From positions 1-52,044 of the forward strand of contig JAMPED010000012.1 in assembly GCA_023665325.1 (NCBI GenBank): 52,044 nucleotides of DNA. The letters are read 5' to 3'. Source of the DNA: Acetobacter sp. GTDB taxonomy: Bacteria; Pseudomonadota; Alphaproteobacteria; RF32; CAG-239. The position numbers were made by a program, and so were the translations under genes. Positions within the stretch are counted from its first letter, which is position 1; every line of letters begins with the position of its first letter. The notes under the pieces were generated by a model. It was not told where the DNA came from and searched no databases. It was given only the letters and a program-made list of their open reading frames with translations. This document shows positions 1 through 52,044 of this stretch, in pieces.

Positions 1-76
1 ACTTCTCTTTTGCTTGCCAAGTGTAGAGCACGCACAATGCCGCAGTTAGCGCGACATTTATCGCCTGCAAGAGCAT
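1..76 (-). CDS. partial small membrane-like protein, runs off the left edge
   Basis: An ATG at 76 is preceded by an AAGGAGG ribosome site about 7 nt away and opens a frame that runs to the window edge without a stop. The 25 visible residues start MLLQAINVALTAALCVLYTW, a hydrophobic N-terminus that looks like a membrane anchor or signal segment. It lies 13 nt downstream of the 90-620 gene and probably belongs to the same leftward operon. Function is unknown because most of the gene lies outside the window. Confidence 0.6.
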   Translation of the reverse strand, partial: MLLQAINVALTAALCVLYTWQAKEK

Positions 77-89
77 AAATTTTCCTCCT

Positions 90-620
90 TTAGTTGAAAG
101 TTACGAACTGCTTCTCGCGCACTTTCTTAGAAATAATATCTGCCAACTGGGACGGACGCTTGCTGTGACGGTCATCGCCATCGCGGAACTCGTTCCAGCT
201 CAACAGTACCATCTTGAAGTGCTCGGGGATATCGTCGGGCAGAGTATCCGTAGATACAATATGCCAGCCGACACCAACAGCGTAGCGAGCGATAGAACGC
301 TTGCACCACTCCTCGTCCTCCTGAGTCCGCACATTGCGGAAGACCAAGATGGGACCGTTGTCAAAGCCGCGAGCATGCTTCAGACCCTCGTGACCCTCCT
401 CGCTCCAGTAGAACTCCCATGCAGCGTCGATGCCGTCGCCAGGCTCCTTCGCGGCAGTCTCAATCTTCTTGCCGTAAGCCTTGGCGAACTCGCTCTCGCT
501 GTACCAGCGTACGTCACGCACATTGCCGGTCTTGGGGTTCTTCACCTTGATGTAATTCTTGGCTCCTTTGATGAAAACCTCACCGATAATCTCAAAAGAC
601 TGAAAGCTAGGTGCTACCAT
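90..620 (-). CDS. hypothetical protein, 176 aa
   Basis: Complete frame from ATG at 620 to TAA. An AAGGAAAGGGG ribosome site and a sigma-A promoter (654-682) lie directly upstream, so this is the first gene of a short leftward operon with the partial gene at 1-76. The protein is soluble, rich in Trp, Lys and Asp, with no signal peptide, membrane segment or recognisable catalytic motif. The N-terminal part (VKNPKTGNVRDVRWYSESEF) suggests a beta-rich domain. It has no in-frame TAG. I do not recognise the family. Confidence 0.85.
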   Translation of the reverse strand: MVAPSFQSFEIIGEVFIKGAKNYIKVKNPKTGNVRDVRWYSESEFAKAYGKKIETAAKEPGDGIDAAWEFYWSEEGHEGLKHARGFDNGPILVFRNVRTQEDEEWCKRSIARYAVGVGWHIVSTDTLPDDIPEHFKMVLLSWNEFRDGDDRHSKRPSQLADIISKKVREKQFVTFN

Positions 621-653
621 TGGACAAATCCCCTTTCCTTATTTTCTATAATT

Positions 654-682
654 ATTATACGATATTTTTTGAATTTTTGCAA
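654..682 (-). promoter_or_regulatory. leftward sigma-A promoter of 90-620
   Basis: On the minus strand: TTGCAA at 682-677, 17-bp spacer, TATAAT at 659-654. The leader that follows (ATTATAGAAAATAAGGAAAGG) belongs to the AT-rich leader family shared by promoters at 1681, 3515, 7752, 16066 and 21144. Confidence 0.85.
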
Positions 683-701
683 GTAAGACCGCTAGCCACT
701 A

Positions 702-1370
702 TTAAGAGAGGAAATCGAAGATGACAGGGCTCCCATCTGCGCGGAAACCGAGGTTAAAAGCGTGCAAGTCATCGACACGCATTTTGTTGCAGAAAGTCGC
801 CAAGTCAAGCATAAACTTCAATCCATAGCAGTCAATGGCGGCTTGAATCCACTCTTGATAGCAAAAGATTTGAACCAAATCTGCTACCACTGTATAAGTA
901 AGATTTTCACCTTCGTCGCCAGTTAGAGGATATTTATTATAAGACTTTTGGTGGTCATACCACAGGATAGCATGGATATTTTCGTTGTTGCCGAGAATAT
1001 CTGCAATCTTTTCTTGAAAGACAACGCAGTCGAAATCATCTTCATCATCGTCCTCTTCCCCAACAAAGCAAGCAGGAAGATGCTGTTCCAAAGGAAGAAA
1101 GATGGTATGAGCAAAGATGGCGTCCAGCCCTTCATCAAGAGCCGCATCATAGACTCGCTTCTCGCGTAAGATGGTCTCGTTGCACTCCAGCGCAAACTTT
1201 ACAGCTACATCGCCGATAAAGTAGCACTCCTTATAGGAACCCGTGCCCATGCACTCCCAATACTCACTGGGAGTCTCTCCCTCATCAATCATCTTGGCGA
1301 AATCGCTCGCCGCGGAAGCAAGGGTATCAGAGTCAACATTAAATTGCGCCAAAGCAGAACGGAAATCCAT
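702..1370 (-). CDS. protein-kinase-fold protein, 222 aa
   Basis: The frame runs from ATG at 1370 to TAA. The sequence carries the landmarks of a compact kinase fold: a glycine-loop-like GTGSYKECY (about residues 42-50), a VAVKF with the candidate ATP-binding lysine (about 55-59), an ILREKRVYDAAL helix (alphaC-like, candidate Glu), a DDLHAFNLGF segment near the C-terminus resembling the catalytic HxxN loop, and VIFDF in place of the DFG motif just before the end. It is short for a protein kinase, so it may be a minimal phage kinase or a pseudokinase. A host protein or small-molecule target cannot be named. It lies downstream of the 1383-1646 gene with only 12 nt between them, so both are probably co-transcribed. 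Confidence 0.75.
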   Translation of the reverse strand: MDFRSALAQFNVDSDTLASAASDFAKMIDEGETPSEYWECMGTGSYKECYFIGDVAVKFALECNETILREKRVYDAALDEGLDAIFAHTIFLPLEQHLPACFVGEEDDDEDDFDCVVFQEKIADILGNNENIHAILWYDHQKSYNKYPLTGDEGENLTYTVVADLVQIFCYQEWIQAAIDCYGLKFMLDLATFCNKMRVDDLHAFNLGFRADGSPVIFDFLS

Positions 1371-1382
1371 ATCTTGCCCTCC

Positions 1383-1646
1383 TTAACCGAAGTAGATGTT
1401 CATAGACATAGGAAGTTGATGCAAAGTATGCCGCGCTTTGAAGTTCGGCAAGCCATCGCACTGACCATCACTGAACCACTGCCGCAAATAGCTAACATAC
1501 TCTTGATAGCGACGAGGCTTATCGTTCTCATGCTCTTTAATGAAATTGCGGAACCACTCTATACGCGCATCATAGGTTGCCGGTGACATTTCTCTCTCAA
1601 TCTGACCAAGGAAGGGGTCATAGATGATTTCGATAGGATAACGCAT
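1383..1646 (-). CDS. hypothetical protein, 87 aa
   Basis: I place the start at ATG 1646 (MRYPIEIIYDPF), which has an AAGGAAAG ribosome site 8 nt upstream and the promoter at 1681-1709; an upstream in-frame start would sit inside that promoter. The protein is small and soluble, aromatic and Arg-rich (EWFRNFIKE, YLRQWFSDG), without a recognised domain. It begins the two-gene leftward unit with the kinase-like gene, so a role alongside that protein (partner or modulator) is conceivable but not shown. Confidence 0.8.
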   Translation of the reverse strand: MRYPIEIIYDPFLGQIEREMSPATYDARIEWFRNFIKEHENDKPRRYQEYVSYLRQWFSDGQCDGLPNFKARHTLHQLPMSMNIYFG

Positions 1647-1680
1647 ATTTTTCAACTTCCTTTCCTTATTTTCTATATAT

Positions 1681-1709
1681 ATTATAACATATAAAAATAA
1701 AAAATTCAA
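1681..1709 (-). promoter_or_regulatory. leftward promoter of 1383-1646, overlapping a terminator
   Basis: Minus-strand TTGAAT (1709-1704), 17-bp spacer, TATAAT (1686-1681). The -35 hexamer is formed by the end of the upstream gene's terminator stem and the start of its U-tract. Confidence 0.8.
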
Positions 1710-1730
1710 GGGAGACCGATGGCCTCCCTT
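1708..1730 (-). terminator. rho-independent terminator of 1740-2015
   Basis: Stem AAGGGAG (1708-1714) pairs with CTCCCTT (1724-1730). On the minus strand it is followed by a T-rich run that continues into the next promoter. Confidence 0.75.
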
Positions 1731-1739
1731 GAGCATGAC

Positions 1740-2015
1740 TTAATTCTCTTCAGCGATGACGATACCGCCATGTATGATAACTCGCTTGCCGTTGAGGTCA
1801 AAGAAGACCTCATTCTCCGACTCGCTCATATCGAGTTTGCCGCTCCAAGACTGGATAGGATTTCCGTTGTAGTCATAGACGGTGACAGTGCGGTCAAGTC
1901 CGCCGCCAAAATCACTGGTGACAGACTTCCAACCTCGACTCCACGAGGCGCAACCAGTGAGCATAGTGATAAGTAGGACAGCCAGAAGAGTCAGAGCAAC
2001 AATTTTCTTTTTCAT
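1740..2015 (-). CDS. small phage lipoprotein, 91 aa
   Basis: The N-terminus is a classic lipoprotein signal: MKKK, a hydrophobic core, then the lipobox LTGC with the lipidated Cys near residue 22. The mature part, with the GGLDRTVTVYDYNGNPIQSWSGKLDM pattern and a VFFDLNGKRVIIHGG strand, resembles the short beta proteins often annotated as phage lipoproteins (DUF5052-like). Such proteins sit on the outer face of the Gram-positive membrane and in some phages block superinfection; that role is only an inference here. It is the last gene of the leftward operon that starts at 3482 and is followed by a terminator. Confidence 0.8.
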   Translation of the reverse strand: MKKKIVALTLLAVLLITMLTGCASWSRGWKSVTSDFGGGLDRTVTVYDYNGNPIQSWSGKLDMSESENEVFFDLNGKRVIIHGGIVIAEEN

Positions 2016-2031
2016 TTTTTATATTCTCCTT

Positions 2032-2607
2032 TTAATTATTGTTCTCATTGAAGCGCCGATTCAATTCAGCGACAAGGATTTCAGTGGGGATTTTATCAAG
2101 GTCTACAGGACTAAACTTGCTGATATATCCCAACTTGCTTTTATCCAGGACGAAAGCAGGGGCCAGCCCAATGCTGTAGCCGTAGGCGTTGTAGTTCGCG
2201 CCCCCGTTGTTGCCGACACCGCACACGCGGTTCGCAGTGCCGTAATAGCGCGACCTCGTAGTCCAACCAGTTACCAACCAAAACCAATTCTCGATGTGTG
2301 GCACAATGATGTCAGAATAGTCTTGATACTCCCGCAAAGTAAGCGGGGCTGCCGCAACCATCTTCTTACCATAGTCCTTACAACCATCAAGAGTCATAAG
2401 GTCAAGCTCGCGCTCGATAGTGGGAAGACCGCTCTGCTCCAGCCAATCGTTGGTGACAGCCTCAAGGGTACTGCCGTCATAGTTGTTGGAGTCGTCATCG
2501 AACTCAGTCTCAATGCCCGTATTCAGAGCAATCACAAAGGGATTGCCATCACGTTCATCGAGTACCAGCAGGTCGATACCCTTGACTTTAATAATGTCTC
2601 CTACCAT
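2032..2607 (-). CDS. DUF6273-like protein, 191 aa
   Basis: Complete frame; its ATG overlaps the TAA of the upstream gene (TAATG), indicating translational coupling. The middle part, with WFWLVTGWTTRSRYYGTAN, then GVGNNGGANYNAYGYSIGLAPAF, has the W-x-R-S-x-Y and G-x-x-PAF signature of DUF6273 proteins, a C-type-lectin-related fold frequent in Firmicutes phages. The N-terminus (VGDIIKVKGIDLLVLDER) is a small beta barrel-like lead-in also typical of that family. No signal peptide is present, so it acts in the cytoplasm unless exported otherwise. The ligand is unknown. Confidence 0.7.
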   Translation of the reverse strand: MVGDIIKVKGIDLLVLDERDGNPFVIALNTGIETEFDDDSNNYDGSTLEAVTNDWLEQSGLPTIERELDLMTLDGCKDYGKKMVAAAPLTLREYQDYSDIIVPHIENWFWLVTGWTTRSRYYGTANRVCGVGNNGGANYNAYGYSIGLAPAFVLDKSKLGYISKFSPVDLDKIPTEILVAELNRRFNENNN

Positions 2608-2810
2608 TAGTAGTTCCTCCCTTTCTTTACAGCGTCATAAATGCGCCGAGTGTCATAATCTGTAAACTGATAGCCGTGGTATGAAACCGTGTATCCATTT
2701 AGCAGAGCCGCGATGAAGTTATGCACTTTCATATCATTTTGCCGCAGTTCCTTGATGCACTCCTGCACCATCAGCTCGTTGCACGCCAAGCAATCAACAT
2801 AAGGCTCCAT
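2607..2810 (-). CDS. hypothetical protein, 67 aa
   Basis: ATG at 2810 with an AAGGAGG site; the stop is shared with the start of the DUF6273-like gene. Small soluble protein with a CLACNELMVQECIKEL stretch (three Cys in the first 18 residues) and an aromatic C-terminal half (YTVSYHGYQFTDYD). It lies within the leftward operon 3482 to 1740. No family recognised. Confidence 0.75.
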   Translation of the reverse strand: MEPYVDCLACNELMVQECIKELRQNDMKVHNFIAALLNGYTVSYHGYQFTDYDTRRIYDAVKKGRNY

Positions 2811-2822
2811 ACCACAACCTCC

Positions 2823-3089
2823 TTAGACATTTTCGTCGTACTCTTCTTTTGTTACCTCTATAATAGAGAAGTCACAACCTTCAATGTAAGCTTCATATTC
2901 CTCGGAATCCTCAGGTGGAACCTGGCCCCATCCAAACGCGCAGTGGGCATAGCTTTCGCCATTTTCTACTGCGATATCCCACGCGATTTCCTCGATGTCA
3001 ACATCAATTTCATCATCGTGTTCAATATATTCGGTTCTGGTGCAGCCAGCATAACCATTGGAAGCTACAATCTTGTAATATCTAATCAC
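2823..3089 (-). CDS. acidic hypothetical protein, 88 aa
   Basis: Its ATG overlaps the upstream gene's TGA (ATGA), so it is translationally coupled. The protein is very acidic (DDEIDVDIEEIAWDIA, PPEDSEEYEAYIEG) with a beta-strand opening (MIRYYKIVASNGYAGCT). The pattern fits DUF7236-like small phage proteins or an acidic DNA-mimic type inhibitor, but neither can be shown from sequence alone. Confidence 0.75.
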   Translation of the reverse strand: MIRYYKIVASNGYAGCTRTEYIEHDDEIDVDIEEIAWDIAVENGESYAHCAFGWGQVPPEDSEEYEAYIEGCDFSIIEVTKEEYDENV

Positions 3090-3334
3090 CAGATGACCTC
3101 CTCCGCAATCTTATCTACAAGGTCTTTATTAAGGATAAGGATGTCATCTTCTGGCGGCGCCAGCGACTCGGTCTTCACATAGATGACATCATAATCGGGC
3201 TGACGCGTGAATCCATTGGCAACCTTATCGGCAGCATCACCAAGAGAAGTGGCAATGACAATACCGTAAGTCACATTTGGTTTCTCCTCTCCTTCCTCTT
3301 GAATGGAGATTTCATAGCGATAAAACTTATTCAT
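3086..3334 (-). CDS. hypothetical protein, 82 aa
   Basis: ATG at 3334 with a GGAGGTG site embedded in the end of the upstream zinc-ribbon gene (8-nt overlap), so the two are coupled. The start MNKFYRYEISIQEEGEEKPN and the acidic C-terminus (LAPPEDDILILNKDLVDK) resemble the neighbouring 88-aa protein in layout (an aromatic beta-strand start then an acidic helix), which may point to an old duplication. No function recognised. Confidence 0.75.
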   Translation of the reverse strand: MNKFYRYEISIQEEGEEKPNVTYGIVIATSLGDAADKVANGFTRQPDYDVIYVKTESLAPPEDDILILNKDLVDKIAEEVIW

Positions 3335-3482
3335 GCGGCACCTCCTTTTCTTGACCTCGCCGTCCGCAGTCTTTGCAGATGAGGATAAAGTTATCAGAAT
3401 CTCCCAACTGCATTTCTACGCCAGACTCTCGCGGCAGAATGGAATAGCCGCAGATTGGACATAAAACAATATGCTCGGACAT
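3327..3482 (-). CDS. zinc-ribbon protein, 51 aa
   Basis: A short frame from ATG 3482 (AAAGGAG site, spacing about 8) to TAA at 3327. It contains CPICG near residue 8 and CKDCG near residue 38, four cysteines spaced as in a rubredoxin-type zinc ribbon. It is the first gene of the operon driven by the promoter at 3515-3543. Such small ribbons often bind nucleic acid or serve as protein-protein adaptors; which applies here is unknown. Confidence 0.75.
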   Translation of the reverse strand: MSEHIVLCPICGYSILPRESGVEMQLGDSDNFILICKDCGRRGQEKEVPHE

Positions 3483-3514
3483 TGACTTTTCTCCTTTCCT
3501 TACTTTCTAAATAT

Positions 3515-3543
3515 ATTATAATATATTTTTTAAGAAAATTCAA
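3515..3543 (-). promoter_or_regulatory. leftward promoter of the 3482-1740 operon
   Basis: Minus-strand TTGAAT (3543-3538), 17-bp spacer, TATAAT (3520-3515), followed by the conserved TTTAGAAAGTAAGGAAAGG leader. Six coupled genes lie downstream before the terminator at 1708-1730. Confidence 0.8.
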
Positions 3544-3559
3544 TCCCGAGCATATATTT

Positions 3560-3736
3560 TCACTTATTATTGCTTAACTCTTCTAAAGCCGCGGCGGTTA
3601 CTGGTTCAGATTCTACAAGGTCTAATAGAGAGTAATCTCCAATGCGAAGAATGGCACCATTCGGCACTTCAATTACCTCAAAATCGTCAGAGAAAAGCAG
3701 GGTTTCATCAGTTTTCTTGTTTCGTAGAAATAACAT
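3560..3736 (-). CDS. hypothetical protein, 58 aa
   Basis: I take ATG 3736 (MLFLRNKKTDETLLF) because an AAGGAGG site lies 10-12 nt upstream; longer upstream starts run antisense to this logic and overlap the zinc-ribbon gene out of frame. The protein is a short beta-rich polypeptide with FEVIEVPNGAILRIGDYSLLDL. It overlaps the end of the 3708-4106 gene by 29 nt and is co-transcribed with it. Family unknown. Confidence 0.65.
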   Translation of the reverse strand: MLFLRNKKTDETLLFSDDFEVIEVPNGAILRIGDYSLLDLVESEPVTAAALEELSNNK

Positions 3737-4106
3737 AAGGTAAAAGTTCCTCCTTAACTTCCCAGTTGGGACAAATATGATTGCGTTGACAGTTATGCGG
3801 AGTGCCGCAAGGGCAAGTTGGACATACCTGTTCAATGACTTCAACGTTAACTTGCGGCGCTTCTTGCCGCATTACCATTGGGCCTATTCTTTGCTCTTGA
3901 TACATTATTTTTACTATATCAAGAGGGCCTTGATATTTTTCATATAGACATTGCGGCGCTGGAGCTTGCTGGTGGCGACAAGTCAAGCACGAATGCCCGT
4001 AAGTGATACCGCAACTATTGCACATTAGAACATATGTTCCATCTTCTATTGATACATATGTGCCGCTATTAGGCGGAATAGGGTGACCGCAAATCGGACA
4101 GTTCAT
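3708..4106 (-). CDS. double zinc-ribbon protein, 132 aa
   Basis: The first residues MNCPICGHPIPPNSG and the following CNSCG form one zinc ribbon (about residues 3-32); CLTC, then CPTCPC and further Cys (about residues 41-110) form a second Cys cluster. It resembles the small ribbon protein at 3327-3482 and probably binds nucleic acid or acts as a structural adaptor. The promoter at 4141-4169 precedes it, back to back with the rightward promoter at 4209. No in-frame TAG. Confidence 0.75.
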   Translation of the reverse strand: MNCPICGHPIPPNSGTYVSIEDGTYVLMCNSCGITYGHSCLTCRHQQAPAPQCLYEKYQGPLDIVKIMYQEQRIGPMVMRQEAPQVNVEVIEQVCPTCPCGTPHNCQRNHICPNWEVKEELLPYVISTKQEN

Positions 4107-4140
4107 TTGGTAGCTCCTTTCTTTTGATTTTCATAATTAT

Positions 4141-4169
4141 ATTATAACAAAAAATTGCGCTAATTTCAA
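4141..4169 (-). promoter_or_regulatory. leftward promoter of 3708-4106
   Basis: Minus-strand TTGAAA (4169-4164), 17-bp spacer, TATAAT (4146-4141). It forms a divergent pair with the rightward promoter 40 bp away. Confidence 0.8.
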
Positions 4170-4208
4170 TAAAGGTGCTTTAAACAAGTTTGGCCTTGGC
4201 GGCCGCAA

Positions 4209-4237
4209 TAGACATAAGTGAAATTATATGGTATAAT
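4209..4237 (+). promoter_or_regulatory. rightward promoter of the 4273-5145 operon
   Basis: TAGACA (4209-4214), 17-bp spacer, TATAAT (4232-4237), followed by TTATATAGAAAAATAG, the same leader motif seen after the leftward AT-rich promoters. Confidence 0.75.
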
Positions 4238-4272
4238 TTATATAGAAAAATAGTAAAGGAGGAAATTTACGA

Positions 4273-4602
4273 GTGAGCGAAGTGAGAATGACAAATCATA
4301 GTATCAAGAGGACGAAAGAGCGTTTGGGCTTGAGCAAGAAAATAGCTGATAAGAACGCAATGAAAGCTCTTGAGTTTGGCATTACTCATGCTGAAGCAAG
4401 AGGCAATTTGAAAAAGTTTATGGATAAATTGTATTTATCTTGCGGCAAGGCCAATAATATGCGGGTTTATCATCACCACGTCTATTGTTTTCAAGGGACG
4501 TGCTTGATAACTGTGATAAATTTGCCGAATAATCTGTGCAAATTGGCGGATAGAATTCAAGGAGAGAAGGAGAATAAGAGTGAATGCGAACTGGATAGTT
4601 GA
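4273..4602 (+). CDS. hypothetical protein, 109 aa
   Basis: The start is GTG 4273 with AAAGGAGG 10 nt upstream; an internal ATG at codon 6 is the alternative. The N-terminal half is a basic helical region (NHSIKRTKERLGLSKKIADKNAMKAL), the second half beta-rich (RVYHHHVYCFQGTCLITVINLP). This two-part layout is common in small Clostridia phage proteins of unknown role; the basic helices would suit nucleic-acid binding. The C-terminus overlaps the next gene by 23 nt. Confidence 0.8.
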   Translation: MSEVRMTNHSIKRTKERLGLSKKIADKNAMKALEFGITHAEARGNLKKFMDKLYLSCGKANNMRVYHHHVYCFQGTCLITVINLPNNLCKLADRIQGEKENKSECELDS

Positions 4603-4732
4603 ACATTATCCTATTGATGATGAAGATGTTTTGATTGCGGCGCAGTTTTGTGAGACTACAGGCTTGCATCACGAGGAATTGCGGCAAGCTTTGATAGAGT
4701 ATTTGAAGATGAAAAGAGGGTATGGATTTTGA
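4580..4732 (+). CDS. hypothetical protein, 50 aa
   Basis: Read from GTG 4580, with GGAGAAGG and AGGAG sites upstream inside the previous gene. The product VNANWIVEHYPIDDEDVLIAAQ... is acidic and helical, ending MKRGYGF. The ATG one base further on gives a frame with an early interruption, so GTG is preferred. It couples the 4273 gene to the 4729 gene. Confidence 0.65.
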   Translation: MNANWIVEHYPIDDEDVLIAAQFCETTGLHHEELRQALIEYLKMKRGYGF

Positions 4733-5145
4733 TTATTATTGTTGCGACTTAGGTGATTTTGCTCTTGTTTTGCGTAGGAATGTGGTATGCACAATGTTAG
4801 AATGTGTATTAGAACAAGCCTATCTTTTGGAGTAACTGTTTGATTGAGGCGGTAAGAGCTTGGTTGATGGACCCAGGTGGTGTGAAGATTTTGTATTGTC
4901 CAGCCAGTTGGAATGAAGTATTCTGCCCGCATTGGATGTGGAAGGATAGAGATGGGTTGGAGTATGATTTTTAGGCTGAGAAGCGTGGGGAGTTGCGGCT
5001 TTGGGAAATTTTCTGGCATAAGGGCGGAATCCGAGTTCGTAAGCGTGGTACGTATGGAAGATTTATAGACTCGATGATTGCCGCTAAGTATTATGGTGGA
5101 AGATTGCCGCAGGTAGAGGATAGTGATGATATGATTACTTGTTGA
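4729..5145 (+). CDS. TAG-containing membrane-anchored protein, 138 aa
   Basis: With TAG read as Gln the frame runs unbroken from TTG 4729 (TTGA overlap with the previous stop) to TGA 5143-5145. Residues 2-19 (IIIVATQVILLLFCVGMW) are a membrane segment that spans the first TAG. The rest is Trp-rich and basic (LYCPASWNEVFCPHWMWKD, FWHKGGIRVRKRGTYGRF). Four in-frame TAG codons make it invisible under the standard code. TTG start is less certain than the frame itself. Function unknown; the anchored C-terminal domain may face the cytoplasm or cell surface. Confidence 0.6.
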
Positions 5146-5358
5146 CGGGAATTTTCCGGGTTGGCATTTTTCCAGAAGGGCATTTTTGAGAGGCAATTTT
5201 ACTAAGTTAGTGATGGGGTAATTGGTGTATAAAATTTTAACACGTTTTATTAACATTTGATTAAAAGTCTTGCGGCAAGTCTTTTATCTAAAATTTTAGG
5301 ACATTTTAGGACAAAGTATTACCTGTATTTTTCATATAGAGTAAGCGAGGTGAAATAT
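5146..5358 (+). other. gap with first AAAAGTCTT palindrome
   Basis: This 213-bp AT-rich stretch has no gene that I can support. It holds AAAAGTCTT-GCGG-CAAGTCTTTT at about 5262-5287, related to the repeats at 5506 and 6123-6210, and the tandem words TTTTAGGACA directly after it. Confidence 0.5.
5262..5287. repeat. AAAAGTCTT palindrome copy 1
   Basis: An interrupted palindrome, AAAAGTCTTGC facing GCAAGTCTTTT. It lies 72 bp upstream of the ribbon-helix-helix gene and resembles the copies that flank the end of the same gene cluster. Confidence 0.6.
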
Positions 5359-5505
5359 ATGAAGAACACAACCGTTTCTGTAAAGTTATCTGAGCAAGAA
5401 AGAGAATTGCTTGAGTAGAAGGCTAAAGAATTAGAAGTCTCTATGTCTTGGGTGATTAGATAGGCTTTACAAGCATATCTATGTTGTGATGATACAAATA
5501 GCTAA
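5359..5505 (+). CDS. ribbon-helix-helix DNA-binding protein, 48 aa
   Basis: ATG 5359 to TAA 5503-5505 with two in-frame TAGs. The order is a short beta strand (KNTTVSVKLSEQE), then a helix (RELLEQKAKELEV), then SMSWVIRQALQAYL, the helix-turn-helix arrangement of CopG/Arc-type repressors. These bind palindromic operators as dimers through the beta strand. TAG falls at positions that are Gln or Glu in related proteins (LLEQKA, VIRQALQAY). The AAAAGTCTT palindromes on both sides are natural candidate operators. Likely autoregulatory or partition/copy-control related. Confidence 0.75.
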
Positions 5506-5535
5506 GATAAAAGTCTTTTGACAATACTTTTAATC
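5506..5535. repeat. AAAAGTCTT repeat copy 2 (degenerate)
   Basis: GATAAAAGTCTT is followed by TTTGACAATACTTTTAATC. The left arm matches the other copies; the right arm is altered. It lies between the RHH gene and the next start codon. Confidence 0.45.
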
Positions 5536-5553
5536 AAAGGAGTTATGCCAATT

Positions 5554-5733
5554 ATGCCGAATGACGAAAAGATAATTTTTTCTCGCAAGATTGCGGTTTA
5601 GTTGCGAGAACAAGGATTTTAGATTCTGCGAACAGAAGTAAACAAATTACATCCTTAGTTTGATTGTTGGGTATTTGAGAATACCGAGGACTTACGAAGG
5701 GCATTTGATAAACTCCTCAATAGTAGATAGTAA
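5554..5733 (+). CDS. DUF5659-like protein, 59 aa
   Basis: Frame with four in-frame TAGs, the last directly before TAA. I prefer ATG 5554, since ATG 5545 is only 2 nt from the AAAGGAG site. The pattern FSRKIAVQLREQGFQILRTEVNKLHPQFDCWVFENTEDLRRAF (given in parts) matches the compact beta-alpha-beta-alpha DUF5659 type, in which the HPQF and W-x-F positions are conserved. The conserved Gln of HPQF is encoded by TAG, which supports TAG = Gln. These proteins accompany plasmid and phage replication cassettes; biochemical role unknown. Confidence 0.65.
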
Positions 5734-5750
5734 GAGAGGAGATTTTGATT

Positions 5751-6122
5751 ATGCCAAATGTAAATCGTGCTGCAAATTAGAAACTAATTACGGTTACAAA
5801 GAGTATATGTGATAAAAATCATCTCTATACCCTATTCAACTTGAAAAATTTTAGGATAGCCAGAAAAGTATTAAGTAGTAATGCTTTTTGCCTATGGACT
5901 TATATAGCTGAGAATCAAAGCGGATACAGTTTTGCTTTAAGTAAAGAAGCATTTGAAGAGTCTACGGGTTTGAAGAAAGCAGCTTATAATAATGCAGTTG
6001 GGGAGTTGATTAAATATGGATATTTGAAGTTAGAAGCTGGGACGAAGACTAATTTTATTTTCCAAGAAGAATTAGACCCAGAAGATGAAGAGTTAAGGAG
6101 CGCGTTGTCGAATTTTTGTTAA
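5751..6122 (+). CDS. winged-helix protein, replication-initiator-like, 123 aa
   Basis: ATG 5751, with AGAGGAG 9 nt upstream, opens a frame that crosses one TAG at codon 10. The core (FRIARKVLSSNAFCLWTYIAE, then FALSKEAFEESTGLKKAAYNNAVGELIKYGYLKL) is a winged helix-turn-helix of the kind found in replication initiators and replisome organisers. The C-terminus is acidic. Placed between AAAAGTCTT palindromes and behind a ribbon-helix-helix gene, it looks like the DNA-binding part of a replication or copy-control module. An N-terminally truncated start inside the frame would lose only 30 residues. Confidence 0.65.
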
Positions 6123-6210
6123 GATAAAAGTCTTGCGAAAAGACTTTTATATAGTATTCAAAAGTCTTGCGAAAGGACTTTTATCTTATTTAAAAGTCTT
6201 TTCGCAATAC
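6123..6210. repeat. AAAAGTCTT palindromes, copies 3-5
   Basis: Three closely spaced units: AAAAGTCTT-GCGAA-AAGACTTTT at 6126-6148, a second with GCGAAAG between the arms at 6160-6184, and a half copy AAAAGTCTTTTCGC at 6192-6206. The spacing and number resemble iterons or tandem operators. They follow the winged-helix gene directly. Confidence 0.65.
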
Positions 6211-6461
6211 CAGAAATATTATATAGTATAGTACAATATTTATAATACAGTGCGGGCTTCGCCCTTCCGCTTCGCGGCAGGGCAGAATCCCTTATCACGC
6301 CGCACGTAGCATTTTAATTGAAAGAGGTAAAAATTAGCGAAATTGCCTCTTTGGAAGTTTGAACCGTCGATACGAAAAATACGAGGGAGTAGTCGAAGAG
6401 ACGGGTAAGGAACCAATCAAAATATTGATTTGAAAATAGAGGTAAAGGAGATTACGAAAAA
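6211..6461 (+). other. 250-bp untranslated region with GC-rich fold
   Basis: Between the palindromes and the 6462 gene lies TATAAT at 6241, then a GC-rich foldable block at 6251-6306: GTGCGG pairs with CCGCAC at the far end and encloses GCCCT-(CCGC-TTC-GCGG)-AGGGC. A further hairpin GAGGTAA...TTGCCTC follows at about 6326-6351. It could be a structured leader of the 6462 gene. I see no protein gene in it. Confidence 0.45.
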
Positions 6462-6857
6462 ATGAGTTTGAAGTATACTGAAGGTAAAGCTGGTAACATT
6501 AAGTACAATGGTCAGCAAGTAACTGTATGGAAGTACAAAGACGCTTATGAACTCAAGAAAGAGTTTGACCAGTTGGGTCGTTATCTTGACAAGGATAGCA
6601 TTGCTTGGGTATGGCCAGAATTCTTGGTAAGCAGAGACAAGATTATTGCTAAGACTACGCCGAATGGAAACATCACTTGGTTGGATAAGGTTGTAGAGCT
6701 ACCTGAACAGTTTAAGTTGGCAAAGCCGCAGACTCTTAAAGGAAAGCGCAGAGAGGTAGTAGCAGTTGAAGAGGCCGCAGACGTTGATGTTAAGAAACTT
6801 TGGGGCAGCGCTGTTAGAACCGATTGGGAAGCTATTATGGTGAAGACTAGTTGGTAA
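6462..6857 (+). CDS. hypothetical protein, 131 aa
   Basis: ATG 6462 with AAAGGAG about 9 nt upstream; TAA stop; no TAG. The product is a soluble, Trp-rich mixed alpha/beta protein (VWKYKDAYELKKEF, IAWVWPEFLVSRDKI, GNITWLDKVVELPEQF) ending with a basic-acidic tail. It has the longest untranslated leader in this part of the window and is followed by a strong bidirectional terminator at 7086-7120, so it may be transcribed alone. Family not recognised. Confidence 0.8.
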   Translation: MSLKYTEGKAGNIKYNGQQVTVWKYKDAYELKKEFDQLGRYLDKDSIAWVWPEFLVSRDKIIAKTTPNGNITWLDKVVELPEQFKLAKPQTLKGKRREVVAVEEAADVDVKKLWGSAVRTDWEAIMVKTSW

Positions 6858-7085
6858 CGAGAGTTCGCTGCGCCCACTCCTAAAGGAATTATCTTTTACT
6901 CTTGTTAAGAGGGCGAGTTGGAAGATTGATAGGGAAAGTTAAGATAGGGAGATTTTATTAGAATCATGCGAAATGATATATTTTGGAATAAGTGTGGTGC
7001 GCCGATCGGGTCCAACTATACCGATCTTACTTGACTTTCCTAAAACTATTTTTAAGGCTCGCCCTCATTCCCTCAAAACCATAAC
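6858..7085 (+). other. 3' untranslated region without supported gene
   Basis: Contains a possible 22-codon frame at about 6966-7034 (ATG with a weak AGGGAG site) that I do not call. It also contains ATCGG words similar to those at 8013-8020. Transcription from the left would end at the terminator that follows. Confidence 0.35.
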
Positions 7086-7120
7086 AAAAAGCCCCGTGGA
7101 ACCTAATCCACGGGGCTTTT
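7086..7120. terminator. strong bidirectional terminator
   Basis: AAAAAGCCCCGTGGA pairs with TCCACGGGGCTTTT around a 6-nt loop. A-tract and T-tract on opposite sides let it stop both the rightward 6462 unit and the leftward 7141-7719 unit, which converge here. Confidence 0.9.
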
Positions 7121-7140
7121 CTTTCTTCCTATTGTTACGG

Positions 7141-7719
7141 TTAATTGAGACCCATCTTACGCATAAACTCCTGAACTTTCTCTGCATCACTCTTGCTGAG
7201 GGTCACAGGAGCAAAAGATGTGGGGTGAGCAGTTTGCTTTTGTTCCTTATCGTTAAAGGGTGCGTCCCCAAAGATAGACTCGGTGATTACATTAGCAAGA
7301 GACTCTGTCAATGCATTGAGCGGGCCATACTCTCCATCATCCTTATGCGCCACCATGCTCTCAGCCATTTTAGCCTGCTGCTCAACAATAGACCTGTAGG
7401 CATCAGCAAGGTCAAGTTCATTCTGTGCCGCAAACTCGGCATAGCCAGGCACATTCTGGCACACATAATGCGCGAGGACGAGCGCCACATCCTCAGCATA
7501 AAGCTGCTTGCGGGCGAAGAGGTTGGAGGTAAGCACGCTCTCGGGGTAGACCTCGCCGAGTGGCTTGGTGTACTTGAGATACTTGTGCTCTCGCTCTGCC
7601 GCCGCCGCCTTTTGCTCACGCTCAATCTCATTAGCAATGTCAGAAATCTCTTTCATTGCGTCCTCAAGGGACTTGCCCTGCTTCATCATGCCGAGCAGCA
7701 TATCTTTAAGTTCCATCAT
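7141..7719 (-). CDS. hypothetical helical protein, 192 aa
   Basis: Starts at ATG 7719 (or the next codon, ATG 7716) behind an AAGGAG site, and ends with TAA. Helix-rich, with an N-terminal Lys/Glu/Ala segment (LEDAMKEISDIANEIEREQKAAAAEREHK) likely to form a coiled coil, then a Leu/Ala-rich domain. The C-terminus is a short conserved-looking SKSDAEKVQEFMRKMGLN tail. Own promoter at 7752-7780. Function unknown; its position makes it the last gene of the leftward accessory block. Confidence 0.8.
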   Translation of the reverse strand: MMELKDMLLGMMKQGKSLEDAMKEISDIANEIEREQKAAAAEREHKYLKYTKPLGEVYPESVLTSNLFARKQLYAEDVALVLAHYVCQNVPGYAEFAAQNELDLADAYRSIVEQQAKMAESMVAHKDDGEYGPLNALTESLANVITESIFGDAPFNDKEQKQTAHPTSFAPVTLSKSDAEKVQEFMRKMGLN

Positions 7720-7751
7720 ACAGACAGCTCCTTTTCTTATTTTCTATATAC

Positions 7752-7780
7752 ATTATACAATATTTTTTATGATATTGCAA
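7752..7780 (-). promoter_or_regulatory. leftward promoter of 7141-7719
   Basis: Minus-strand TTGCAA (7780-7775), 17-bp spacer, TATAAT (7757-7752), AT-rich leader class. Confidence 0.8.
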
Positions 7781-7829
7781 TGCTAATGCTATGGGCTGGC
7801 CCCGCTCGGCATATGTCTCTTTTTTTAAT

Positions 7830-7858
7830 ATCATACCATATAATTTTTGTTTTGTCAA
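7830..7858 (-). promoter_or_regulatory. second, upstream leftward promoter
   Basis: Minus-strand TTGACA (7858-7853), 17-bp spacer, TATGAT (7835-7830), about 78 bp upstream of the previous promoter with no gene between them. Confidence 0.6.
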
Positions 7859-7938
7859 TATAGCTATCTCTTATTGTAGCTAAGACGACCGTGTAAAAGT
7901 GAAGAAGAAATCGCAAAGCTAATCAAATCGGACGAGAA

Positions 7939-8080
7939 TGTCAAATTTCGGGACATATGAGGTTAAAGTAAAAAATCGCTAGATCGAGCAAAAATTTGCC
8001 ATATGCTGGGGCCGATCGGGAGTTCGGGCCGACACGCCCGCGCGCGGCCCGGCGTAATCACGCTTTAAAGTGGTAAAGCG
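7939..8080 (+). repeat. intergenic element A (degenerate copy)
   Basis: It holds the left-arm word TCAAATTTCGGGA (7941-7953), a stem GGGCCG (8026-8031) facing CGGCCC (8045-8050) preceded by the usual TTCGG, and a second hairpin CGCTTTA (8061-8067)/TAAAGCG (8074-8080). The right operator arm and rightward promoter are missing, and the loop lacks the GAYMG core. The whole 320-bp gap 7781-8100 has no gene. Confidence 0.55.
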
Positions 8081-8095
8081 GCAAGTGCAAAAGAA

Positions 8096-8112
8096 GAGGG
8101 GCTTAGCCCCTC
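8096..8112 (-). terminator. terminator of 8103-8228
   Basis: GAGGGGC and GCCCCTC flank the stop codon, which sits in the 3-nt loop. On the minus strand TTCTTTT follows. Confidence 0.65.
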
Positions 8113-8228
8113 CCCATCTTTGCCAAAATTTTCTTCCTGCCCCACCGCTTGAAAGGTGGACAAAGCGCACACAGGATTCTAGTAATAATGTACGCCGTCC
8201 AGTAGGAAACCCGCTCAACAATCTTCAT
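8103..8228 (-). CDS. small basic, possibly membrane-associated protein, 41 aa
   Basis: ATG 8228 has a GGAGGAGG site about 9 nt upstream; the ATG at 8237 abuts that site. The product has a hydrophobic stretch (VSYWTAYIITRILCALC) followed by a strongly basic tail (FKRWGRKKILAKMGRG), typical of tiny membrane-active or membrane-anchored phage proteins. It overlaps the end of the 8215-8364 gene by 14 nt. The terminator is built around its stop codon. Function unknown. Confidence 0.5.
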   Translation of the reverse strand: MKIVERVSYWTAYIITRILCALCPPFKRWGRKKILAKMGRG

Positions 8229-8364
8229 CTTCTCCATCCTCCTCCCCGAACCCCTCGAACTCCTCACACTCAACAAGAGGGTCAAAGCCGTATTCAGTCA
8301 TGCCGCAGATGTTATCCTCTCTCCAATAGGGGCAGTCACAGCTAAAACCAGGGCAGTAAACCAT
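8215..8364 (-). CDS. Cys-rich acidic protein, 49 aa
   Basis: ATG 8364 follows an AAAGGA site in a short leader from the promoter at 8395. The N-terminus has five cysteines (VYCPGFSCDCPYWREDNICG), which suggests metal binding, and the C-terminus is a run of Glu/Asp/Gly ending in Cys. The frame is too short for standard ORF calling but has promoter, ribosome site and coupled neighbour. It begins a two-gene unit. Confidence 0.6.
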   Translation of the reverse strand: MVYCPGFSCDCPYWREDNICGMTEYGFDPLVECEEFEGFGEEDGEDEDC

Positions 8365-8394
8365 TCATTACACATCCTTTCCTTTGATACCTCT

Positions 8395-8424
8395 ATTATA
8401 CTACGGGAAAGGGGTTTTTGTCAA
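8395..8424 (-). promoter_or_regulatory. leftward promoter of 8215-8364, inside a hairpin
   Basis: Minus-strand TTGACA (8424-8419), 18-bp spacer, TATAAT (8400-8395). The -35 box forms the loop of the rightward terminator at 8405-8443. Confidence 0.8.
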
Positions 8425-8443
8425 CCCCTTTCCCTTATTTTTT
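8405..8443 (+). terminator. rightward terminator wrapped around the -35 box
   Basis: GGGAAAGGGG (8405-8414) pairs perfectly with CCCCTTTCCC (8425-8434) and is followed by TTATTTTTT. The loop contains the reverse complement of TTGACA. It would stop rightward (antisense) transcripts. Confidence 0.75.
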
Positions 8444-8636
8444 ACCACTCCTTCCCGCTCTCCCATGCGCCGTTCTGCCAGATGTCAACAACCTCGCCCG
8501 TCTTGGCGTCTACCATGCTCATAGCCACGGGACTGTTGGGCCGATACCCTTCGACAAAAACAACCGTAGTCGCAAGGTAGGTAAATCCCGCAATCATGTC
8601 GCCACCGTCATACACCAAGTAGATAATATCTTCCAT
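8442..8636 (-). CDS. hypothetical protein, 64 aa
   Basis: I choose ATG 8636 (MEDIIYLVYDGGDMIAG) with an AAAGGAAAGGAAG site 8 nt upstream. A small beta-rich protein (ATTVVFVEGYRPNSPVAMSMVDAKTGEVVDIWQNGAWESG) with the look of a beta-hairpin repeat or a PepSY-like or WG-type fold. Own promoter at 8667-8695. Family not recognised. Confidence 0.75.
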   Translation of the reverse strand: MEDIIYLVYDGGDMIAGFTYLATTVVFVEGYRPNSPVAMSMVDAKTGEVVDIWQNGAWESGKEW

Positions 8637-8666
8637 TCTTAGCACTTCCTTTCCTTTGATGTACTT

Positions 8667-8695
8667 ATTATAGCAGAGATACGGGAATTTGTCAA
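8667..8695 (-). promoter_or_regulatory. leftward promoter of 8442-8636
   Basis: Minus-strand TTGACA (8695-8690), 17-bp spacer, TATAAT (8672-8667). Confidence 0.85.
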
Positions 8696-8705
8696 CTCGG
8701 TAATC

Positions 8706-8783
8706 TGCACAAAGATTGCCGCAGAAATTTGTACAACCTATATCTTGACAAAAAACTCGGCCCGCGGCGTTAGTTTGCGGGCC
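8706..8783 (+). repeat. intergenic element B (truncated)
   Basis: Operator TGCACAAA (8706-8713), 14 bp, TTTGTACA (8728-8735); then TTGACA (8745-8750) joined after only 8 nt to the hairpin GGCCCGC (8759-8765), loop GGCGTTAGTTT, GCGGGCC (8777-8783). The -10 box and leader are missing, as if about 25-30 bp between -35 and hairpin had been deleted. Confidence 0.75.
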
Positions 8784-8796
8784 GCCGAAAATAAAA

Positions 8797-8816
8797 GAGA
8801 GGGCCGAAGCCCTCTC
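8797..8816 (-). terminator. terminator of 8817-9038
   Basis: GAGAGGGC/GCCCTCTC with a 4-nt loop, followed on the minus strand by TTTTATTTT. Confidence 0.85.
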
Positions 8817-9038
8817 TTAGGCATACCGCCCGAAGAACAGCGCCAACTCCTTGCAGGCATCCGCCAAGTACTCCAGGGAGTAGTTGCCGTCCTCCTCGAA
8901 AATGCGGCGCGCCTGCTCCGCGGTGGCGCTGATGTAGTACTCCACCAGCTCGTCATGGTTCTCGGTAACAGGGAGAATCCCGAAAATCATGGTGGCGAGC
9001 ACCTGCTCGAAAGCCAAGATAGCGATAGTGTTCTTCAT
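8817..9038 (-). CDS. hypothetical protein, 73 aa
   Basis: ATG 9038 with an AAAGGGG site; TAA stop followed immediately by the terminator. A helical protein (ILAFEQVLATMIFGILPVTENHDELVEYYISATAEQARRIFEED) with no signal peptide. The start MKNTIAILAFEQVLATMIFG could be an amphipathic or weak membrane helix. Own promoter at 9070. Family unknown. Confidence 0.75.
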   Translation of the reverse strand: MKNTIAILAFEQVLATMIFGILPVTENHDELVEYYISATAEQARRIFEEDGNYSLEYLADACKELALFFGRYA

Positions 9039-9069
9039 TTTATTTACCCCTTTCCTTTACTGTATCTAA

Positions 9070-9098
9070 AGTATACCATACAAAGGACTATTTGTCAA
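9070..9098 (-). promoter_or_regulatory. leftward promoter of 8817-9038
   Basis: Minus-strand TTGACA (9098-9093), 17-bp spacer, TATACT (9075-9070). Confidence 0.8.
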
Positions 9099-9124
9099 GC
9101 ATTATTTTTCGATTATTTTTGAAG

Positions 9125-9150
9125 AAAAAGGGCGATTTCTCGCCCTTTTT
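9125..9150. terminator. bidirectional terminator after 9152-9544
   Basis: AAAAAGGGCGA-TTTC-TCGCCCTTTTT, with A-tract and T-tract on opposite sides. Confidence 0.85.
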
Positions 9151-9151
9151 C

Positions 9152-9544
9152 TCAACTTTTCGGCTTCCTTTTCTGCACAAGCGTCAATTCAAAGGTTTCG
9201 CCTGCACTTTGGAACTTGATTTGCCGCTCTTTGTTCGTGATTTCGATGTTTTCAGCAGCAAACTCGCCCGTTTCAGCGAGGAAAGTTGCCAACGCCGCAA
9301 TAATCAAACCTTTTGTTGCGTTCGGCTTGCGCTCACGCTTTGTCAAGTTGTAAACCGTAGGCTTTCTGTCGGCTCTTGTCATTTTGCTCACCACCTTTTG
9401 CTGTTCTGCCGACAGGTCATAGGGAGTTTTTTCGCCGCTATCAATCGCTCTGTCATACTCAAACAGCTTTTCAGCGTCCTCCCTGCTGATTTTCAGCTTT
9501 TCCATGAACAAGACTACCTGCTGTTCCTTATTCACTTTAGCCAT
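9152..9544 (-). CDS. hypothetical protein family A, copy 1, 130 aa
   Basis: ATG 9544 with AAAGGAGG upstream, TGA stop. It is a clear paralogue of the gene at 12254-12646: both are 130 aa and share the central RADRKPTVYNLTKRERKPNATKG block and the C-terminal GETFELTLVQKRKPKS. The N-terminal half is an acidic helical region with a predicted helix-turn-helix-like KISREDAEKLFEYDRAID; the C-terminal half is a beta-rich domain (ITNKERQIKFQSAGETFELTLV). The basic middle suggests nucleic-acid binding. It probably acts together with family B (10041 and 12707), which is duplicated alongside. Confidence 0.85.
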   Translation of the reverse strand: MAKVNKEQQVVLFMEKLKISREDAEKLFEYDRAIDSGEKTPYDLSAEQQKVVSKMTRADRKPTVYNLTKRERKPNATKGLIIAALATFLAETGEFAAENIEITNKERQIKFQSAGETFELTLVQKRKPKS

Positions 9545-9569
9545 CTAACCACCTCCTTTCTATGGTCTT

Positions 9570-9598
9570 ATTATAGCACAGGTCAGGCTATTTGTCAA
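9570..9598 (-). promoter_or_regulatory. leftward promoter of 9152-9544
   Basis: Minus-strand TTGACA (9598-9593), 17-bp spacer, TATAAT (9575-9570). The -35 box overlaps the stop codon of the upstream 9595-9810 gene. Confidence 0.8.
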
Positions 9599-9810
9599 AC
9601 ACTTTTTTCGATTTTTTTTCTTGACTGTACCCGCAAAATGCAAGTAATAGCGGGAACATTCACGCGCTTAGAAGTCCTGGTTAAATGCCGCATAGCCGTT
9701 TTCCAGCTTTGATAGATTGCCACATCTTCCCAATCGCCTTCAGGGTAATAGTGACCCCACAGCTCTTTCATCGGTCTGCGCTGGAGAGCATACTCATACT
9801 TGTTATTCAT
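9595..9810 (-). CDS. hypothetical protein, 71 aa
   Basis: I start at ATG 9810 (MNNKYEYALQRRPMKELW), which has CAAGGAGG 9 nt upstream; longer frames run into the promoter. The protein is basic and aromatic (HYYPEGDWEDVAIYQSWKTAMRHLTRTSKR), suggesting nucleic-acid contact, with no recognised domain. Promoter at 9838-9866. Confidence 0.7.
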   Translation of the reverse strand: MNNKYEYALQRRPMKELWGHYYPEGDWEDVAIYQSWKTAMRHLTRTSKRVNVPAITCILRVQSRKKIEKSV

Positions 9811-9837
9811 TTTTCTTACCTCCTTGATTGTATCCTT

Positions 9838-9866
9838 ATTATACACCCACCAAGAGAAAATGTCAA
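9838..9866 (-). promoter_or_regulatory. leftward promoter of 9595-9810
   Basis: Minus-strand TTGACA (9866-9861), 17-bp spacer, TATAAT (9843-9838). Divergent to the rightward promoter of element C, with the palindromic site between them. Confidence 0.85.
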
Positions 9867-9876
9867 GTAGTCAAAA

Positions 9877-9989
9877 TGCACAAATCGGGAGAAATAACTT
9901 TGTGCAGCTTGCCCACTTGACACGCGGAAAAATTTGTGGTATAATATAATATTACGCAAATTCGGCTCGGTGCGACAGTCAGCGAGCCG
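9877..9989 (+). repeat. intergenic element C (complete)
   Basis: Operator TGCACAAA (9877-9884)-N14-TTTGTGCA (9899-9906); rightward promoter TTGACA (9917-9922), 17 bp, TATAAT (9940-9945); then AATTCGG and a hairpin CGGCTCG (9963-9969)/CGAGCCG (9983-9989) with a 13-nt loop that contains CGACAGT. The rightward transcript would begin about 9952 and run antisense into family B copy 1. Confidence 0.8.
9917..9945 (+). promoter_or_regulatory. rightward promoter of element C
   Basis: TTGACA-17-TATAAT, consensus at both boxes, no protein gene downstream on this strand. Confidence 0.85.
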
Positions 9990-10040
9990 CCCAGGTTTTA
10001 CCCTGAGCGGCTCTTTGCTGATGCCCCAGAGGGGAGGGGC

Positions 10041-10433
10041 TTACGCCCCCTCGCCCTCGTCAGCGGCGGCGCTAAAAAGCGCCTTGCCCTTCTCGACCGC
10101 CTTGGTGACAGTGCCAGCCTCCACCATAGCCCGCAGGAGAGCGGCGGCCTTCTGGTTGGAGGACAGCCCCACGCCGTTCATAACCTGCGTAGCGGTCACA
10201 CCCTCGGTCTGGGTGAGCAGGAACTCCAGAATCTGGGCCTTGTAGCCCTCGTTCTCCTGCTGGGCCTTCGTGGGCTTCTTGCTATCGCCGCTGTTCTTCT
10301 TGGCGAGCAACTCGTTCTCGTGCCGCAGGTGAGCGATGACCTCCTCCACAGTGGAGCCGTTGGGAGCCGCCTTGCCCTCCAGCAGAGCGATGGCGTCCAG
10401 ATTGCGCATGGTCTTGGTAATCTTCTTAGTCAT
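10041..10433 (-). CDS. hypothetical protein family B, copy 1, winged-helix-like, 130 aa
   Basis: Start at ATG 10433 (MTKKITKTMRNLDAIALL) with AGAAAGGA upstream; TAA stop. It is a paralogue of 12707-13096: shared blocks are the N-terminal MRN-D-IA-LL-G, the central LAKKNSGD-KKPTKAQ and the C-terminal GVTATQVMN-LSSNQKAAALLRA-VEAG-V-K-VEKGKALF. The last block is a winged helix with the recognition helix around SSNQKAAALLRAMV, so DNA or histone-like binding is likely. Four leftward promoters in tandem lie upstream (10484-10807). Confidence 0.85.
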   Translation of the reverse strand: MTKKITKTMRNLDAIALLEGKAAPNGSTVEEVIAHLRHENELLAKKNSGDSKKPTKAQQENEGYKAQILEFLLTQTEGVTATQVMNGVGLSSNQKAAALLRAMVEAGTVTKAVEKGKALFSAAADEGEGA

Positions 10434-10483
10434 AGTCAAATCCTTTCTGGTTTTTGGGACTGTCCTTGTCCTTTTGTGTTTTT

Positions 10484-10512
10484 ATTATATCATAGGTTGA
10501 GCGGTTTGTCAA
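10484..10512 (-). promoter_or_regulatory. leftward promoter 1 of the tandem array before 10041-10433
   Basis: Minus-strand TTGACA (10512-10507), 17-bp spacer, TATAAT (10489-10484); A-rich UP-like tract upstream. Confidence 0.85.
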
Positions 10513-10583
10513 GAGGTTTTTTCAACTTGCAAGCTACTTTTTTCGCTCGCTCTCTTGCGTTCCTCTCTCCCTTTGATACCTTA

Positions 10584-10612
10584 ATTATATCACACTCTGT
10601 GCCGCTTGTCAA
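10584..10612 (-). promoter_or_regulatory. leftward promoter 2 of the tandem array
   Basis: Minus-strand TTGACA (10612-10607), 17-bp spacer, TATAAT (10589-10584). Its leader carries CAAAGGGAG but no start codon before promoter 1. Confidence 0.8.
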
Positions 10613-10685
10613 GAGTTTTTTCAGCTTTTCGGAAGTTTTTTCGCTGTCGCTTTTCGCCGTTCGTTTCTTCCTTTACTATACTCTT

Positions 10686-10714
10686 ATTATAGCACATCGG
10701 GAGCGGATTGTCAA
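10686..10714 (-). promoter_or_regulatory. leftward promoter 3 of the tandem array
   Basis: Minus-strand TTGACA (10714-10709), 17-bp spacer, TATAAT (10691-10686). Leader with TAAAGGAAG, no start codon. Confidence 0.8.
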
Positions 10715-10778
10715 GGGTTTTTTGAGATTTTTTTTTCGAGCCGTCAGGTCGTTTCCTCTCTCCCTTGACTGTATACAC

Positions 10779-10807
10779 ATTATACCACAGCCAACCGCAG
10801 AAAGCAA
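10779..10807 (-). promoter_or_regulatory. leftward promoter 4 of the tandem array
   Basis: Minus-strand TTGCTT (10807-10802), 17-bp spacer, TATAAT (10784-10779). Leader with AAGGGAG, no start codon. Confidence 0.7.
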
Positions 10808-10816
10808 TAGGCAGAA

Positions 10817-10958
10817 TGCACAAATTTCGGGAGCGCCGCAGACCTCATCTTTGTGCAATTTTCCATCTTGACTTTTGCTGACCGCGGGTGTATAATGGAA
10901 TTTCGGGCCGCGTCGATAGAAAGCGGCCCGCCGAGGCTTTGACACCAGCGGCGGGCCT
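10817..10958 (+). repeat. intergenic element D (complete, wide operator)
   Basis: Operator TGCACAAA (10817-10824)-N25-TTTGTGCA (10850-10857), i.e. 11 bp wider than element C; rightward promoter TTGACT (10868-10873), 17 bp, TATAAT (10891-10896); hairpin GGGCCGC (10905-10911)/GCGGCCC (10924-10930) with 12-nt loop GTCGATAGAAAA. A second, overlapping hairpin pairs GGCCCGCCG (10927-10935) with CGGCGGGCC (10950-10958). Confidence 0.85.
10868..10896 (+). promoter_or_regulatory. rightward promoter of element D
   Basis: TTGACT-17-TATAAT. Transcript would start near 10903 at the foot of the hairpin and run antisense through 10965-11132 to the terminator at 11172. Confidence 0.8.
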
Positions 10959-10964
10959 GGGGCT

Positions 10965-11132
10965 TACATGAAATACTCGAAGATGAACTCAACCAGCGGC
11001 CAATCCTCGTTAGGAACGGTGATTGTGAAGGCGTCGCTGTCCTCCTCGGGCATCCAGCCCATACGGGAAGCAATCTTTACAGCGTACTCAGGATTGACGA
11101 AAGCCCTCTTCTCGAAAGTGTAATTTTTCATG
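10965..11132 (-). CDS. hypothetical protein, 55 aa
   Basis: ATG 11132 to TAA 10967-10965, with AAAGGAGAAC upstream and its own promoter at 11162. The product starts MKNYTFEKRAFVNPEYAVKI and ends LVEFIFEYFM; it is a small alpha/beta protein with ASRMGWMPEEDSDAFTITVPNEDWP in the middle. It is enclosed between element D and a hairpin promoter, so antisense transcription should cover all of it. Family unknown. Confidence 0.7.
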
Positions 11133-11161
11133 TTGTTGTTCTCCTTTCCTTTGATGATACT

Positions 11162-11190
11162 ATTATAACATGGGGAAGGGCTTTTGTCAA
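11162..11190 (-). promoter_or_regulatory. leftward promoter of 10965-11132, inside a hairpin
   Basis: Minus-strand TTGACA (11190-11185), 17-bp spacer, TATAAT (11167-11162). The -35 box lies in the loop of the rightward terminator. Confidence 0.85.
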
Positions 11191-11211
11191 GCCCCTCCCC
11201 GCATTTTTTTT
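11172..11211 (+). terminator. rightward terminator wrapped around the -35 box
   Basis: GGGGAAGGGC (11172-11181) pairs with GCCCCTCCCC (11191-11200) with one mismatch, followed by GCATTTTTTTT. Confidence 0.75.
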
Positions 11212-11866
11212 AGAACTTGGGGAAAAGTGTGTAACGGTCGGCAAAGTCGAAAGTATGGCAATTTTTGGTAAACTTCTTGTGAGCCGCCATGCACTTGACA
11301 AAAATCTCCATTTCAATTTTGGCGTCCTCAAGTGCTGTGTGTTCCTCGTCATAGCTGGGATTATTTGTCAAGTAGGCGTAAACCGTTTGGGCGGAAGTGG
11401 AGCAAGATTTTTTTGTGCTGGAGGTCAAGCCGTTCTCTTGGCAAAACTTGACATACTTTTTGCGGATAACAAGAGTTTGCAGAGCCGCAAGCCAAATGTC
11501 AATAAATTCCCGTCCGTCAAGCAGGGAGCGGCAAGCAGTCTTGCCAAAGTCAAAGCCGCTGTTGAAAGCCATCACATACCGCACACCGTAAAAATCGCAC
11601 AAGCTGGAAACCATTTCCACAGCGTGTTCCTCGGTGTCAATCACTGTGGCGATACCATTCTTTACCATTTCGGCATAGCGCCCCATGTTTTTCTTGGCAT
11701 AGCTGTCAAGCTCGATTTCGCCGTAGTGTTCAGCGATAACATAGTTGAAACACGCCATCACATTTCCCACGCGGTCATGGATAATGCCGCCCAGGTGGTA
11801 GATACCCTTGGGCTTGGAAGCCCCGCCGAAGGTTTCAGTGTCCAGAGTGCAGTAGATGTTTTTCAT
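11210..11866 (-). CDS. DEDD-family 3'-5' exonuclease (DnaQ-like), 218 aa
   Basis: The start MKNIYCTLDTETFGG contains exonuclease motif I (TLDTET, the metal-binding Asp and Glu). FNSGFDFGKT near residue 103 is motif II with its Asp, and DEEHTALEDAKIEMEIF near residue 173 is motif III with the DEDDh-type His and final Asp. The enzyme hydrolyses DNA or RNA from the 3' end with two metal ions, for proofreading, repair or host nucleic-acid breakdown. Length (218 aa) matches stand-alone phage DnaQ proteins. ATG 11866 has AAAGGAAG upstream; a 23-codon upstream frame overlaps this start. Two tandem promoters at 11929 and 12022. Confidence 0.88.
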   Translation of the reverse strand: MKNIYCTLDTETFGGASKPKGIYHLGGIIHDRVGNVMACFNYVIAEHYGEIELDSYAKKNMGRYAEMVKNGIATVIDTEEHAVEMVSSLCDFYGVRYVMAFNSGFDFGKTACRSLLDGREFIDIWLAALQTLVIRKKYVKFCQENGLTSSTKKSCSTSAQTVYAYLTNNPSYDEEHTALEDAKIEMEIFVKCMAAHKKFTKNCHTFDFADRYTLFPKF

Positions 11867-11906
11867 AGTGATTACTTCCTTTCTTTTGTTGATTGAGGTT
11901 TACCAT
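11835..11906 (-). CDS. possible leader peptide overlapping the exonuclease start, 23 aa
   Basis: ATG 11906 with a GAGGG site in the exonuclease leader opens the frame MVNLNQQKKGSNHYEKHLLHSGH, which ends with TGA 31 nt inside the exonuclease gene in another frame. It could couple or attenuate translation, but it may also be chance. Confidence 0.3.
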   Translation of the reverse strand: MVNLNQQKKGSNHYEKHLLHSGH

Positions 11907-11928
11907 CGTTCCCTCAACCTGTGCTTTT

Positions 11929-11957
11929 ATTATAGCATACTCGCCGCTACTTGTCAA
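11929..11957 (-). promoter_or_regulatory. leftward promoter 1 of the exonuclease
   Basis: Minus-strand TTGACA (11957-11952), 17-bp spacer, TATAAT (11934-11929), with an A-tract (AAAAAAACTTGAAAAACC) upstream resembling an UP element. Confidence 0.85.
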
Positions 11958-12021
11958 GAGGTTTTTCAAGTTTTTTTATTTTTTCTTGGCCGCTGTTCGA
12001 CTTTCCCTCTTGACATTATTT

Positions 12022-12050
12022 ATTATAGCACGACAGGCCGCAGATGTCAA
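12022..12050 (-). promoter_or_regulatory. leftward promoter 2 of the exonuclease
   Basis: Minus-strand TTGACA (12050-12045), 17-bp spacer, TATAAT (12027-12022). No gene lies between it and promoter 1. Confidence 0.8.
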
Positions 12051-12060
12051 TGGGTAATAA

Positions 12061-12202
12061 TACACAAATTCGGGAAAGTTTGCGGCCGCAGGTTTGTGCA
12101 AATTGTCTATTGACAAATTGCTGGTCGTGTGTTATAATTAAAAATTCGGCGCGCGATGACCGTGAGCGCGCCGGCGGCTTTCGCGCATTAAAGCGTGAAA
12201 GC
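12061..12202 (+). repeat. intergenic element E (complete, wide operator)
   Basis: Operator TACACAAA (12061-12068)-N24-TTTGTGCA (12093-12100); rightward promoter TTGACA (12110-12115), 17 bp, TATAAT (12133-12138); AATTCGG; hairpin GGCGCGC (12148-12154), loop GATGACCGTGA, GCGCGCC (12166-12172); second hairpin GCTTTCGCGC (12177-12186)/GCGTGAAAGC (12193-12202). Confidence 0.85.
12110..12138 (+). promoter_or_regulatory. rightward promoter of element E
   Basis: TTGACA-17-TATAAT; transcription start expected near 12145, at the foot of the hairpin. Confidence 0.85.
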
Positions 12203-12220
12203 GAGCGATGAATAAAAATA

Positions 12221-12246
12221 CACCGCCCCGAATAATCGGAGCGGTG
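12221..12246 (-). terminator. terminator of 12254-12646
   Basis: CACCGC/GCGGTG outer stem with an inner CCGA/TCGG stem; TATTTTTATT follows on the minus strand. Confidence 0.8.
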
Positions 12247-12253
12247 GAAAATT

Positions 12254-12646
12254 TTAACTCTTGGGCTTGCGCTTCTGTACCAGGGTCAGCTCGAAAGTTT
12301 CACCAGCACTGGAAAATTTTACTTGCCGTTCCTTGTTGGTGATTTCCAGCCCGTCAACCTCAAAAGTTGCCCCCTCGGTCAACCACGCCGCCAGCGCCGC
12401 AATTATAGCGCCCTTGGTGGCGTTGGGCTTGCGTTCCCTCTTGGTGAGATTGTAAACTGTGGGCTTGCGGTCAGCCCTCGCATACTTGCGGCTTGCCTTT
12501 TCCTGTTCGGCGGTCAGGTCAAACTCGGTCTTTTCCCCTCGGTCAATAGCCTTGTCATAGGCGTAAACTTCGCGGGCTTCTTCCTCGGTACACTTTAGCC
12601 CCGCCTGTATTCTCTTGATGGCTTCCGCTTCGCTTTCTCTTGCCAT
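12254..12646 (-). CDS. hypothetical protein family A, copy 2, 130 aa
   Basis: ATG 12646 with a GGAGGGA site; TAA stop then a terminator. The C-terminal two thirds closely match copy 1 at 9152-9544 (RADRKPTVYNLTKRERKPNATKG, ITNKERQVKFSSAGETFELTLVQ), while the N-terminal helical part has diverged (MARESEAEAIKRIQAGLKCTEEEAREVYAYDKAIDRG). It lies 60 nt behind family B copy 2 without a promoter between them, so this A/B pair is an operon, unlike copy 1 where another gene and several promoters separate them. Confidence 0.85.
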   Translation of the reverse strand: MARESEAEAIKRIQAGLKCTEEEAREVYAYDKAIDRGEKTEFDLTAEQEKASRKYARADRKPTVYNLTKRERKPNATKGAIIAALAAWLTEGATFEVDGLEITNKERQVKFSSAGETFELTLVQKRKPKS

Positions 12647-12706
12647 TAAATCCCTCCTTTAATTGGGGATTGTGGGCGGGGATTTCTCCCCGCCCTCCCC
12701 TTGGGT

Positions 12707-13096
12707 TTAGCCCTCGGTGGAAAGGGCAAACAGAGCCTTGCCCTTTTCAACAGTCTTGGACACTTCGCCAGCTTCAACCAGCGCACGGAGCAGAGCCGCC
12801 GCTTTCTGATTGCTGGACAGGTTGCAGGCGTTCATAACCTCGGTAGCAGTCACGCCCTTGTCAACCGTGGTGAGGAAAGCAACGATTTCCTCTTTCAGCT
12901 TGGCGTTCTCCGCCTGAACCTTGGTCGGCTTCTTGGCGTCACCGCTATTTTTCTTCGCCAACAGTTCGTTCTCGTGGGTGAGGTGGGCAACGGCATCCTC
13001 AACGGTAGTGCCGTGCTTGACCTCGCCGCCCGTCAGCATGGCGATGATGTCGGTGTTGCGCATAGCCTTGGTGATTTTCTTGTTAGTGTTAGTCAT
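12707..13096 (-). CDS. hypothetical protein family B, copy 2, winged-helix-like, 129 aa
   Basis: Start at ATG 13096 (MTNTNKKITKAMRNTDIIAML) with AAAGGGAG upstream. It shares most positions with copy 1 (10041-10433): KNSGD-KKPTKVQ in the middle and GVTATEVMNACNLSSNQKAAALLRALVEAGEVSKTVEKGKALF at the end (given in parts), a winged-helix domain. Three tandem leftward promoters precede it (13149-13381), again like copy 1. The pair probably forms a small DNA-binding system with family A. Confidence 0.85.
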   Translation of the reverse strand: MTNTNKKITKAMRNTDIIAMLTGGEVKHGTTVEDAVAHLTHENELLAKKNSGDAKKPTKVQAENAKLKEEIVAFLTTVDKGVTATEVMNACNLSSNQKAAALLRALVEAGEVSKTVEKGKALFALSTEG

Positions 13097-13148
13097 AGTC
13101 GATACTCCCTTTCTGGTTTTTAGGTGTTTTCCCTCACCTGATGTAATT

Positions 13149-13177
13149 ATTATATCATAGGTTTGGCTGTTTGTCAA
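13149..13177 (-). promoter_or_regulatory. leftward promoter 1 before 12707-13096
   Basis: Minus-strand TTGACA (13177-13172), 17-bp spacer, TATAAT (13154-13149). Confidence 0.85.
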
Positions 13178-13247
13178 GAGGTTTTTTCAAGTTTTTTTAA
13201 TTTTCTTGACCGCCGCTTGACTACTTGACCTCTCCTTTGATACCTCT

Positions 13248-13276
13248 ATTATAGCAGGTTTCGCTCGGTTTGTCAA
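13248..13276 (-). promoter_or_regulatory. leftward promoter 2 before 12707-13096
   Basis: Minus-strand TTGACA (13276-13271), 17-bp spacer, TATAAT (13253-13248); leader with AAAGGAG but no start codon. Confidence 0.8.
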
Positions 13277-13352
13277 GCCCTTTTTTAGAAGTTTTTGAAA
13301 AGTTTTCGCTGACCCTCTCGGCGTTCGTGCCTCTCTCTTAACTTCTGTAGTT

Positions 13353-13381
13353 ATTATACCACGCGCCACGCCAGATTGCAA
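13353..13381 (-). promoter_or_regulatory. leftward promoter 3 before 12707-13096
   Basis: Minus-strand TTGCAA (13381-13376), 17-bp spacer, TATAAT (13358-13353); no start codon before promoter 2. Confidence 0.75.
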
Positions 13382-13391
13382 GATGGTATTT

Positions 13392-13527
13392 TGCACAAAT
13401 TCGGGAGCAAATATTTGTGCAAAATGCGCGCACTTTTCTCTTGACAAATTGGTGCCCCGTGTGGTATAATGGAAATTCGGCCCGCGTCGATAGTGCGCGG
13501 GCCGGCCAGGGCATTTCTGCCCCAGCC
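13392..13527 (+). repeat. intergenic element F (complete)
   Basis: Operator TGCACAAA (13392-13399)-N14-TTTGTGCA (13414-13421); rightward promoter TTGACA (13441-13446), 18 bp, TATAAT (13465-13470); AATTCGG; hairpin GGCCCGC (13479-13485), loop GTCGATAGTGC, GCGGGCC (13497-13503), extendable by one G-C pair; second hairpin around 13504-13527. Confidence 0.85.
13441..13470 (+). promoter_or_regulatory. rightward promoter of element F
   Basis: TTGACA-18-TATAAT with a TGTGG extended -10 context, directed antisense into the HAD gene. Confidence 0.8.
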
Positions 13528-13538
13528 AGCCGCACTTG

Positions 13539-14006
13539 TTACCCCTCCAGCAGTCCCCGCAGAGCGTCCAGCAGATTACAGGCAGTCGGGTCAATGGTTT
13601 CGCCCAAGTGCCAGCCCTTGCGGACTTTGGCGTTGTCGTCAACCAAAATCGCCGTTCCGTCACCAAGAGCACGCCGCACACTATCGGCTTTTGTAGCTCC
13701 GTACTGGACACCGTGGAAGTGGTCAGCCATAAAGCCCCATTTGTCCAGCCAAGCCTTTTTAGCCGCCCTTACAGCGTCCTTGTACTCGGCGGTGCTGTTC
13801 ATTGACAGCCAAGTGATAACTCGGATTTCCCAACCCGCCTGCCGCAGGAGGTTCAGCACTTCCGCCAGCTCGTCCATATCCCACATGGGAGCGGCGTCCT
13901 CGTAGGGACTGGCGTCCTCCGCCCGCAGTTTGCCAAGCCAGTTGTCAACCTTGTAGAGGTCAGCAATCGTACCGTCCATGTCAAAGCACACCATCTTGTT
14001 CATCAT
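13539..14006 (-). CDS. HAD-superfamily phosphatase, 5'-nucleotidase-like, 155 aa
   Basis: ATG 14006 (AAAGGAAG 7 nt upstream) opens MMNKMVCFDMDGTIADLY. FDMDGT is HAD motif I with the nucleophile and acid/base Asp; VITWLS is motif II (Thr); LVDDNAKVRKGW near residue 129 is motif IV with the metal-binding Asp pair; a Lys in KADSVRRALG could serve as motif III. Size and cap-less layout fit the phage 5'(3')-deoxyribonucleotidase-like group, which dephosphorylates nucleotides or a related small phosphoester. Substrate unproven. Promoter at 14037. Confidence 0.85.
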   Translation of the reverse strand: MMNKMVCFDMDGTIADLYKVDNWLGKLRAEDASPYEDAAPMWDMDELAEVLNLLRQAGWEIRVITWLSMNSTAEYKDAVRAAKKAWLDKWGFMADHFHGVQYGATKADSVRRALGDGTAILVDDNAKVRKGWHLGETIDPTACNLLDALRGLLEG

Positions 14007-14036
14007 CTTAATACTTCCTTTCCTTTTGTTGTATTC

Positions 14037-14065
14037 ATTATAGCACATCAGCGGCTACTTGTCAA
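14037..14065 (-). promoter_or_regulatory. leftward promoter of the HAD gene
   Basis: Minus-strand TTGACA (14065-14060), 17-bp spacer, TATAAT (14042-14037). Confidence 0.85.
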
Positions 14066-14075
14066 GAGGTTTTTA

Positions 14076-14234
14076 TTATTTTTTTAATTCGTACTCTTGT
14101 ACCCAATAACGACAGAAGTAATTATCTTTATTGAGTTTGTGCGCCCACTCTTCTGCCTTTTGCTGATTCTCCATGATACCATAGACAAATTGTCCATCTT
14201 CAGACTCTTCATAGATAACATACACCTACTTCAT
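14076..14234 (-). CDS. hypothetical protein with TAG at codon 3, 52 aa
   Basis: ATG 14234, with AAGGAAGGAG upstream, is followed by AAG and then TAG (14228-14226); with TAG as Gln the frame continues to TAA 14078-14076. The product MKQVYVIYEESEDGQFVYGI... EEWAHKLNKDNYFCRYWVQ is a compact alpha/beta protein with a plausible fold and no further interruption. It has its own promoter (14265-14293). It is the only leftward gene in the accessory block with an internal TAG, so its translation should depend on the recoding tRNA. Confidence 0.7.
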
Positions 14235-14264
14235 GGTATTCGCTCCTTCCTTTAGCTTGATTAA

Positions 14265-14293
14265 AGTATACCACAAACAAGAGAAGAAGTCAA
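14265..14293 (-). promoter_or_regulatory. leftward promoter of 14076-14234
   Basis: Minus-strand TTGACT (14293-14288), 17-bp spacer, TATACT (14270-14265). Confidence 0.8.
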
Positions 14294-14303
14294 GTAGGCA
14301 AAG

Positions 14304-14445
14304 TGACCAAATTTCGGGACTGCGGCGAGCCAGATTTTGTGCATCTTTTCTACTTGACTTTTGTTGCTTCATGTGTTATAATTGTGAATTCGGCGCGTCA
14401 GGACCGAGGACGCGCCGCCGAGGCTTTTTCATTCCCTCGGCGGCG
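14304..14445 (+). repeat. intergenic element G (complete, wide operator)
   Basis: Operator TGACCAAA (14304-14311)-N24-TTTGTGCA (14336-14343); rightward promoter TTGACT (14354-14359), 17 bp, TATAAT (14377-14382); AATTCGG; hairpin GGCGCGT (14392-14398), loop CAGGACCGAGG, ACGCGCC (14410-14416); second hairpin CGCCGCCGAGG (14413-14423)/CCTCGGCGGCG (14435-14445), a perfect 11-bp stem that overlaps the first. Confidence 0.85.
14354..14382 (+). promoter_or_regulatory. rightward promoter of element G
   Basis: TTGACT-17-TATAAT. The transcript would cover 14453-14638 antisense and end at the terminator 14681-14720. Confidence 0.8.
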
Positions 14446-14452
14446 TTCATCC

Positions 14453-14638
14453 TTAAAGTTTTTCGGCTGTAACTGCGGCAATCTGTGAGACATCAATGAA
14501 AAGTGGATACAACCCAGCAGGATTCTTGTACTTGATGCCAGCTGCAGTGCCATCAATGTTGGAGTAGGTAACTGAAAACGATTCAGCGATGAAGGTGAAT
14601 TTATCGCCTGTTTTCAAATAGATTGTAAATTCCGACAT
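14453..14638 (-). CDS. hypothetical protein, 61 aa
   Basis: ATG 14638 with AAAGGCAG upstream; TAA stop. A small beta-strand-rich protein (MSEFTIYLKTGDKFTFIAES, then YPLFIDVSQIAAVTAEKL) that resembles single-domain beta-barrel proteins such as phage 'DUF'-type Sm-like or PH-like folds. No catalytic motif. It lies exactly between the hairpin of element G and a promoter embedded in a rightward terminator. Confidence 0.75.
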   Translation of the reverse strand: MSEFTIYLKTGDKFTFIAESFSVTYSNIDGTAAGIKYKNPAGLYPLFIDVSQIAAVTAEKL

Positions 14639-14670
14639 ACATTTACTGCCTTTCCTCTTTTGATAGTCTT

Positions 14671-14699
14671 ATTATACCACGCGGGAGGGGAGTTGTCAA
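14671..14699 (-). promoter_or_regulatory. leftward promoter of 14453-14638, inside a hairpin
   Basis: Minus-strand TTGACA (14699-14694), 17-bp spacer, TATAAT (14676-14671). The -35 box lies in the hairpin loop. Confidence 0.85.
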
Positions 14700-14720
14700 C
14701 CCCTCCCGCAGATTTTTTTT
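14681..14720 (+). terminator. rightward terminator wrapped around the -35 box
   Basis: Perfect 10-bp stem GCGGGAGGGG (14681-14690)/CCCCTCCCGC (14700-14709), then AGATTTTTTTT. Confidence 0.8.
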
Positions 14721-15198
14721 AGAAACTTTTTGTTTCAGTGATGAAATACTTTGCGTTGTAATTCTTGCAAATCTCGTGGACAAATTGCGTTTCTTTCTGA
14801 TTGGAGCAGTACACATTGAAAGTTACCCATTTGTTATCGCTTGTGGCAATGTAGTTGTAGGACACTCCAAAATGATTAAGGTCTTGAACCACATTTTCAG
14901 TGTAGCGATTTCTTACAGAAACTTCCACTTTCCAGATTTTGTCTTTGCGCCCGATTTCCTCAACCCATTTGACAATGAACACGCCGACAAGGTTACAAGC
15001 GCCAACAATCACGACTTTCAGCCACAGGTCAAGCTCACACACCATGTAGACAACTACAATGGTATAGAAGCCATAGGCAAGGGCATTTGCCACAGCCGCG
15101 CCCACCTTGCCGCATTTCACAGTTGCAAGGCTCTTGATGGTCTGAATGACCACGTTGATGATGTTCAGAATGATGAAGATGATAAGCAGATTGTTCAT
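14719..15198 (-). CDS. multi-pass membrane protein with C-terminal domain, 159 aa
   Basis: The first about 80 residues hold three hydrophobic segments (LLIIFIILNIINVVIQTI; VGAAVANALAYGFYTIVVVYMV; WLKVVIVGACNLVGVFIVKWV). The remainder (WKVEVSVRNRYTENVVQDLNHFGVSYNYI, VTFNVYCSNQKETQFVHEI) is a ferredoxin-like alpha/beta domain. This layout matches the DUF5698/DUF2179 type found in Gram-positive bacteria, whose soluble domain may bind a nucleotide or regulator. Start at ATG 15198, AAAGGA upstream; promoter at 15232. Confidence 0.75.
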   Translation of the reverse strand: MNNLLIIFIILNIINVVIQTIKSLATVKCGKVGAAVANALAYGFYTIVVVYMVCELDLWLKVVIVGACNLVGVFIVKWVEEIGRKDKIWKVEVSVRNRYTENVVQDLNHFGVSYNYIATSDNKWVTFNVYCSNQKETQFVHEICKNYNAKYFITETKSF

Positions 15199-15231
15199 AG
15201 TTTCAAATCCTTTCCTTTACTTGATGATGTT

Positions 15232-15260
15232 ATTATACCACGTTTACTCTTGCTTGTCAA
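15232..15260 (-). promoter_or_regulatory. leftward promoter of 14719-15198
   Basis: Minus-strand TTGACA (15260-15255), 17-bp spacer, TATAAT (15237-15232); it overlaps the end of the upstream 15244-15429 gene. Confidence 0.85.
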
Positions 15261-15429
15261 GCGTTTCTTGCAAGATTTCTGAAAAAGTTTTCTTGTCCTC
15301 TTGCTTTGCCTTGCGGCGTGCCGCCCTCTTAAACTTGCGGCGCAGGTCATTATCAGGCTGGACAATACGCGGACAATTCAAATCCCACGCAGTATAATTC
15401 TTGCAGGTAGCACGTTTCAAGTAGTCCAT
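15244..15429 (-). CDS. basic hypothetical protein, 61 aa
   Basis: ATG 15429 with AAAGGAGG 9 nt upstream; TAA stop. The N-terminus has two Cys (CKNYTAWDLNCPRIVQ) and the middle is strongly basic (LRRKFKRAARRKAKQEDKK), a likely nucleic-acid binding helix. The gene end overlaps the next promoter by 17 bp, so transcription of the two units is intertwined. Family unknown. Confidence 0.7.
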   Translation of the reverse strand: MDYLKRATCKNYTAWDLNCPRIVQPDNDLRRKFKRAARRKAKQEDKKTFSEILQETLDKQE

Positions 15430-15456
15430 GCTGTGTTCCTCCTTTACTGTAATTAC

Positions 15457-15485
15457 ATTATAGCAGAAAAATCGCCACTTGTCAA
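15457..15485 (-). promoter_or_regulatory. leftward promoter of 15244-15429
   Basis: Minus-strand TTGACA (15485-15480), 17-bp spacer, TATAAT (15462-15457). Confidence 0.85.
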
Positions 15486-15495
15486 CATGGCATTG

Positions 15496-15614
15496 TGTAC
15501 AAATCGGGATAGAAATATCTGTGCAAATTACCTATTGACAAGCAGCGAAAATTGTGATACAATATAATGTTGCGCAAAAACGCGCCGCATTGGTCGTGGG
15601 CGGCGCGGCCGCCC
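15496..15614 (+). repeat. intergenic element H (complete)
   Basis: Operator TGTACAAA (15496-15503)-N14-TCTGTGCA (15518-15525); rightward promoter TTGACA (15535-15540), 17 bp, TACAAT (15558-15563); hairpin CGCGCCGC (15581-15588), loop ATTGGTCGTGG, GCGGCGCG (15600-15607). An alternative stem GGGCGGC (15598-15604)/GCCGCCC (15608-15614) excludes the first. On the minus strand TTTTT follows the first stem, so it may also end the AbrB transcript. Confidence 0.8.
15535..15563 (+). promoter_or_regulatory. rightward promoter of element H
   Basis: TTGACA-17-TACAAT; possible alternative -10 TATAAT 5 bp further. Confidence 0.75.
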
Positions 15615-15848
15615 TTAACCATTGGTCTCCTCAATCAGAAATCCATTTTTCTTTAGAACCTCAAGAGCGTTTGTAACTTCATCTTGAACTTCGGGACACT
15701 CAACACAAAGAAAGATTTTCCCATTCTCTTCGTGGGTGAAGAACTGATAGACCTGTCCCTCGTTCATGTGCAAACGTTCTCGAAGTTTTACAGGGACAAC
15801 CAATCGACCATACGAGTCTAATTTTCTACCGAAACCAGTTTCCACCAT
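15615..15848 (-). CDS. AbrB/SpoVT-type transcription regulator, 77 aa
   Basis: Residues 7-35 (GRKLDSYGRLVVPVKLRERL, then HMNEGQVYQFF) are a swapped-hairpin AbrB domain with the usual D-x-x-GR-x-x-(I/V)P-x-x-LR pattern. These proteins bind DNA as dimers or tetramers and act as global switches. The C-terminal part (EVQDEVTNALEVLKKNG) is helical and may form the oligomer. The start is ATG 15848 with only a weak ribosome site, so it may be coupled to the 15920-16033 gene. It is a candidate to bind the dispersed TGCACAAA palindromes, one of which lies 90 bp beyond its stop. Confidence 0.8.
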   Translation of the reverse strand: MVETGFGRKLDSYGRLVVPVKLRERLHMNEGQVYQFFTHEENGKIFLCVECPEVQDEVTNALEVLKKNGFLIEETNG

Positions 15849-15919
15849 AACTCGAGAATTTTTTCACCATACACCTAGCCTGCCGGAAATTCGACCCTGT
15901 TACGGGCCGGCTTCGAGAC

Positions 15920-16033
15920 TCACCATTCAGAGCAAATCTTTCCGCACTTCTCTTTTAGTAGGCAAGCGTTGCAGTTGTCTTGTCGCAAGCAATAGCGACG
16001 GATGAACGCCACAGCCCATTGCAGTAAGCGCAT
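15920..16033 (-). CDS. Cys-rich micro-protein, 37 aa
   Basis: ATG 16033 with AAAGGAG 6-8 nt upstream and a promoter at 16066; TGA stop. The product has an N-terminal helix (MRLLQWAVAFIRRYCLRQD) and five Cys (YC, CNAC, KCGKIC), enough for a metal site. It precedes the AbrB-like gene and probably shares its transcript. Too short for family assignment. Confidence 0.6.
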   Translation of the reverse strand: MRLLQWAVAFIRRYCLRQDNCNACLLKEKCGKICSEW

Positions 16034-16065
16034 GGTTTATACTCCTTTCTTTATTTTCTATAATT

Positions 16066-16094
16066 ATTATACAATAATTTTTTTAAAATGTCAA
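16066..16094 (-). promoter_or_regulatory. leftward promoter of 15920-16033 and the AbrB-like gene
   Basis: Minus-strand TTGACA (16094-16089), 17-bp spacer, TATAAT (16071-16066), with the AT-rich leader class. The -35 box starts in the U-tract of the upstream terminator. Confidence 0.85.
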
Positions 16095-16127
16095 AAACTG
16101 CGGCAATTCTAATCTTGCCGCAGTTTT
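16094..16127. terminator. bidirectional terminator
   Basis: AAAACTGCGGCAA (16094-16106) pairs with TTGCCGCAGTTTT (16115-16127); T-rich runs on both sides. It ends the 16130-16273 unit and would also stop rightward transcripts from element H. Confidence 0.9.
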
Positions 16128-16129
16128 CT

Positions 16130-16273
16130 TTATTTCTTTGATATCAAGGCTACCAAGAAAACAATGCCCGCAGGTACTTGTGCAATCAACGCCACCCAAG
16201 GTGTAATGTTATAACCAGCCCACAGCGCAAACATTTCAATACCATAGAACACTAACATAGCAATAGCAGTCAT
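16130..16273 (-). CDS. small two-pass membrane protein, 47 aa
   Basis: ATG 16273 (MTAIAMLVFYGIEMFALWAGY) with AAAGGAAGGG upstream; earlier in-frame starts lie in the promoter. Two hydrophobic segments (residues 2-18 and about 24-43) separated by an NITPW turn and ending SKK. Similar tiny phage membrane proteins act as holin-like, superinfection-exclusion or unknown membrane factors. Position away from any lysis gene argues against a holin. Confidence 0.65.
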   Translation of the reverse strand: MTAIAMLVFYGIEMFALWAGYNITPWVALIAQVPAGIVFLVALISKK

Positions 16274-16305
16274 TGTGTCTTGCTCCCTTCCTTTACTGTA
16301 GTTAT

Positions 16306-16334
16306 AGTATACCACAGCTTGCCGCTTGTGTCAA
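16306..16334 (-). promoter_or_regulatory. leftward promoter of 16130-16273
   Basis: Minus-strand TTGACA (16334-16329), 17-bp spacer, TATACT (16311-16306). Confidence 0.85.
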
Positions 16335-16344
16335 GTAGTCAGAT

Positions 16345-16374
16345 TGCACGAATTATAGGACAAGCCTTTGTGCA
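16345..16374. repeat. intergenic element I: operator without rightward promoter
   Basis: TGCACGAA (16345-16352)-N14-TTTGTGCA (16367-16374). No TTGACA/TATAAT follows; the only hairpin in the gap is the terminator-like stem at 16466. It appears to be a decayed copy that kept the operator. Confidence 0.65.
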
Positions 16375-16465
16375 CTTTGCACCTCGTCGTGCCGCAAACT
16401 TTTGTGCGTAGCCCCTCTCCCTGCCTCAACTAGGGCTTCAGCGGCTACTTACTAGATACAACGAA

Positions 16466-16494
16466 GACGCCGCAACTTCTACAGTCGCGGCGTC
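16466..16494 (-). terminator. hairpin just after the TAG that ends the 16504 frame
   Basis: GACGCCGC (16466-16473)/GCGGCGTC (16487-16494), 8-bp stem, 13-nt loop, TTCGTTG after it on the minus strand. If TAG is read through, ribosomes would translate this stem. Confidence 0.55.
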
Positions 16495-16503
16495 CTCTGC
16501 TAT

Positions 16504-16947
16504 CTATTCAGCGTACCACTCACACCACACCTTGACTATCTCGTCATCCTCTGCTATTGTTGGCGTGTGGTTATCTACCAGCCACAGCAAGAGGAAGCTG
16601 TTAGCATCTACCTGCCCCTCTACATCCCACAGATACCCTTGCTCGTCCTCCAGTGTAGTAGTACCATCGCTGTTGTTGGAGTATACCCAAGCGCCTACCA
16701 TTCTAATAGTCCCCAGGTCTTCACCCTTGCACCACGTCTCAAGAGTCTGCGTATCGAACATCTGTTCGAGTACCTCGTCCTTGTTATCAATGATAGCTTG
16801 CCTTGTGGCTTGCGCTTCGTGCGTCACTGTTGCACACACCACAAGCGCACAGACTGCGACAAGCACGCACACCGCAAGCCCCACAGCCCTCAGCGCCTGC
16901 ATGGCGCGGCGTCCCTCTGCCCTTACTACCTTGTTAGTATCCATCAT
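16504..16947 (-). CDS. single-pass membrane protein, 147 aa, ending at TAG
   Basis: Start at ATG 16947 (or 16944) with AAGGGAGG upstream, 10 nt behind the 16958-17128 gene. A basic N-terminus is followed by one membrane helix (LRAVGLAVCVLVAVCALVVCATV, about residues 18-40), then an acidic extracellular-type domain with many Trp and Asp (VDANSFLLLWLVDNHTPTIAEDDEIVKVWCEWYAE). Unlike all its neighbours the frame ends in TAG. With TAG as Gln it would extend 22 codons to TGA at 16438, through the hairpin at 16466-16494. Either form could be made, depending on the recoding state. Confidence 0.7.
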   Translation of the reverse strand: MMDTNKVVRAEGRRAMQALRAVGLAVCVLVAVCALVVCATVTHEAQATRQAIIDNKDEVLEQMFDTQTLETWCKGEDLGTIRMVGAWVYSNNSDGTTTLEDEQGYLWDVEGQVDANSFLLLWLVDNHTPTIAEDDEIVKVWCEWYAE

Positions 16948-16957
16948 TTTTCCTCCC

Positions 16958-17128
16958 TTAAATCTCTTTCGTTTCGCAGTACTCAACCTTGACGCAGAAC
17001 CCGCTGGGGAACTTGTAGCATTTGCGGAGGCCGCTGGGGAAGTGCCTGTAAACCTCGGTCACAACCGCCCAATCCTCGCCCTTATAGCCATTCAGATAGC
17101 TCTTCTCATTAGTCCTCGCCATCATCAT
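16958..17128 (-). CDS. hypothetical protein, 56 aa
   Basis: Start at the first of three consecutive ATG codons (17128) behind AAAGGAAAGGAG. Small basic and aromatic protein (MMMARTNEKSYLNGYKGEDWAVVTEVYRHF, then CYKFPSGFCVKVEYCETKEI) with three Cys. It is the first gene of a two-gene operon with the membrane protein. No family recognised. Confidence 0.7.
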   Translation of the reverse strand: MMMARTNEKSYLNGYKGEDWAVVTEVYRHFPSGLRKCYKFPSGFCVKVEYCETKEI

Positions 17129-17160
17129 CTTCGTGTTCTCCTTTCCTTTACTGTACCTAA

Positions 17161-17189
17161 AGTATACCACAGAATCGGGACGGTGTCAA
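17161..17189 (-). promoter_or_regulatory. leftward promoter of 16958-17128
   Basis: Minus-strand TTGACA (17189-17184), 17-bp spacer, TATACT (17166-17161). Confidence 0.85.
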
Positions 17190-17198
17190 CTGTCAGAT

Positions 17199-17277
17199 TG
17201 CACAAAGATTGCGCGATAAAATAGTGCATCATGCACAATGCTTGGGCAATTCGGCGCGCCTCGACCGTCAGCGCGCC
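17199..17277 (+). repeat. intergenic element J (truncated)
   Basis: Operator TGCACAAA (17199-17206)-N14-ATAGTGCA (17221-17228), followed without a recognisable promoter by AATTCGG and the hairpin GGCGCGC (17253-17259), loop CTCGACCGTCA, GCGCGCC (17271-17277). It is the right-most copy and marks the edge of the accessory block. Confidence 0.75.
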
Positions 17278-17530
17278 AGCGACTGTTGTCTGTTGCACGG
17301 CGCACCGAGCATGTGTGTTCTTTACATCTACCGAGCCGCGCTTTACTTATTGCTCTTGCTGGCTGATGAGGGGCTTGATAGGGGTGGCCCCTCAACAGGC
17401 TGAGAGAACAGCAAAGAAGGTTTGGCGTACCCCGGCCATACTTTCGGGAAAGATTTTTTTTGACTTTTGAAAAATGGTTTGGTCTGGGCAACATTCTCAC
17501 TAAATCATTTTTTCATTTTCAGATGACGGG
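17278..17530. other. 253-bp gap with no supported gene
   Basis: Holds a hairpin GAGGGGC/GCCCCTC at about 17368-17393 and a TTCGGGAAAG word at 17442, similar to the operator arms. Frames on either strand lack ribosome sites and sensible composition. Base composition changes here from the GC-richer accessory block to the AT-richer 17.5-21 kb operon. Confidence 0.4.
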
Positions 17531-18253
17531 TCAACGCGAAGCTTCCTTAAACATATCATAATTATATCCGCGAGGTATCGCCCACACTACTCTCGGCGTA
17601 AGCATAGAATCAATCATCGCGTTCGCCATCATCTTGGGATCTTGTCCAAACACCCCACAACCCCAAGCGCCGCAAATAAAAGTAGTAACATCATTATCAG
17701 CTAAAATAGAACTCATAAAAGCCAATCTATCAAATACTACTTCTCTATTATCTTCTTCAGAAACATTACCATAAATCTTTGCATTATCCCAGTTAGGAGC
17801 GGCGCAAGTTAAAACATCTGCTCTCTTTTGTTTACCATCCCGCTCGAATATCACGTCTGGAGAATACAAAGCCCTGTCGAGATAAAGAGAATGATTATTA
17901 TGTTGTCTGTTCCAAGCATAATAACTGCCCTTGAAAGCTAAGAGTATGAGATAAAGATTACTCTCGTGGCACAAAGCTTCTTCTTGTGTCGTCATACCTT
18001 TTAAGAATCCACCGCCAGGATTATTGTAGCTGGCAAAGTTAAGAATACAAACTTTGCCAGGCCAGTCTTCTTCAAATAGCGCGCTCACCGTATCCATAGG
18101 AAGTAAAGTAGTTTGAGTCAAGCTGCAAGTACTACTAGGTACTAATGAATCGTAGATTTTAGTTCCTAAAATAGAATTTTTGGTATCTTCACTCATTCTG
18201 TTCTTAACTTCTTCTATCCAAGCTCTCGCGTGCTTCGCACTATAATCTCTCAT
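17531..18253 (-). CDS. microbial-type poly(ADP-ribose) glycohydrolase (TIGR02452-like), 240 aa
   Basis: The diagnostic motif is VCILNFASYNNPGGGFLKG (about residues 68-86) followed by MTTQEEALCHESNLYL: GGG plus QEE are the ADP-ribose-binding loop and catalytic Glu pair of bacterial/fungal PARG macrodomains. Later FICGAWGCGVFGQDP corresponds to the conserved GAWGCGVFxNDP segment. Length (240 aa) fits. The enzyme removes ADP-ribose from proteins or nucleic acids. In a phage this could reverse host ADP-ribosylation defences (for example DarT-type toxins); that role is inferred. It overlaps the P-loop gene by ATGA, so they are translated together. Confidence 0.88.
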   Translation of the reverse strand: MRDYSAKHARAWIEEVKNRMSEDTKNSILGTKIYDSLVPSSTCSLTQTTLLPMDTVSALFEEDWPGKVCILNFASYNNPGGGFLKGMTTQEEALCHESNLYLILLAFKGSYYAWNRQHNNHSLYLDRALYSPDVIFERDGKQKRADVLTCAAPNWDNAKIYGNVSEEDNREVVFDRLAFMSSILADNDVTTFICGAWGCGVFGQDPKMMANAMIDSMLTPRVVWAIPRGYNYDMFKEASR

Positions 18254-18780
18254 TTGTTAAATTTCTCCCAAGTCGCAATTTGTGTAACAATAGTATCGTA
18301 ATCTTCAAGTGTACCATTATACTCAAAGTACTTCACGTTATGATTATCTAAAAACTGATGCAGCTGACTGCTAAGTTCATCGCTCTCTTCTTCCGTCTGG
18401 AATCTACCTGCTGGATTATAAGGCTTCACTCTGTTGATAAACAAATTCAAAGAATTATAAGATTCAGATACTTTAGTAACAAAAGCATCAAATTCTTCGC
18501 CTAAGATAGGGTCAGTATTATAGAACGCGCTCAGTAGAATAGGTGAGTCGGTAATAACCACATCTACCTTGCCGTCCACCCTACTAATGCGGAAATACTG
18601 TTTGCCAAAGATATAAGCTTGATTCTGGAATACTGCCTTACTCTCTTCCCATACCTTATCCTTGGCAAATTCGGTAACAAGTTCTGCATTAACACCAAGC
18701 ATCTTTAATTTTGAGAAAATATATGCGGCTCCAGTGCTCTTACCGGCTCCCGGTGCGCCATACAAATTAACTACCAACAT
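18250..18780 (-). CDS. P-loop NTPase/kinase (AAA_28-like), 176 aa
   Basis: MLVVNLYGAPGAGKSTGAAY carries a Walker A motif (GAPGAGKST, residues 8-16). DVVITDSPILLSAFY near residue 73 is a Walker-B-like strand with the D-x-P of small-molecule kinases, and RFQTEEESDE near residue 129 resembles a lid segment (R-x-Q-x-E) that binds phosphate. This layout matches phage AAA_28 proteins, related to the nicotinamide riboside kinase domain of NadR and to nucleoside kinases. Substrate not determinable. Next to a PARG gene, a link to ADP-ribose or NAD metabolism is possible. Confidence 0.8.
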   Translation of the reverse strand: MLVVNLYGAPGAGKSTGAAYIFSKLKMLGVNAELVTEFAKDKVWEESKAVFQNQAYIFGKQYFRISRVDGKVDVVITDSPILLSAFYNTDPILGEEFDAFVTKVSESYNSLNLFINRVKPYNPAGRFQTEEESDELSSQLHQFLDNHNVKYFEYNGTLEDYDTIVTQIATWEKFNK

Positions 18781-19012
18781 TGAATAGATATCTCCCTTCT
18801 ACATAAATACCATTATATCCCTCTTTCTCAAGGGATTCTATATTTTCGTAAAGTTCTTTTACTGCTTCAAAGCGCCGCTCTAATTCTTCGTGCGACAATT
18901 CTTGTAACTGCTGCGGCAGATGACTTTCACACCCGAAGTAATCTGCCGCGATAGCTCTCCCATAAACGAACAACGCATTATTTAGTCCATCTGCTAATAC
19001 CTTAATATCCAT
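18767..19012 (-). CDS. hypothetical protein, 81 aa
   Basis: ATG 19012 to TAA, overlapping the P-loop gene by 14 nt. Helical protein (MDIKVLADGLNNALFVYGRAIAADYFG, then LSHEELERRFEAVKELYENIESLEKEG), probably forming a helical hairpin. No signal or catalytic motif. It is part of the leftward operon that begins at 21110. Confidence 0.7.
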   Translation of the reverse strand: MDIKVLADGLNNALFVYGRAIAADYFGCESHLPQQLQELSHEELERRFEAVKELYENIESLEKEGYNGIYVEGRYLFNVGS

Positions 19013-19016
19013 TTAA

Positions 19017-19511
19017 TCACTCCAAATCTATCTCATAAGTATTGATTACACTACCTTCAGGTACATAAAATACATAATAAGCAGATTCGCTAGGAAATCT
19101 CCACGAGTCATCTTCGCCATCCCAATATTCTACATAAGGCTGGTCGTCTGTATATTTTACATATACGTCATATCTATCTTTTTCAATAGTCTTAGTAACA
19201 ATACCCTTATCAGTCTCTACTGCATAGACATATGTCATTTCAGAGTCAATATTGCCGCAACCCAAAAAGAAAGAACCAGAGATAGATGTATTGTCTCTTA
19301 AAGCGACCATATTTTCAGTATATTTACATTCCATAGGAGCGCCACCCAAAATCGAGAAAGATAGAAATGCGCCTATAAGAAAGGCTGGTAAAAGTCCAAG
19401 GAAACTGACGCCTAATGCACCGACAATTCCATCACCTATCCCATCTTCTTGGAAGCCGATAATAAATCCAAATATCGCAAATATCAAAAGAATGATTAAG
19501 CAAACAAACAT
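19017..19511 (-). CDS. membrane protein with soluble C-terminal domain, 164 aa
   Basis: Two N-terminal membrane segments (MFVCLIILLIFAIFGFIIGF and VGALGVSFLGLLPAFLIGAFLSFSIL) are followed by a beta-rich domain (YVYAVETDKGIVTKTIEKDRYDVYVKYTDDQPYVEYWDGEDD). The start overlaps the stop of 19511-19969 by 1 nt. Such proteins occur in large Firmicutes phages in early operons and are of unknown role. Confidence 0.75.
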   Translation of the reverse strand: MFVCLIILLIFAIFGFIIGFQEDGIGDGIVGALGVSFLGLLPAFLIGAFLSFSILGGAPMECKYTENMVALRDNTSISGSFFLGCGNIDSEMTYVYAVETDKGIVTKTIEKDRYDVYVKYTDDQPYVEYWDGEDDSWRFPSESAYYVFYVPEGSVINTYEIDLE

Positions 19512-19969
19512 TACTCTTCCTCCAAATCTTTCTTTACAAATTCAAATATATCAGCAAACTCACTGGGATAAGTTCTTTCATCTTGACTACAATCTTCATA
19601 GTAAAGTTTGCAATCAATAGAACATTGCCCATCTGGGCCTTCACAAGGTCTAAACCAATCTTTTAGAATTTTATATTGAGTGCGGCAGAGTGTATCGTAA
19701 CCCTCAATGGAGAAGATATAAGCTGCCATAAACTTATCATGGAGGTCATTATATCTTTCTAACTCGCCAGGTTCTAAGTGCACAATATCTGGTCTATCAG
19801 TATGAATTTGTGTACACTCAACACCCCTAATAATAACCTTTTCACATTTGGCACCGAAGTTTTTCATCTTAACATCCCAGAATGGGTCGCGTATTCCTTT
19901 TTCTGCGCGGAATCGCGACCAAGCCTCTTCTGCACATATGATTGCGGCGCCGACAGGACCAACTACCAT
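19511..19969 (-). CDS. hypothetical protein, 152 aa
   Basis: ATG 19969 follows a GAAGGGGG site at the end of folD. The N-terminus (MVVGPVGAAIICAEEAWSRFRAEKG) is hydrophobic but too short to call a signal. Several Cys (CRTQYKILKDWFRPCEGPDGQCSIDC, CSQDE) suggest a metal site in the C-terminal half. Coupled with the genes on both sides. No family recognised. Confidence 0.7.
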   Translation of the reverse strand: MVVGPVGAAIICAEEAWSRFRAEKGIRDPFWDVKMKNFGAKCEKVIIRGVECTQIHTDRPDIVHLEPGELERYNDLHDKFMAAYIFSIEGYDTLCRTQYKILKDWFRPCEGPDGQCSIDCKLYYEDCSQDERTYPSEFADIFEFVKKDLEEE

Positions 19970-19974
19970 GCGGC

Positions 19975-20766
19975 TCAGCCCCCTTCAACTAATGCGGCAC
20001 AATTTTTCAAAAGTGCGAGTCTGGTTAACAAACCTACTCCACCCGGGACTGGGGTAGACCAAACTGTATCTGAACAAAAACGTGGAACTTCCTCGAAGTC
20101 TCCAATTAGCTTCCCATCTTGGCGTGTAATGCCAACATCAATAACAACAGCGCCAAAACATTGATTGCGGACTATTAGATGCGGCTGCCCAGTTGCGCTT
20201 ACCACCAAATCTGCTTCTTGTAAGTATCCACTAACAATAGATGGGTCACTCTTACTATGACAGATACTTACAGTCATATCTTTTTCTAAGAGCATTCTCG
20301 CCATTGGTTTTCCGACAATATCGCTGCGGCCGAGAACTACTGCGGTTTTTCCAGAAAATGGAAATTCGCACGCTTCCAAATAATCAATAATTCCTTGCGG
20401 CGTAGCTGGATTAACAAGAGAATCAGGTCTCAGACCATCACAATCTAGACCACGAGGAATCATCATCGAGTCAAATTTAACCCCATCCCTCACGGGAAGT
20501 TGAACAATTACTGCTGTACAGTGATGGGTCATCGCGCGAATAATAGCATCATGACAAGATGTTTCGTCTCGCCGCACTTTATATACCGATGCTTTCCAAC
20601 CAACTTCTTTAAAATCATCTAGCTTTCGTGCTATATAAATTGCATTTGCATCATCTTGGTCTCTTGTTGCGTCAATAATGCCTAACTTAATTTTATCTGC
20701 GGCTTTAATATTCTTTAATTTTTCTTTTTCAGCCGCCACATATTCTTTTATATCTACTTGTCTCAT
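19975..20766 (-). CDS. folD: bifunctional methylenetetrahydrofolate dehydrogenase/cyclohydrolase
   Basis: I start at ATG 20766, which has GGAGG 5 nt upstream and forms an ATGA overlap with the previous stop. Family landmarks are complete: YIARK near residue 44-48 (catalytic Tyr/Lys pair), VQLPV near 88, LDCDGLRP near 106, the Rossmann segment VVLGRSDIVGKPMA near 140-153 with HSKS after it, VVIDVGI near 214, and TPVPGGVGLLT near 238. The enzyme interconverts 5,10-methylene-, methenyl- and 10-formyl-tetrahydrofolate in the cytosol, supplying one-carbon units for thymidylate or purine synthesis. At 263 aa it is slightly shorter than bacterial FolD (about 280-290). FolD is rare in phages. Confidence 0.93.
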   Translation of the reverse strand: MRQVDIKEYVAAEKEKLKNIKAADKIKLGIIDATRDQDDANAIYIARKLDDFKEVGWKASVYKVRRDETSCHDAIIRAMTHHCTAVIVQLPVRDGVKFDSMMIPRGLDCDGLRPDSLVNPATPQGIIDYLEACEFPFSGKTAVVLGRSDIVGKPMARMLLEKDMTVSICHSKSDPSIVSGYLQEADLVVSATGQPHLIVRNQCFGAVVIDVGITRQDGKLIGDFEEVPRFCSDTVWSTPVPGGVGLLTRLALLKNCAALVEGG

Positions 20767-21110
20767 TCTAACCTCCATAAATCATCAAGCTGAATATCTC
20801 CATCTTCGTCGTCTCCATCAAACATATCATAGAAACTAATACCTAGGGATGGACTAATTTCAACCGCCATATTCGCATACAGCTCAATCATATAATTTTC
20901 ATCTTCATCGAAGAAATCGTCCTCTTCTGCGTATACATGAACAATATAAGGTCTTGGGTCTGTGATATGCTCGATATACCATATATCAGTATAGAACTCT
21001 TCTTTATCATCCTGAAGACTTTCTCTTACTGCGATATTTATAACGAGGATATTAAAATAGTATTCAGCATCTTTGGGCATCGAAGTCGGGTCTAAATTAA
21101 AGATATTCAT
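20763..21110 (-). CDS. acidic hypothetical protein, 115 aa
   Basis: I choose ATG 21110, 10 nt after AAAGGAG; a TTG at 21119 is too close to that site. First gene of the leftward operon of seven genes ending with the PARG gene. Very acidic (EEDDFFDEDENYMIELYANM, DMFDGDDEDGDIQLDD), with a beta-strand core (FNILVINIAVRESL, YIVHVYAEE). Possibly a DNA-mimic-type or Ca-binding protein; no family recognised. Its stop overlaps folD. Confidence 0.75.
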   Translation of the reverse strand: MNIFNLDPTSMPKDAEYYFNILVINIAVRESLQDDKEEFYTDIWYIEHITDPRPYIVHVYAEEDDFFDEDENYMIELYANMAVEISPSLGISFYDMFDGDDEDGDIQLDDLWRLE

Positions 21111-21143
21111 ATACGCCAAACTCCTTTTTATTTTTCTATATAC

Positions 21144-21172
21144 ATTATATCAAAAAATCCCAAAAAGGTCAA
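21144..21172 (-). promoter_or_regulatory. leftward promoter of the 21110-17531 operon
   Basis: Minus-strand TTGACC (21172-21167), 17-bp spacer, TATAAT (21149-21144), AT-rich leader class. Only 8 bp separate its -35 from that of the late promoter. Confidence 0.85.
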
Positions 21173-21180
21173 CTAAAAAT

Positions 21181-21209
21181 TTGACAAAGTTCGATAAATG
21201 TTGTATTAT
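21181..21209 (+). promoter_or_regulatory. rightward promoter of the late (structural) operon
   Basis: TTGACA (21181-21186), 17-bp spacer, TATTAT (21204-21209). Divergent to the folD operon promoter with adjoining -35 boxes. Confidence 0.8.
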
Positions 21210-21233
21210 ATTAGTAGTAAAGGAGATGATAAG

Positions 21234-22319
21234 ATGACCAAATTGGATTATACCTTAGAGTCTCCAGAAGAACGCAAGGCTCTCGTAGAATAGATTCTTG
21301 CTGAATAGCAAGATAGTATTACGCCTGCTTATTTAGAGAAGCTTGCTGATTATCTCATATTATGTATGGAGAAGCAAGAGCGAAAAGAAAAAAAGATTCT
21401 CACCGACAATAGAATGGCGACAGTTAATAAAAGAGAATGCTCTTTTGAAGGACTTGCCGCATCTTTTGAAAATGGTGAGGATGGCGTATACAATCTAATG
21501 TCTGATAATAATAAGAACTGTTTATTTAAACCAAAAATTTCTATTACATAGGAAGATATTGAAAATGTACCTGGATTAAAACAATTAAGAGAAGCGATTA
21601 AACAATGGGAAGAAGCCTTAAAGCGTTCCTCTGGACGCGACGCATTTATAATTAAAAAGGCTTTAATTGAAATGCGGAAAGAGTAGTATGTCTTAAAACA
21701 ATCATACTACCAACCCATTATTTTTAAGAAAGTTATTCGTAACGCGTTTTCTACTGGATTAAAACTGAATGATAACAGTGAAGTTTATTGGAACTATGAT
21801 AATCCAGAAGATGAAAGAAATGGAGAATTAAAAATTGCTGGCATTTCTTTAATGGATTAGCGTGTTACATCAGCTATCTTATGTAATTATTCAAGATTAA
21901 AAGAAGATAGTTACGGTAAGTTTGAAGGAGATACTTGGTATCTTATGGAGTCTTTTGATAAGATTGCAACAAAAGCACTTGCAAATGACCCCTATTATGA
22001 AAGACTTGTTGAGTATAAAATTGATGGATTATAGAATAATTAGATTCAAGAAGCATTGGAACAAGAATTTGGAATTCGACATAGCCCAGAATATATTTCA
22101 AGTCTATGGCGCAATAAGATTCCTAAGATGATTGCGGCTGCAGCTACTGAGGACTATTTAACATGGTTTTATCGGACTAATGGCTTGCCGATGAAAAAAT
22201 GTTCTAAATGTGGGCAATTTAAACCAGCCCATAACGTTTTCTTCTCAAAGAATAAGACAAGTAAAGATAGACTTTATAGTATATGTAAATGTTGTCGAAA
22301 TAAGAAAAAAGGAGGCTAA
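21234..22319 (+). CDS. DNA-binding protein with HTH and zinc ribbon, first late gene, 361 aa
   Basis: With TAG as Gln (7 codons) the frame is continuous from ATG 21234 (AAAGGAG upstream) to TAA. The N-terminal 150 residues are helical. Near residue 260, KIDGLQNNQIQEALEQEFGI plus RHSPEYISSLWRNKIPKMI forms a helix-turn-helix. The C-terminus CSKCGQFKP...ICKCCRNKK is a four-Cys zinc ribbon. Position directly upstream of the terminase genes suggests a packaging-site recognition protein (terminase small subunit or HNH-less relative) or a late regulator. The next gene also has a zinc ribbon and competes for the small-subunit role. Confidence 0.75.
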
Positions 22320-22324
22320 ACGTT

Positions 22325-23608
22325 ATGGCCGAAAAAGGCGCACAATGTTATTGCGAATCATGTCGCCGCACTATGGACGCGGGCCAATTCTATACATCCA
22401 ATAATATAGAAAAATATCCACCTGATGGAAAATTAAATTTATGTAAGAAATGTCTTACTTTGTGTGTAGATAACTGGGACCCAAGCACTTTTAAACCTAT
22501 TCTTCAAGAGATAGATGTCCCTTATGTAAAGGAAGAATGGGATAAACTGCTAAAGAGATACAGTCAAAAGAAGTCTCCAGAGGAAATGACTGGTATGACT
22601 ATCCTTGGCCGCTATCTTGCTAAGATGAAACTTAAACAATGGAAGGATTATCGTTGGGCAGATAGCGAAAGTATCCAAGCCGAAATTGATGCTCGTAAAG
22701 CTCAGGCTATGAGAGCAACAGGAGCAGATGAAGAGGCTATTGCGGAACGTATTAGAGAAGATGCAGAATTCTAGGTTGCAATGCCTGATGGCATCAGATT
22801 GGTACCTCAAGACTAGCAACCGCAACCTTAGATGGTTCAACCGCAATCTAAGAAAACAAAACAGTTATCTCAACCAGCCATTGAACTATATGATGATGAA
22901 GACTTTGAGAGTACTCTTGATTTAACTGATGAAGATAAAACTTACTTGCGGTTGAAGTGGGGACGTAATTACACTCCAGAAGAATGGGTTAATATGGAGT
23001 AGCTATATAATGATATGTGTGAATCATATGATATCCAAACTGCTGGACATAAGGATACATTAAAACTTATTTGCAAAACTTCATTGAAAGCCAATCAATG
23101 TATTGACCAAGGCGACCTTGATGGTTATAAGAAACTGTCATCTACCTATGATACTTTAATGAAGTCTGGTAAATTTACTGCCGCTTAGAATAAAAATGAA
23201 GCTGGCGAATTTGTTGACTCTATTGGTGAACTTGTTGCTATTTGCGAAAAATAGGGCTTTATTCCTCGCTTTTATATAGATGGGCCACAAGATAAAGTTG
23301 ATAGAACCTTACAAGATTTATAGGGTTACACTAAGACTTTAATTGAAGATGAACTTGGTCTTGGAGATAAAATTGAGAGCGCCGCGAAGCAACTTATGGA
23401 AGCAAGAGTCAATGAATATCATATCGACGAAGATAATGATATTGACCCCGATGCAACTTTTGAAGAGACTTTGTTCTCTGATGATGCCGAGAAAGTTATC
23501 GCTGACGAAGACTTCCAGCGTCTGCGCGAACAAGAGGATGAGGACGAGGCAGCAGATGCCGCGTATATAAGTTCATTATTAGCACAAGCCGCGGAAGAGG
23601 AGGAGTAA
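22325..23608 (+). CDS. putative terminase small subunit, 427 aa
   Basis: Seven in-frame TAGs read as Gln give one frame to TAA at 23608, 2 nt before the large subunit. The N-terminus is a zinc ribbon (CYCESCRRTMDAGQFY ... LCKKCLTLC, residues 8-48). Then follows a helical DNA-binding region, a Gln/Pro-rich linker (PQDQQPQPQMVQPQ, made partly by TAG codons), and a long acidic C-terminus (ADEDFQRLREQEDEDEAADA) that could contact the large subunit. Gene order and layout fit a large terminase small subunit of Firmicutes siphophages. It is twice the usual length. Confidence 0.7.
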
Positions 23609-23610
23609 AT

Positions 23611-25362
23611 ATGGCATTAAAAGATTTACTCCAACTCTCGGGGCAATCTAAAAAGATTGGTTTGTCAGAAGAACGTATTATGGCTATTGTTCCAATAGCA
23701 ACTCAATATGTTGCTTATTGGCGTGAATATCCAGATATGTTTATTGACTTTCTTTGTAATGGTTATGATGAATCAAGAACGATAGAAGATTCAAGCAAGT
23801 TTAAATTTTTCTTTTATCAAAGAGTATTTTTGCGTGCGGCGATGCGATATAAATATACTTACATGGTATTCCCGCGTGCTTATTCTAAATCTTTCTTATC
23901 AGTAATGGTGCTGATGATTCGTTGTGTGCTATATCCTGGTGCACACCTATTCGTTACTTCTGGTGGTAAGGAACAGGCTGCTGGTATTATTAAAGAAAAA
24001 GTACAAGAAATTTGTACCTTAATTCCAGCTTTTAAAAGAGAAATTGACTGGGGTCGTGGGCGTACAATGGAAGGAAAAGACTATTGTAAATATGTATTTA
24101 CAAATGGGTCTTACTTTGATAACGTTCCAGCAAGAGAAAGCTCTCGTGGTAAGCGTAGACATGGTGGACTTGTAGAAGAATGTGTCGGTGTTGATGGAGA
24201 CATTCTATCTCAGGTTATTATTCCTTTAATGAACGTATCTCGTAGATGTATGGATGGAACTGTCCACCCAGAAGAAACTTTGAATAAGTCACAAATCTTT
24301 GTTACTACCGCGGGTTGGAAAGGAACTTTTGCCTACGATAAACTAATTTAGTTCCTCATCTGGATGGTACTTCAACCAGAAAAGAGTATTATCATGGGCG
24401 GTACTTGGCGCATTCCTGTTCTAATGAAACTATTAGATAGCAACTTTATTACAGACCTCAAATAGGACGGCACCTTTAATGAAGCTTCTTTTGACCGTGA
24501 ATATGAATCTAGGTGGTCTGGAACAGTTGAAGATGCTTTCTTCAATGGTGAAATTTTTGACCGCCACCGCAAGCTTCAAAAGCCTGAATATGAGTATTCA
24601 AATAAGTCTGGTAAGAACGCGTATTATATCTTATCTATGGACGTAGGTCGTAAGGGTTGTGATTCTGTTGTCTCTGTATTTAAGGTAAACCCACAAGCAC
24701 AGGGCGCTGCTATTAAATCTCTTGTTAATATTTATACTTTGACTGATGACCATTTTGAACACCAAGCTTTGTTTGTAAAAAAATTATTTTACAAATATAA
24801 AGCAAGAGCGATAGTAATTGATGGTAACGGTCTAGGTATCGGTCTAATGGACTTTATGGTAAAGCCACAAACTGATTATGACACTGGTGATGTATATCCA
24901 GATTTTGGTGTTATTAACGATGAAGAAAATTTCTATCGTAAATTTAGAACTGATAATACTGTATTAGATGCTATTTATATTATAAAGGCATCTGCGCCGA
25001 TTAACACTGAAGCTCACGCTAACGCTCAAACCCAGATGTCTTCTGGTAAAGTGCAATTCTTAATTGATGAACGCGTTGCCAAAGCAAAATTGATGGAAAT
25101 GTCTAAGGGTAAAGCAATGAAACCAGAAGAAAGGGCAGAATACTTAAAACCATTTACCCTAACTTCCATATTAAAAGAGGAAATGATGAATTTGCGGGAA
25201 GACCATGAAGGAGTAAATATTATTCTTAAATAGGCGAACCGCACAATCCGCAAGGATAAATTCTCAAGTTTTGAATATGGACTTTATTATATCAAACAAT
25301 TAGAAGATAGTAAACGTAAACGGAAGAAGTTTAAACTTTCTGATATGATACTTTTTACTTAA
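23611..25362 (+). CDS. terL: terminase large subunit, 583 aa
   Basis: Three TAGs (24349, 24463, 25231) are read as Gln; stop TAA 25360-25362. ATPase: VFPRAYSKSF near residue 89-98 is the variant Walker A, and GGLVEECVGVDGD near 187-199 contains Walker B and the catalytic Glu. Nuclease: ILSMDVGRKG near 341 supplies the first Asp, VIDGNGLGIGLMDF near 405 the second acidic site, and QFLIDERVAKAKL near 485 the third region. The enzyme pumps DNA into the prohead and cuts concatemers. Strong anchor for the late module and for TAG = sense, since the standard code would break it between the ATPase and nuclease. Confidence 0.95.
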
Positions 25363-25374
25363 GGGGTGAGCAAT

Positions 25375-25731
25375 ATGCGAGCTAGTCGTGGAGAAATTAA
25401 AATCGAGATGATTCTTACTAACAATGGAGTTGATTTCCAAGAAGAATATGAATTTTCTGGATTGAATAGCCCCAACGGACGACCTTTGCGTTTTGATTTT
25501 GCTGTCTTTGACGATGATGGTAATATTGATTTCTTAATTGAATATTAGGGTAAACAGCATTATCAGCCTGTAAGCAAATTTGGCGGAGCGCGTGGATTTT
25601 ATCAACAATAGTTTAATGATAGAATGAAGCGTAACTTCTGCGCTGACCACGGTCTCACCTTAATTGAAATACCATATACGGAAGAAAATCTTATTACCTA
25701 TGATTATATCATGGAAAAGGCAGGATATTAA
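25375..25731 (+). CDS. PD-(D/E)XK-type endonuclease, 118 aa
   Basis: ATG 25375 follows AAGGGGTGAG. The core RFDFAVFDDDGNIDFLIEYQGKQHY (positions about 44-68, in parts) has the Asp and the E-x-Q catalytic triad of restriction-endonuclease folds as in Vsr/DUF559-like proteins, then RNFCADHGLTLIEIPY, the conserved last strand. The catalytic Glu-Tyr-Gln contains a TAG-encoded Gln (25546-25548). Two TAGs in total. Inserted between terL and portal, it may be a packaging-associated nuclease or a homing-type guest; small related proteins sit next to phage terminases. Confidence 0.75.
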
Positions 25732-25749
25732 ATTTAAGGAGGTGAGCCC

Positions 25750-27399
25750 TTGAGAAGCAGAAGACAAGAATAGATTCATGCTAAAGGCTTTGATATGACT
25801 GGTCATCAGTCACTAATGGATTTGCCAAAGTCAGAATTTGAAAATCATTTTGATTCTCCTGAACAGGCAGAGAAAGAGTATGCTCGTATGCGTTTAGGAT
25901 TGAAGATGATAGATGATGCTATTCTTGATTTAGGAACTCTGAAAAAGACTGGGCGTGTAGTTGATAAGAATTATATTCTTAGCGCGCTCGGCCGCAGAGA
26001 CTTATCAACTTTGCGCCAAATATCCAATTAGTTCTATGAAATTAGCGGAATCTATAGAAGAGCTTGTGAATATCAAGCTTAGATATATCGTTATGACTGG
26101 TATATTACTCCATATCTTGATAAGGATAAAAAGTAGGAAAGTAAATTACTCAATGACTTTTCTAAAGTCTTACAATATATGGATAATTCAGAAATTAAGC
26201 GTTTACTTAATTTTATCGCTTTGGAAGTTATGAAGAATGGTGCTTATTATGGAATTATTGTAGATTTAGGAACTAAATTTACTATTCAATAGCTTCCTTG
26301 CGATTATTGCCGCAGTAGATTCAATAGTGGCTTAGACCCTGTTATAGAATTAAATATGCGGTTTTTTGACTCTTGTTTCTCAAATCCTCAATATAGATTA
26401 CGTATTTTACAGACGTTTCCTAAAGATGTTCAAAAAGCGTATATTCTATTTAAAGAAGGTAAATTACAAGGAGACTTCCCTGGAGATGGGAATGGCTGGT
26501 GGGTAATTGACCCATCTATTGGCGTAAAAATTACTTTAAATAATAGTGATTTCCCGCCTCTTGTTCAAGCTATCCCTTCTATTATTGACCTTGATGAAGC
26601 GCAAGGATTAGACAAGAAGAAAATGATGCAACAATTATTGAAGATTATTATTCAAAAGCTACCTTTAGATAAGAATGATGAACTTATCTTCGACCTTGAT
26701 GAAGCAAAAGATATCCATAATAATACAGTAGCTATGTTAAAGCGTGCTATTGGCGTCGATGTTATGACTACTTTTGCCGATGTATCTGTTGCTGACATGG
26801 CAGATAAAAATACAGCTACTACTAAGGATGATTTGGAGAGAGTAGAAAGAACAGTATTTAATAACTTCGCTACTTCTCAAAACTTGTTTAATACCGAGGG
26901 TAATGTTGCATTAGAGAAATCTGTCTTAAATGATGAAGCTTCTGTTAAAGATTTTGTATATCAATTTGAAGCACTATTAAATAAGATAGTAGATAAATTT
27001 AGTCGCGCTGGTCATTATACCTTTAGAGCTTCTATGTTAGAGACAACTATTTATAATTATAAAGATTTGTCTAAACTATATAAAGAAATGGTATAGATTG
27101 GTTATTCTAAGATGTTGCCATAGTTGGCTCTTGGTCACTCTCAATCTAGCATTATTGCTTCTGTTACTTTTGAGAACAATATCTTGCATCTTGCTGATAT
27201 TATGATTCCTCCAACCATGAGTAGCACTATGAGTCCTAAGAACAATGGGGGTTCTAATAATAATAATAATAATAATTAGAATAAACAGCAGCAATCTCAA
27301 TAGAATAATAATGAGGGTGCGGGGCGCCCAGAGAAACAGAATGACCAAAAGAGCGAAAAAACAATAGCCAATAGGTCAGCTATGGGTAAGGAGGGTTGA
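25750..27399 (+). CDS. portal protein, 549 aa
   Basis: The start is TTG 25750 with GGAGG 7 nt upstream; the frame matches the first obvious internal ATG 25795. About nine TAGs. Size, position after the terminase and features are those of a portal: an N-terminal helical stretch, a beta-rich wing with CDYCRSRF, a long stem-like helical part (LERVERTVFNNFATSQNLF), and a C-termin Gln/Asn tail (NNNNNNNQNKQQQSQQNNN) made partly of TAG. Twelve copies form the DNA gate at the capsid vertex. The TAGs in the Asn/Gln tail are strong evidence for Gln. Confidence 0.85.
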
Positions 27400-27401
27400 T
27401 T

Positions 27402-28733
27402 ATGCACGTAAGCGTTCCAATCGAGGGCACTGTTTAGGTTATTCAATCTACTCAAATCAGCCCTCTCGTAAGCAGTTGCCAGATTAAGGTTCTTTATGTT
27501 GACCATAAACCTAATCGCAATGGTACTGTAATTACAAAAAAGGTTGCCGAAAAGATAGGTAAGAATTTACCTGGTAGCCCAATCGTAGGATATTATAATG
27601 CTAGTCAAAAGGATTTTGAACAACATAACAAGGAATTTGGTTATGATGAGCAAGCTAAAAAGTATGGTTTTGTAGATACTACTAAAGCATATGGATTTGT
27701 TCCTACGGATGCAAAAGTGTGGTTTCAAGAATTCCAGGATGATGATGGTATAAAGCGTCTTTATTTATGTACCGAGGGTATTATTTGGACCGACGCATAT
27801 CCAGAATCTCAACGTATCATTTCTACTGGTAACAATCATTCAATGGAATTAAATGAACAAACTTTACAAGGAAATTGGGCGGAAGATTCAAATTCTGGTC
27901 GTAGATTTTTCATTATAAATGAAGCAATAGTAGAGAAACTTTGTATTCTTGGAGAGAACTATGAGCCTTGCTTCGAAGGCGGTCAAATCCGTAAGGAATT
28001 CTCTCTACACGATGAATTTGAAACACTGAAGCGTAGTGTCTATATGATGCAAAACGCATTAAAAGAAGGAGGCTTAAAACCTATGGAAGAGAACAAGGTT
28101 TTGGAACAGGAAACTCCAGTGGTCGAAGAGCAGCAAACTCCTACCACAGAGTTTAAAAAGGAAGAGGAAAAGAAGCCAGAGGAATCTAAAAATTCTGAGG
28201 GCAATTCTAGTAAAGAGAATACCTCTGAAACTGATAATAAATTAGAGGGCGAAAAGCCCGCAAGTGGTGATGAGAAGAAAGAAGAGGAAGAGAAGAAGGG
28301 TAAGAAGCAGTATAATCTGACTGAAATCCCCGAGTATGTTGAGCTTCTTGCAAAATATACTAATCTCCAGAATGACTTCTCTGCTTTACAGCAAGAGAAA
28401 GAAGCTCTTACCACCGAGATTGAGCCTTTGCGTACTTTTAAGCTTGAAAAAGAGCGTGAAGATAAGCAGGCTATGATTCAAAGTTTCTATATGCTTTCTG
28501 ACGAAGATAAGAAAGACGTAGTTGCTAATATTGATACTTATTCTCTCGCTGATATTGAGAGCAAGCTCTCTGTAATTTGCGTCCGCAATAAGGTCAGTTT
28601 TGCAAGTGCTGAGCAACCTCAGCAGGAAACTTCTACACTTACTTTCAATTTGAATACTGCTGTTGACCAAGATTTGGGTGCTGTTCCAGAGTGGTTAAAA
28701 GTTGCTAAACAAATTGAAAAAGAAATGAACTAA
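27402..28733 (+). CDS. prohead protease fused to scaffold, 443 aa
   Basis: ATG 27402, two nt after the portal stop; one TAG at codon 12. Residues 1-225 match clostridial phage capsid maturation proteases: KVLYVDHKPNRNGTVI, GSPIVGYYN, DTTKAYGFVPTDAKVWFQEF, NNHSMELNEQT with a conserved His/Ser pair, and EAIVEKLCILGENYEPCFEGG. Residues 235-400 are a Glu/Lys-rich scaffold with a coiled coil (ALQQEKEALTTEIEPLRTF). The protein would organise the prohead and then cut itself and the capsid. The fusion of protease and scaffold in one frame is usual for this type. Confidence 0.8.
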
Positions 28734-28752
28734 TCTAAGGAGGATATACAGA

Positions 28753-29457
28753 ATGGCTACTAAGCGTCTAAGCGAAAAGGCTACATTCGTACAGCGCGGC
28801 TACGGCCAGGTTGAACCTAACCATTTGGCTGCTCGTCGTACTGGACAAATCTATGCTCAGTTACCTGCCGACCCAAGCATTAGCGTGCTTGAGAATGGTC
28901 AGTTTGCAATTTATGACTATGCCCACAAGGTTGTTACTACTGGTAAGGCCACTGTTAATTTGGCCGACGGCGATGATGGCACCAGCAAGGGCGAGTACAT
29001 GCTCGTTTTGAACGAGGTTAAGCTTTACAAGGACCGTGAGCAGTATGAAGATTTTGCTCTAAAGAAGGAAGACTATTACCACAGTCTCTACTCTCCAATC
29101 GGTCAGCATGATTCCACTTTGCAGACTATCCTTAGCTTTGCTGGTCAGGCAAACGTTGAGGGTGACCGCAATACTCCTTTTGCAATTCAGGTTCCAGGTT
29201 TTGACCAGAGTCCTGTAATGCCAGAGGGCACCACAATGGTTCCTCGTCTTTTGAGAACTTATGTTGGTGATATTATGACTACAAATACTATCGTTGCCGA
29301 GCCAGGCTCCCTTAAGGTTGGCGATATTCTTACTGTTGGCACCGATGGTTATTTAACTAAGGGTACTCCAGCTGATGGCGATATCGCATGGCAAGTTGCT
29401 TTGGTTTATACTCTTGCCGATAATCAGCCCGCAGTTAAGATTGTACGTATCGCTTGA
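28753..29457 (+). CDS. probable capsid decoration/stabilisation protein, 234 aa
   Basis: ATG 28753 with AAGGAGG 9-10 nt upstream; TGA stop; no TAG and codon use of a highly expressed gene (GGT, GTT, CGT). Beta-rich sequence with IYDYAHKVVTTGKATVNLADGDDG and a C-terminal SLKVGDILTVGTDGYLTKG barrel. Position between protease/scaffold and major capsid fits a decoration or auxiliary head protein. It lacks the HK97 signature, so it is not the main shell subunit. Confidence 0.7.
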   Translation: MATKRLSEKATFVQRGYGQVEPNHLAARRTGQIYAQLPADPSISVLENGQFAIYDYAHKVVTTGKATVNLADGDDGTSKGEYMLVLNEVKLYKDREQYEDFALKKEDYYHSLYSPIGQHDSTLQTILSFAGQANVEGDRNTPFAIQVPGFDQSPVMPEGTTMVPRLLRTYVGDIMTTNTIVAEPGSLKVGDILTVGTDGYLTKGTPADGDIAWQVALVYTLADNQPAVKIVRIA

Positions 29458-29476
29458 TAGGAAGGAGAGATAAATA

Positions 29477-30544
29477 ATGTTGCCTATTGAACAAGTAAAG
29501 GCCCTTATGAAGGTTGTTGCTAAGGCAAGCACTGATACTTCTGCACCTATCGCATACAGCCAGGATGGCCAGAACACTGTTAACTTAACTTATGCCGCTG
29601 CTCAGGAAACTCTGCGTAAAGAGTTGATGGAGTTGGGCGGAACTAACGCTCTATATCGTGAGAACAAAAATACTATCTTCTCTCTTGTTGAAGATACTGT
29701 ATCTGAGGTTCTTCCTATTCGTGTCATGGACCGCTATAAGCAGTTTGCTGAGACCCGTACCTTTAAGCAGGGCGAGCAGATTGTGTTTACCCGCCGCATG
29801 GGTGCTACCCGTGGTAAGCAGTTCGTAACCCGTGCTGCATTGGCTGGTATCTATGAAGTATTCAAGCTTGGCGGACAGAGCTTTGAGATTCGTACCGCTG
29901 CTATCGGCGCAGCTTGCCAGATTCAATTCGAGGAGTTCCTTGATGGTCGCGCAGACTTCGCTGAGGTTTTGAATATTATCATGGAAGGTATGGACGAGTG
30001 GATTTATCGTGAGATTGCTCGTTCTCTGATGTCTTCTATTGACTAGCTTCCTGTTGCTAACAAGGTTGTTACTAACGGTTTCAAGGTAGAGGCTATGGAC
30101 CACTTGCTCCAGACTGCTGCAGCTTATGGTCGTCCTACTATTTATTGTACCTACGAGTTCGCAGTAAAGATTATGCCTAATGCAGATATGATTTCTGATT
30201 CTATGCGTGATAAGCTGTGGACCGAGGGTTATCTTGGTTCTTTCCATGGTGCTCCTATCATTGTTCTACCTCAATCCTTTACTGATGGTAGCAATAGCAC
30301 CAAGGTTATTGACCCAGGTTTCTGTTGGGTAATTCCTTCTGGCGCTGACGGCAAGCCCGTTAAGATTGCCTTCGAGGGTACTGCTCAGTCTCGTGACCGC
30401 GAGAATGAAGACTGGTCTCGTGACTTCCAGATTTACCAGAAGGTCGGTGTTGGTGTAATGCTCACTAACAACATTTGCTCTTATGTAGATACCTCTCTGG
30501 TTGGTCAGCTTAATAACAACATTACTGACCAGTGGAAGGACTAA
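29477..30544 (+). CDS. major capsid protein, 355 aa
   Basis: ATG 29477 with GGAGAG upstream; one TAG at 30044-30046 read as Gln; TAA stop. HK97-type layout: N-terminal arm, a spine helix region (EVLNIIMEGMDEWIYREIARSLMSSI), the central domain with RPTIYCTYEFAVKIMPNADM, and a C-terminal P-domain strand (GFCWVIPSGADGKPVKIAFEG). Codon choice is highly biased, as expected for the most abundant phage protein, and TAG occurs only once. A strong terminator follows at 30565. Confidence 0.85.
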
Positions 30545-30564
30545 TTAAATAAATAAGCACACCT

Positions 30565-30601
30565 AAAGGGGAGAGGGGTTTTCCCCTACTCCCCTTTTAT
30601 T
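30565..30601 (+). terminator. terminator after the major capsid gene
   Basis: AAAGGGGAG (30565-30573) pairs with CTCCCCTTTT (30589-30598) around an inner GGGG/CCCC stem, followed by ATTTATT. It should reduce transcription of the connector genes relative to capsid. Confidence 0.85.
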
Positions 30602-30628
30602 TATTATTGAGATAAAGGAGTTAATAAA

Positions 30629-31183
30629 ATGGACGCAAATACTAAGGTGAAAGTTATCAATCGTAGTACTGGAAAAGTCTACTATACAGTTCCAGAAATG
30701 AATATTAACCGTGAATTTAATCCTAATGAACCTAAGATGGTTCCTGTGGAGGAGATTGCGGCTGTATGTCAGCAGACCGGTGGACGCGCTTTATTCTATC
30801 ATTATCTTTAGATTGAGAGCGACGAAGTTTTCCACGAGGCCGTAAATATGGAAGAGCAACCAGAATATTGGTTGACGGCAGATATGATTCCTTCTTGGTT
30901 ATTGACCAGTACAATGGATGAATTTACTGATGCTCTAAAGTATGCTCCAGAGGGAGTAAAAGATTTGATTAAAGAGCAGGCTGTAAAGACTAAGTTGTCT
31001 GACATGAACAAGAGAGAAGCTATTAAGGAAATCCTTAATTTTGACGTTACTTTTGGTATCTCTGCTATGGAGCCAGAAACTCCTGAAGAGAAAGCCGCTG
31101 CCGCAAACTCTACTTCTATTAACACTGGACGTAAGACTGCACCTAACTATAAGATTACTGCACCTAAGAAAACAACTGAATAA
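30629..31183 (+). CDS. head-tail region protein, 184 aa
   Basis: ATG 30629 with AAAGGAG upstream; one TAG at 30809. N-terminal part is a beta domain (TKVKVINRSTGKVYYTVPEMN), followed by helices (WLTADMIPSWLLTSTMDEFTDALKYAPEGV) and a low-complexity Thr/Lys tail. The first gene after the capsid gene in phages of this type is often a capsid-associated or head-completion protein; family not recognised beyond context. Confidence 0.65.
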
Positions 31184-31196
31184 AGGAGGTTAAACT

Positions 31197-31769
31197 GTGG
31201 GAACCCCCTTTAGTGTAATATATGACCGCTTCCTCGGCAAGATTACAGATGATATGTATTTTGAATGGACAAGAGAGGATACTGAAGCTGACTTACAGAA
31301 TATTCTGATGGATGCTATACCACTATTTGAGTTTCCTCTTTTTGACCTGTTTGATTACGGAGAAGTGGAAATTGATGCTCCTCAGAGAGATTGTTGTTGT
31401 TCTATAACAGATTTAGATAATCCTCCAGAGAAGCAGACTCAAATGCAATATAATTGCGAACTCACACCAGAGGAAATTAACCTTCTCGCTGTGTTGATGT
31501 ATAATACGTGGCTATAGCGCCAAATAGCTTCGATTGAGAATACTCGTATGAAGTATTCTGGTAGTGACTTTAAGATGACTTCTCAAGCTAACCATTTAGA
31601 TAAGTTAATGAAGTTAAAGCAAGAAGCTGAGCGACAAGCTCATCACTTGCAGCGACTTTACAAGCGCCGCAGAATTAACGGAGATAAGTCCAAGGGACAA
31701 TATAAGTCTAATTGGTCTTCCGTTATGGAAAAGAGTGTTTTTGGTGATAACCCAGTTCCCTGGAATTGA
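31197..31769 (+). CDS. head-tail adaptor-like protein, 190 aa
   Basis: GTG 31197 with AAAGGAGG upstream; one TAG; TGA stop. Helical with DRFLGKITDDMYFEWTREDTEADLQNILMDAIPLFEFP at the start, typical of the first connector (Ad1/gp6-like) that docks under the portal. A CCCS stretch in the middle is odd for a structural protein. The C-terminus is basic (KQEAERQAHHLQRLYKRRRING). Confidence 0.65.
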
Positions 31770-32058
31770 AATCCCCGAATCCTCTGTACAAAATGAACAA
31801 AAGCGCTTAACTAATCAAATTTGGAAACTCATTCCTATGAAAGAGAATGAGGAAGATTGGAAGAATCATCTAGACACTATTATTGAAGAGGTAGCAGGAT
31901 TAGGAAAGGTATTAGTAGTTGTGGAAGATTCTAACTTTCTTATTCTACTTTCCAAACTCGCAGGATTAACCGACGAGGTTTGTGAGAATTTCATGCTTTA
32001 TCGCAAAACCGTGTTTCGCTGCATTGACTTACTAAACAAGGTTCTAAATCATGAATAA
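31735..32058 (+). CDS. hypothetical connector-region protein, 107 aa
   Basis: Frame overlapping the end of the adaptor gene by 35 nt; start GTG 31735 or slightly downstream. Helix-rich (VQNEQKRLTNQIWKLIPMKENEEDWKNHLDTIIEEVAG, FLILLSKLAGLTDEVCENFMLYRKTVF). No TAG. Its overlap with both neighbours shows it is in the same operon. Possibly head-closure or a non-structural assembly factor. Confidence 0.6.
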   Translation: MFLVITQFPGIEIPESSVQNEQKRLTNQIWKLIPMKENEEDWKNHLDTIIEEVAGLGKVLVVVEDSNFLILLSKLAGLTDEVCENFMLYRKTVFRCIDLLNKVLNHE

Positions 32059-33052
32059 TTTAGATTTAATGCGGAAACGCTTAGAGTTTCAAGGCGGAAT
32101 AAAGCAAGAGGAAAGAATGATTCAAGACAAGTATAAAACCTTCCTTAAAACACTACAATACTCCTATTAGGGTTGTGACGTACATCTTGTTCAACCATAT
32201 GAAAGATGTTATGCAATAGACCCATTTGAGGATTTAAAGGTAATGGACCAAGGTCCACAATGGCGTGCCTTAATCAATCCTGATAAAGTTAAACAAGACC
32301 ATGATGATAAAATCCTTTCTATTGATTACGCCGCTGGGTTTAGGCCTGGCGACGTTTTCACTTGGGAGGGAACTAATACATAGTGGTTAATATATCTCCA
32401 AGCCTTAACTGAAGATGCTTATTTTAGGGGCGAAATTCGTCTCTGTAAGTATTTGATAAAATTTAAGGATGAACAAGGAGTGCCGCGTTATACCTGGGCC
32501 GCAATTCGAGGTCCTGTAGAAACGCAGATTGAGTCTATTCAAAAGAATTAGATTAGAATAGACAGACCTAATCTAAGTCTTAATATTCTTATGCCGAAGA
32601 ATGAATATACACTTTAGGCTTTTGATAGATATAAAAGATTTTTGTTTGCGGGACGAGCTTGGCAAGTACAAGTACCTGATTCGATTAGTATAACTAATAT
32701 AATTGAAGTATCTGCAGAAGAATATTATATAGACAAAGATAAAGACAATGTAACTGAAGAAATTGCCAATGGACTTGAGATTCAAAAACAAGACCCAAAT
32801 AAGCATATTTGCGGGCCAGTAATCAAGGGTGAAACTTTCATTAAACCTAAGATTGAAGAGCTCTATACTGCTCCATTACCCGGCGGTAAATGGTGTATTA
32901 AAGAGGAAAATGTCCCAGTGTGCTTAAAATCTATATCTGCGACAGAAGCAAGAGTCAAGTGGCAGAAAACTACTCACGGACAATTTACGCTCACTTGGAC
33001 TAATGGTGAGCAGACTCTTGAAAAGATAATCGTAGTAGAGTCATTGTTCTGA
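32051..33052 (+). CDS. neck/head-closure protein, 333 aa
   Basis: ATG 32051 overlaps the previous gene by 8 nt; four TAGs; TGA stop. Beta-rich: GFRPGDVFTWEGTNTQWLIYLQALTEDAYFRGEI has the pattern of phage stopper/head-closure proteins (R-x-GDxF-x-W-x-x-x-x-W-L), and the C-terminal ISATEARVKWQKTTHGQFTLTW looks like an Ig-like domain. This family is typically placed between connector and tail genes in Clostridia siphophages. Confidence 0.65.
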
Positions 33053-33074
33053 TATAGATAGGAGATAAAGGATT

Positions 33075-33620
33075 ATGAAGCATCAATCTTACGAATTCCC
33101 CAAATCAAGTTTTTTAGGGATAGCTAAAGACACATCCTTAATAGTAGAAAGAATACTTAGTAATAAAAAAGTATTAAGATTACTCTATTATACCTCCCCC
33201 GATTGTTTACAATGGGGACCAGATAAAGACCTAACCCCTTTACAAGTTAAGAATCTCTTTACTACTAATTAGATATCGAATATACCTCGTTTAAAAGTTG
33301 ACCCAGATTTCAAAAATTATTTGAGAATAAATTTTGATGATTTTACTCCTAACGCATCGAATACTTTTTATAGAGACCATATTGTAGAAATAAAGATTAT
33401 TTGCCATTTTGATAATTGGAATTTACACGATTTTGAAACAAGACCCTATAGAATAGCTGGAGAGATTGATTCTATGTTAGACGGGTAGCATCTTACTGGA
33501 ATTGGGTTACTTTAGTTTTTAGGGGCAAATTAGAATATTTATGATAATGAATTTGGTGGAATTACTTTAAGATATTTGGCTATTCGTGGTAATGAAGATA
33601 AGGTTAATCCTCTTGAATAA
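33075..33620 (+). CDS. tail completion-like protein, 181 aa
   Basis: ATG 33075 with AGGAG about 12 nt upstream; four TAGs; TAA stop shared with the next ATG. Sequence FYRDHIVEIKIICHFDNWNLHDFETRPYRIAGEIDSMLDG (in parts) is a beta-alpha-beta domain like the tail-terminator/completion proteins that cap the tail tube. Context supports this; sequence alone is weak. Confidence 0.6.
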
Positions 33621-34423
33621 TGGATATCCGTTTAGCTTTGATGGCTGGAACAGATATTCCCATTCCAGAAATTTAGTTAACGATGCATCAACCACGAATA
33701 AAAGAAATCGCGCTTATGGGCGAGACAGACTTCTTTTCTGCGGCGCAATATATATGCCTTTAGAAAGAATACCTTATTCAGGACGAAAGTCTTTTGGCGA
33801 CTATGAACAATTTTCAAGTTTTAATGAAAGTGATAGAGCAACAATAGACTTCTGAAAAGAAGGCTGCTCTAATGACTTTACTTGCACTTTTGTTTCCAGA
33901 TTACTCTACCTTTATGACACCTAACAGTATACTTTTGAGGAATACTGAATCAAAAGAAACTGTAATGATTGACGCAAACAACTTTGAAATCTTGTAGAAT
34001 ACAATTCGAGAAGTCTTATGTATCAGCTCTATGTTCCAAGGTGATAATGTTGTATATAATCCAGCTAATGCCGCAGCTAAGCGAATTGCTGATAAAATTA
34101 TGGAGGGTCGTCGTAAAGTAGCAGAAATCAATAGTAAGAAACAAGGTGGAAGTATTCTATCGCGGTATATTTCTATCTTAACTGTGGGTATAGGCTCGAT
34201 GTCATTAGAAGATAATCTTTCTCTTACGTTATATCAACTCTTTGATTTGGTACAGCGTTATACTGCATGGTTAGATTGGGATATAGATATGCGGCGACGC
34301 CTCGCTGGTGATAAACCTAAGAGCGAGGTAGATAACTGGATGCGAGATTTGTATTCTAAAGATGACAATGCCGCATTTACTACAAAGAACACATCCGACT
34401 TAGTGAAAATTTATAATAAATAA
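33620..34423 (+). CDS. hypothetical tail-region protein, 267 aa
   Basis: Coupled by TAATG overlap with the previous gene; four TAGs. N-terminal IPEIQLTMHQPRIKEIALMGETDFFSAAQYI resembles the opening of tail assembly chaperones/Gp15-like proteins (I-x-QP-x-IKEIxxxGE-x-x-F). The rest is helical and basic (KRIADKIMEGRRKVAEINSKKQG). It directly precedes the tail tube gene. Either a chaperone or a tail-associated structural protein. Confidence 0.6.
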
Positions 34424-34437
34424 GGAGGAAACAACTT

Positions 34438-35805
34438 ATGAGATTTGGCGTACGCGAAATTTGCGATGTTGTGCTTCGTGCTAAGGCAAAGCAGACACTC
34501 GGTTCTCGCACTTTCTATAAGAACGAGCCAGTTCTTTATTTCAATACTCTAAAGACTTCCAGTCTCGAAGGCGCTTCTACCACTGTATATGCTCAGGGTG
34601 GTCGCGGTAACCCCCGCCTAATCGCTTGGGAGGGTGAGCGTACTCTTACCTTCACTATGGAAGATGCTCTGTTGAGCGCTGAGAGCTTCGCCATCCTGTC
34701 TGGCGCTGGCTTGGTCGCTGCAACTGAAGATGCTCCAATTTACGTTCACACTACCGACCAAGTCCAAGCTACTGCTCCTAATGTATTTACAGTTGAGGGC
34801 AAAGCTTGCTGGAATCGTGGTCGCAATGGCACTGGCGAGTTTGCAGATAATGATTACTACCACGCTGAAGCAGATATCTTCTGCATGAAGCTTGATGATA
34901 ACGGCGAAATCGCTTCTGAACCTTGCGTTCCTGCTACTGTTTCTCACGACGAGAATGGTAATACTGTTATCGTATGTAAAGCTGGTGGCGGCGTAGAGAC
35001 TGGCGATATCGTATTTGTAGACTACTATGTAAAGCGCACTGGTAAGGCTCAGACCATTGAGATTACTGCTGATAAGTTTGGTGGTAACTACTACCTCGAG
35101 GCTTCTACTCTATTCCGTCGTGAGGCTGACGGTGTTGATATGCCTGCTGAATTTGTAATTCCTAACTGCAAGATTCAGTCTAACTTCACCTTTACTATGG
35201 CTTCTAGCGGTGATCCATCTACCTTTACTTTCACTATTGATGCTTTCCCCGATTACACCAAGTTTGACAGAACTCACAAGGTTCTTGCCGCTATCCAGGT
35301 GATTGAGGACGCCGACGAGAATAGTGATGAGATTTATCGTGATATGTGCGGCGATACCGAGCATGACGATATTCCAGAGCCTAATAAGGTTGAGGGTGTA
35401 ACTAAGCATGCCGATGCTAAGAACGTATCTGTAGCAAGAGTTGGTAACACTATTAGTGTAAGCGGCTTTGCTAAGGGCGACGAGTACGATAAGAACTTGT
35501 TCGATGATGACGGTTCCAGAAAGGTCAAGGGTGTCCAAGTTGAGATTGCTATCCCAGATGGATTCACTAATGATGTAACCATTACTACTACCAACCCAGG
35601 TCTTGCTTATTATGAGGGTGACGATAATATCACTCACTTAGGCAGCACTTGGACTAAGGAAGCTAAGTACGCTACACTTCCTGCTGGAGAGACTCTTGCG
35701 GTTATTGTTACCGATAAGAAGGGCACTATCTCTACTGAGTTTAAGAGCGGAGACAAGACTGAGAAGTACACTATCCTCAATAGTGTCAACTTCATTTCTG
35801 AGTAA
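34438..35805 (+). CDS. major tail tube protein, 455 aa
   Basis: ATG 34438 with AAGGAGG 9 nt upstream; TAA; no TAG at all in 455 codons. Strongly biased codon use like the capsid gene. N-terminal two thirds are the beta-sandwich tube domain (WEGERTLTFTMEDALLSAESFAILSGAG, FTFTMASSGDPSTFTFTIDAFPDYT); the last 120 residues (AKNVSVARVGNTISVSGF ... NVSITTTNPGLAYYEG-like) are an added Ig-like domain that may decorate the tube. Terminator follows at once, allowing high expression. Confidence 0.8.
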   Translation: MRFGVREICDVVLRAKAKQTLGSRTFYKNEPVLYFNTLKTSSLEGASTTVYAQGGRGNPRLIAWEGERTLTFTMEDALLSAESFAILSGAGLVAATEDAPIYVHTTDQVQATAPNVFTVEGKACWNRGRNGTGEFADNDYYHAEADIFCMKLDDNGEIASEPCVPATVSHDENGNTVIVCKAGGGVETGDIVFVDYYVKRTGKAQTIEITADKFGGNYYLEASTLFRREADGVDMPAEFVIPNCKIQSNFTFTMASSGDPSTFTFTIDAFPDYTKFDRTHKVLAAIQVIEDADENSDEIYRDMCGDTEHDDIPEPNKVEGVTKHADAKNVSVARVGNTISVSGFAKGDEYDKNLFDDDGSRKVKGVQVEIAIPDGFTNDVTITTTNPGLAYYEGDDNITHLGSTWTKEAKYATLPAGETLAVIVTDKKGTISTEFKSGDKTEKYTILNSVNFISE

Positions 35806-35810
35806 TTATA

Positions 35811-35839
35811 AAAGGGAGAACTTCGGTTCTCCCTTTTTC
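35811..35839 (+). terminator. terminator after the tail tube gene
   Basis: AAAGGGAGAAC (35811-35821), TTCG loop, GTTCTCCCTTT then TTCTTG. Confidence 0.9.
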
Positions 35840-35862
35840 TTGTTATAAAGGAGATAATATTT

Positions 35863-37251
35863 ATGGAATTTGTTTTTGAAGGGTATCCAAATATACATGG
35901 AAAATAGGAACATTATGAGGGGGGGGTATTAACATAGTAGATGAAGGGAGACGATTTTTAGAATATAAAAAGTAGGTATTTATCTACTATTAAAACTTAG
36001 CTAATGTCTCAATAGGGAGGAGATTAGCAAACATTCTTAAAAGGATTATAGGATGCTCAATTTGAAAATATAGAACAAGAAATAGAAAACCAAATTGCTT
36101 CTATTTATAATAATTTTGCTGGTAATATCGGTGTTCAATATAAGAATATTTCTATAGCTTTAGCAAGCGGTATTAAAAATCATGACTAGACTAAAGTTTT
36201 AACAGCTCTAAATAAGCTAATTGATTTATTTAAAGCTGGGGATAATACTATGGGCTTGATAAAAGAGATAAATGGATTATAGCCAATTTCAGTAGAATTA
36301 TATGAATTACTCGGGATAGAAAATTTAATTACTGCTGTTAATCGTCTGGAATCGGGAGAACTGAAATATAGCGCCAACTGGATAAATGGATTATTAACTC
36401 CCTCTTCTGAAGTTTTAGCATCATATATTGATATAATGGCTAATAATGTCGCAGATGATTAGGTCATAGCGTTTCTGCAAAAATCTCAATTAGGCACTCA
36501 ATCTTCTAAAGTTACTGTAAATTTTGGTAAAGGTAGATAGAAGGCTGTTGAAACTAAATCTGCAGATATTAGTTTATCAAATATCAAATTTTCTACAACT
36601 GTGAACCTTAATCCTGATAATGTTACTACAAATATTACGTTTAATGTAGATTCGTATGCAACAGTCAAAGCTTATAGAACTAAATCTGCTACCGCAAAAA
36701 TGATTAGTTATGCTGGATAGAATGCGATAGCCATGAATATCCTTTAGAAAATATATGGTTCATCTGAATTAACTAATTATCAACTTTATAATACTTTAGC
36801 GTTCCACAATAATATAGGAGATTTAGGTAAGAATTACAGAATTATACGTTCTGATATGGTCGCAGAAATGGCAGAAAAATACATAATAGGTTACTCAGTT
36901 GAATAGGCTCAAAGAATCATAATTCATAATTATAAAGCCTATCCTGTTTTGTCTGTATTGGCTTCTATAGCAAAGTAGGCTAGTGAAAGAACGGCTTCTG
37001 GAGATACTTAGTATATTGGAAATGCTATATTTAATATTAGTTTTGATAATATTTATAAAATATTCAACACATGGAAAAGTGGAGATGGCTCTCCGAATGA
37101 ACTTAAATTATCTCGTATTAAAGAAACAAAAGCAGCAATAGATAATGCATCTACTAGAGGCTTTCTTAATTTTAATTAGCTTAATAAATATCTCACAACG
37201 CAAAATGAAGAAGGAATTTCTTTAGATAAGATAGTACCAAAAATTTCTTGA
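35863..37251 (+). CDS. unknown protein hidden by 18 in-frame TAGs, 462 aa
   Basis: Under the standard code this 1.4-kb stretch looks empty. With TAG as Gln, one frame runs from ATG 35863 (AAAGGAG upstream) to TGA 37249-37251. About 18 of 30 glutamines use TAG, by far the highest share in the window. The product is soluble: a helical N-terminal half (QQMKGDDFQNIKSRYLSTIKTQLMSQQGGDQQTF in parts; FLKGLQDAQFENIEQEIENQI), a central beta domain (VTVNFGKGRQKAVETKSADI, STTVNLNPDNVTTNITFNVDSY) and a helical C-terminus. Placed between tail tube and the chaperone candidate. No family recognised. Confidence 0.8.
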
Positions 37252-37276
37252 CACACATAAAAATTTTTGCTACAAT
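37248..37276 (+). promoter_or_regulatory. rightward promoter overlapping a stop codon
   Basis: TTGACA (37248-37253) includes the TGA stop of the preceding gene; 17-bp spacer; TACAAT (37271-37276). It would restart transcription ahead of the chaperone and tape measure genes. Confidence 0.75.
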
Positions 37277-37342
37277 TATAGTAGAAATTAAGGAGAATAA
37301 TATTATTTATATCCTTTATTATAAGGAGTGAAAATCGACACT

Positions 37343-37588
37343 ATGGCGCTAAAAGCTTACTTGCGTATTTGTACAGGACTTGAGGCTAATTTGCCGCAAG
37401 AGTTACGTCCTGGTAATATATATTTTACGACAGATACACATAAAATGTTTGTTGACCTATATGAAGAAAGAGTATTGATGGCTTCTGGTGAACCAGTACC
37501 AGTACCACTACTTCTTCTTCCACCTATTGAAGATGAAGAAAATTCTGACGAGATTCTTCCAGGATTAGAAGAGATAAAGGAGTATTAA
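37343..37588 (+). CDS. hypothetical tail-region protein, 81 aa
   Basis: Start at ATG 37343 (MALKAYLRICTGLEANLP), about 12 nt from TAAGGAG; an in-frame GTG at 37328 is too close to that site. The segment ELRPGNIYFTTDTHKMFVDLYE is the short beta-hairpin often seen at the tips of phage fibre or virion proteins. Then follow a Pro-rich stretch (PVPVPLLLLPP) and an acidic end. No TAG. Role unknown; its stop is 1 nt before the next gene. Confidence 0.65.
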   Translation: MALKAYLRICTGLEANLPQELRPGNIYFTTDTHKMFVDLYEERVLMASGEPVPVPLLLLPPIEDEENSDEILPGLEEIKEY

Positions 37589-37589
37589 A

Positions 37590-38129
37590 ATGGCTAAAGT
37601 TGCATTCAGTAAGTTAAAGATGAAAGTAAAGAATCCTCCTGTAAAGGTAGAGATTCCAGATACAGAGATTACATTAGATGTTTTGACCTACTTGCCGCAA
37701 GCAGAAAAGGCAAATCTTATTGCTTTTGTTATTCAGCAAGCTATGGATGATAGAGGATGTTTCAGTCCTATTAGATTAGAGACTTTTTTCTCTATTGCTA
37801 TTGCTAAGTGGTATGGTCAAATCAATTTCACAGATAAGCAGATTCAAGATGCCGCAAAGACGTATGATATTCTTCAAAGCAATGATATATTTAACTTGAT
37901 TGTTAATACTATTCCAGAAGATGAATATCGTTTTATTGAGGACGCGGTAAATGATACCGCAAAGGATGTCGCAAGATTTAATAATTCTGCGGCAGGTCTA
38001 CTTGCGGCGATGAACACTGATGCTCTATCTCTTGATGGTGAGCTATCCTCTATTCTTGAGAAAATTAAAAATAAAGAGGGTCTTGAAGAGCTTGCTGCTA
38101 TTAGAGATATAGTGGGTAAGGCTGATTAA
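37590..38129 (+). CDS. probable tail assembly chaperone, 179 aa
   Basis: ATG 37590 with AAAGGAG upstream; no TAG. Beta-strand start (VKVEIPDTEITLDVLTYLPQAEKANLI) then helices (FFSIAIAKWYGQINFTDKQIQ), the usual order in tail assembly chaperones located just before the tape measure. I see no slippery sequence with a second overlapping frame; it is followed by a terminator rather than a frameshifted extension, which is unusual for gpG/gpGT systems. Confidence 0.65.
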   Translation: MAKVAFSKLKMKVKNPPVKVEIPDTEITLDVLTYLPQAEKANLIAFVIQQAMDDRGCFSPIRLETFFSIAIAKWYGQINFTDKQIQDAAKTYDILQSNDIFNLIVNTIPEDEYRFIEDAVNDTAKDVARFNNSAAGLLAAMNTDALSLDGELSSILEKIKNKEGLEELAAIRDIVGKAD

Positions 38130-38170
38130 ACTATCTAACGGAAAATTGAAAGTTAGTAGAGAATATTAGA

Positions 38171-38209
38171 GGGCTTTCGAGAAACTTATTCTCGAAAGCC
38201 CTTTTCTTT
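38171..38209 (+). terminator. terminator before the tape measure gene
   Basis: GGGCTTTCGAGAA (38171-38183)/TTCTCGAAAGCCC (38189-38201), then TTTTCTTT. Confidence 0.9.
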
Positions 38210-38236
38210 ATATAATGTGAGAAAGGAGTTACCGTT

Positions 38237-41200
38237 GTGGCTAAGAGATTAAATTATGAAGTTGGCTTTACCGCAGAAACTTCTGAGCTAAATGCTGCTT
38301 TGCAGAAAGTTCAGAATGACTTATCCAAGATTTCTCTTGGTAAGACAGGTAGCACTTCAGTAACAAGCGAGATAAATGAAGCTGCCGATGCAGCTGGTCG
38401 TCTTGGCTTAGCTTTAAAGAATGCTATTAGTGTAGATACTGGTCGTTTAGACTTATCTAAATTTGCACAATAGTTACGAACTTCTGGTTTAACGTTAGAT
38501 CAATACAGATAGAAATTAAATCTAATTGGGTCTACTGGAACAGAAGCGTTTATGAATGTTGCTAAAGTTATTACACAGGCGGAATTGCCGATGGCTCGTA
38601 GCAACAAACTTCTTGATTCTCTATGGACAACCATGAAGAATACTGCTCGTTGGCAGTTGACTTCTAGTGCTCTACATGGATTCATGGGAGGATTGCAAAC
38701 CTGTTATGGGTATGCTCAGGATTTGAATAGCTCCCTTAATAATATTCGCGTTGTCACTGGACAATCCAGTGAGCAAATGGCCGATTTTGCGCGTAATGCT
38801 AATGAAGCCGCAAAAGCATTAAGTTCTACTACTACTAACTATACTGATGCTGCGTTGATTTACTATCAGCAAGGTTTACGCTCTCAAGAAGATATTCAAG
38901 GTAGAACTGATACTACTATTAAGATGGCTAATGTTACAGGTACTGCCGCGAAAGAAGTATCTGACCAAATGACAGCTATTTGGAATAACTTCTATGATGG
39001 TTCTAAATCACTTGAATACTATGCTGACGTTATCACTGCTCTTGGTGCAGAAACTGCATCTAGTTCTGCAGAGATTTCTGATGGTTTGGAGAAATTTGCA
39101 GCTATCGCTAATAGCGTGGGACTTAGCTATGAATATGCTACTTCTGCTCTAGCCACAGTAACAGCAACTACTCGTCAGAGTGCCGATGTAGTAGGTAACG
39201 CATTTAAGACCTTATTTGCTCGTATTCAAGGTTTAAATCTTGGCGAAACTCTTGATGATGGAACTACTCTAAACAAGTATTCTGAAGCTTTAATGAAAGT
39301 TGGTATTAGTATCAAAGACCAGAATGGTGAATTAAAGCAGATGGATACTATTTTAGAGGAAATGGCAAGCAAATGGCAAACTCTTAATAAAGACCAACAA
39401 TTAGGTTTAGCTCAAACCGTAGCTGGTGTACGTCAATATACTCAACTTGTTGCCCTTATGGACAACTGGGATTTTATGCAAGAGAATCTTCAAACTGCTG
39501 GCGGAGCCAGCGGAACACTTCAAGAACAAGCTGATATTTACGCTGAATCTTGGGAAGCTGCTCGCGATAGAGTACGCGCCGCCGCCGAAGATGTATATGC
39601 AAGCATTATCAATGAAGATTTCTTTATTGGATTAGATAATTCTATTGTTGGAGTTCTTGAAAGAGTAGATGATGTAATTGATAGCATGGGCGGATTTAGT
39701 GGAGTTCTTATTACAGTAGGAACTCTTATGACATCTGTCTATGGTGATAGAATGGCTCAAGGTATTCGTAATATGGCTTACAATGTAAGTTATTTAATGG
39801 GTATCGAGCAAGCGAGAGCCGTTGAATTAAAGAAAGCTGCTACTGCTCAATTACAACAGATGGCTGATGATTTAGCTTCTCCAGAGTTAATGAGTGTAGC
39901 TAACGCTTACCGTGAACAGGCACAAGCACAAATTGAATTAAATGATGCTTCTCAACAACTTACTACATTCCAACAAGAGTAGCTACAACAGGAAGTCCAA
40001 CTCTTAAATCTTGCTACATAGAGAACTGCTGAGTATGGCAAGAGTGCCATGGAAGCAAGAGAAAGGTTGGAAATTCTGAGAGAAACTGTTGCATAGGAAA
40101 CACAATTTTCTCAGTAGAACTTAAATAGAAATATGGCGAGATACGATAATCGTCATGGACAAGATGCTGCTGCTAATGTATTGCAAAAAGCGATGCAAGC
40201 CACTCAAGTCGTTGAATTTGATGAATCTGCTGTTAATAAGATGATAAGCAAATATGCAGAATTAAGAACGAGAGTAGCCCAAGTTAGCACAGTAAATCGT
40301 GAATTAACAGCAGCTACCAAACAGTTGCAATCTGCTCAAAATGAAAACGCTAGTAATGTAAATGAGTTACAAATTAGAGTAGATACTTTAAGAAATAGAT
40401 TGATTGAACTTGGGTCTTCTGAAGATACCGCAACTCAAGATACAACAGAAATGAATGCTCAATTTAGAGCTATCGCAACAGTTCTCACTCAATTAGTGGG
40501 TCTGTCTCGTGACGGTTCTATGGCTTTTAATGAGATGGGCCAAGCAGCTCAATCTGCTGGTGTAAATGGCGAAAGATTAACTGCGGCGGAAATCGCGCAA
40601 GCACAAGCGGCTGAACAGTTAAAAGCGAAAATTCAAGAATTAAAAGGCGCAACTGGAGATTGGGCAAGCAACATTGTTTCCCTTGGTACTACCGTTGGAC
40701 AATTTGCTATGGCTTGGAATGCTTTGCAAAGTCTTAATCGAGTATTTACAGATTAGGATATGTCCGCGGCAGAGAGATTTACAACTATTCTCACAAGTAT
40801 GTCAATGCTTATTCCTCTGGTAGCGACTGCATATAAATTCTTAACAAATGCGGAGAGAGAACACTCTATTGCTTAGACTATTGTTGCGGCATCTACTGCC
40901 GGAGAAAGCGTATCTTTAGGTTCTGGTATTGTTGCTAAAGCCGCAACTACAGTAGCTAATAAGATACTTGCGGTTTCTGAAGGTGAAGTAGCTACTGCCG
41001 CACAGATGGCAGGCGCTTCTATCGCGGCGCAAATTATTATGATAGCACCTTACATTGCTTTAGTAGCGGCTTTGGCAGTTGGTATTTATGCTTTAGTAAA
41101 AGCCTATAATGCTGATGCTGATGCAGCAAAAAAGGCTGAGGAAGTATCTAATGATTTAGCTGATGCAGCACAAGAAGCAGCGGATAAGTTAAACAATATT

Positions 41201-44200
41201 AAGAGTGCTATTGATGGCTACGACTCTGCTATTGATAAATTAAATCAATGTACTAAAGGAACAGAAGAGTGGAACGAGGCTCTTGCCGCGGTACATGAAC
41301 AAATAGATAGTATAATTACTAAGTTCCCAGAATTATTAAAAGAAGCAGATTTGTTTAATGATGATGGAACTTTAAATGGGGATGTTTTAGACAGAGCTAT
41401 TGCTAAAGCAGAAGAGTCTAAACAAGCCGCAGATGCTGCTGCTCTTTATGGGCAAGTAGATGCGGCGGAAGCAAGATTAAAGTCTGATACTACTAACACC
41501 GCGCGTCGATATGAATAGTCAGACGCTAATTCTGGTATGCTTTATAATACTGGCTATAAAGATTTATCTTATCATAGTGTACAAGCAGACCTTAATAAAT
41601 TACTTGAACAGTATGATAATGTTGGTAGTAAATCTTTAGAGTTAACTGACGTTTATGATATTCTTGGTAACGTAACCGATGACTATGCTGAGCATATGTA
41701 TGAACTTGCCAAGAGTGGAGTAGACGCAGCAACTATGCTCAGCAATGCTAATCAGATGATTATCAATAACTGGGCAGAAGAGAATGGTGAAGACCTTGTT
41801 ACTGGTCAAGCGCAAATCATGGCATCTAAATAGCAAGAGTATTATAATACTTTTGCAGATGCTTTTGAAGAAGCTAGCGACTAGAATATGAAGATTCATA
41901 ATGTTGACCATTCTAAACTAGGGTCTGCATTTGATGGCACTTCTTTCCAAGGGATGTCTGTTACAGAGGCATTTAATGCCGCAAGAGGTACAAATTATCA
42001 ACTTGCTGGTAATGGAGTGCGTGGTACAGCTAATAATAGAAGCTATGTTTATCTCGAAAATGGCGAAGAAAAAGAATATAAGATGGAAGAAATGTAGGCT
42101 ACTGTCGCCGCAGCCGCAGCCCTTGAAAAGATGGGACAAAGTGCCGACGAAGCTGCAAATATTCTTACTAATCTAAAAGATAATGTAGGTTCTGAAATTG
42201 CTACGGGTATTCAAAATTATCTTGCATCTGGTAATTTTGAGTCTATGTCGCAAGCAGATTTTGATACAATGCAACAAGGTATTGAAGACGCTGGCGGCGC
42301 GGAAGCCTATCTTGAAAATGCGCTCGGTATGACTGGCGAAGAGATTGCCGCAATTCTAGGCGAAGATTATCTTGATGATTTCACCACCGCGGCAGAGGGC
42401 TATGCAACTGCTTTTGATACCTTTAAAGATGGGCTATTAAAGAGTGTTCAAAACGCTTATGATGACCTAGATGACGATAAACTTGCTTTAAGTGTCAACG
42501 GTCAAAAGGCTATAGCACAAGCAATGGAAGATGCTATGGTCTATGCTGGAAAAGAAGGATTGGATACCGTCCAATCTACTATTGATGCTCTTGATGAAGA
42601 TAATATCGAAGGTTTCGCCAACGTGCTCGACTCTATGGATTGGGATGCTCAAGGGCCAGAAGACTTTGTAAATGCTCTTGATGAAGCTGGAGTTGAAACT
42701 GGTCTTACTACTGAGCAACTATTAGAGTTTGGCGAAGCGATGTCTCGCGTAAGTAACGCGAAAGACTTTGATACTCTTGCTGAAAAGTATGCTGAAATCC
42801 ATAAGATTATTGATGGGTTAGAGACTGGCGATACTATCTCTGCAGAAGACTATGAAGCATTGGGTGAAGCAGGCCAAGGTTATTTTACCAGAATGCTTGA
42901 TGGCACTTATAAACTTACTGAAGATGCTGCTAAATTCTACGAAACAATTTAGCAACAACAAATTGAAGATTGGAACGACTATAAGAGCAGTTTACAAGCA
43001 GATAGAGATAGTCTACAATCTGTATCTGGATATGATATGGATAAGATTTCATCTACTTCTATTTATACAAACAATGAAGGTAATGAGGTTTATTCTACTT
43101 CTACTTTAAAAGAGCAATTAGCCTTCTTAGAAGCTATGAATTATAATATGGAAGAACTTGCTAAATGGAAAGATGACTTGTACAATGATGGAGATTCAGC
43201 TATGAATACTCAATCTTTACAAGATATCGCAGACGCAGTTGCTAATTGTAATGAATAGCTTGGAGAAAATGGACTTACTACTCGTATGCAAGAATTAGAA
43301 GGTAGTATTTTACAAGTAGATATCGCTATTGCTTCTTCCTATGATTCTTACGATAAGATGGCCGAAGCCTTTGAGCGAGGAGAATTTAGTGCCGCAGCGT
43401 ATAATCAAGCTCTTATAAATTTAGATAAAGAATTGGATACGGCTAATCTTGACTCTGAAGAATTAGAAGATTATGCTGACCATCTACAAGATGTTGCAAA
43501 AAACGTTAGCGGATTAAGCGACGAATTAGCAGATAATGATGATGCAGCTAAGATTGTGGCAAAATCTATTATGAAGATGAATGCTGGCATTGATGACCTA
43601 GCTGATAATTATGAAGATTGGGCCGATATCTTAGAAAATAGCACTGAGGGCAGTGCAGAATTTGCAGATGCTATAGATGGAATGAGAAAAGCCGTTGCTA
43701 GTTTGTTGGATGTATCCGATGAATTTGTTACTAATAATTTCCTCAAGGATAATTTAGAAGATATTGAAAGAGCGGCAACTGGTGACGAAGAAGCTATCGA
43801 TAGATTAAAAGCAGCCTTATTAGAAGATATAGTTGCAAAGATTGTTGTTGATAATCAATTAGATGATTTTGATTTATTAGGAGAAGTAACTAATCTACAA
43901 ACCCTCTTAGATGAAATGGGTCCGCTTGAGGTTGGAGCTACTGTTAATGATAGTGGATTCGTTGATGCTTGTAATCAGTTAATTGCAAATGCTGGATTAA
44001 CAGCTTCTCAAGTCAATGCTTTGTTTGACGCAATGGGATTTGAGACAAAGTTTGCTGAATCAGACCAACCCATTAAAAATGTTCATCCTGTAACGCAAAC
44101 CAAGACCGATGTAGTTGGATATACTAGTGGTACAGCAACAGGCCCTGATGGGAAACCTAGAAATTGGGAATATCCTATTCTAAACACTACAACAGATACC

Positions 44201-47200
44201 ATATATGAAGAGGTGGCAGAAGGAACTATCGGTTCTTTTGCTATGACTACTGATGGGTCTACTCCAGTTATTGAAAGCATTACAAAGAAAGCAACTGGTT
44301 CTTATAATAACTATTCTTCTTCCAACCGCGGTGGCGGCTCTCCAGGCAAGAAAAGCGGAGGTGGAGGAGGGGGCAGCGGGAAAGAAGATAAACCCAAGAA
44401 GAAAGATGAAACTCCTCTTGAGGAAGTTCTCGACCGTTACCACGAAATCAACGACCAGCTCGATGATATAACTCGTGCCACCAAGAAACTTAATACCGAA
44501 ACTGATAGACTCTATGGCGCTAAGAAATTCGCGAATATGGACAAAGAAATTGGTAAGCTAAAAGAGCAAACTAGTTTAATTGAAAAGAAAACCAAAGAAG
44601 CGAAGAACTATCTCGGTACTATTGATAGCGGAGATATGGGCGCCTTAGTAGATGCAGCCGCAGGTGTAGGTTTCACTCTCGATGCAAGCAATTTTGATGC
44701 AGCAGGTAACTTACTCAATGTAGAAAGTATTCAGCGTGCTATGTGGGATAAACTCCATGAAATGGAAGTTACTTACAATAGCCTGGCTACTGGGACAGAG
44801 CAAGACACCTATGAAGAAGAGGTTATCAAGCCTTGGCAAGATAAGATAGATGAATTCGAGAGAGCGCTTAAACTCTATGAGGATACGCGCGAGTTAATCC
44901 AAGACCTCGAAGAAGAGCGTGAAGAAATCTTGCGTGAGATTGAAGATATCCGCTTTAACAAGATAGTTCAAGAGATTGAGATTAAGCTTGATTATAAAGA
45001 CGCCAAGAAAGATATCAACGACCTTGCTAAGATGATTCGTGAAGCTGTAGGTACTGCTTACGACTGGGGCGCAGATTCTGCTAAAATCGACTTTGAGAAT
45101 ATGCAACTCGAAAAGAGTAAGATGGCAGAGTATCAAGATGAATATCAAAAGCTCTTAGACCTATATGAGGAATCTAAGACTAATCCTTATATTAGCACCG
45201 ATGATATAGCTAATCAGCTTGAAGAACTGCGCGGACAGATTATTGGTAGCGCAGAAGCTTTGGTTGAATGGGCCGAGAGTCTTGAAGAAATTCTTCCTGA
45301 TGCTATTGATGCGGCAAGAGAACATTTTGACCAATTCATCGACCAGCTTGAACATAACACAACTGTTATTGATACCATAAAAGAGATTATGGTCTTGCAA
45401 GGTTTAACCTATAAGACTGCTCAGGGATTCAATGACATTCAAGATATACACAAGAAGCGCATGGATGCCACTCTCGGTCAAGCTAAGCTGAACCGTGCAT
45501 GGTATGAACGTGCGGCGACCCAACTGCAACAAGCCCAAGCTGCTCTGGATGCGGCAAGTCCAGGCACTCAAGAATATGATATCTTGAAGGCTAATAGAGA
45601 CGCTTTGCTTCAGGAGTATAACGATGCTCAAGAGGCAATGCTTGAATCTGCTAAAGAGACTATGGAAGAGGCTCGTGATATGTATGTAGACGCTGTAGAG
45701 CGCACCGCATATGAGCTTGAGCAAACTCTTACCAAAGGCCAAGGCTTTGACTTATTGCAGGATAAGTACGACCATTATCTGGATACAGAGGAAAGATATC
45801 TCGATACTGTAAACAGAATATATGAGACTACTACTCTAAATAACAAACTCCAGAAAGAACTGGATAAGACTACCAACGCGGCGGGCGCGCAGAAACTAAA
45901 GGATTTGCAAGAAGAGTTTAAGTTGCGTTAGGCGAATAACAAACTATCTCAATATGATATAGATGTTATGAACGCCAAATTAGAACTTACTTTAAAGCAA
46001 ATGGCTTTAGAGGAAGCGCAAAACTCTAAGACAGAACTGCGCTTGGTGCGTAATGCTCAAGGTAATTGGAACTATCAGTATACCGCAAATCAAGATGATA
46101 TAGACTCCGCAAATCAAGATTATCTTGACGCGATGAATGAGTATTACAATCTTGCTAAGGATAAGGTAAAAGAGACCACTGGCGCAATTATCGACACTTG
46201 GCAAGAAATGACAGAGAAGATTAAAGAACTCTATGAGGACGAAACTCTTACTGTCGAAGAGCGTGAAGCGCGCATCGCGGAGATTAGAGAGTATTATACT
46301 CAAAAGGTGAAAGACCTTGAGGAAGAGAAACAAAAGGCAATCGTTGACATGACTGAAGCAGGTCAGATGGCTATCGACGACTTTAAAGATAGAAACCATG
46401 ATGTGCTTGAAGATATGGGCGACGATATGCACAACCTCAAGGATATTTATAGTGATGACCTTGCGGCAATCCTAACTGGTGCTGACGAGTTTAATAACCA
46501 ATTTGCTATTGATATGGATGATATGTCTTCTGAAGTTACTGACTTTGGCGGACTGTTTGACCAAACAATAGCAGATATGGATGTAGCAGCACAAGAATAT
46601 CAAGATACAATTACTACTGTTAATGAGGAAGTCGGTACATCTTATGACGAACTCAAGGGTATGCTTGATGAAGTATCTGAATCTACCGAGACTGTGACCG
46701 AGAGAGGTCTCGATGAAGTAGATATGATGTGGGATAAACTCGCGGTTATTCAAGACCTCACTGAAGAGTATGCTTCAATGGCGGATGCTATACTTGCGGC
46801 GGCAGATGCTATGAGAGAGCTTGCGGCAGCTACTGCGGAACTGCAATATGAGACGATTGGCGAGCAGAGAGATTTCGATAAGAATACTGACTATTCTGCA
46901 TTGATGTCAAGCTATCTCCAGAATGGCGGTTCTACTTCTGATGCTACATATCTTGAATTGCTTCGTCAGCGTAACGCAAAGATTGACTGGCTGTAGACCG
47001 ACGAGGGCGGTAATAAGACTTCTGCTTATTGGGGTACTTATGGTTCTGATACCACCAAGATGTTTAATGAACTCGTAGGTGGCGGCGGTAATCAAGGCTG
47101 GTATGACTCCGCGGCAAGTATGTATGCAGAGACTTGGAGAGATATCTTGAAGAGACTCACTGGCTTTGCTACAGGTGGTTATACTGGTGAGTTTGAGAAT

Positions 47201-47536
47201 GGTAAGTTAGCTGTTCTACATGAGAAAGAACTTGTCTTAAATGCCAATGATACTGCAAATATCCTTGCGGCAGTTAACACTGTAAGAGACCTTAATACCA
47301 ATATCTGGGAGGGTGTTGAAAAGCGTCTCGACAGTATTATTGCACAGAGTTTGGGTATGATGATGGAGAAGTTATCTTCTACTATTGTTCCCGATACTGA
47401 TAAACAAGTTCTTGAGCAAAAGATTACCATTGAGCGCATAGAATTCCCAGAAGCGCAAGATAAGAACGAAATTCTTGAGGCTCTACATAGTTTGCCTGAT
47501 ATGGCATCACAGTGGGCTAGAATCAAGAAAGACTAA
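38237..47536 (+). CDS. tape measure protein, 3099 aa
   Basis: GTG 38237 (AAAGGAG 8 nt upstream) opens a frame that stays in register across about 16 TAGs to TAA 47536; fragments at 38552, 40133, 41006, 42131, 43286 and 45968 are all in this frame. Long coiled-coil and Ala/Gln-rich stretches, a hydrophobic segment near residues 925-955 (IAAQIIMIAPYIALVAALAVG), a Gly/Ser/Lys linker near 2035-2055, and the C-terminal motif FATGGYTGEFENGKLAVLHEKELVLN are typical. It sets tail length and helps DNA entry. At about 0.15 nm per residue the tail would be near 460 nm, which is long. No peptidoglycan hydrolase domain recognised. Confidence 0.93.
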
Positions 47537-47542
47537 TGAAGA

Positions 47543-47575
47543 AGAGGGGAGATATCCTCTCCCCTCTATCTTTAA
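47543..47575 (+). terminator. terminator after the tape measure gene
   Basis: AGAGGGGAGA (47543-47552)/TCTCCCCTCT (47558-47567) with a 5-nt loop, then ATCTTTAAA. Confidence 0.8.
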
Positions 47576-47594
47576 ATGAGAGAAAGGAGTAAAC

Positions 47595-50500
47595 ATGGAT
47601 ATTTCTGGACAAATCTTGCAAGCAGTTGATATCTTAACCGATGTTAAATTATCCAAATTGCAATATGATAAGACCGTTCAAGGTTCAATCTATGAAGTTG
47701 TAGATTTGAATAAAGGTATCTATAGAGTAAGATACCAAGGAAATATTTTTACTGCTTATGCAAGAGACGTAGATAAGTCTTATGACTATAATGAGCAGGT
47801 ATTCGTGAAGATACCTGAAGGCGATTTTTCTAATCAGAAAATTATTACTGGACGAGTAACCGAGCAATCTTTATCTGCGGCGTAGCTAAATAATCTAGCT
47901 AACACGGTTATTGCATCTAGTCCAGACATTTCAACTTTTCTCCCCGCGGGCGCGTATAAAAGTGCGCCTTGGAAAGTAACTGCTGGTGCCGCAGTTGGAG
48001 ATGCTAACTATGTAGATAATACATATGGAGATTTTAATACTCTATATGTTTTCAATAATCTTTTGTCACAATATGCTTCGCAATATGAGCATTTATAGAT
48101 TTCTGCTAAATTTAGAACAGCTTTCAATTCTACTCATACCAAGGGTAACTATGGAATTGAAGTTTGTTTCTTTACGGGCGCTGAACCTGGACAAGAGATT
48201 ACATATAAACTAGATTTAGGTTCCTTTAACGGCGACCCCTATGCGCTAAGAACCTACTCGCCGCAATCAGCAATCTTTGCGGTTGAAAAGGGCGCATTAA
48301 AGGGTATTAAATATATCAGGTTGTTTCAAGGTCAATTTTCTTGGGATTATTATGCCGATGGAACAACAGCAAAGAGAATTACTGAACCTAATATCTTTGC
48401 CAAGGATTTAGAGATTAAATTCGTAGAGGTAAAAGATTTATCCAATGAACTTTACTATTGTTATATTGCAACCCCTTATGGTACAACACTGAATACTGAT
48501 ATTTAGAATATCGAATTGCAAGCTAAGTTGTTATCAAGAGGCAAGTAGATTAAAGAAGATAAATGTACCTTTAAATGGTTTGAGCGGGATTTAAGTGTTT
48601 TCCCAGGTAGCGATAAATATGATATTGCGGCTGGGTATGGTTGGACGCCATTCGAAGGCATGACTACTAGCACTATGAAGCTTGCTTATTCGCAAATTTC
48701 TCAGTATCATAAACGCAGCTTTAAAGCAGTTGTTTCCTATGATGATATCACTATGTCTGGTGAGAAAGATGTCTTAAATGGTAATAGCCAATATGATTAT
48801 GCTATTCGGCAAGTAACTTAGGGCGATATAATTAAGCTGTAGCTCGAAAATAATAGGAACAATGCAGTTCTTAAAGGGGATTGGTATTTATCTTATCCAG
48901 ACGGGACATTTGCTGAAGTTACGAATGGAAAGATGTAGAACTCCATTGAAGTTGGGGACGCATTAAAATTTGGAGCAGTCGTGTTCTATTGCGCTGTCTA
49001 TGATTATAATTATAATTTCATAGTTGGTACATTATCTTATGATATGGTTAAAAGTTCTTCAGAGAGCGATATCATTGTTACTTATTCAGGTCAAGATACT
49101 TTTAACTATGATGCTAATGGCGACCCTTCCGCAGATAGCTATGATGAAGGACATCAACTTTCCGTACAAGTAAGTTGGAAAGAGGGGAAAGGCGCTAGTA
49201 ACTATCACGTTAAGTGGATTAGTCCCGACGGCAATTAGATTACTGGAGACTTGACTGCTGTTGTTAGCGACTCCATGCTTAGAAATCTTTGGGTTGACAC
49301 TGAGCAAAAATTACATTATAATATAAGTAACAAGTTTGATTATAGGGCGAATAATAACACATTAAGTGTAGTAATTGAACTTGATACTGGTGAAAGATTT
49401 ACTTTCGCCAAAGAGATTCTGTTCTTAAAAGATGGCGACCAAGGAACTAATGGTACTTCATATGTAGCTCTTGTTAGACCTTGTAACAGTCAAGGATAGA
49501 AAGAGAATAGATATCGTGCTTTAAGATATCGCAATGGTGTATGGGATAATCACGAATTATTAGAATTAAAGTGCTTCGTCTATAAAGATGGTGAATTGCT
49601 TAATGGTAGTAAGGAGTACAATCCTACTTTTGATTGGAGCCAATCAGTAGGTGTGAATTGTATTAGTTCAACGGCAGACACCACCATAGTACAAGGTGTT
49701 GGAGTTATTACCAATAATTCTAACTCTAAAGCATTAGAGCGCTATGTAAGAGTTGAGGTTACTGTAAAAGACCTTAATGAGAATCGTAATCTCAAGATTT
49801 ATGTATTCTATCCTGTTGATGTTATTGTTGGTGATTTAGATGAAGATTTAGTAGATTTATCTTATCTACCTAATAGCATTAAGTATAGTTCTGCCGGTGA
49901 ACGCCCTGAGTTCATCAATCAAGCGAGAATTCAAGTTACTTATAATGACCATGATTATAGTAATAGAATTGAGTCTATTACTCCAGAATTAGTCAATCCA
50001 ACTTATGATGAATATAAGCAAATTTATAAGTTAAATGCGGTTGAATATTATAATTCTGAGAGCAAGAGAGACGAAAGTTCTATTGGTATCTTGAAATGCA
50101 ATATTGAAGATGACTATATTCTTCACCCGATTGTTATGTATCTTGATACTTTTGGTAATGCAGAGATAAATGGCTGGGACGGCAAATATCTTGAAATTGG
50201 AGAAGAGAATGGTAAGAAAACTTATATTCTTGCTCCACAAGTAGGTGCTGGTAAGAAAGACCCAGCTACTAATACATTTACTGGCGTTATCATGGGTAAG
50301 AAGAATATGGAGAACGCTGATAGTGGCGAAGATTATGCCTTTGCCGCGCGCACTGGTTTGTTTGGTTATAAAGATGGACGAGAGACTTTTGGTTTCTTAG
50401 ATACAGGTCTTGCGTTTATTGGTTAGGCTGGCTCGGGTCGTATCTGGTTCGATGGCGACCACGGAGAAATCTATTCTGGTAACTATGTAAAGAACAAGAG

Positions 50501-51959
50501 CGGAATGATGATAGACTTAGATGATGGTAAGATTGACGCATTCAATTTTAAGCTATCTTCTGGAAATATGACACTTGAATCTAGTGGTGACGATGATTGC
50601 GGCAAGTTTGAATTTAAGTTAGGTACTGCATCGAGTTATTTTAGAGTAAAAGATATGAATGGAACTAACTTAATTGATATTTCTCAAAGCTCTAACGGTT
50701 CATTGACATATAGATTACAGTCTTCTCAGTTTAGTACCACTAATGAGACTGGTACTAGAATAGATTTAGAAAAAGGTACTATTACAAGCTATGACTTTAC
50801 GCTAAGAACGCCCGCGCTTACTATTACGTCGAGTCCAACTGACGCTAGCTTTTCTTTTGATGTAAGTAAAGTGAATAGCGATACCAGTGGAAGATTTTAG
50901 ATAAAATATGGAAATAAGAATCTATTTTATTTAACTAAGAGTTCTTATTATCTACAATCTTATAATTATGCTAATACTAATAAAGATGAAAATGCAGATG
51001 ATGGAGATTTAGATAAAATCACTGGTATGAAGATAAATCTTCAAACTGGTAAAATTTGGGCAAAGAATGTCGAGCTATCTGGTCGTATTTCTGCGGCAAG
51101 CGGTAAGATTGGTAACTGGATTATTTCTGATGGCACGCTAAGAAATAGTGATAATACCGTGAGATTAGGTACAAATGGTCTTAAGTTTGGTGATTATTTT
51201 AGCGTTACTTCATCTGGTATTTCTATTAAATATGATAAAAAGAATGACCTAAATGATGTAGTAAGTCAGATTAGAGTTAATGCATCCAATATTAAGTTGT
51301 CTGTATCTGGTACCACCATTAAGCTTACTGATTATAATGGAAATTCAGTGGGTGGGGACGTTAATTGTTATTAGAAAAGTGAAGTTTATACTAAAACTGA
51401 AACAGAGTCTAAAATAGATGTTGGAATCAATGGTATTAGTATTAGTTTTTCTGGCAATCAACTTACTTATACTAAGAATGGTAGTACATACACCGTGTCA
51501 AGAAGTATAGCTACTACTTCTGATATTGATGTTGGAATCAATGGTATTAGTTTATCTACGACTACTAATGATAATGGAAGTTCTAAAACGGCGACCATTA
51601 GACTATATAATGGAAGAACTTAGATTAGCAGTGATACTATTACATTTAGCGGATTAGTTACTTTTGAAGGATTGCGTAATGGTACGACTACAATAGATGG
51701 ATCTTGTATTAAGACTGGTACTATTGATGCTAACCGCTTAAATATCTCTGATATTCGTTCTCTTGGTGGTTCACATGATATTTCTATTTACGCATACGGA
51801 AATACTTTAGCTATGAATGGATAGTATGTAACTATTAACTGTAGTAGTATTACAATAGATGCAGTTGCTGGTTCTAATAATATAAATCTTAATGGTAATG
51901 TGAGGATAAATGGCACTTCTTTAGATAATTATATTAAGTCATTTATTCCATCTGCATAA
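47595..51959 (+). CDS. large tail tip/fibre protein, 1454 aa
   Basis: ATG 47595 with AAAGGAG upstream; about 14 TAGs; stop TAA 51957-51959. The N-terminus (LQYDKTVQGSIYEVVDLNKGIYRVRYQGNIFTAYA) is a small barrel that would attach to the tail. The middle has repeated beta domains with carbohydrate-binding-like patterns. The C-terminal 500 residues carry IWFDGDHGEIYSGNYVK, GKIGNWIISDGTLRNSDNTVRLG and SCIKTGTIDANRLNIS, repeats common in phage tail-tip proteins of Firmicutes (Gp58-like/minor tail). Likely host-binding. Ends 22 nt before the next gene. Confidence 0.8.
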
Positions 51960-51981
51960 TTGAGTTAAAGGAGAAATTAAA

Positions 51982-52044
51982 ATGAGAAATTCTGAAATTT
52001 TAGACCTTTTTATTGGTTTGAGAAATCTTGCGGGGGATGCGTCT
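51982..52044 (+). CDS. partial gene, runs off the right edge
   Basis: ATG 51982 with AAAGGAG 8-9 nt upstream; the 21 visible residues are MRNSEILDLFIGLRNLAGDA plus one. It continues the late operon after the tail fibre gene. Too short to classify. Confidence 0.6.
   Translation, partial: MRNSEILDLFIGLRNLAGDAS

What the first reader, a model, noticed from the sequence alone, without database searches (positions are those of the whole stretch)
8759..17277. A family of covarying hairpins with an invariant loop core (G-N-Y-M-G, usually GAYMG)
Hairpins at 8759, 9963, 10905, 12148, 13479, 14392, 15581 and 17253 have 7-8 bp stems of different sequence (GGCCCGC, CGGCTCG, GGGCCGC, GGCGCGC, GGCGCGT, GCGCCGC) that are always perfectly paired, while loops of 11-13 nt keep G-N-Y-M-G with two invariant Gs, and AATTCGG mostly precedes the stem. 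Compensated stem changes with a fixed loop mean selection on structure, i.e. RNA (or single-stranded DNA), not a simple protein-DNA site. I know no RNA family of this form.
Basis: seen in the sequence. Interest (0 to 1): 0.9.

Follow-up and report, generated by a model that had tools for sequence, protein, structure and literature searches.

The report
Phage DNA palindromes on a 75-bp ruler
Gut and rumen phages carry many short self-complementary DNA stretches whose letters vary but whose pairing is kept, each held about 75 base pairs from a small CGGGA mark beside early-gene promoters, which points to a control element of an undescribed kind that looks DNA-based rather than RNA-based.

Summary
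The hairpins are real, and their stems covary across a phage family far larger than this window. They are not a loop-defined RNA family. The GNYMG loop is a local trait: 6 of 6 filtered module hairpins in the window against 23 of 137 outside (15.9 expected). The main finding is new. In relatives, RGGA lies 73-75 bp upstream of 182 of 465 hairpin orientations, against about 3 per other position. This holds whether a promoter starts at the hairpin, starts 9 bp earlier, or is absent. Small changes in promoter spacing are partly compensated, so the CGGGA-hairpin distance varies less than expected (0 of 5000 permutations). The early promoter's -35 lies on an 11.4-bp lattice relative to the hairpin (0 of 5000). 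These are double-helix constraints, so this is best read as a two-part DNA element (CGGGA, 75-bp ruler, 27- or about 37-nt covarying palindrome) between independently promoted early genes. I propose, without proof, that a protein complex reads the palindrome as folded DNA and regulates early promoters. No family that I tested fits.

The parts
7949..7953 (+). CGGGA mark, module 1 (no + promoter, no dyad found)
   Evidence: hairpin starts 75 bp on
8682..8686 (+). CGGGA mark, module 2; lies in the spacer of the minus promoter 8667-8695
8758..8784 (+). palindrome 2, 27 nt ('type S': TTGACA 13 bp before it, no -10 found)
9886..9890 (+). CGGGA mark, module 3
9963..9989 (+). palindrome 3, 27 nt; + promoter 9917-9945 lies about 9 bp further upstream than in modules 4-7 while CGGGA stays in place
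10828..10832 (+). CGGGA mark, module 4
10904..10930 (+). palindrome 4, 27 nt
12071..12075 (+). CGGGA mark, module 5
12147..12173 (+). palindrome 5, 27 nt
13402..13406 (+). CGGGA mark, module 6
13478..13504 (+). palindrome 6, 27 nt
14315..14319 (+). CGGGA mark, module 7
14391..14417 (+). palindrome 7, 27 nt
15505..15509 (+). CGGGA mark, module 8
15581..15607 (+). palindrome 8, 27 nt; + promoter (TTGACA at 15535, TACAAT) shifted about 9 bp upstream as in module 3
17176..17180 (+). CGGGA mark, module 9; lies in the spacer of a minus promoter-like stretch 17161-17189
17253..17277 (+). palindrome 9, 25 nt, no + promoter found
10868..10896 (+). sigma70-type promoter of module 4 (same type: 12110-12138, 13441-13470, 14354-14382)
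9838..9866 (-). early-gene promoter whose -35 falls on the helical lattice of the family (others: 8667-8695, 12022-12050, 14265-14293, 15457-15485, 17161-17189)
9877..9906 (.). dyad TGCACAAA..TTTGTGCA (up to 2 mismatches) between divergent -35 boxes (also 8706-8735, 10817-10857, 12061-12100, 13392-13421, 14304-14343, 15496-15525, 17199-17228)

Best explanation
It is a bipartite double-stranded-DNA element: a short asymmetric mark (about ATT-NN-RGGA; CGGGA here), a ruler of about 74-75 bp of variable sequence, and a 27-nt (or about 37-nt) palindrome with conserved CG steps and covarying arms. One module lies at many boundaries between independently promoted early genes, just upstream of the next gene's promoter, often with a divergent promoter inside the ruler. 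Shown: fixed spacing across promoter arrangements, compensation, helical phasing with the early -35, covariation of the arms. Inferred: (1) one protein complex of fixed size holds mark and palindrome together; (2) the palindrome is read as folded DNA, opened by the negative supercoils behind strong divergent transcription, which would explain why pairing but not sequence is kept; (3) the complex, sitting on one face of the helix relative to RNA polymerase, switches or tunes the early promoters.
For: Window: CGGGA 75-76 bp before 9 of 9 hairpins; of the 10 other [AT][AT]NCGGGA sites on both strands none has a hairpin 68-83 bp on. Relatives: RGGA at 73, 74, 75 in 38, 98, 46 of 465 hairpin orientations against about 3 per position, with no peak one turn away (5 at 64, 2 at 85). 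Same distance in three architectures, in the non-redundant set 73 canonical, 29 type S, 23 other; by eye about 15 of those 23 are sound and the rest are hairpins read from the wrong strand. Distance variance 1.18 against 1.75 if its parts were independent, 0 of 5000 (150 of 214 elements). Early -35 on an 11.4-bp lattice, R 0.74, 0 of 5000 under two nulls (62 of 139 modules had a detectable minus promoter). Palindrome spans bimodal, 22-29 and 32-40 with one at 18 and 0 of 162 at 30-31. CG at stem pairs 6-7 in 42 of 42 rows. Dyad half-site TTTGTGCA, where found (26 of 46 elements), stands 16-18 or 27-28 bp before -35, one turn apart.
Against: No binding protein is identified. An ordinary dimer operator would not need the two arms to covary, so the folded-DNA step carries the argument untested. 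Most modules do have a + promoter (122 of 201 hairpin orientations at the ruler distance), with the stem usually 7-8 nt after -10, which an RNA reading also predicts. Stem mismatches are too few to tell DNA from RNA. The hairpin search required a CG step and a loop of at least 5; a control set of other hairpins in the same loci still shows RGGA 63 times at 73-75 bp among 954, where 22 would be the average of three positions; I take these for modules that the filter missed but did not prove it. Many relatives are homologous, so counts are not all independent.
Confidence: 0.45

Rival explanations
1. RNA reading: the + promoter makes an RNA capped by a 5'-terminal hairpin (a stabilised antisense or small RNA, or a put-like antiterminator leader).
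For: In most canonical elements the stem starts 7-8 nt after a -10 box; strong promoters; loops of the short class show a weak consensus in one orientation; the RNA would run antisense to the 3' end of an early gene.
Against: Hairpin kept with no + promoter found (41 type-S hairpin orientations; 3 of 9 in the window) or with the promoter 9 bp away (2 of 9); position follows GGGA more than -10; no + strand G-U excess (5 against 11 for the other strand, though the test lacks power); no Rfam match in the window.
Confidence: 0.22
2. The palindrome is a second intrinsic terminator for the opposite-strand gene that ends beside it.
For: It lies a median 46 nt from the 3' end of the next opposite ORF (mechanical ORFs of 45 aa or more; 122 of 147 within 150 nt) and in promoterless types is followed on that strand by T-rich DNA.
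Against: Another terminator-like palindrome with its own T-run precedes it in many copies (seen by eye; an A-run of 4 or more lies within 20 nt in 76 of 151); canonical copies have AATTTCC, not a T-run; a terminator needs no fixed distance to CGGGA.
Confidence: 0.1
3. Ordinary dimer operators; the arms stay identical because template switching homogenises inverted repeats.
For: Palindromes at promoters are usually operators; conserved CG steps and size classes one turn apart fit dsDNA recognition.
Against: Within this one phage the variable triplet differs between copies, so one protein reading it would be hard to explain; homogenisation would not by itself fix the length.
Confidence: 0.12
4. 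Recombination site for exchanging early-gene cassettes (integron-like folded DNA).
For: Modules at cassette boundaries, one orientation per record in 19 of 19 records with hits, gene paralogues in different order between phages.
Against: Homology breakpoints are not enriched at modules (8 of 152 against 7.8 expected); Phage_integrase, Resolvase, Y1_Tnp and RVT_1 each in 0 of 11 records searched, which may be fragments.
Confidence: 0.06
5. Hairpin promoter read by a phage-coded polymerase, as N4 virion RNA polymerase does.
For: DNA hairpin with variable paired stem bases beside an A-rich stretch in an early region, as told for N4 in PMC4496689 (passages).
Against: Longer stems and larger loops than in N4; 0 of 6 late proteins scanned match a polymerase family; the PF00940 search had a silent control, so absence is not shown.
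Confidence: 0.05

Closest known systems
Mobile regulatory cassettes (PeSL: promoter early, stem-loop) of T4-type phages
   Same: Many copies of promoter plus stem-loop between small early genes (recalled; Arbiol et al. 2010 seen only as a reference; text not held).
   Different: Here the promoter points against the genes or is absent, the stem sequence varies with covariation, and a CGGGA mark stands 75 bp off.
DGR target hairpin/cruciform (PMC3240598, passages)
   Same: GC stem of 7-10 bp whose structure but not sequence matters, with a partly conserved loop.
   Different: 4-nt GRNA loop beside a variable repeat, at a flexible distance; no RVT_1 match in 11 records here.
N4 virion RNA polymerase promoters (PMC4496689, passages)
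   Same: Supercoil-extruded DNA hairpin with variable but paired stem bases, in early promoters.
   Different: Stem and loop sizes; no polymerase found so far; sigma70-type promoters are present here.
HK022 put RNA (PMC9378689, passages)
   Same: Stem-loop just downstream of an early promoter (putL).
   Different: put is about 70 nt with two stem-loops; here one hairpin whose place follows CGGGA more than the start.
17-bp dyad repeats of Cluster O mycobacteriophages (PMC4351075, passages)
   Same: More than 30 palindromes per phage genome, many intergenic.
   Different: Their arms are invariant; here the arms vary and covary.

Membership tests
HK022-type put antitermination leader | hairpin position tied to the transcript of an upstream promoter | tested here: not met
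   + promoter not found in 3 and shifted in 2 of 9 window copies; position follows GGGA more than -10.
HK022-type put antitermination leader | about 70-nt RNA with two stem-loops that suppresses termination | not testable with these tools
   A second, terminator-like palindrome follows in many copies (by eye); no assay possible.
DGR target site | reverse transcriptase of the DGR in the genome | tested here: not met
   PF00078 in 0 of 11 records; control positive in 3 of 14 genomes. Records may be fragments.
DGR target site | 4-nt GRNA loop on a 7-10 bp GC stem | tested here: not met
   4-nt loops in 10 of 176 helices; commonest loops are 9 (48) and 11 (25) nt.
N4 virion RNA polymerase promoter | short stem with a small, specific loop | tested here: not met
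   Stems 7-15, commonest loops 9 and 11 nt; loop sequence only weakly conserved.
N4 virion RNA polymerase promoter | giant virion RNA polymerase encoded | tested here: inconclusive
   0 of 6 proteins match a polymerase family; PF00940 control silent.
integron/attC-like cassette site | tyrosine recombinase | tested here: inconclusive
   PF00589 in 0 of 11 records, control 14 of 14; records may be fragments and the enzyme could come from the host.
integron/attC-like cassette site | recombination junctions at the site | tested here: not met
   8 of 152 breakpoints within modules against 7.8 expected; a small sample.
Rfam RNA family | match at gathering score | tested here: not met
   0 matches in the window; relatives were not searched.
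T4 PeSL regulatory cassette | early promoter plus stem-loop driving the next gene (as recalled) | tested here: not met
   + promoter opposes the flanking genes; early genes have their own minus promoters.

The most novel reading that the evidence does not exclude
A class of phage control element in which a protein complex measures about 75 bp of DNA between a CGGGA mark and a palindrome that it reads by shape (an extruded DNA hairpin), so that base pairing is conserved while sequence is free; it could act as a supercoiling sensor that gates host-takeover promoters.
Probability: 0.4. Interest if true: 0.88.

Novelty: categorically new. Interest (0 to 1): 0.72.

Why it matters
Covariation in stems is usually taken as proof of RNA. 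Here it coexists with a tight double-helix ruler and helical phasing, so it may mark DNA read by shape. The element recurs in large rumen and gut phages and punctuates what look like their host-takeover genes; its reader would be a new regulator. The modules make clear predictions (5-bp against 10-bp insertions, one-sided against two-sided arm changes) that a plasmid reporter can test.

Tried and rejected
RNA 5'-cap leader: favoured at first because the stem starts 7-8 nt after -10; dropped as first choice after type S and the variance test. GNYMG as a family motif: rejected (23 of 137 outside the window, 15.9 expected). Recombination site: no breakpoint enrichment, no matches to three recombinase or transposase families. 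DGR: no reverse transcriptase match. Phage polymerase: one search had a silent control; one search found none in 6 proteins. G-U test for strand: no power, since terminator-like hairpins in the same loci give 48 against 45. Energy asymmetry between strands was discarded because perfect palindromes have identical stems on both strands. Reference phages Enterococcus EF1 and H1, Lactococcus 949 and Phass-1: the promoter-plus-GC pattern gave 0 of 4; in 11 kb of the EF1 early region the hairpins are AT-rich or terminator-like, one with RGGA at 73 and 77; Phass-1 has the dyad, CGGGA and promoter with short or degenerate palindromes (partly read by eye). A search with the 267-aa protein 19975-20778 found no relative in viral contigs. 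A narrower promoter pattern gave only 3 stretches.

Papers: 7 searches showed no description of such an element in what they listed, which was 10 of 29, 12 of 94, 15 of 15, 5 of 5, 0 of 0, 8 of 22 and 6 of 49 papers (titles and starts of abstracts). The library holds open-licence papers only. Passages were read in PMC4351075, PMC10607447, PMC4177764, PMC4496689, PMC3240598 and PMC9378689. In the main text of the phAss-1 paper the words promoter and hairpin occur 0 times.

Rows dropped: sixteen loci with other, unrelated promoter-hairpin types (L006, L013 and so on) were excluded by id, and four chance genome hits (L281, L283, L287, L293) but not, where they count against the hairpin. Of the 66 type-S candidates, found by TTGACA alone, some are canonical hairpins read from the other strand; I count only those with RGGA at the ruler distance (41, 29 non-redundant). 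Near-identical rows were removed (239 to 214; 139 modules kept).
Full report
Check of the observation. A ninth of the same size lies at 8025-8051. There is no Rfam match and no tRNA in the window. I read the genes between 8 and 17 kb as minus-strand ones; no gene caller was run, but the ORFs follow minus-strand TTGACW-N-TATAAT promoters. The window holds 23 such promoters, 17 of them on the minus strand, against 0.16 expected. In six modules a sigma70-type promoter points at the hairpin from the other side, five exact and one with TACAAT.

A family, not a local curiosity. About thirty of them, from samples that look like rumen and gut (my reading of the record numbers), show the same layout. 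In 20 of those records a looser pattern gave 47 hits in 19 records, none for the reversed control pattern, and within each record all hits lay on one strand. An upstream motif, ACAAATTNNGGGA, was then used with the promoter and without asking for a hairpin: 60 viral and 14 genome-contig stretches. Of 102 such elements, 84 have a perfect stem of at least 6 bp immediately downstream, against 47 of 568 control promoters; 53 of 110 promoters with only a GGGA-like site upstream, kept out of the control, have one too. In two long records and the window the elements sit near the place where coding switches strand, on the strand opposite to the nearby promoter-rich genes, which I take for early genes.

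Structure. In 42 aligned hairpins, pairs 6 and 7 are C-G and G-C in every row, while pairs 3-5 take three to four pair types; two-sided changes number 83 against 26.6 in shuffles. Thirty-four of the rows were chosen for perfect stems, so the unbiased support is (162 of 214 against 55 of 4280 shuffles). Spans fall in two classes, 22-29 and 32-40 nt, with one at 18 and 0 of 162 at 30-31. Loops of the short class show only a weak consensus (n = 76), and GNYMG is near chance outside the window.

The ruler. Scanning hairpins without any promoter requirement, RGGA stands 73, 74 or 75 bp before the stem in 38, 98 and 46 of 465 hairpin orientations; other positions have about 3. Three architectures share this distance: canonical with a promoter inside (122 orientations), type S in which TTGACA stands about 7 bp before the stem and no -10 is found (41), and others (38), of which some are sound and promoterless and some are hairpins read from the wrong strand. 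Two of the promoterless ones, in L292, have quite different DNA in between. In the window all nine hairpins obey the ruler, including three without a + promoter and two whose + promoter lies 9 bp further upstream. In 150 canonical elements (of 214) the GGGA-to-stem distance varies less than its three parts would if independent (1.18 against 1.75; 0 of 5000), and an 18-bp promoter spacer goes with a shorter -10-to-stem gap (7.29 against 7.88). The hairpin is therefore tied to the GGGA mark more than to the transcription start.

Phase. In 62 of 139 non-redundant modules an early (minus) promoter could be found; its -35 edge lies near 62, 85, 96, 106 and 119 bp from the stem, best period 11.4 bp (R 0.74; 0 of 5000 for uniform and for jittered positions; first seen). 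Where the dyad half-site TTTGTGCA was found (26 of 46 elements) it stands 16-18 or 27-28 bp before the + -35. Such lattices are a property of double-stranded DNA.

What it most likely is. A DNA element with two fixed contacts and a phase relation to early promoters is best read as the seat of a regulatory nucleoprotein complex. What an ordinary operator does not explain is the covariation of the arms. I propose that the palindrome is read as folded DNA, opened by supercoiling from the strong divergent early promoters. Candidates in the neighbourhood are winged-helix-like paralogues (window 10041-10439 and 12707-13096, and three in L118; weak matches; alignment) and a second paralogue family.

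Against my reading. Most modules do carry a promoter starting near the hairpin, and an RNA with a 5'-terminal hairpin remains possible (0.22). The mismatch test for strand has no power. A control set of other hairpins in the same loci still shows an excess at 73-75 bp (63 among 954, about 22 expected from its own average), which I read as modules missed by the filters but did not prove. Homologous rows inflate counts despite de-duplication.

Comparison with the known. T4 PeSL cassettes (recalled), DGR target hairpins, N4 hairpin promoters, HK022 put and Cluster O dyads each share a trait and each differ in a tested or visible one. Phage_integrase, Resolvase, Y1_Tnp and RVT_1 were each found in 0 of 11 records, and homology breakpoints are not enriched at modules (8 of 152). 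Seven paper searches listed nothing of this form; the library is limited to open licences and several lists were cut. I therefore rate the element as a new kind, with its working still to be shown.

Host and phage. The protein 34438-35805 relates the window to Enterococcus phages EF1 and H1, Lactococcus phage 949 and the gut phage phAss-1, all below 60% identity, and to at least 80 viral contig stretches.

Noticed in passing
window 38237-47536 and 47595-51959 (+): Late genes are interrupted by in-frame TAG: 3099 and 1454 aa open frames appear only if TAG is read as an amino acid (16 and 14 TAG codons), as reported for phAss-1; the first overlaps the tape-measure match.
   Followed up: partly
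window 10041-10439 and 12707-13096 (-); L118 714-1058, 2422-2781, 4764-5108: Multi-copy small winged-helix-like protein (weak IclR/MarR-type matches) beside the modules, 66% identical within the window.
   Followed up: partly
window 9152-9544 and 12254-12646 (-); L118 226-618, 3836-4168: A second multi-copy early protein family of unknown function with a conserved ERK core, 63% identical within the window.
   Followed up: partly
window 10480-10720 (-): Three minus promoters in tandem about 100 bp apart with short leaders, no obvious gene between them.
   Followed up: no
L313 26728-26770, 28909-28940, 30660-30790, 34870-34990 (phage Phass-1, OQ749652): The named gut phage phAss-1 has the same dyad, CGGGA and promoter arrangement with short or degenerate palindromes; the words promoter and hairpin do not occur in the main text of its paper.
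   Followed up: partly
L008, L100, L240, L246, L269, L273: Some palindromes lie between two convergent promoters, each starting near one foot of the palindrome.
   Followed up: no
L006, L032, L041, L079, L107, L115 and L020, L044, L066, L108: Other contigs carry different conserved promoter-hairpin units (AAATTCGGGGGAGCA.. and TTCGGCAaaat..TGCCGAA) that were set aside.
   Followed up: no
L028, L031, L062, L253, L260, L268: A sub-group of long palindromes keeps a short unpaired interruption about six pairs in (TC opposite TC in the clearest), shared between phages; seen by eye.
   Followed up: no
window 17531-18253 (-): Macro-domain protein matching microbial poly(ADP-ribose) glycohydrolase (PF10021, E 3.7e-25) in the early region.
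   Followed up: no
window 15615-15848 (-): Small protein matching a PHROG annotated as antitoxin of a toxin-antitoxin system (E 2.1e-9).
   Followed up: no
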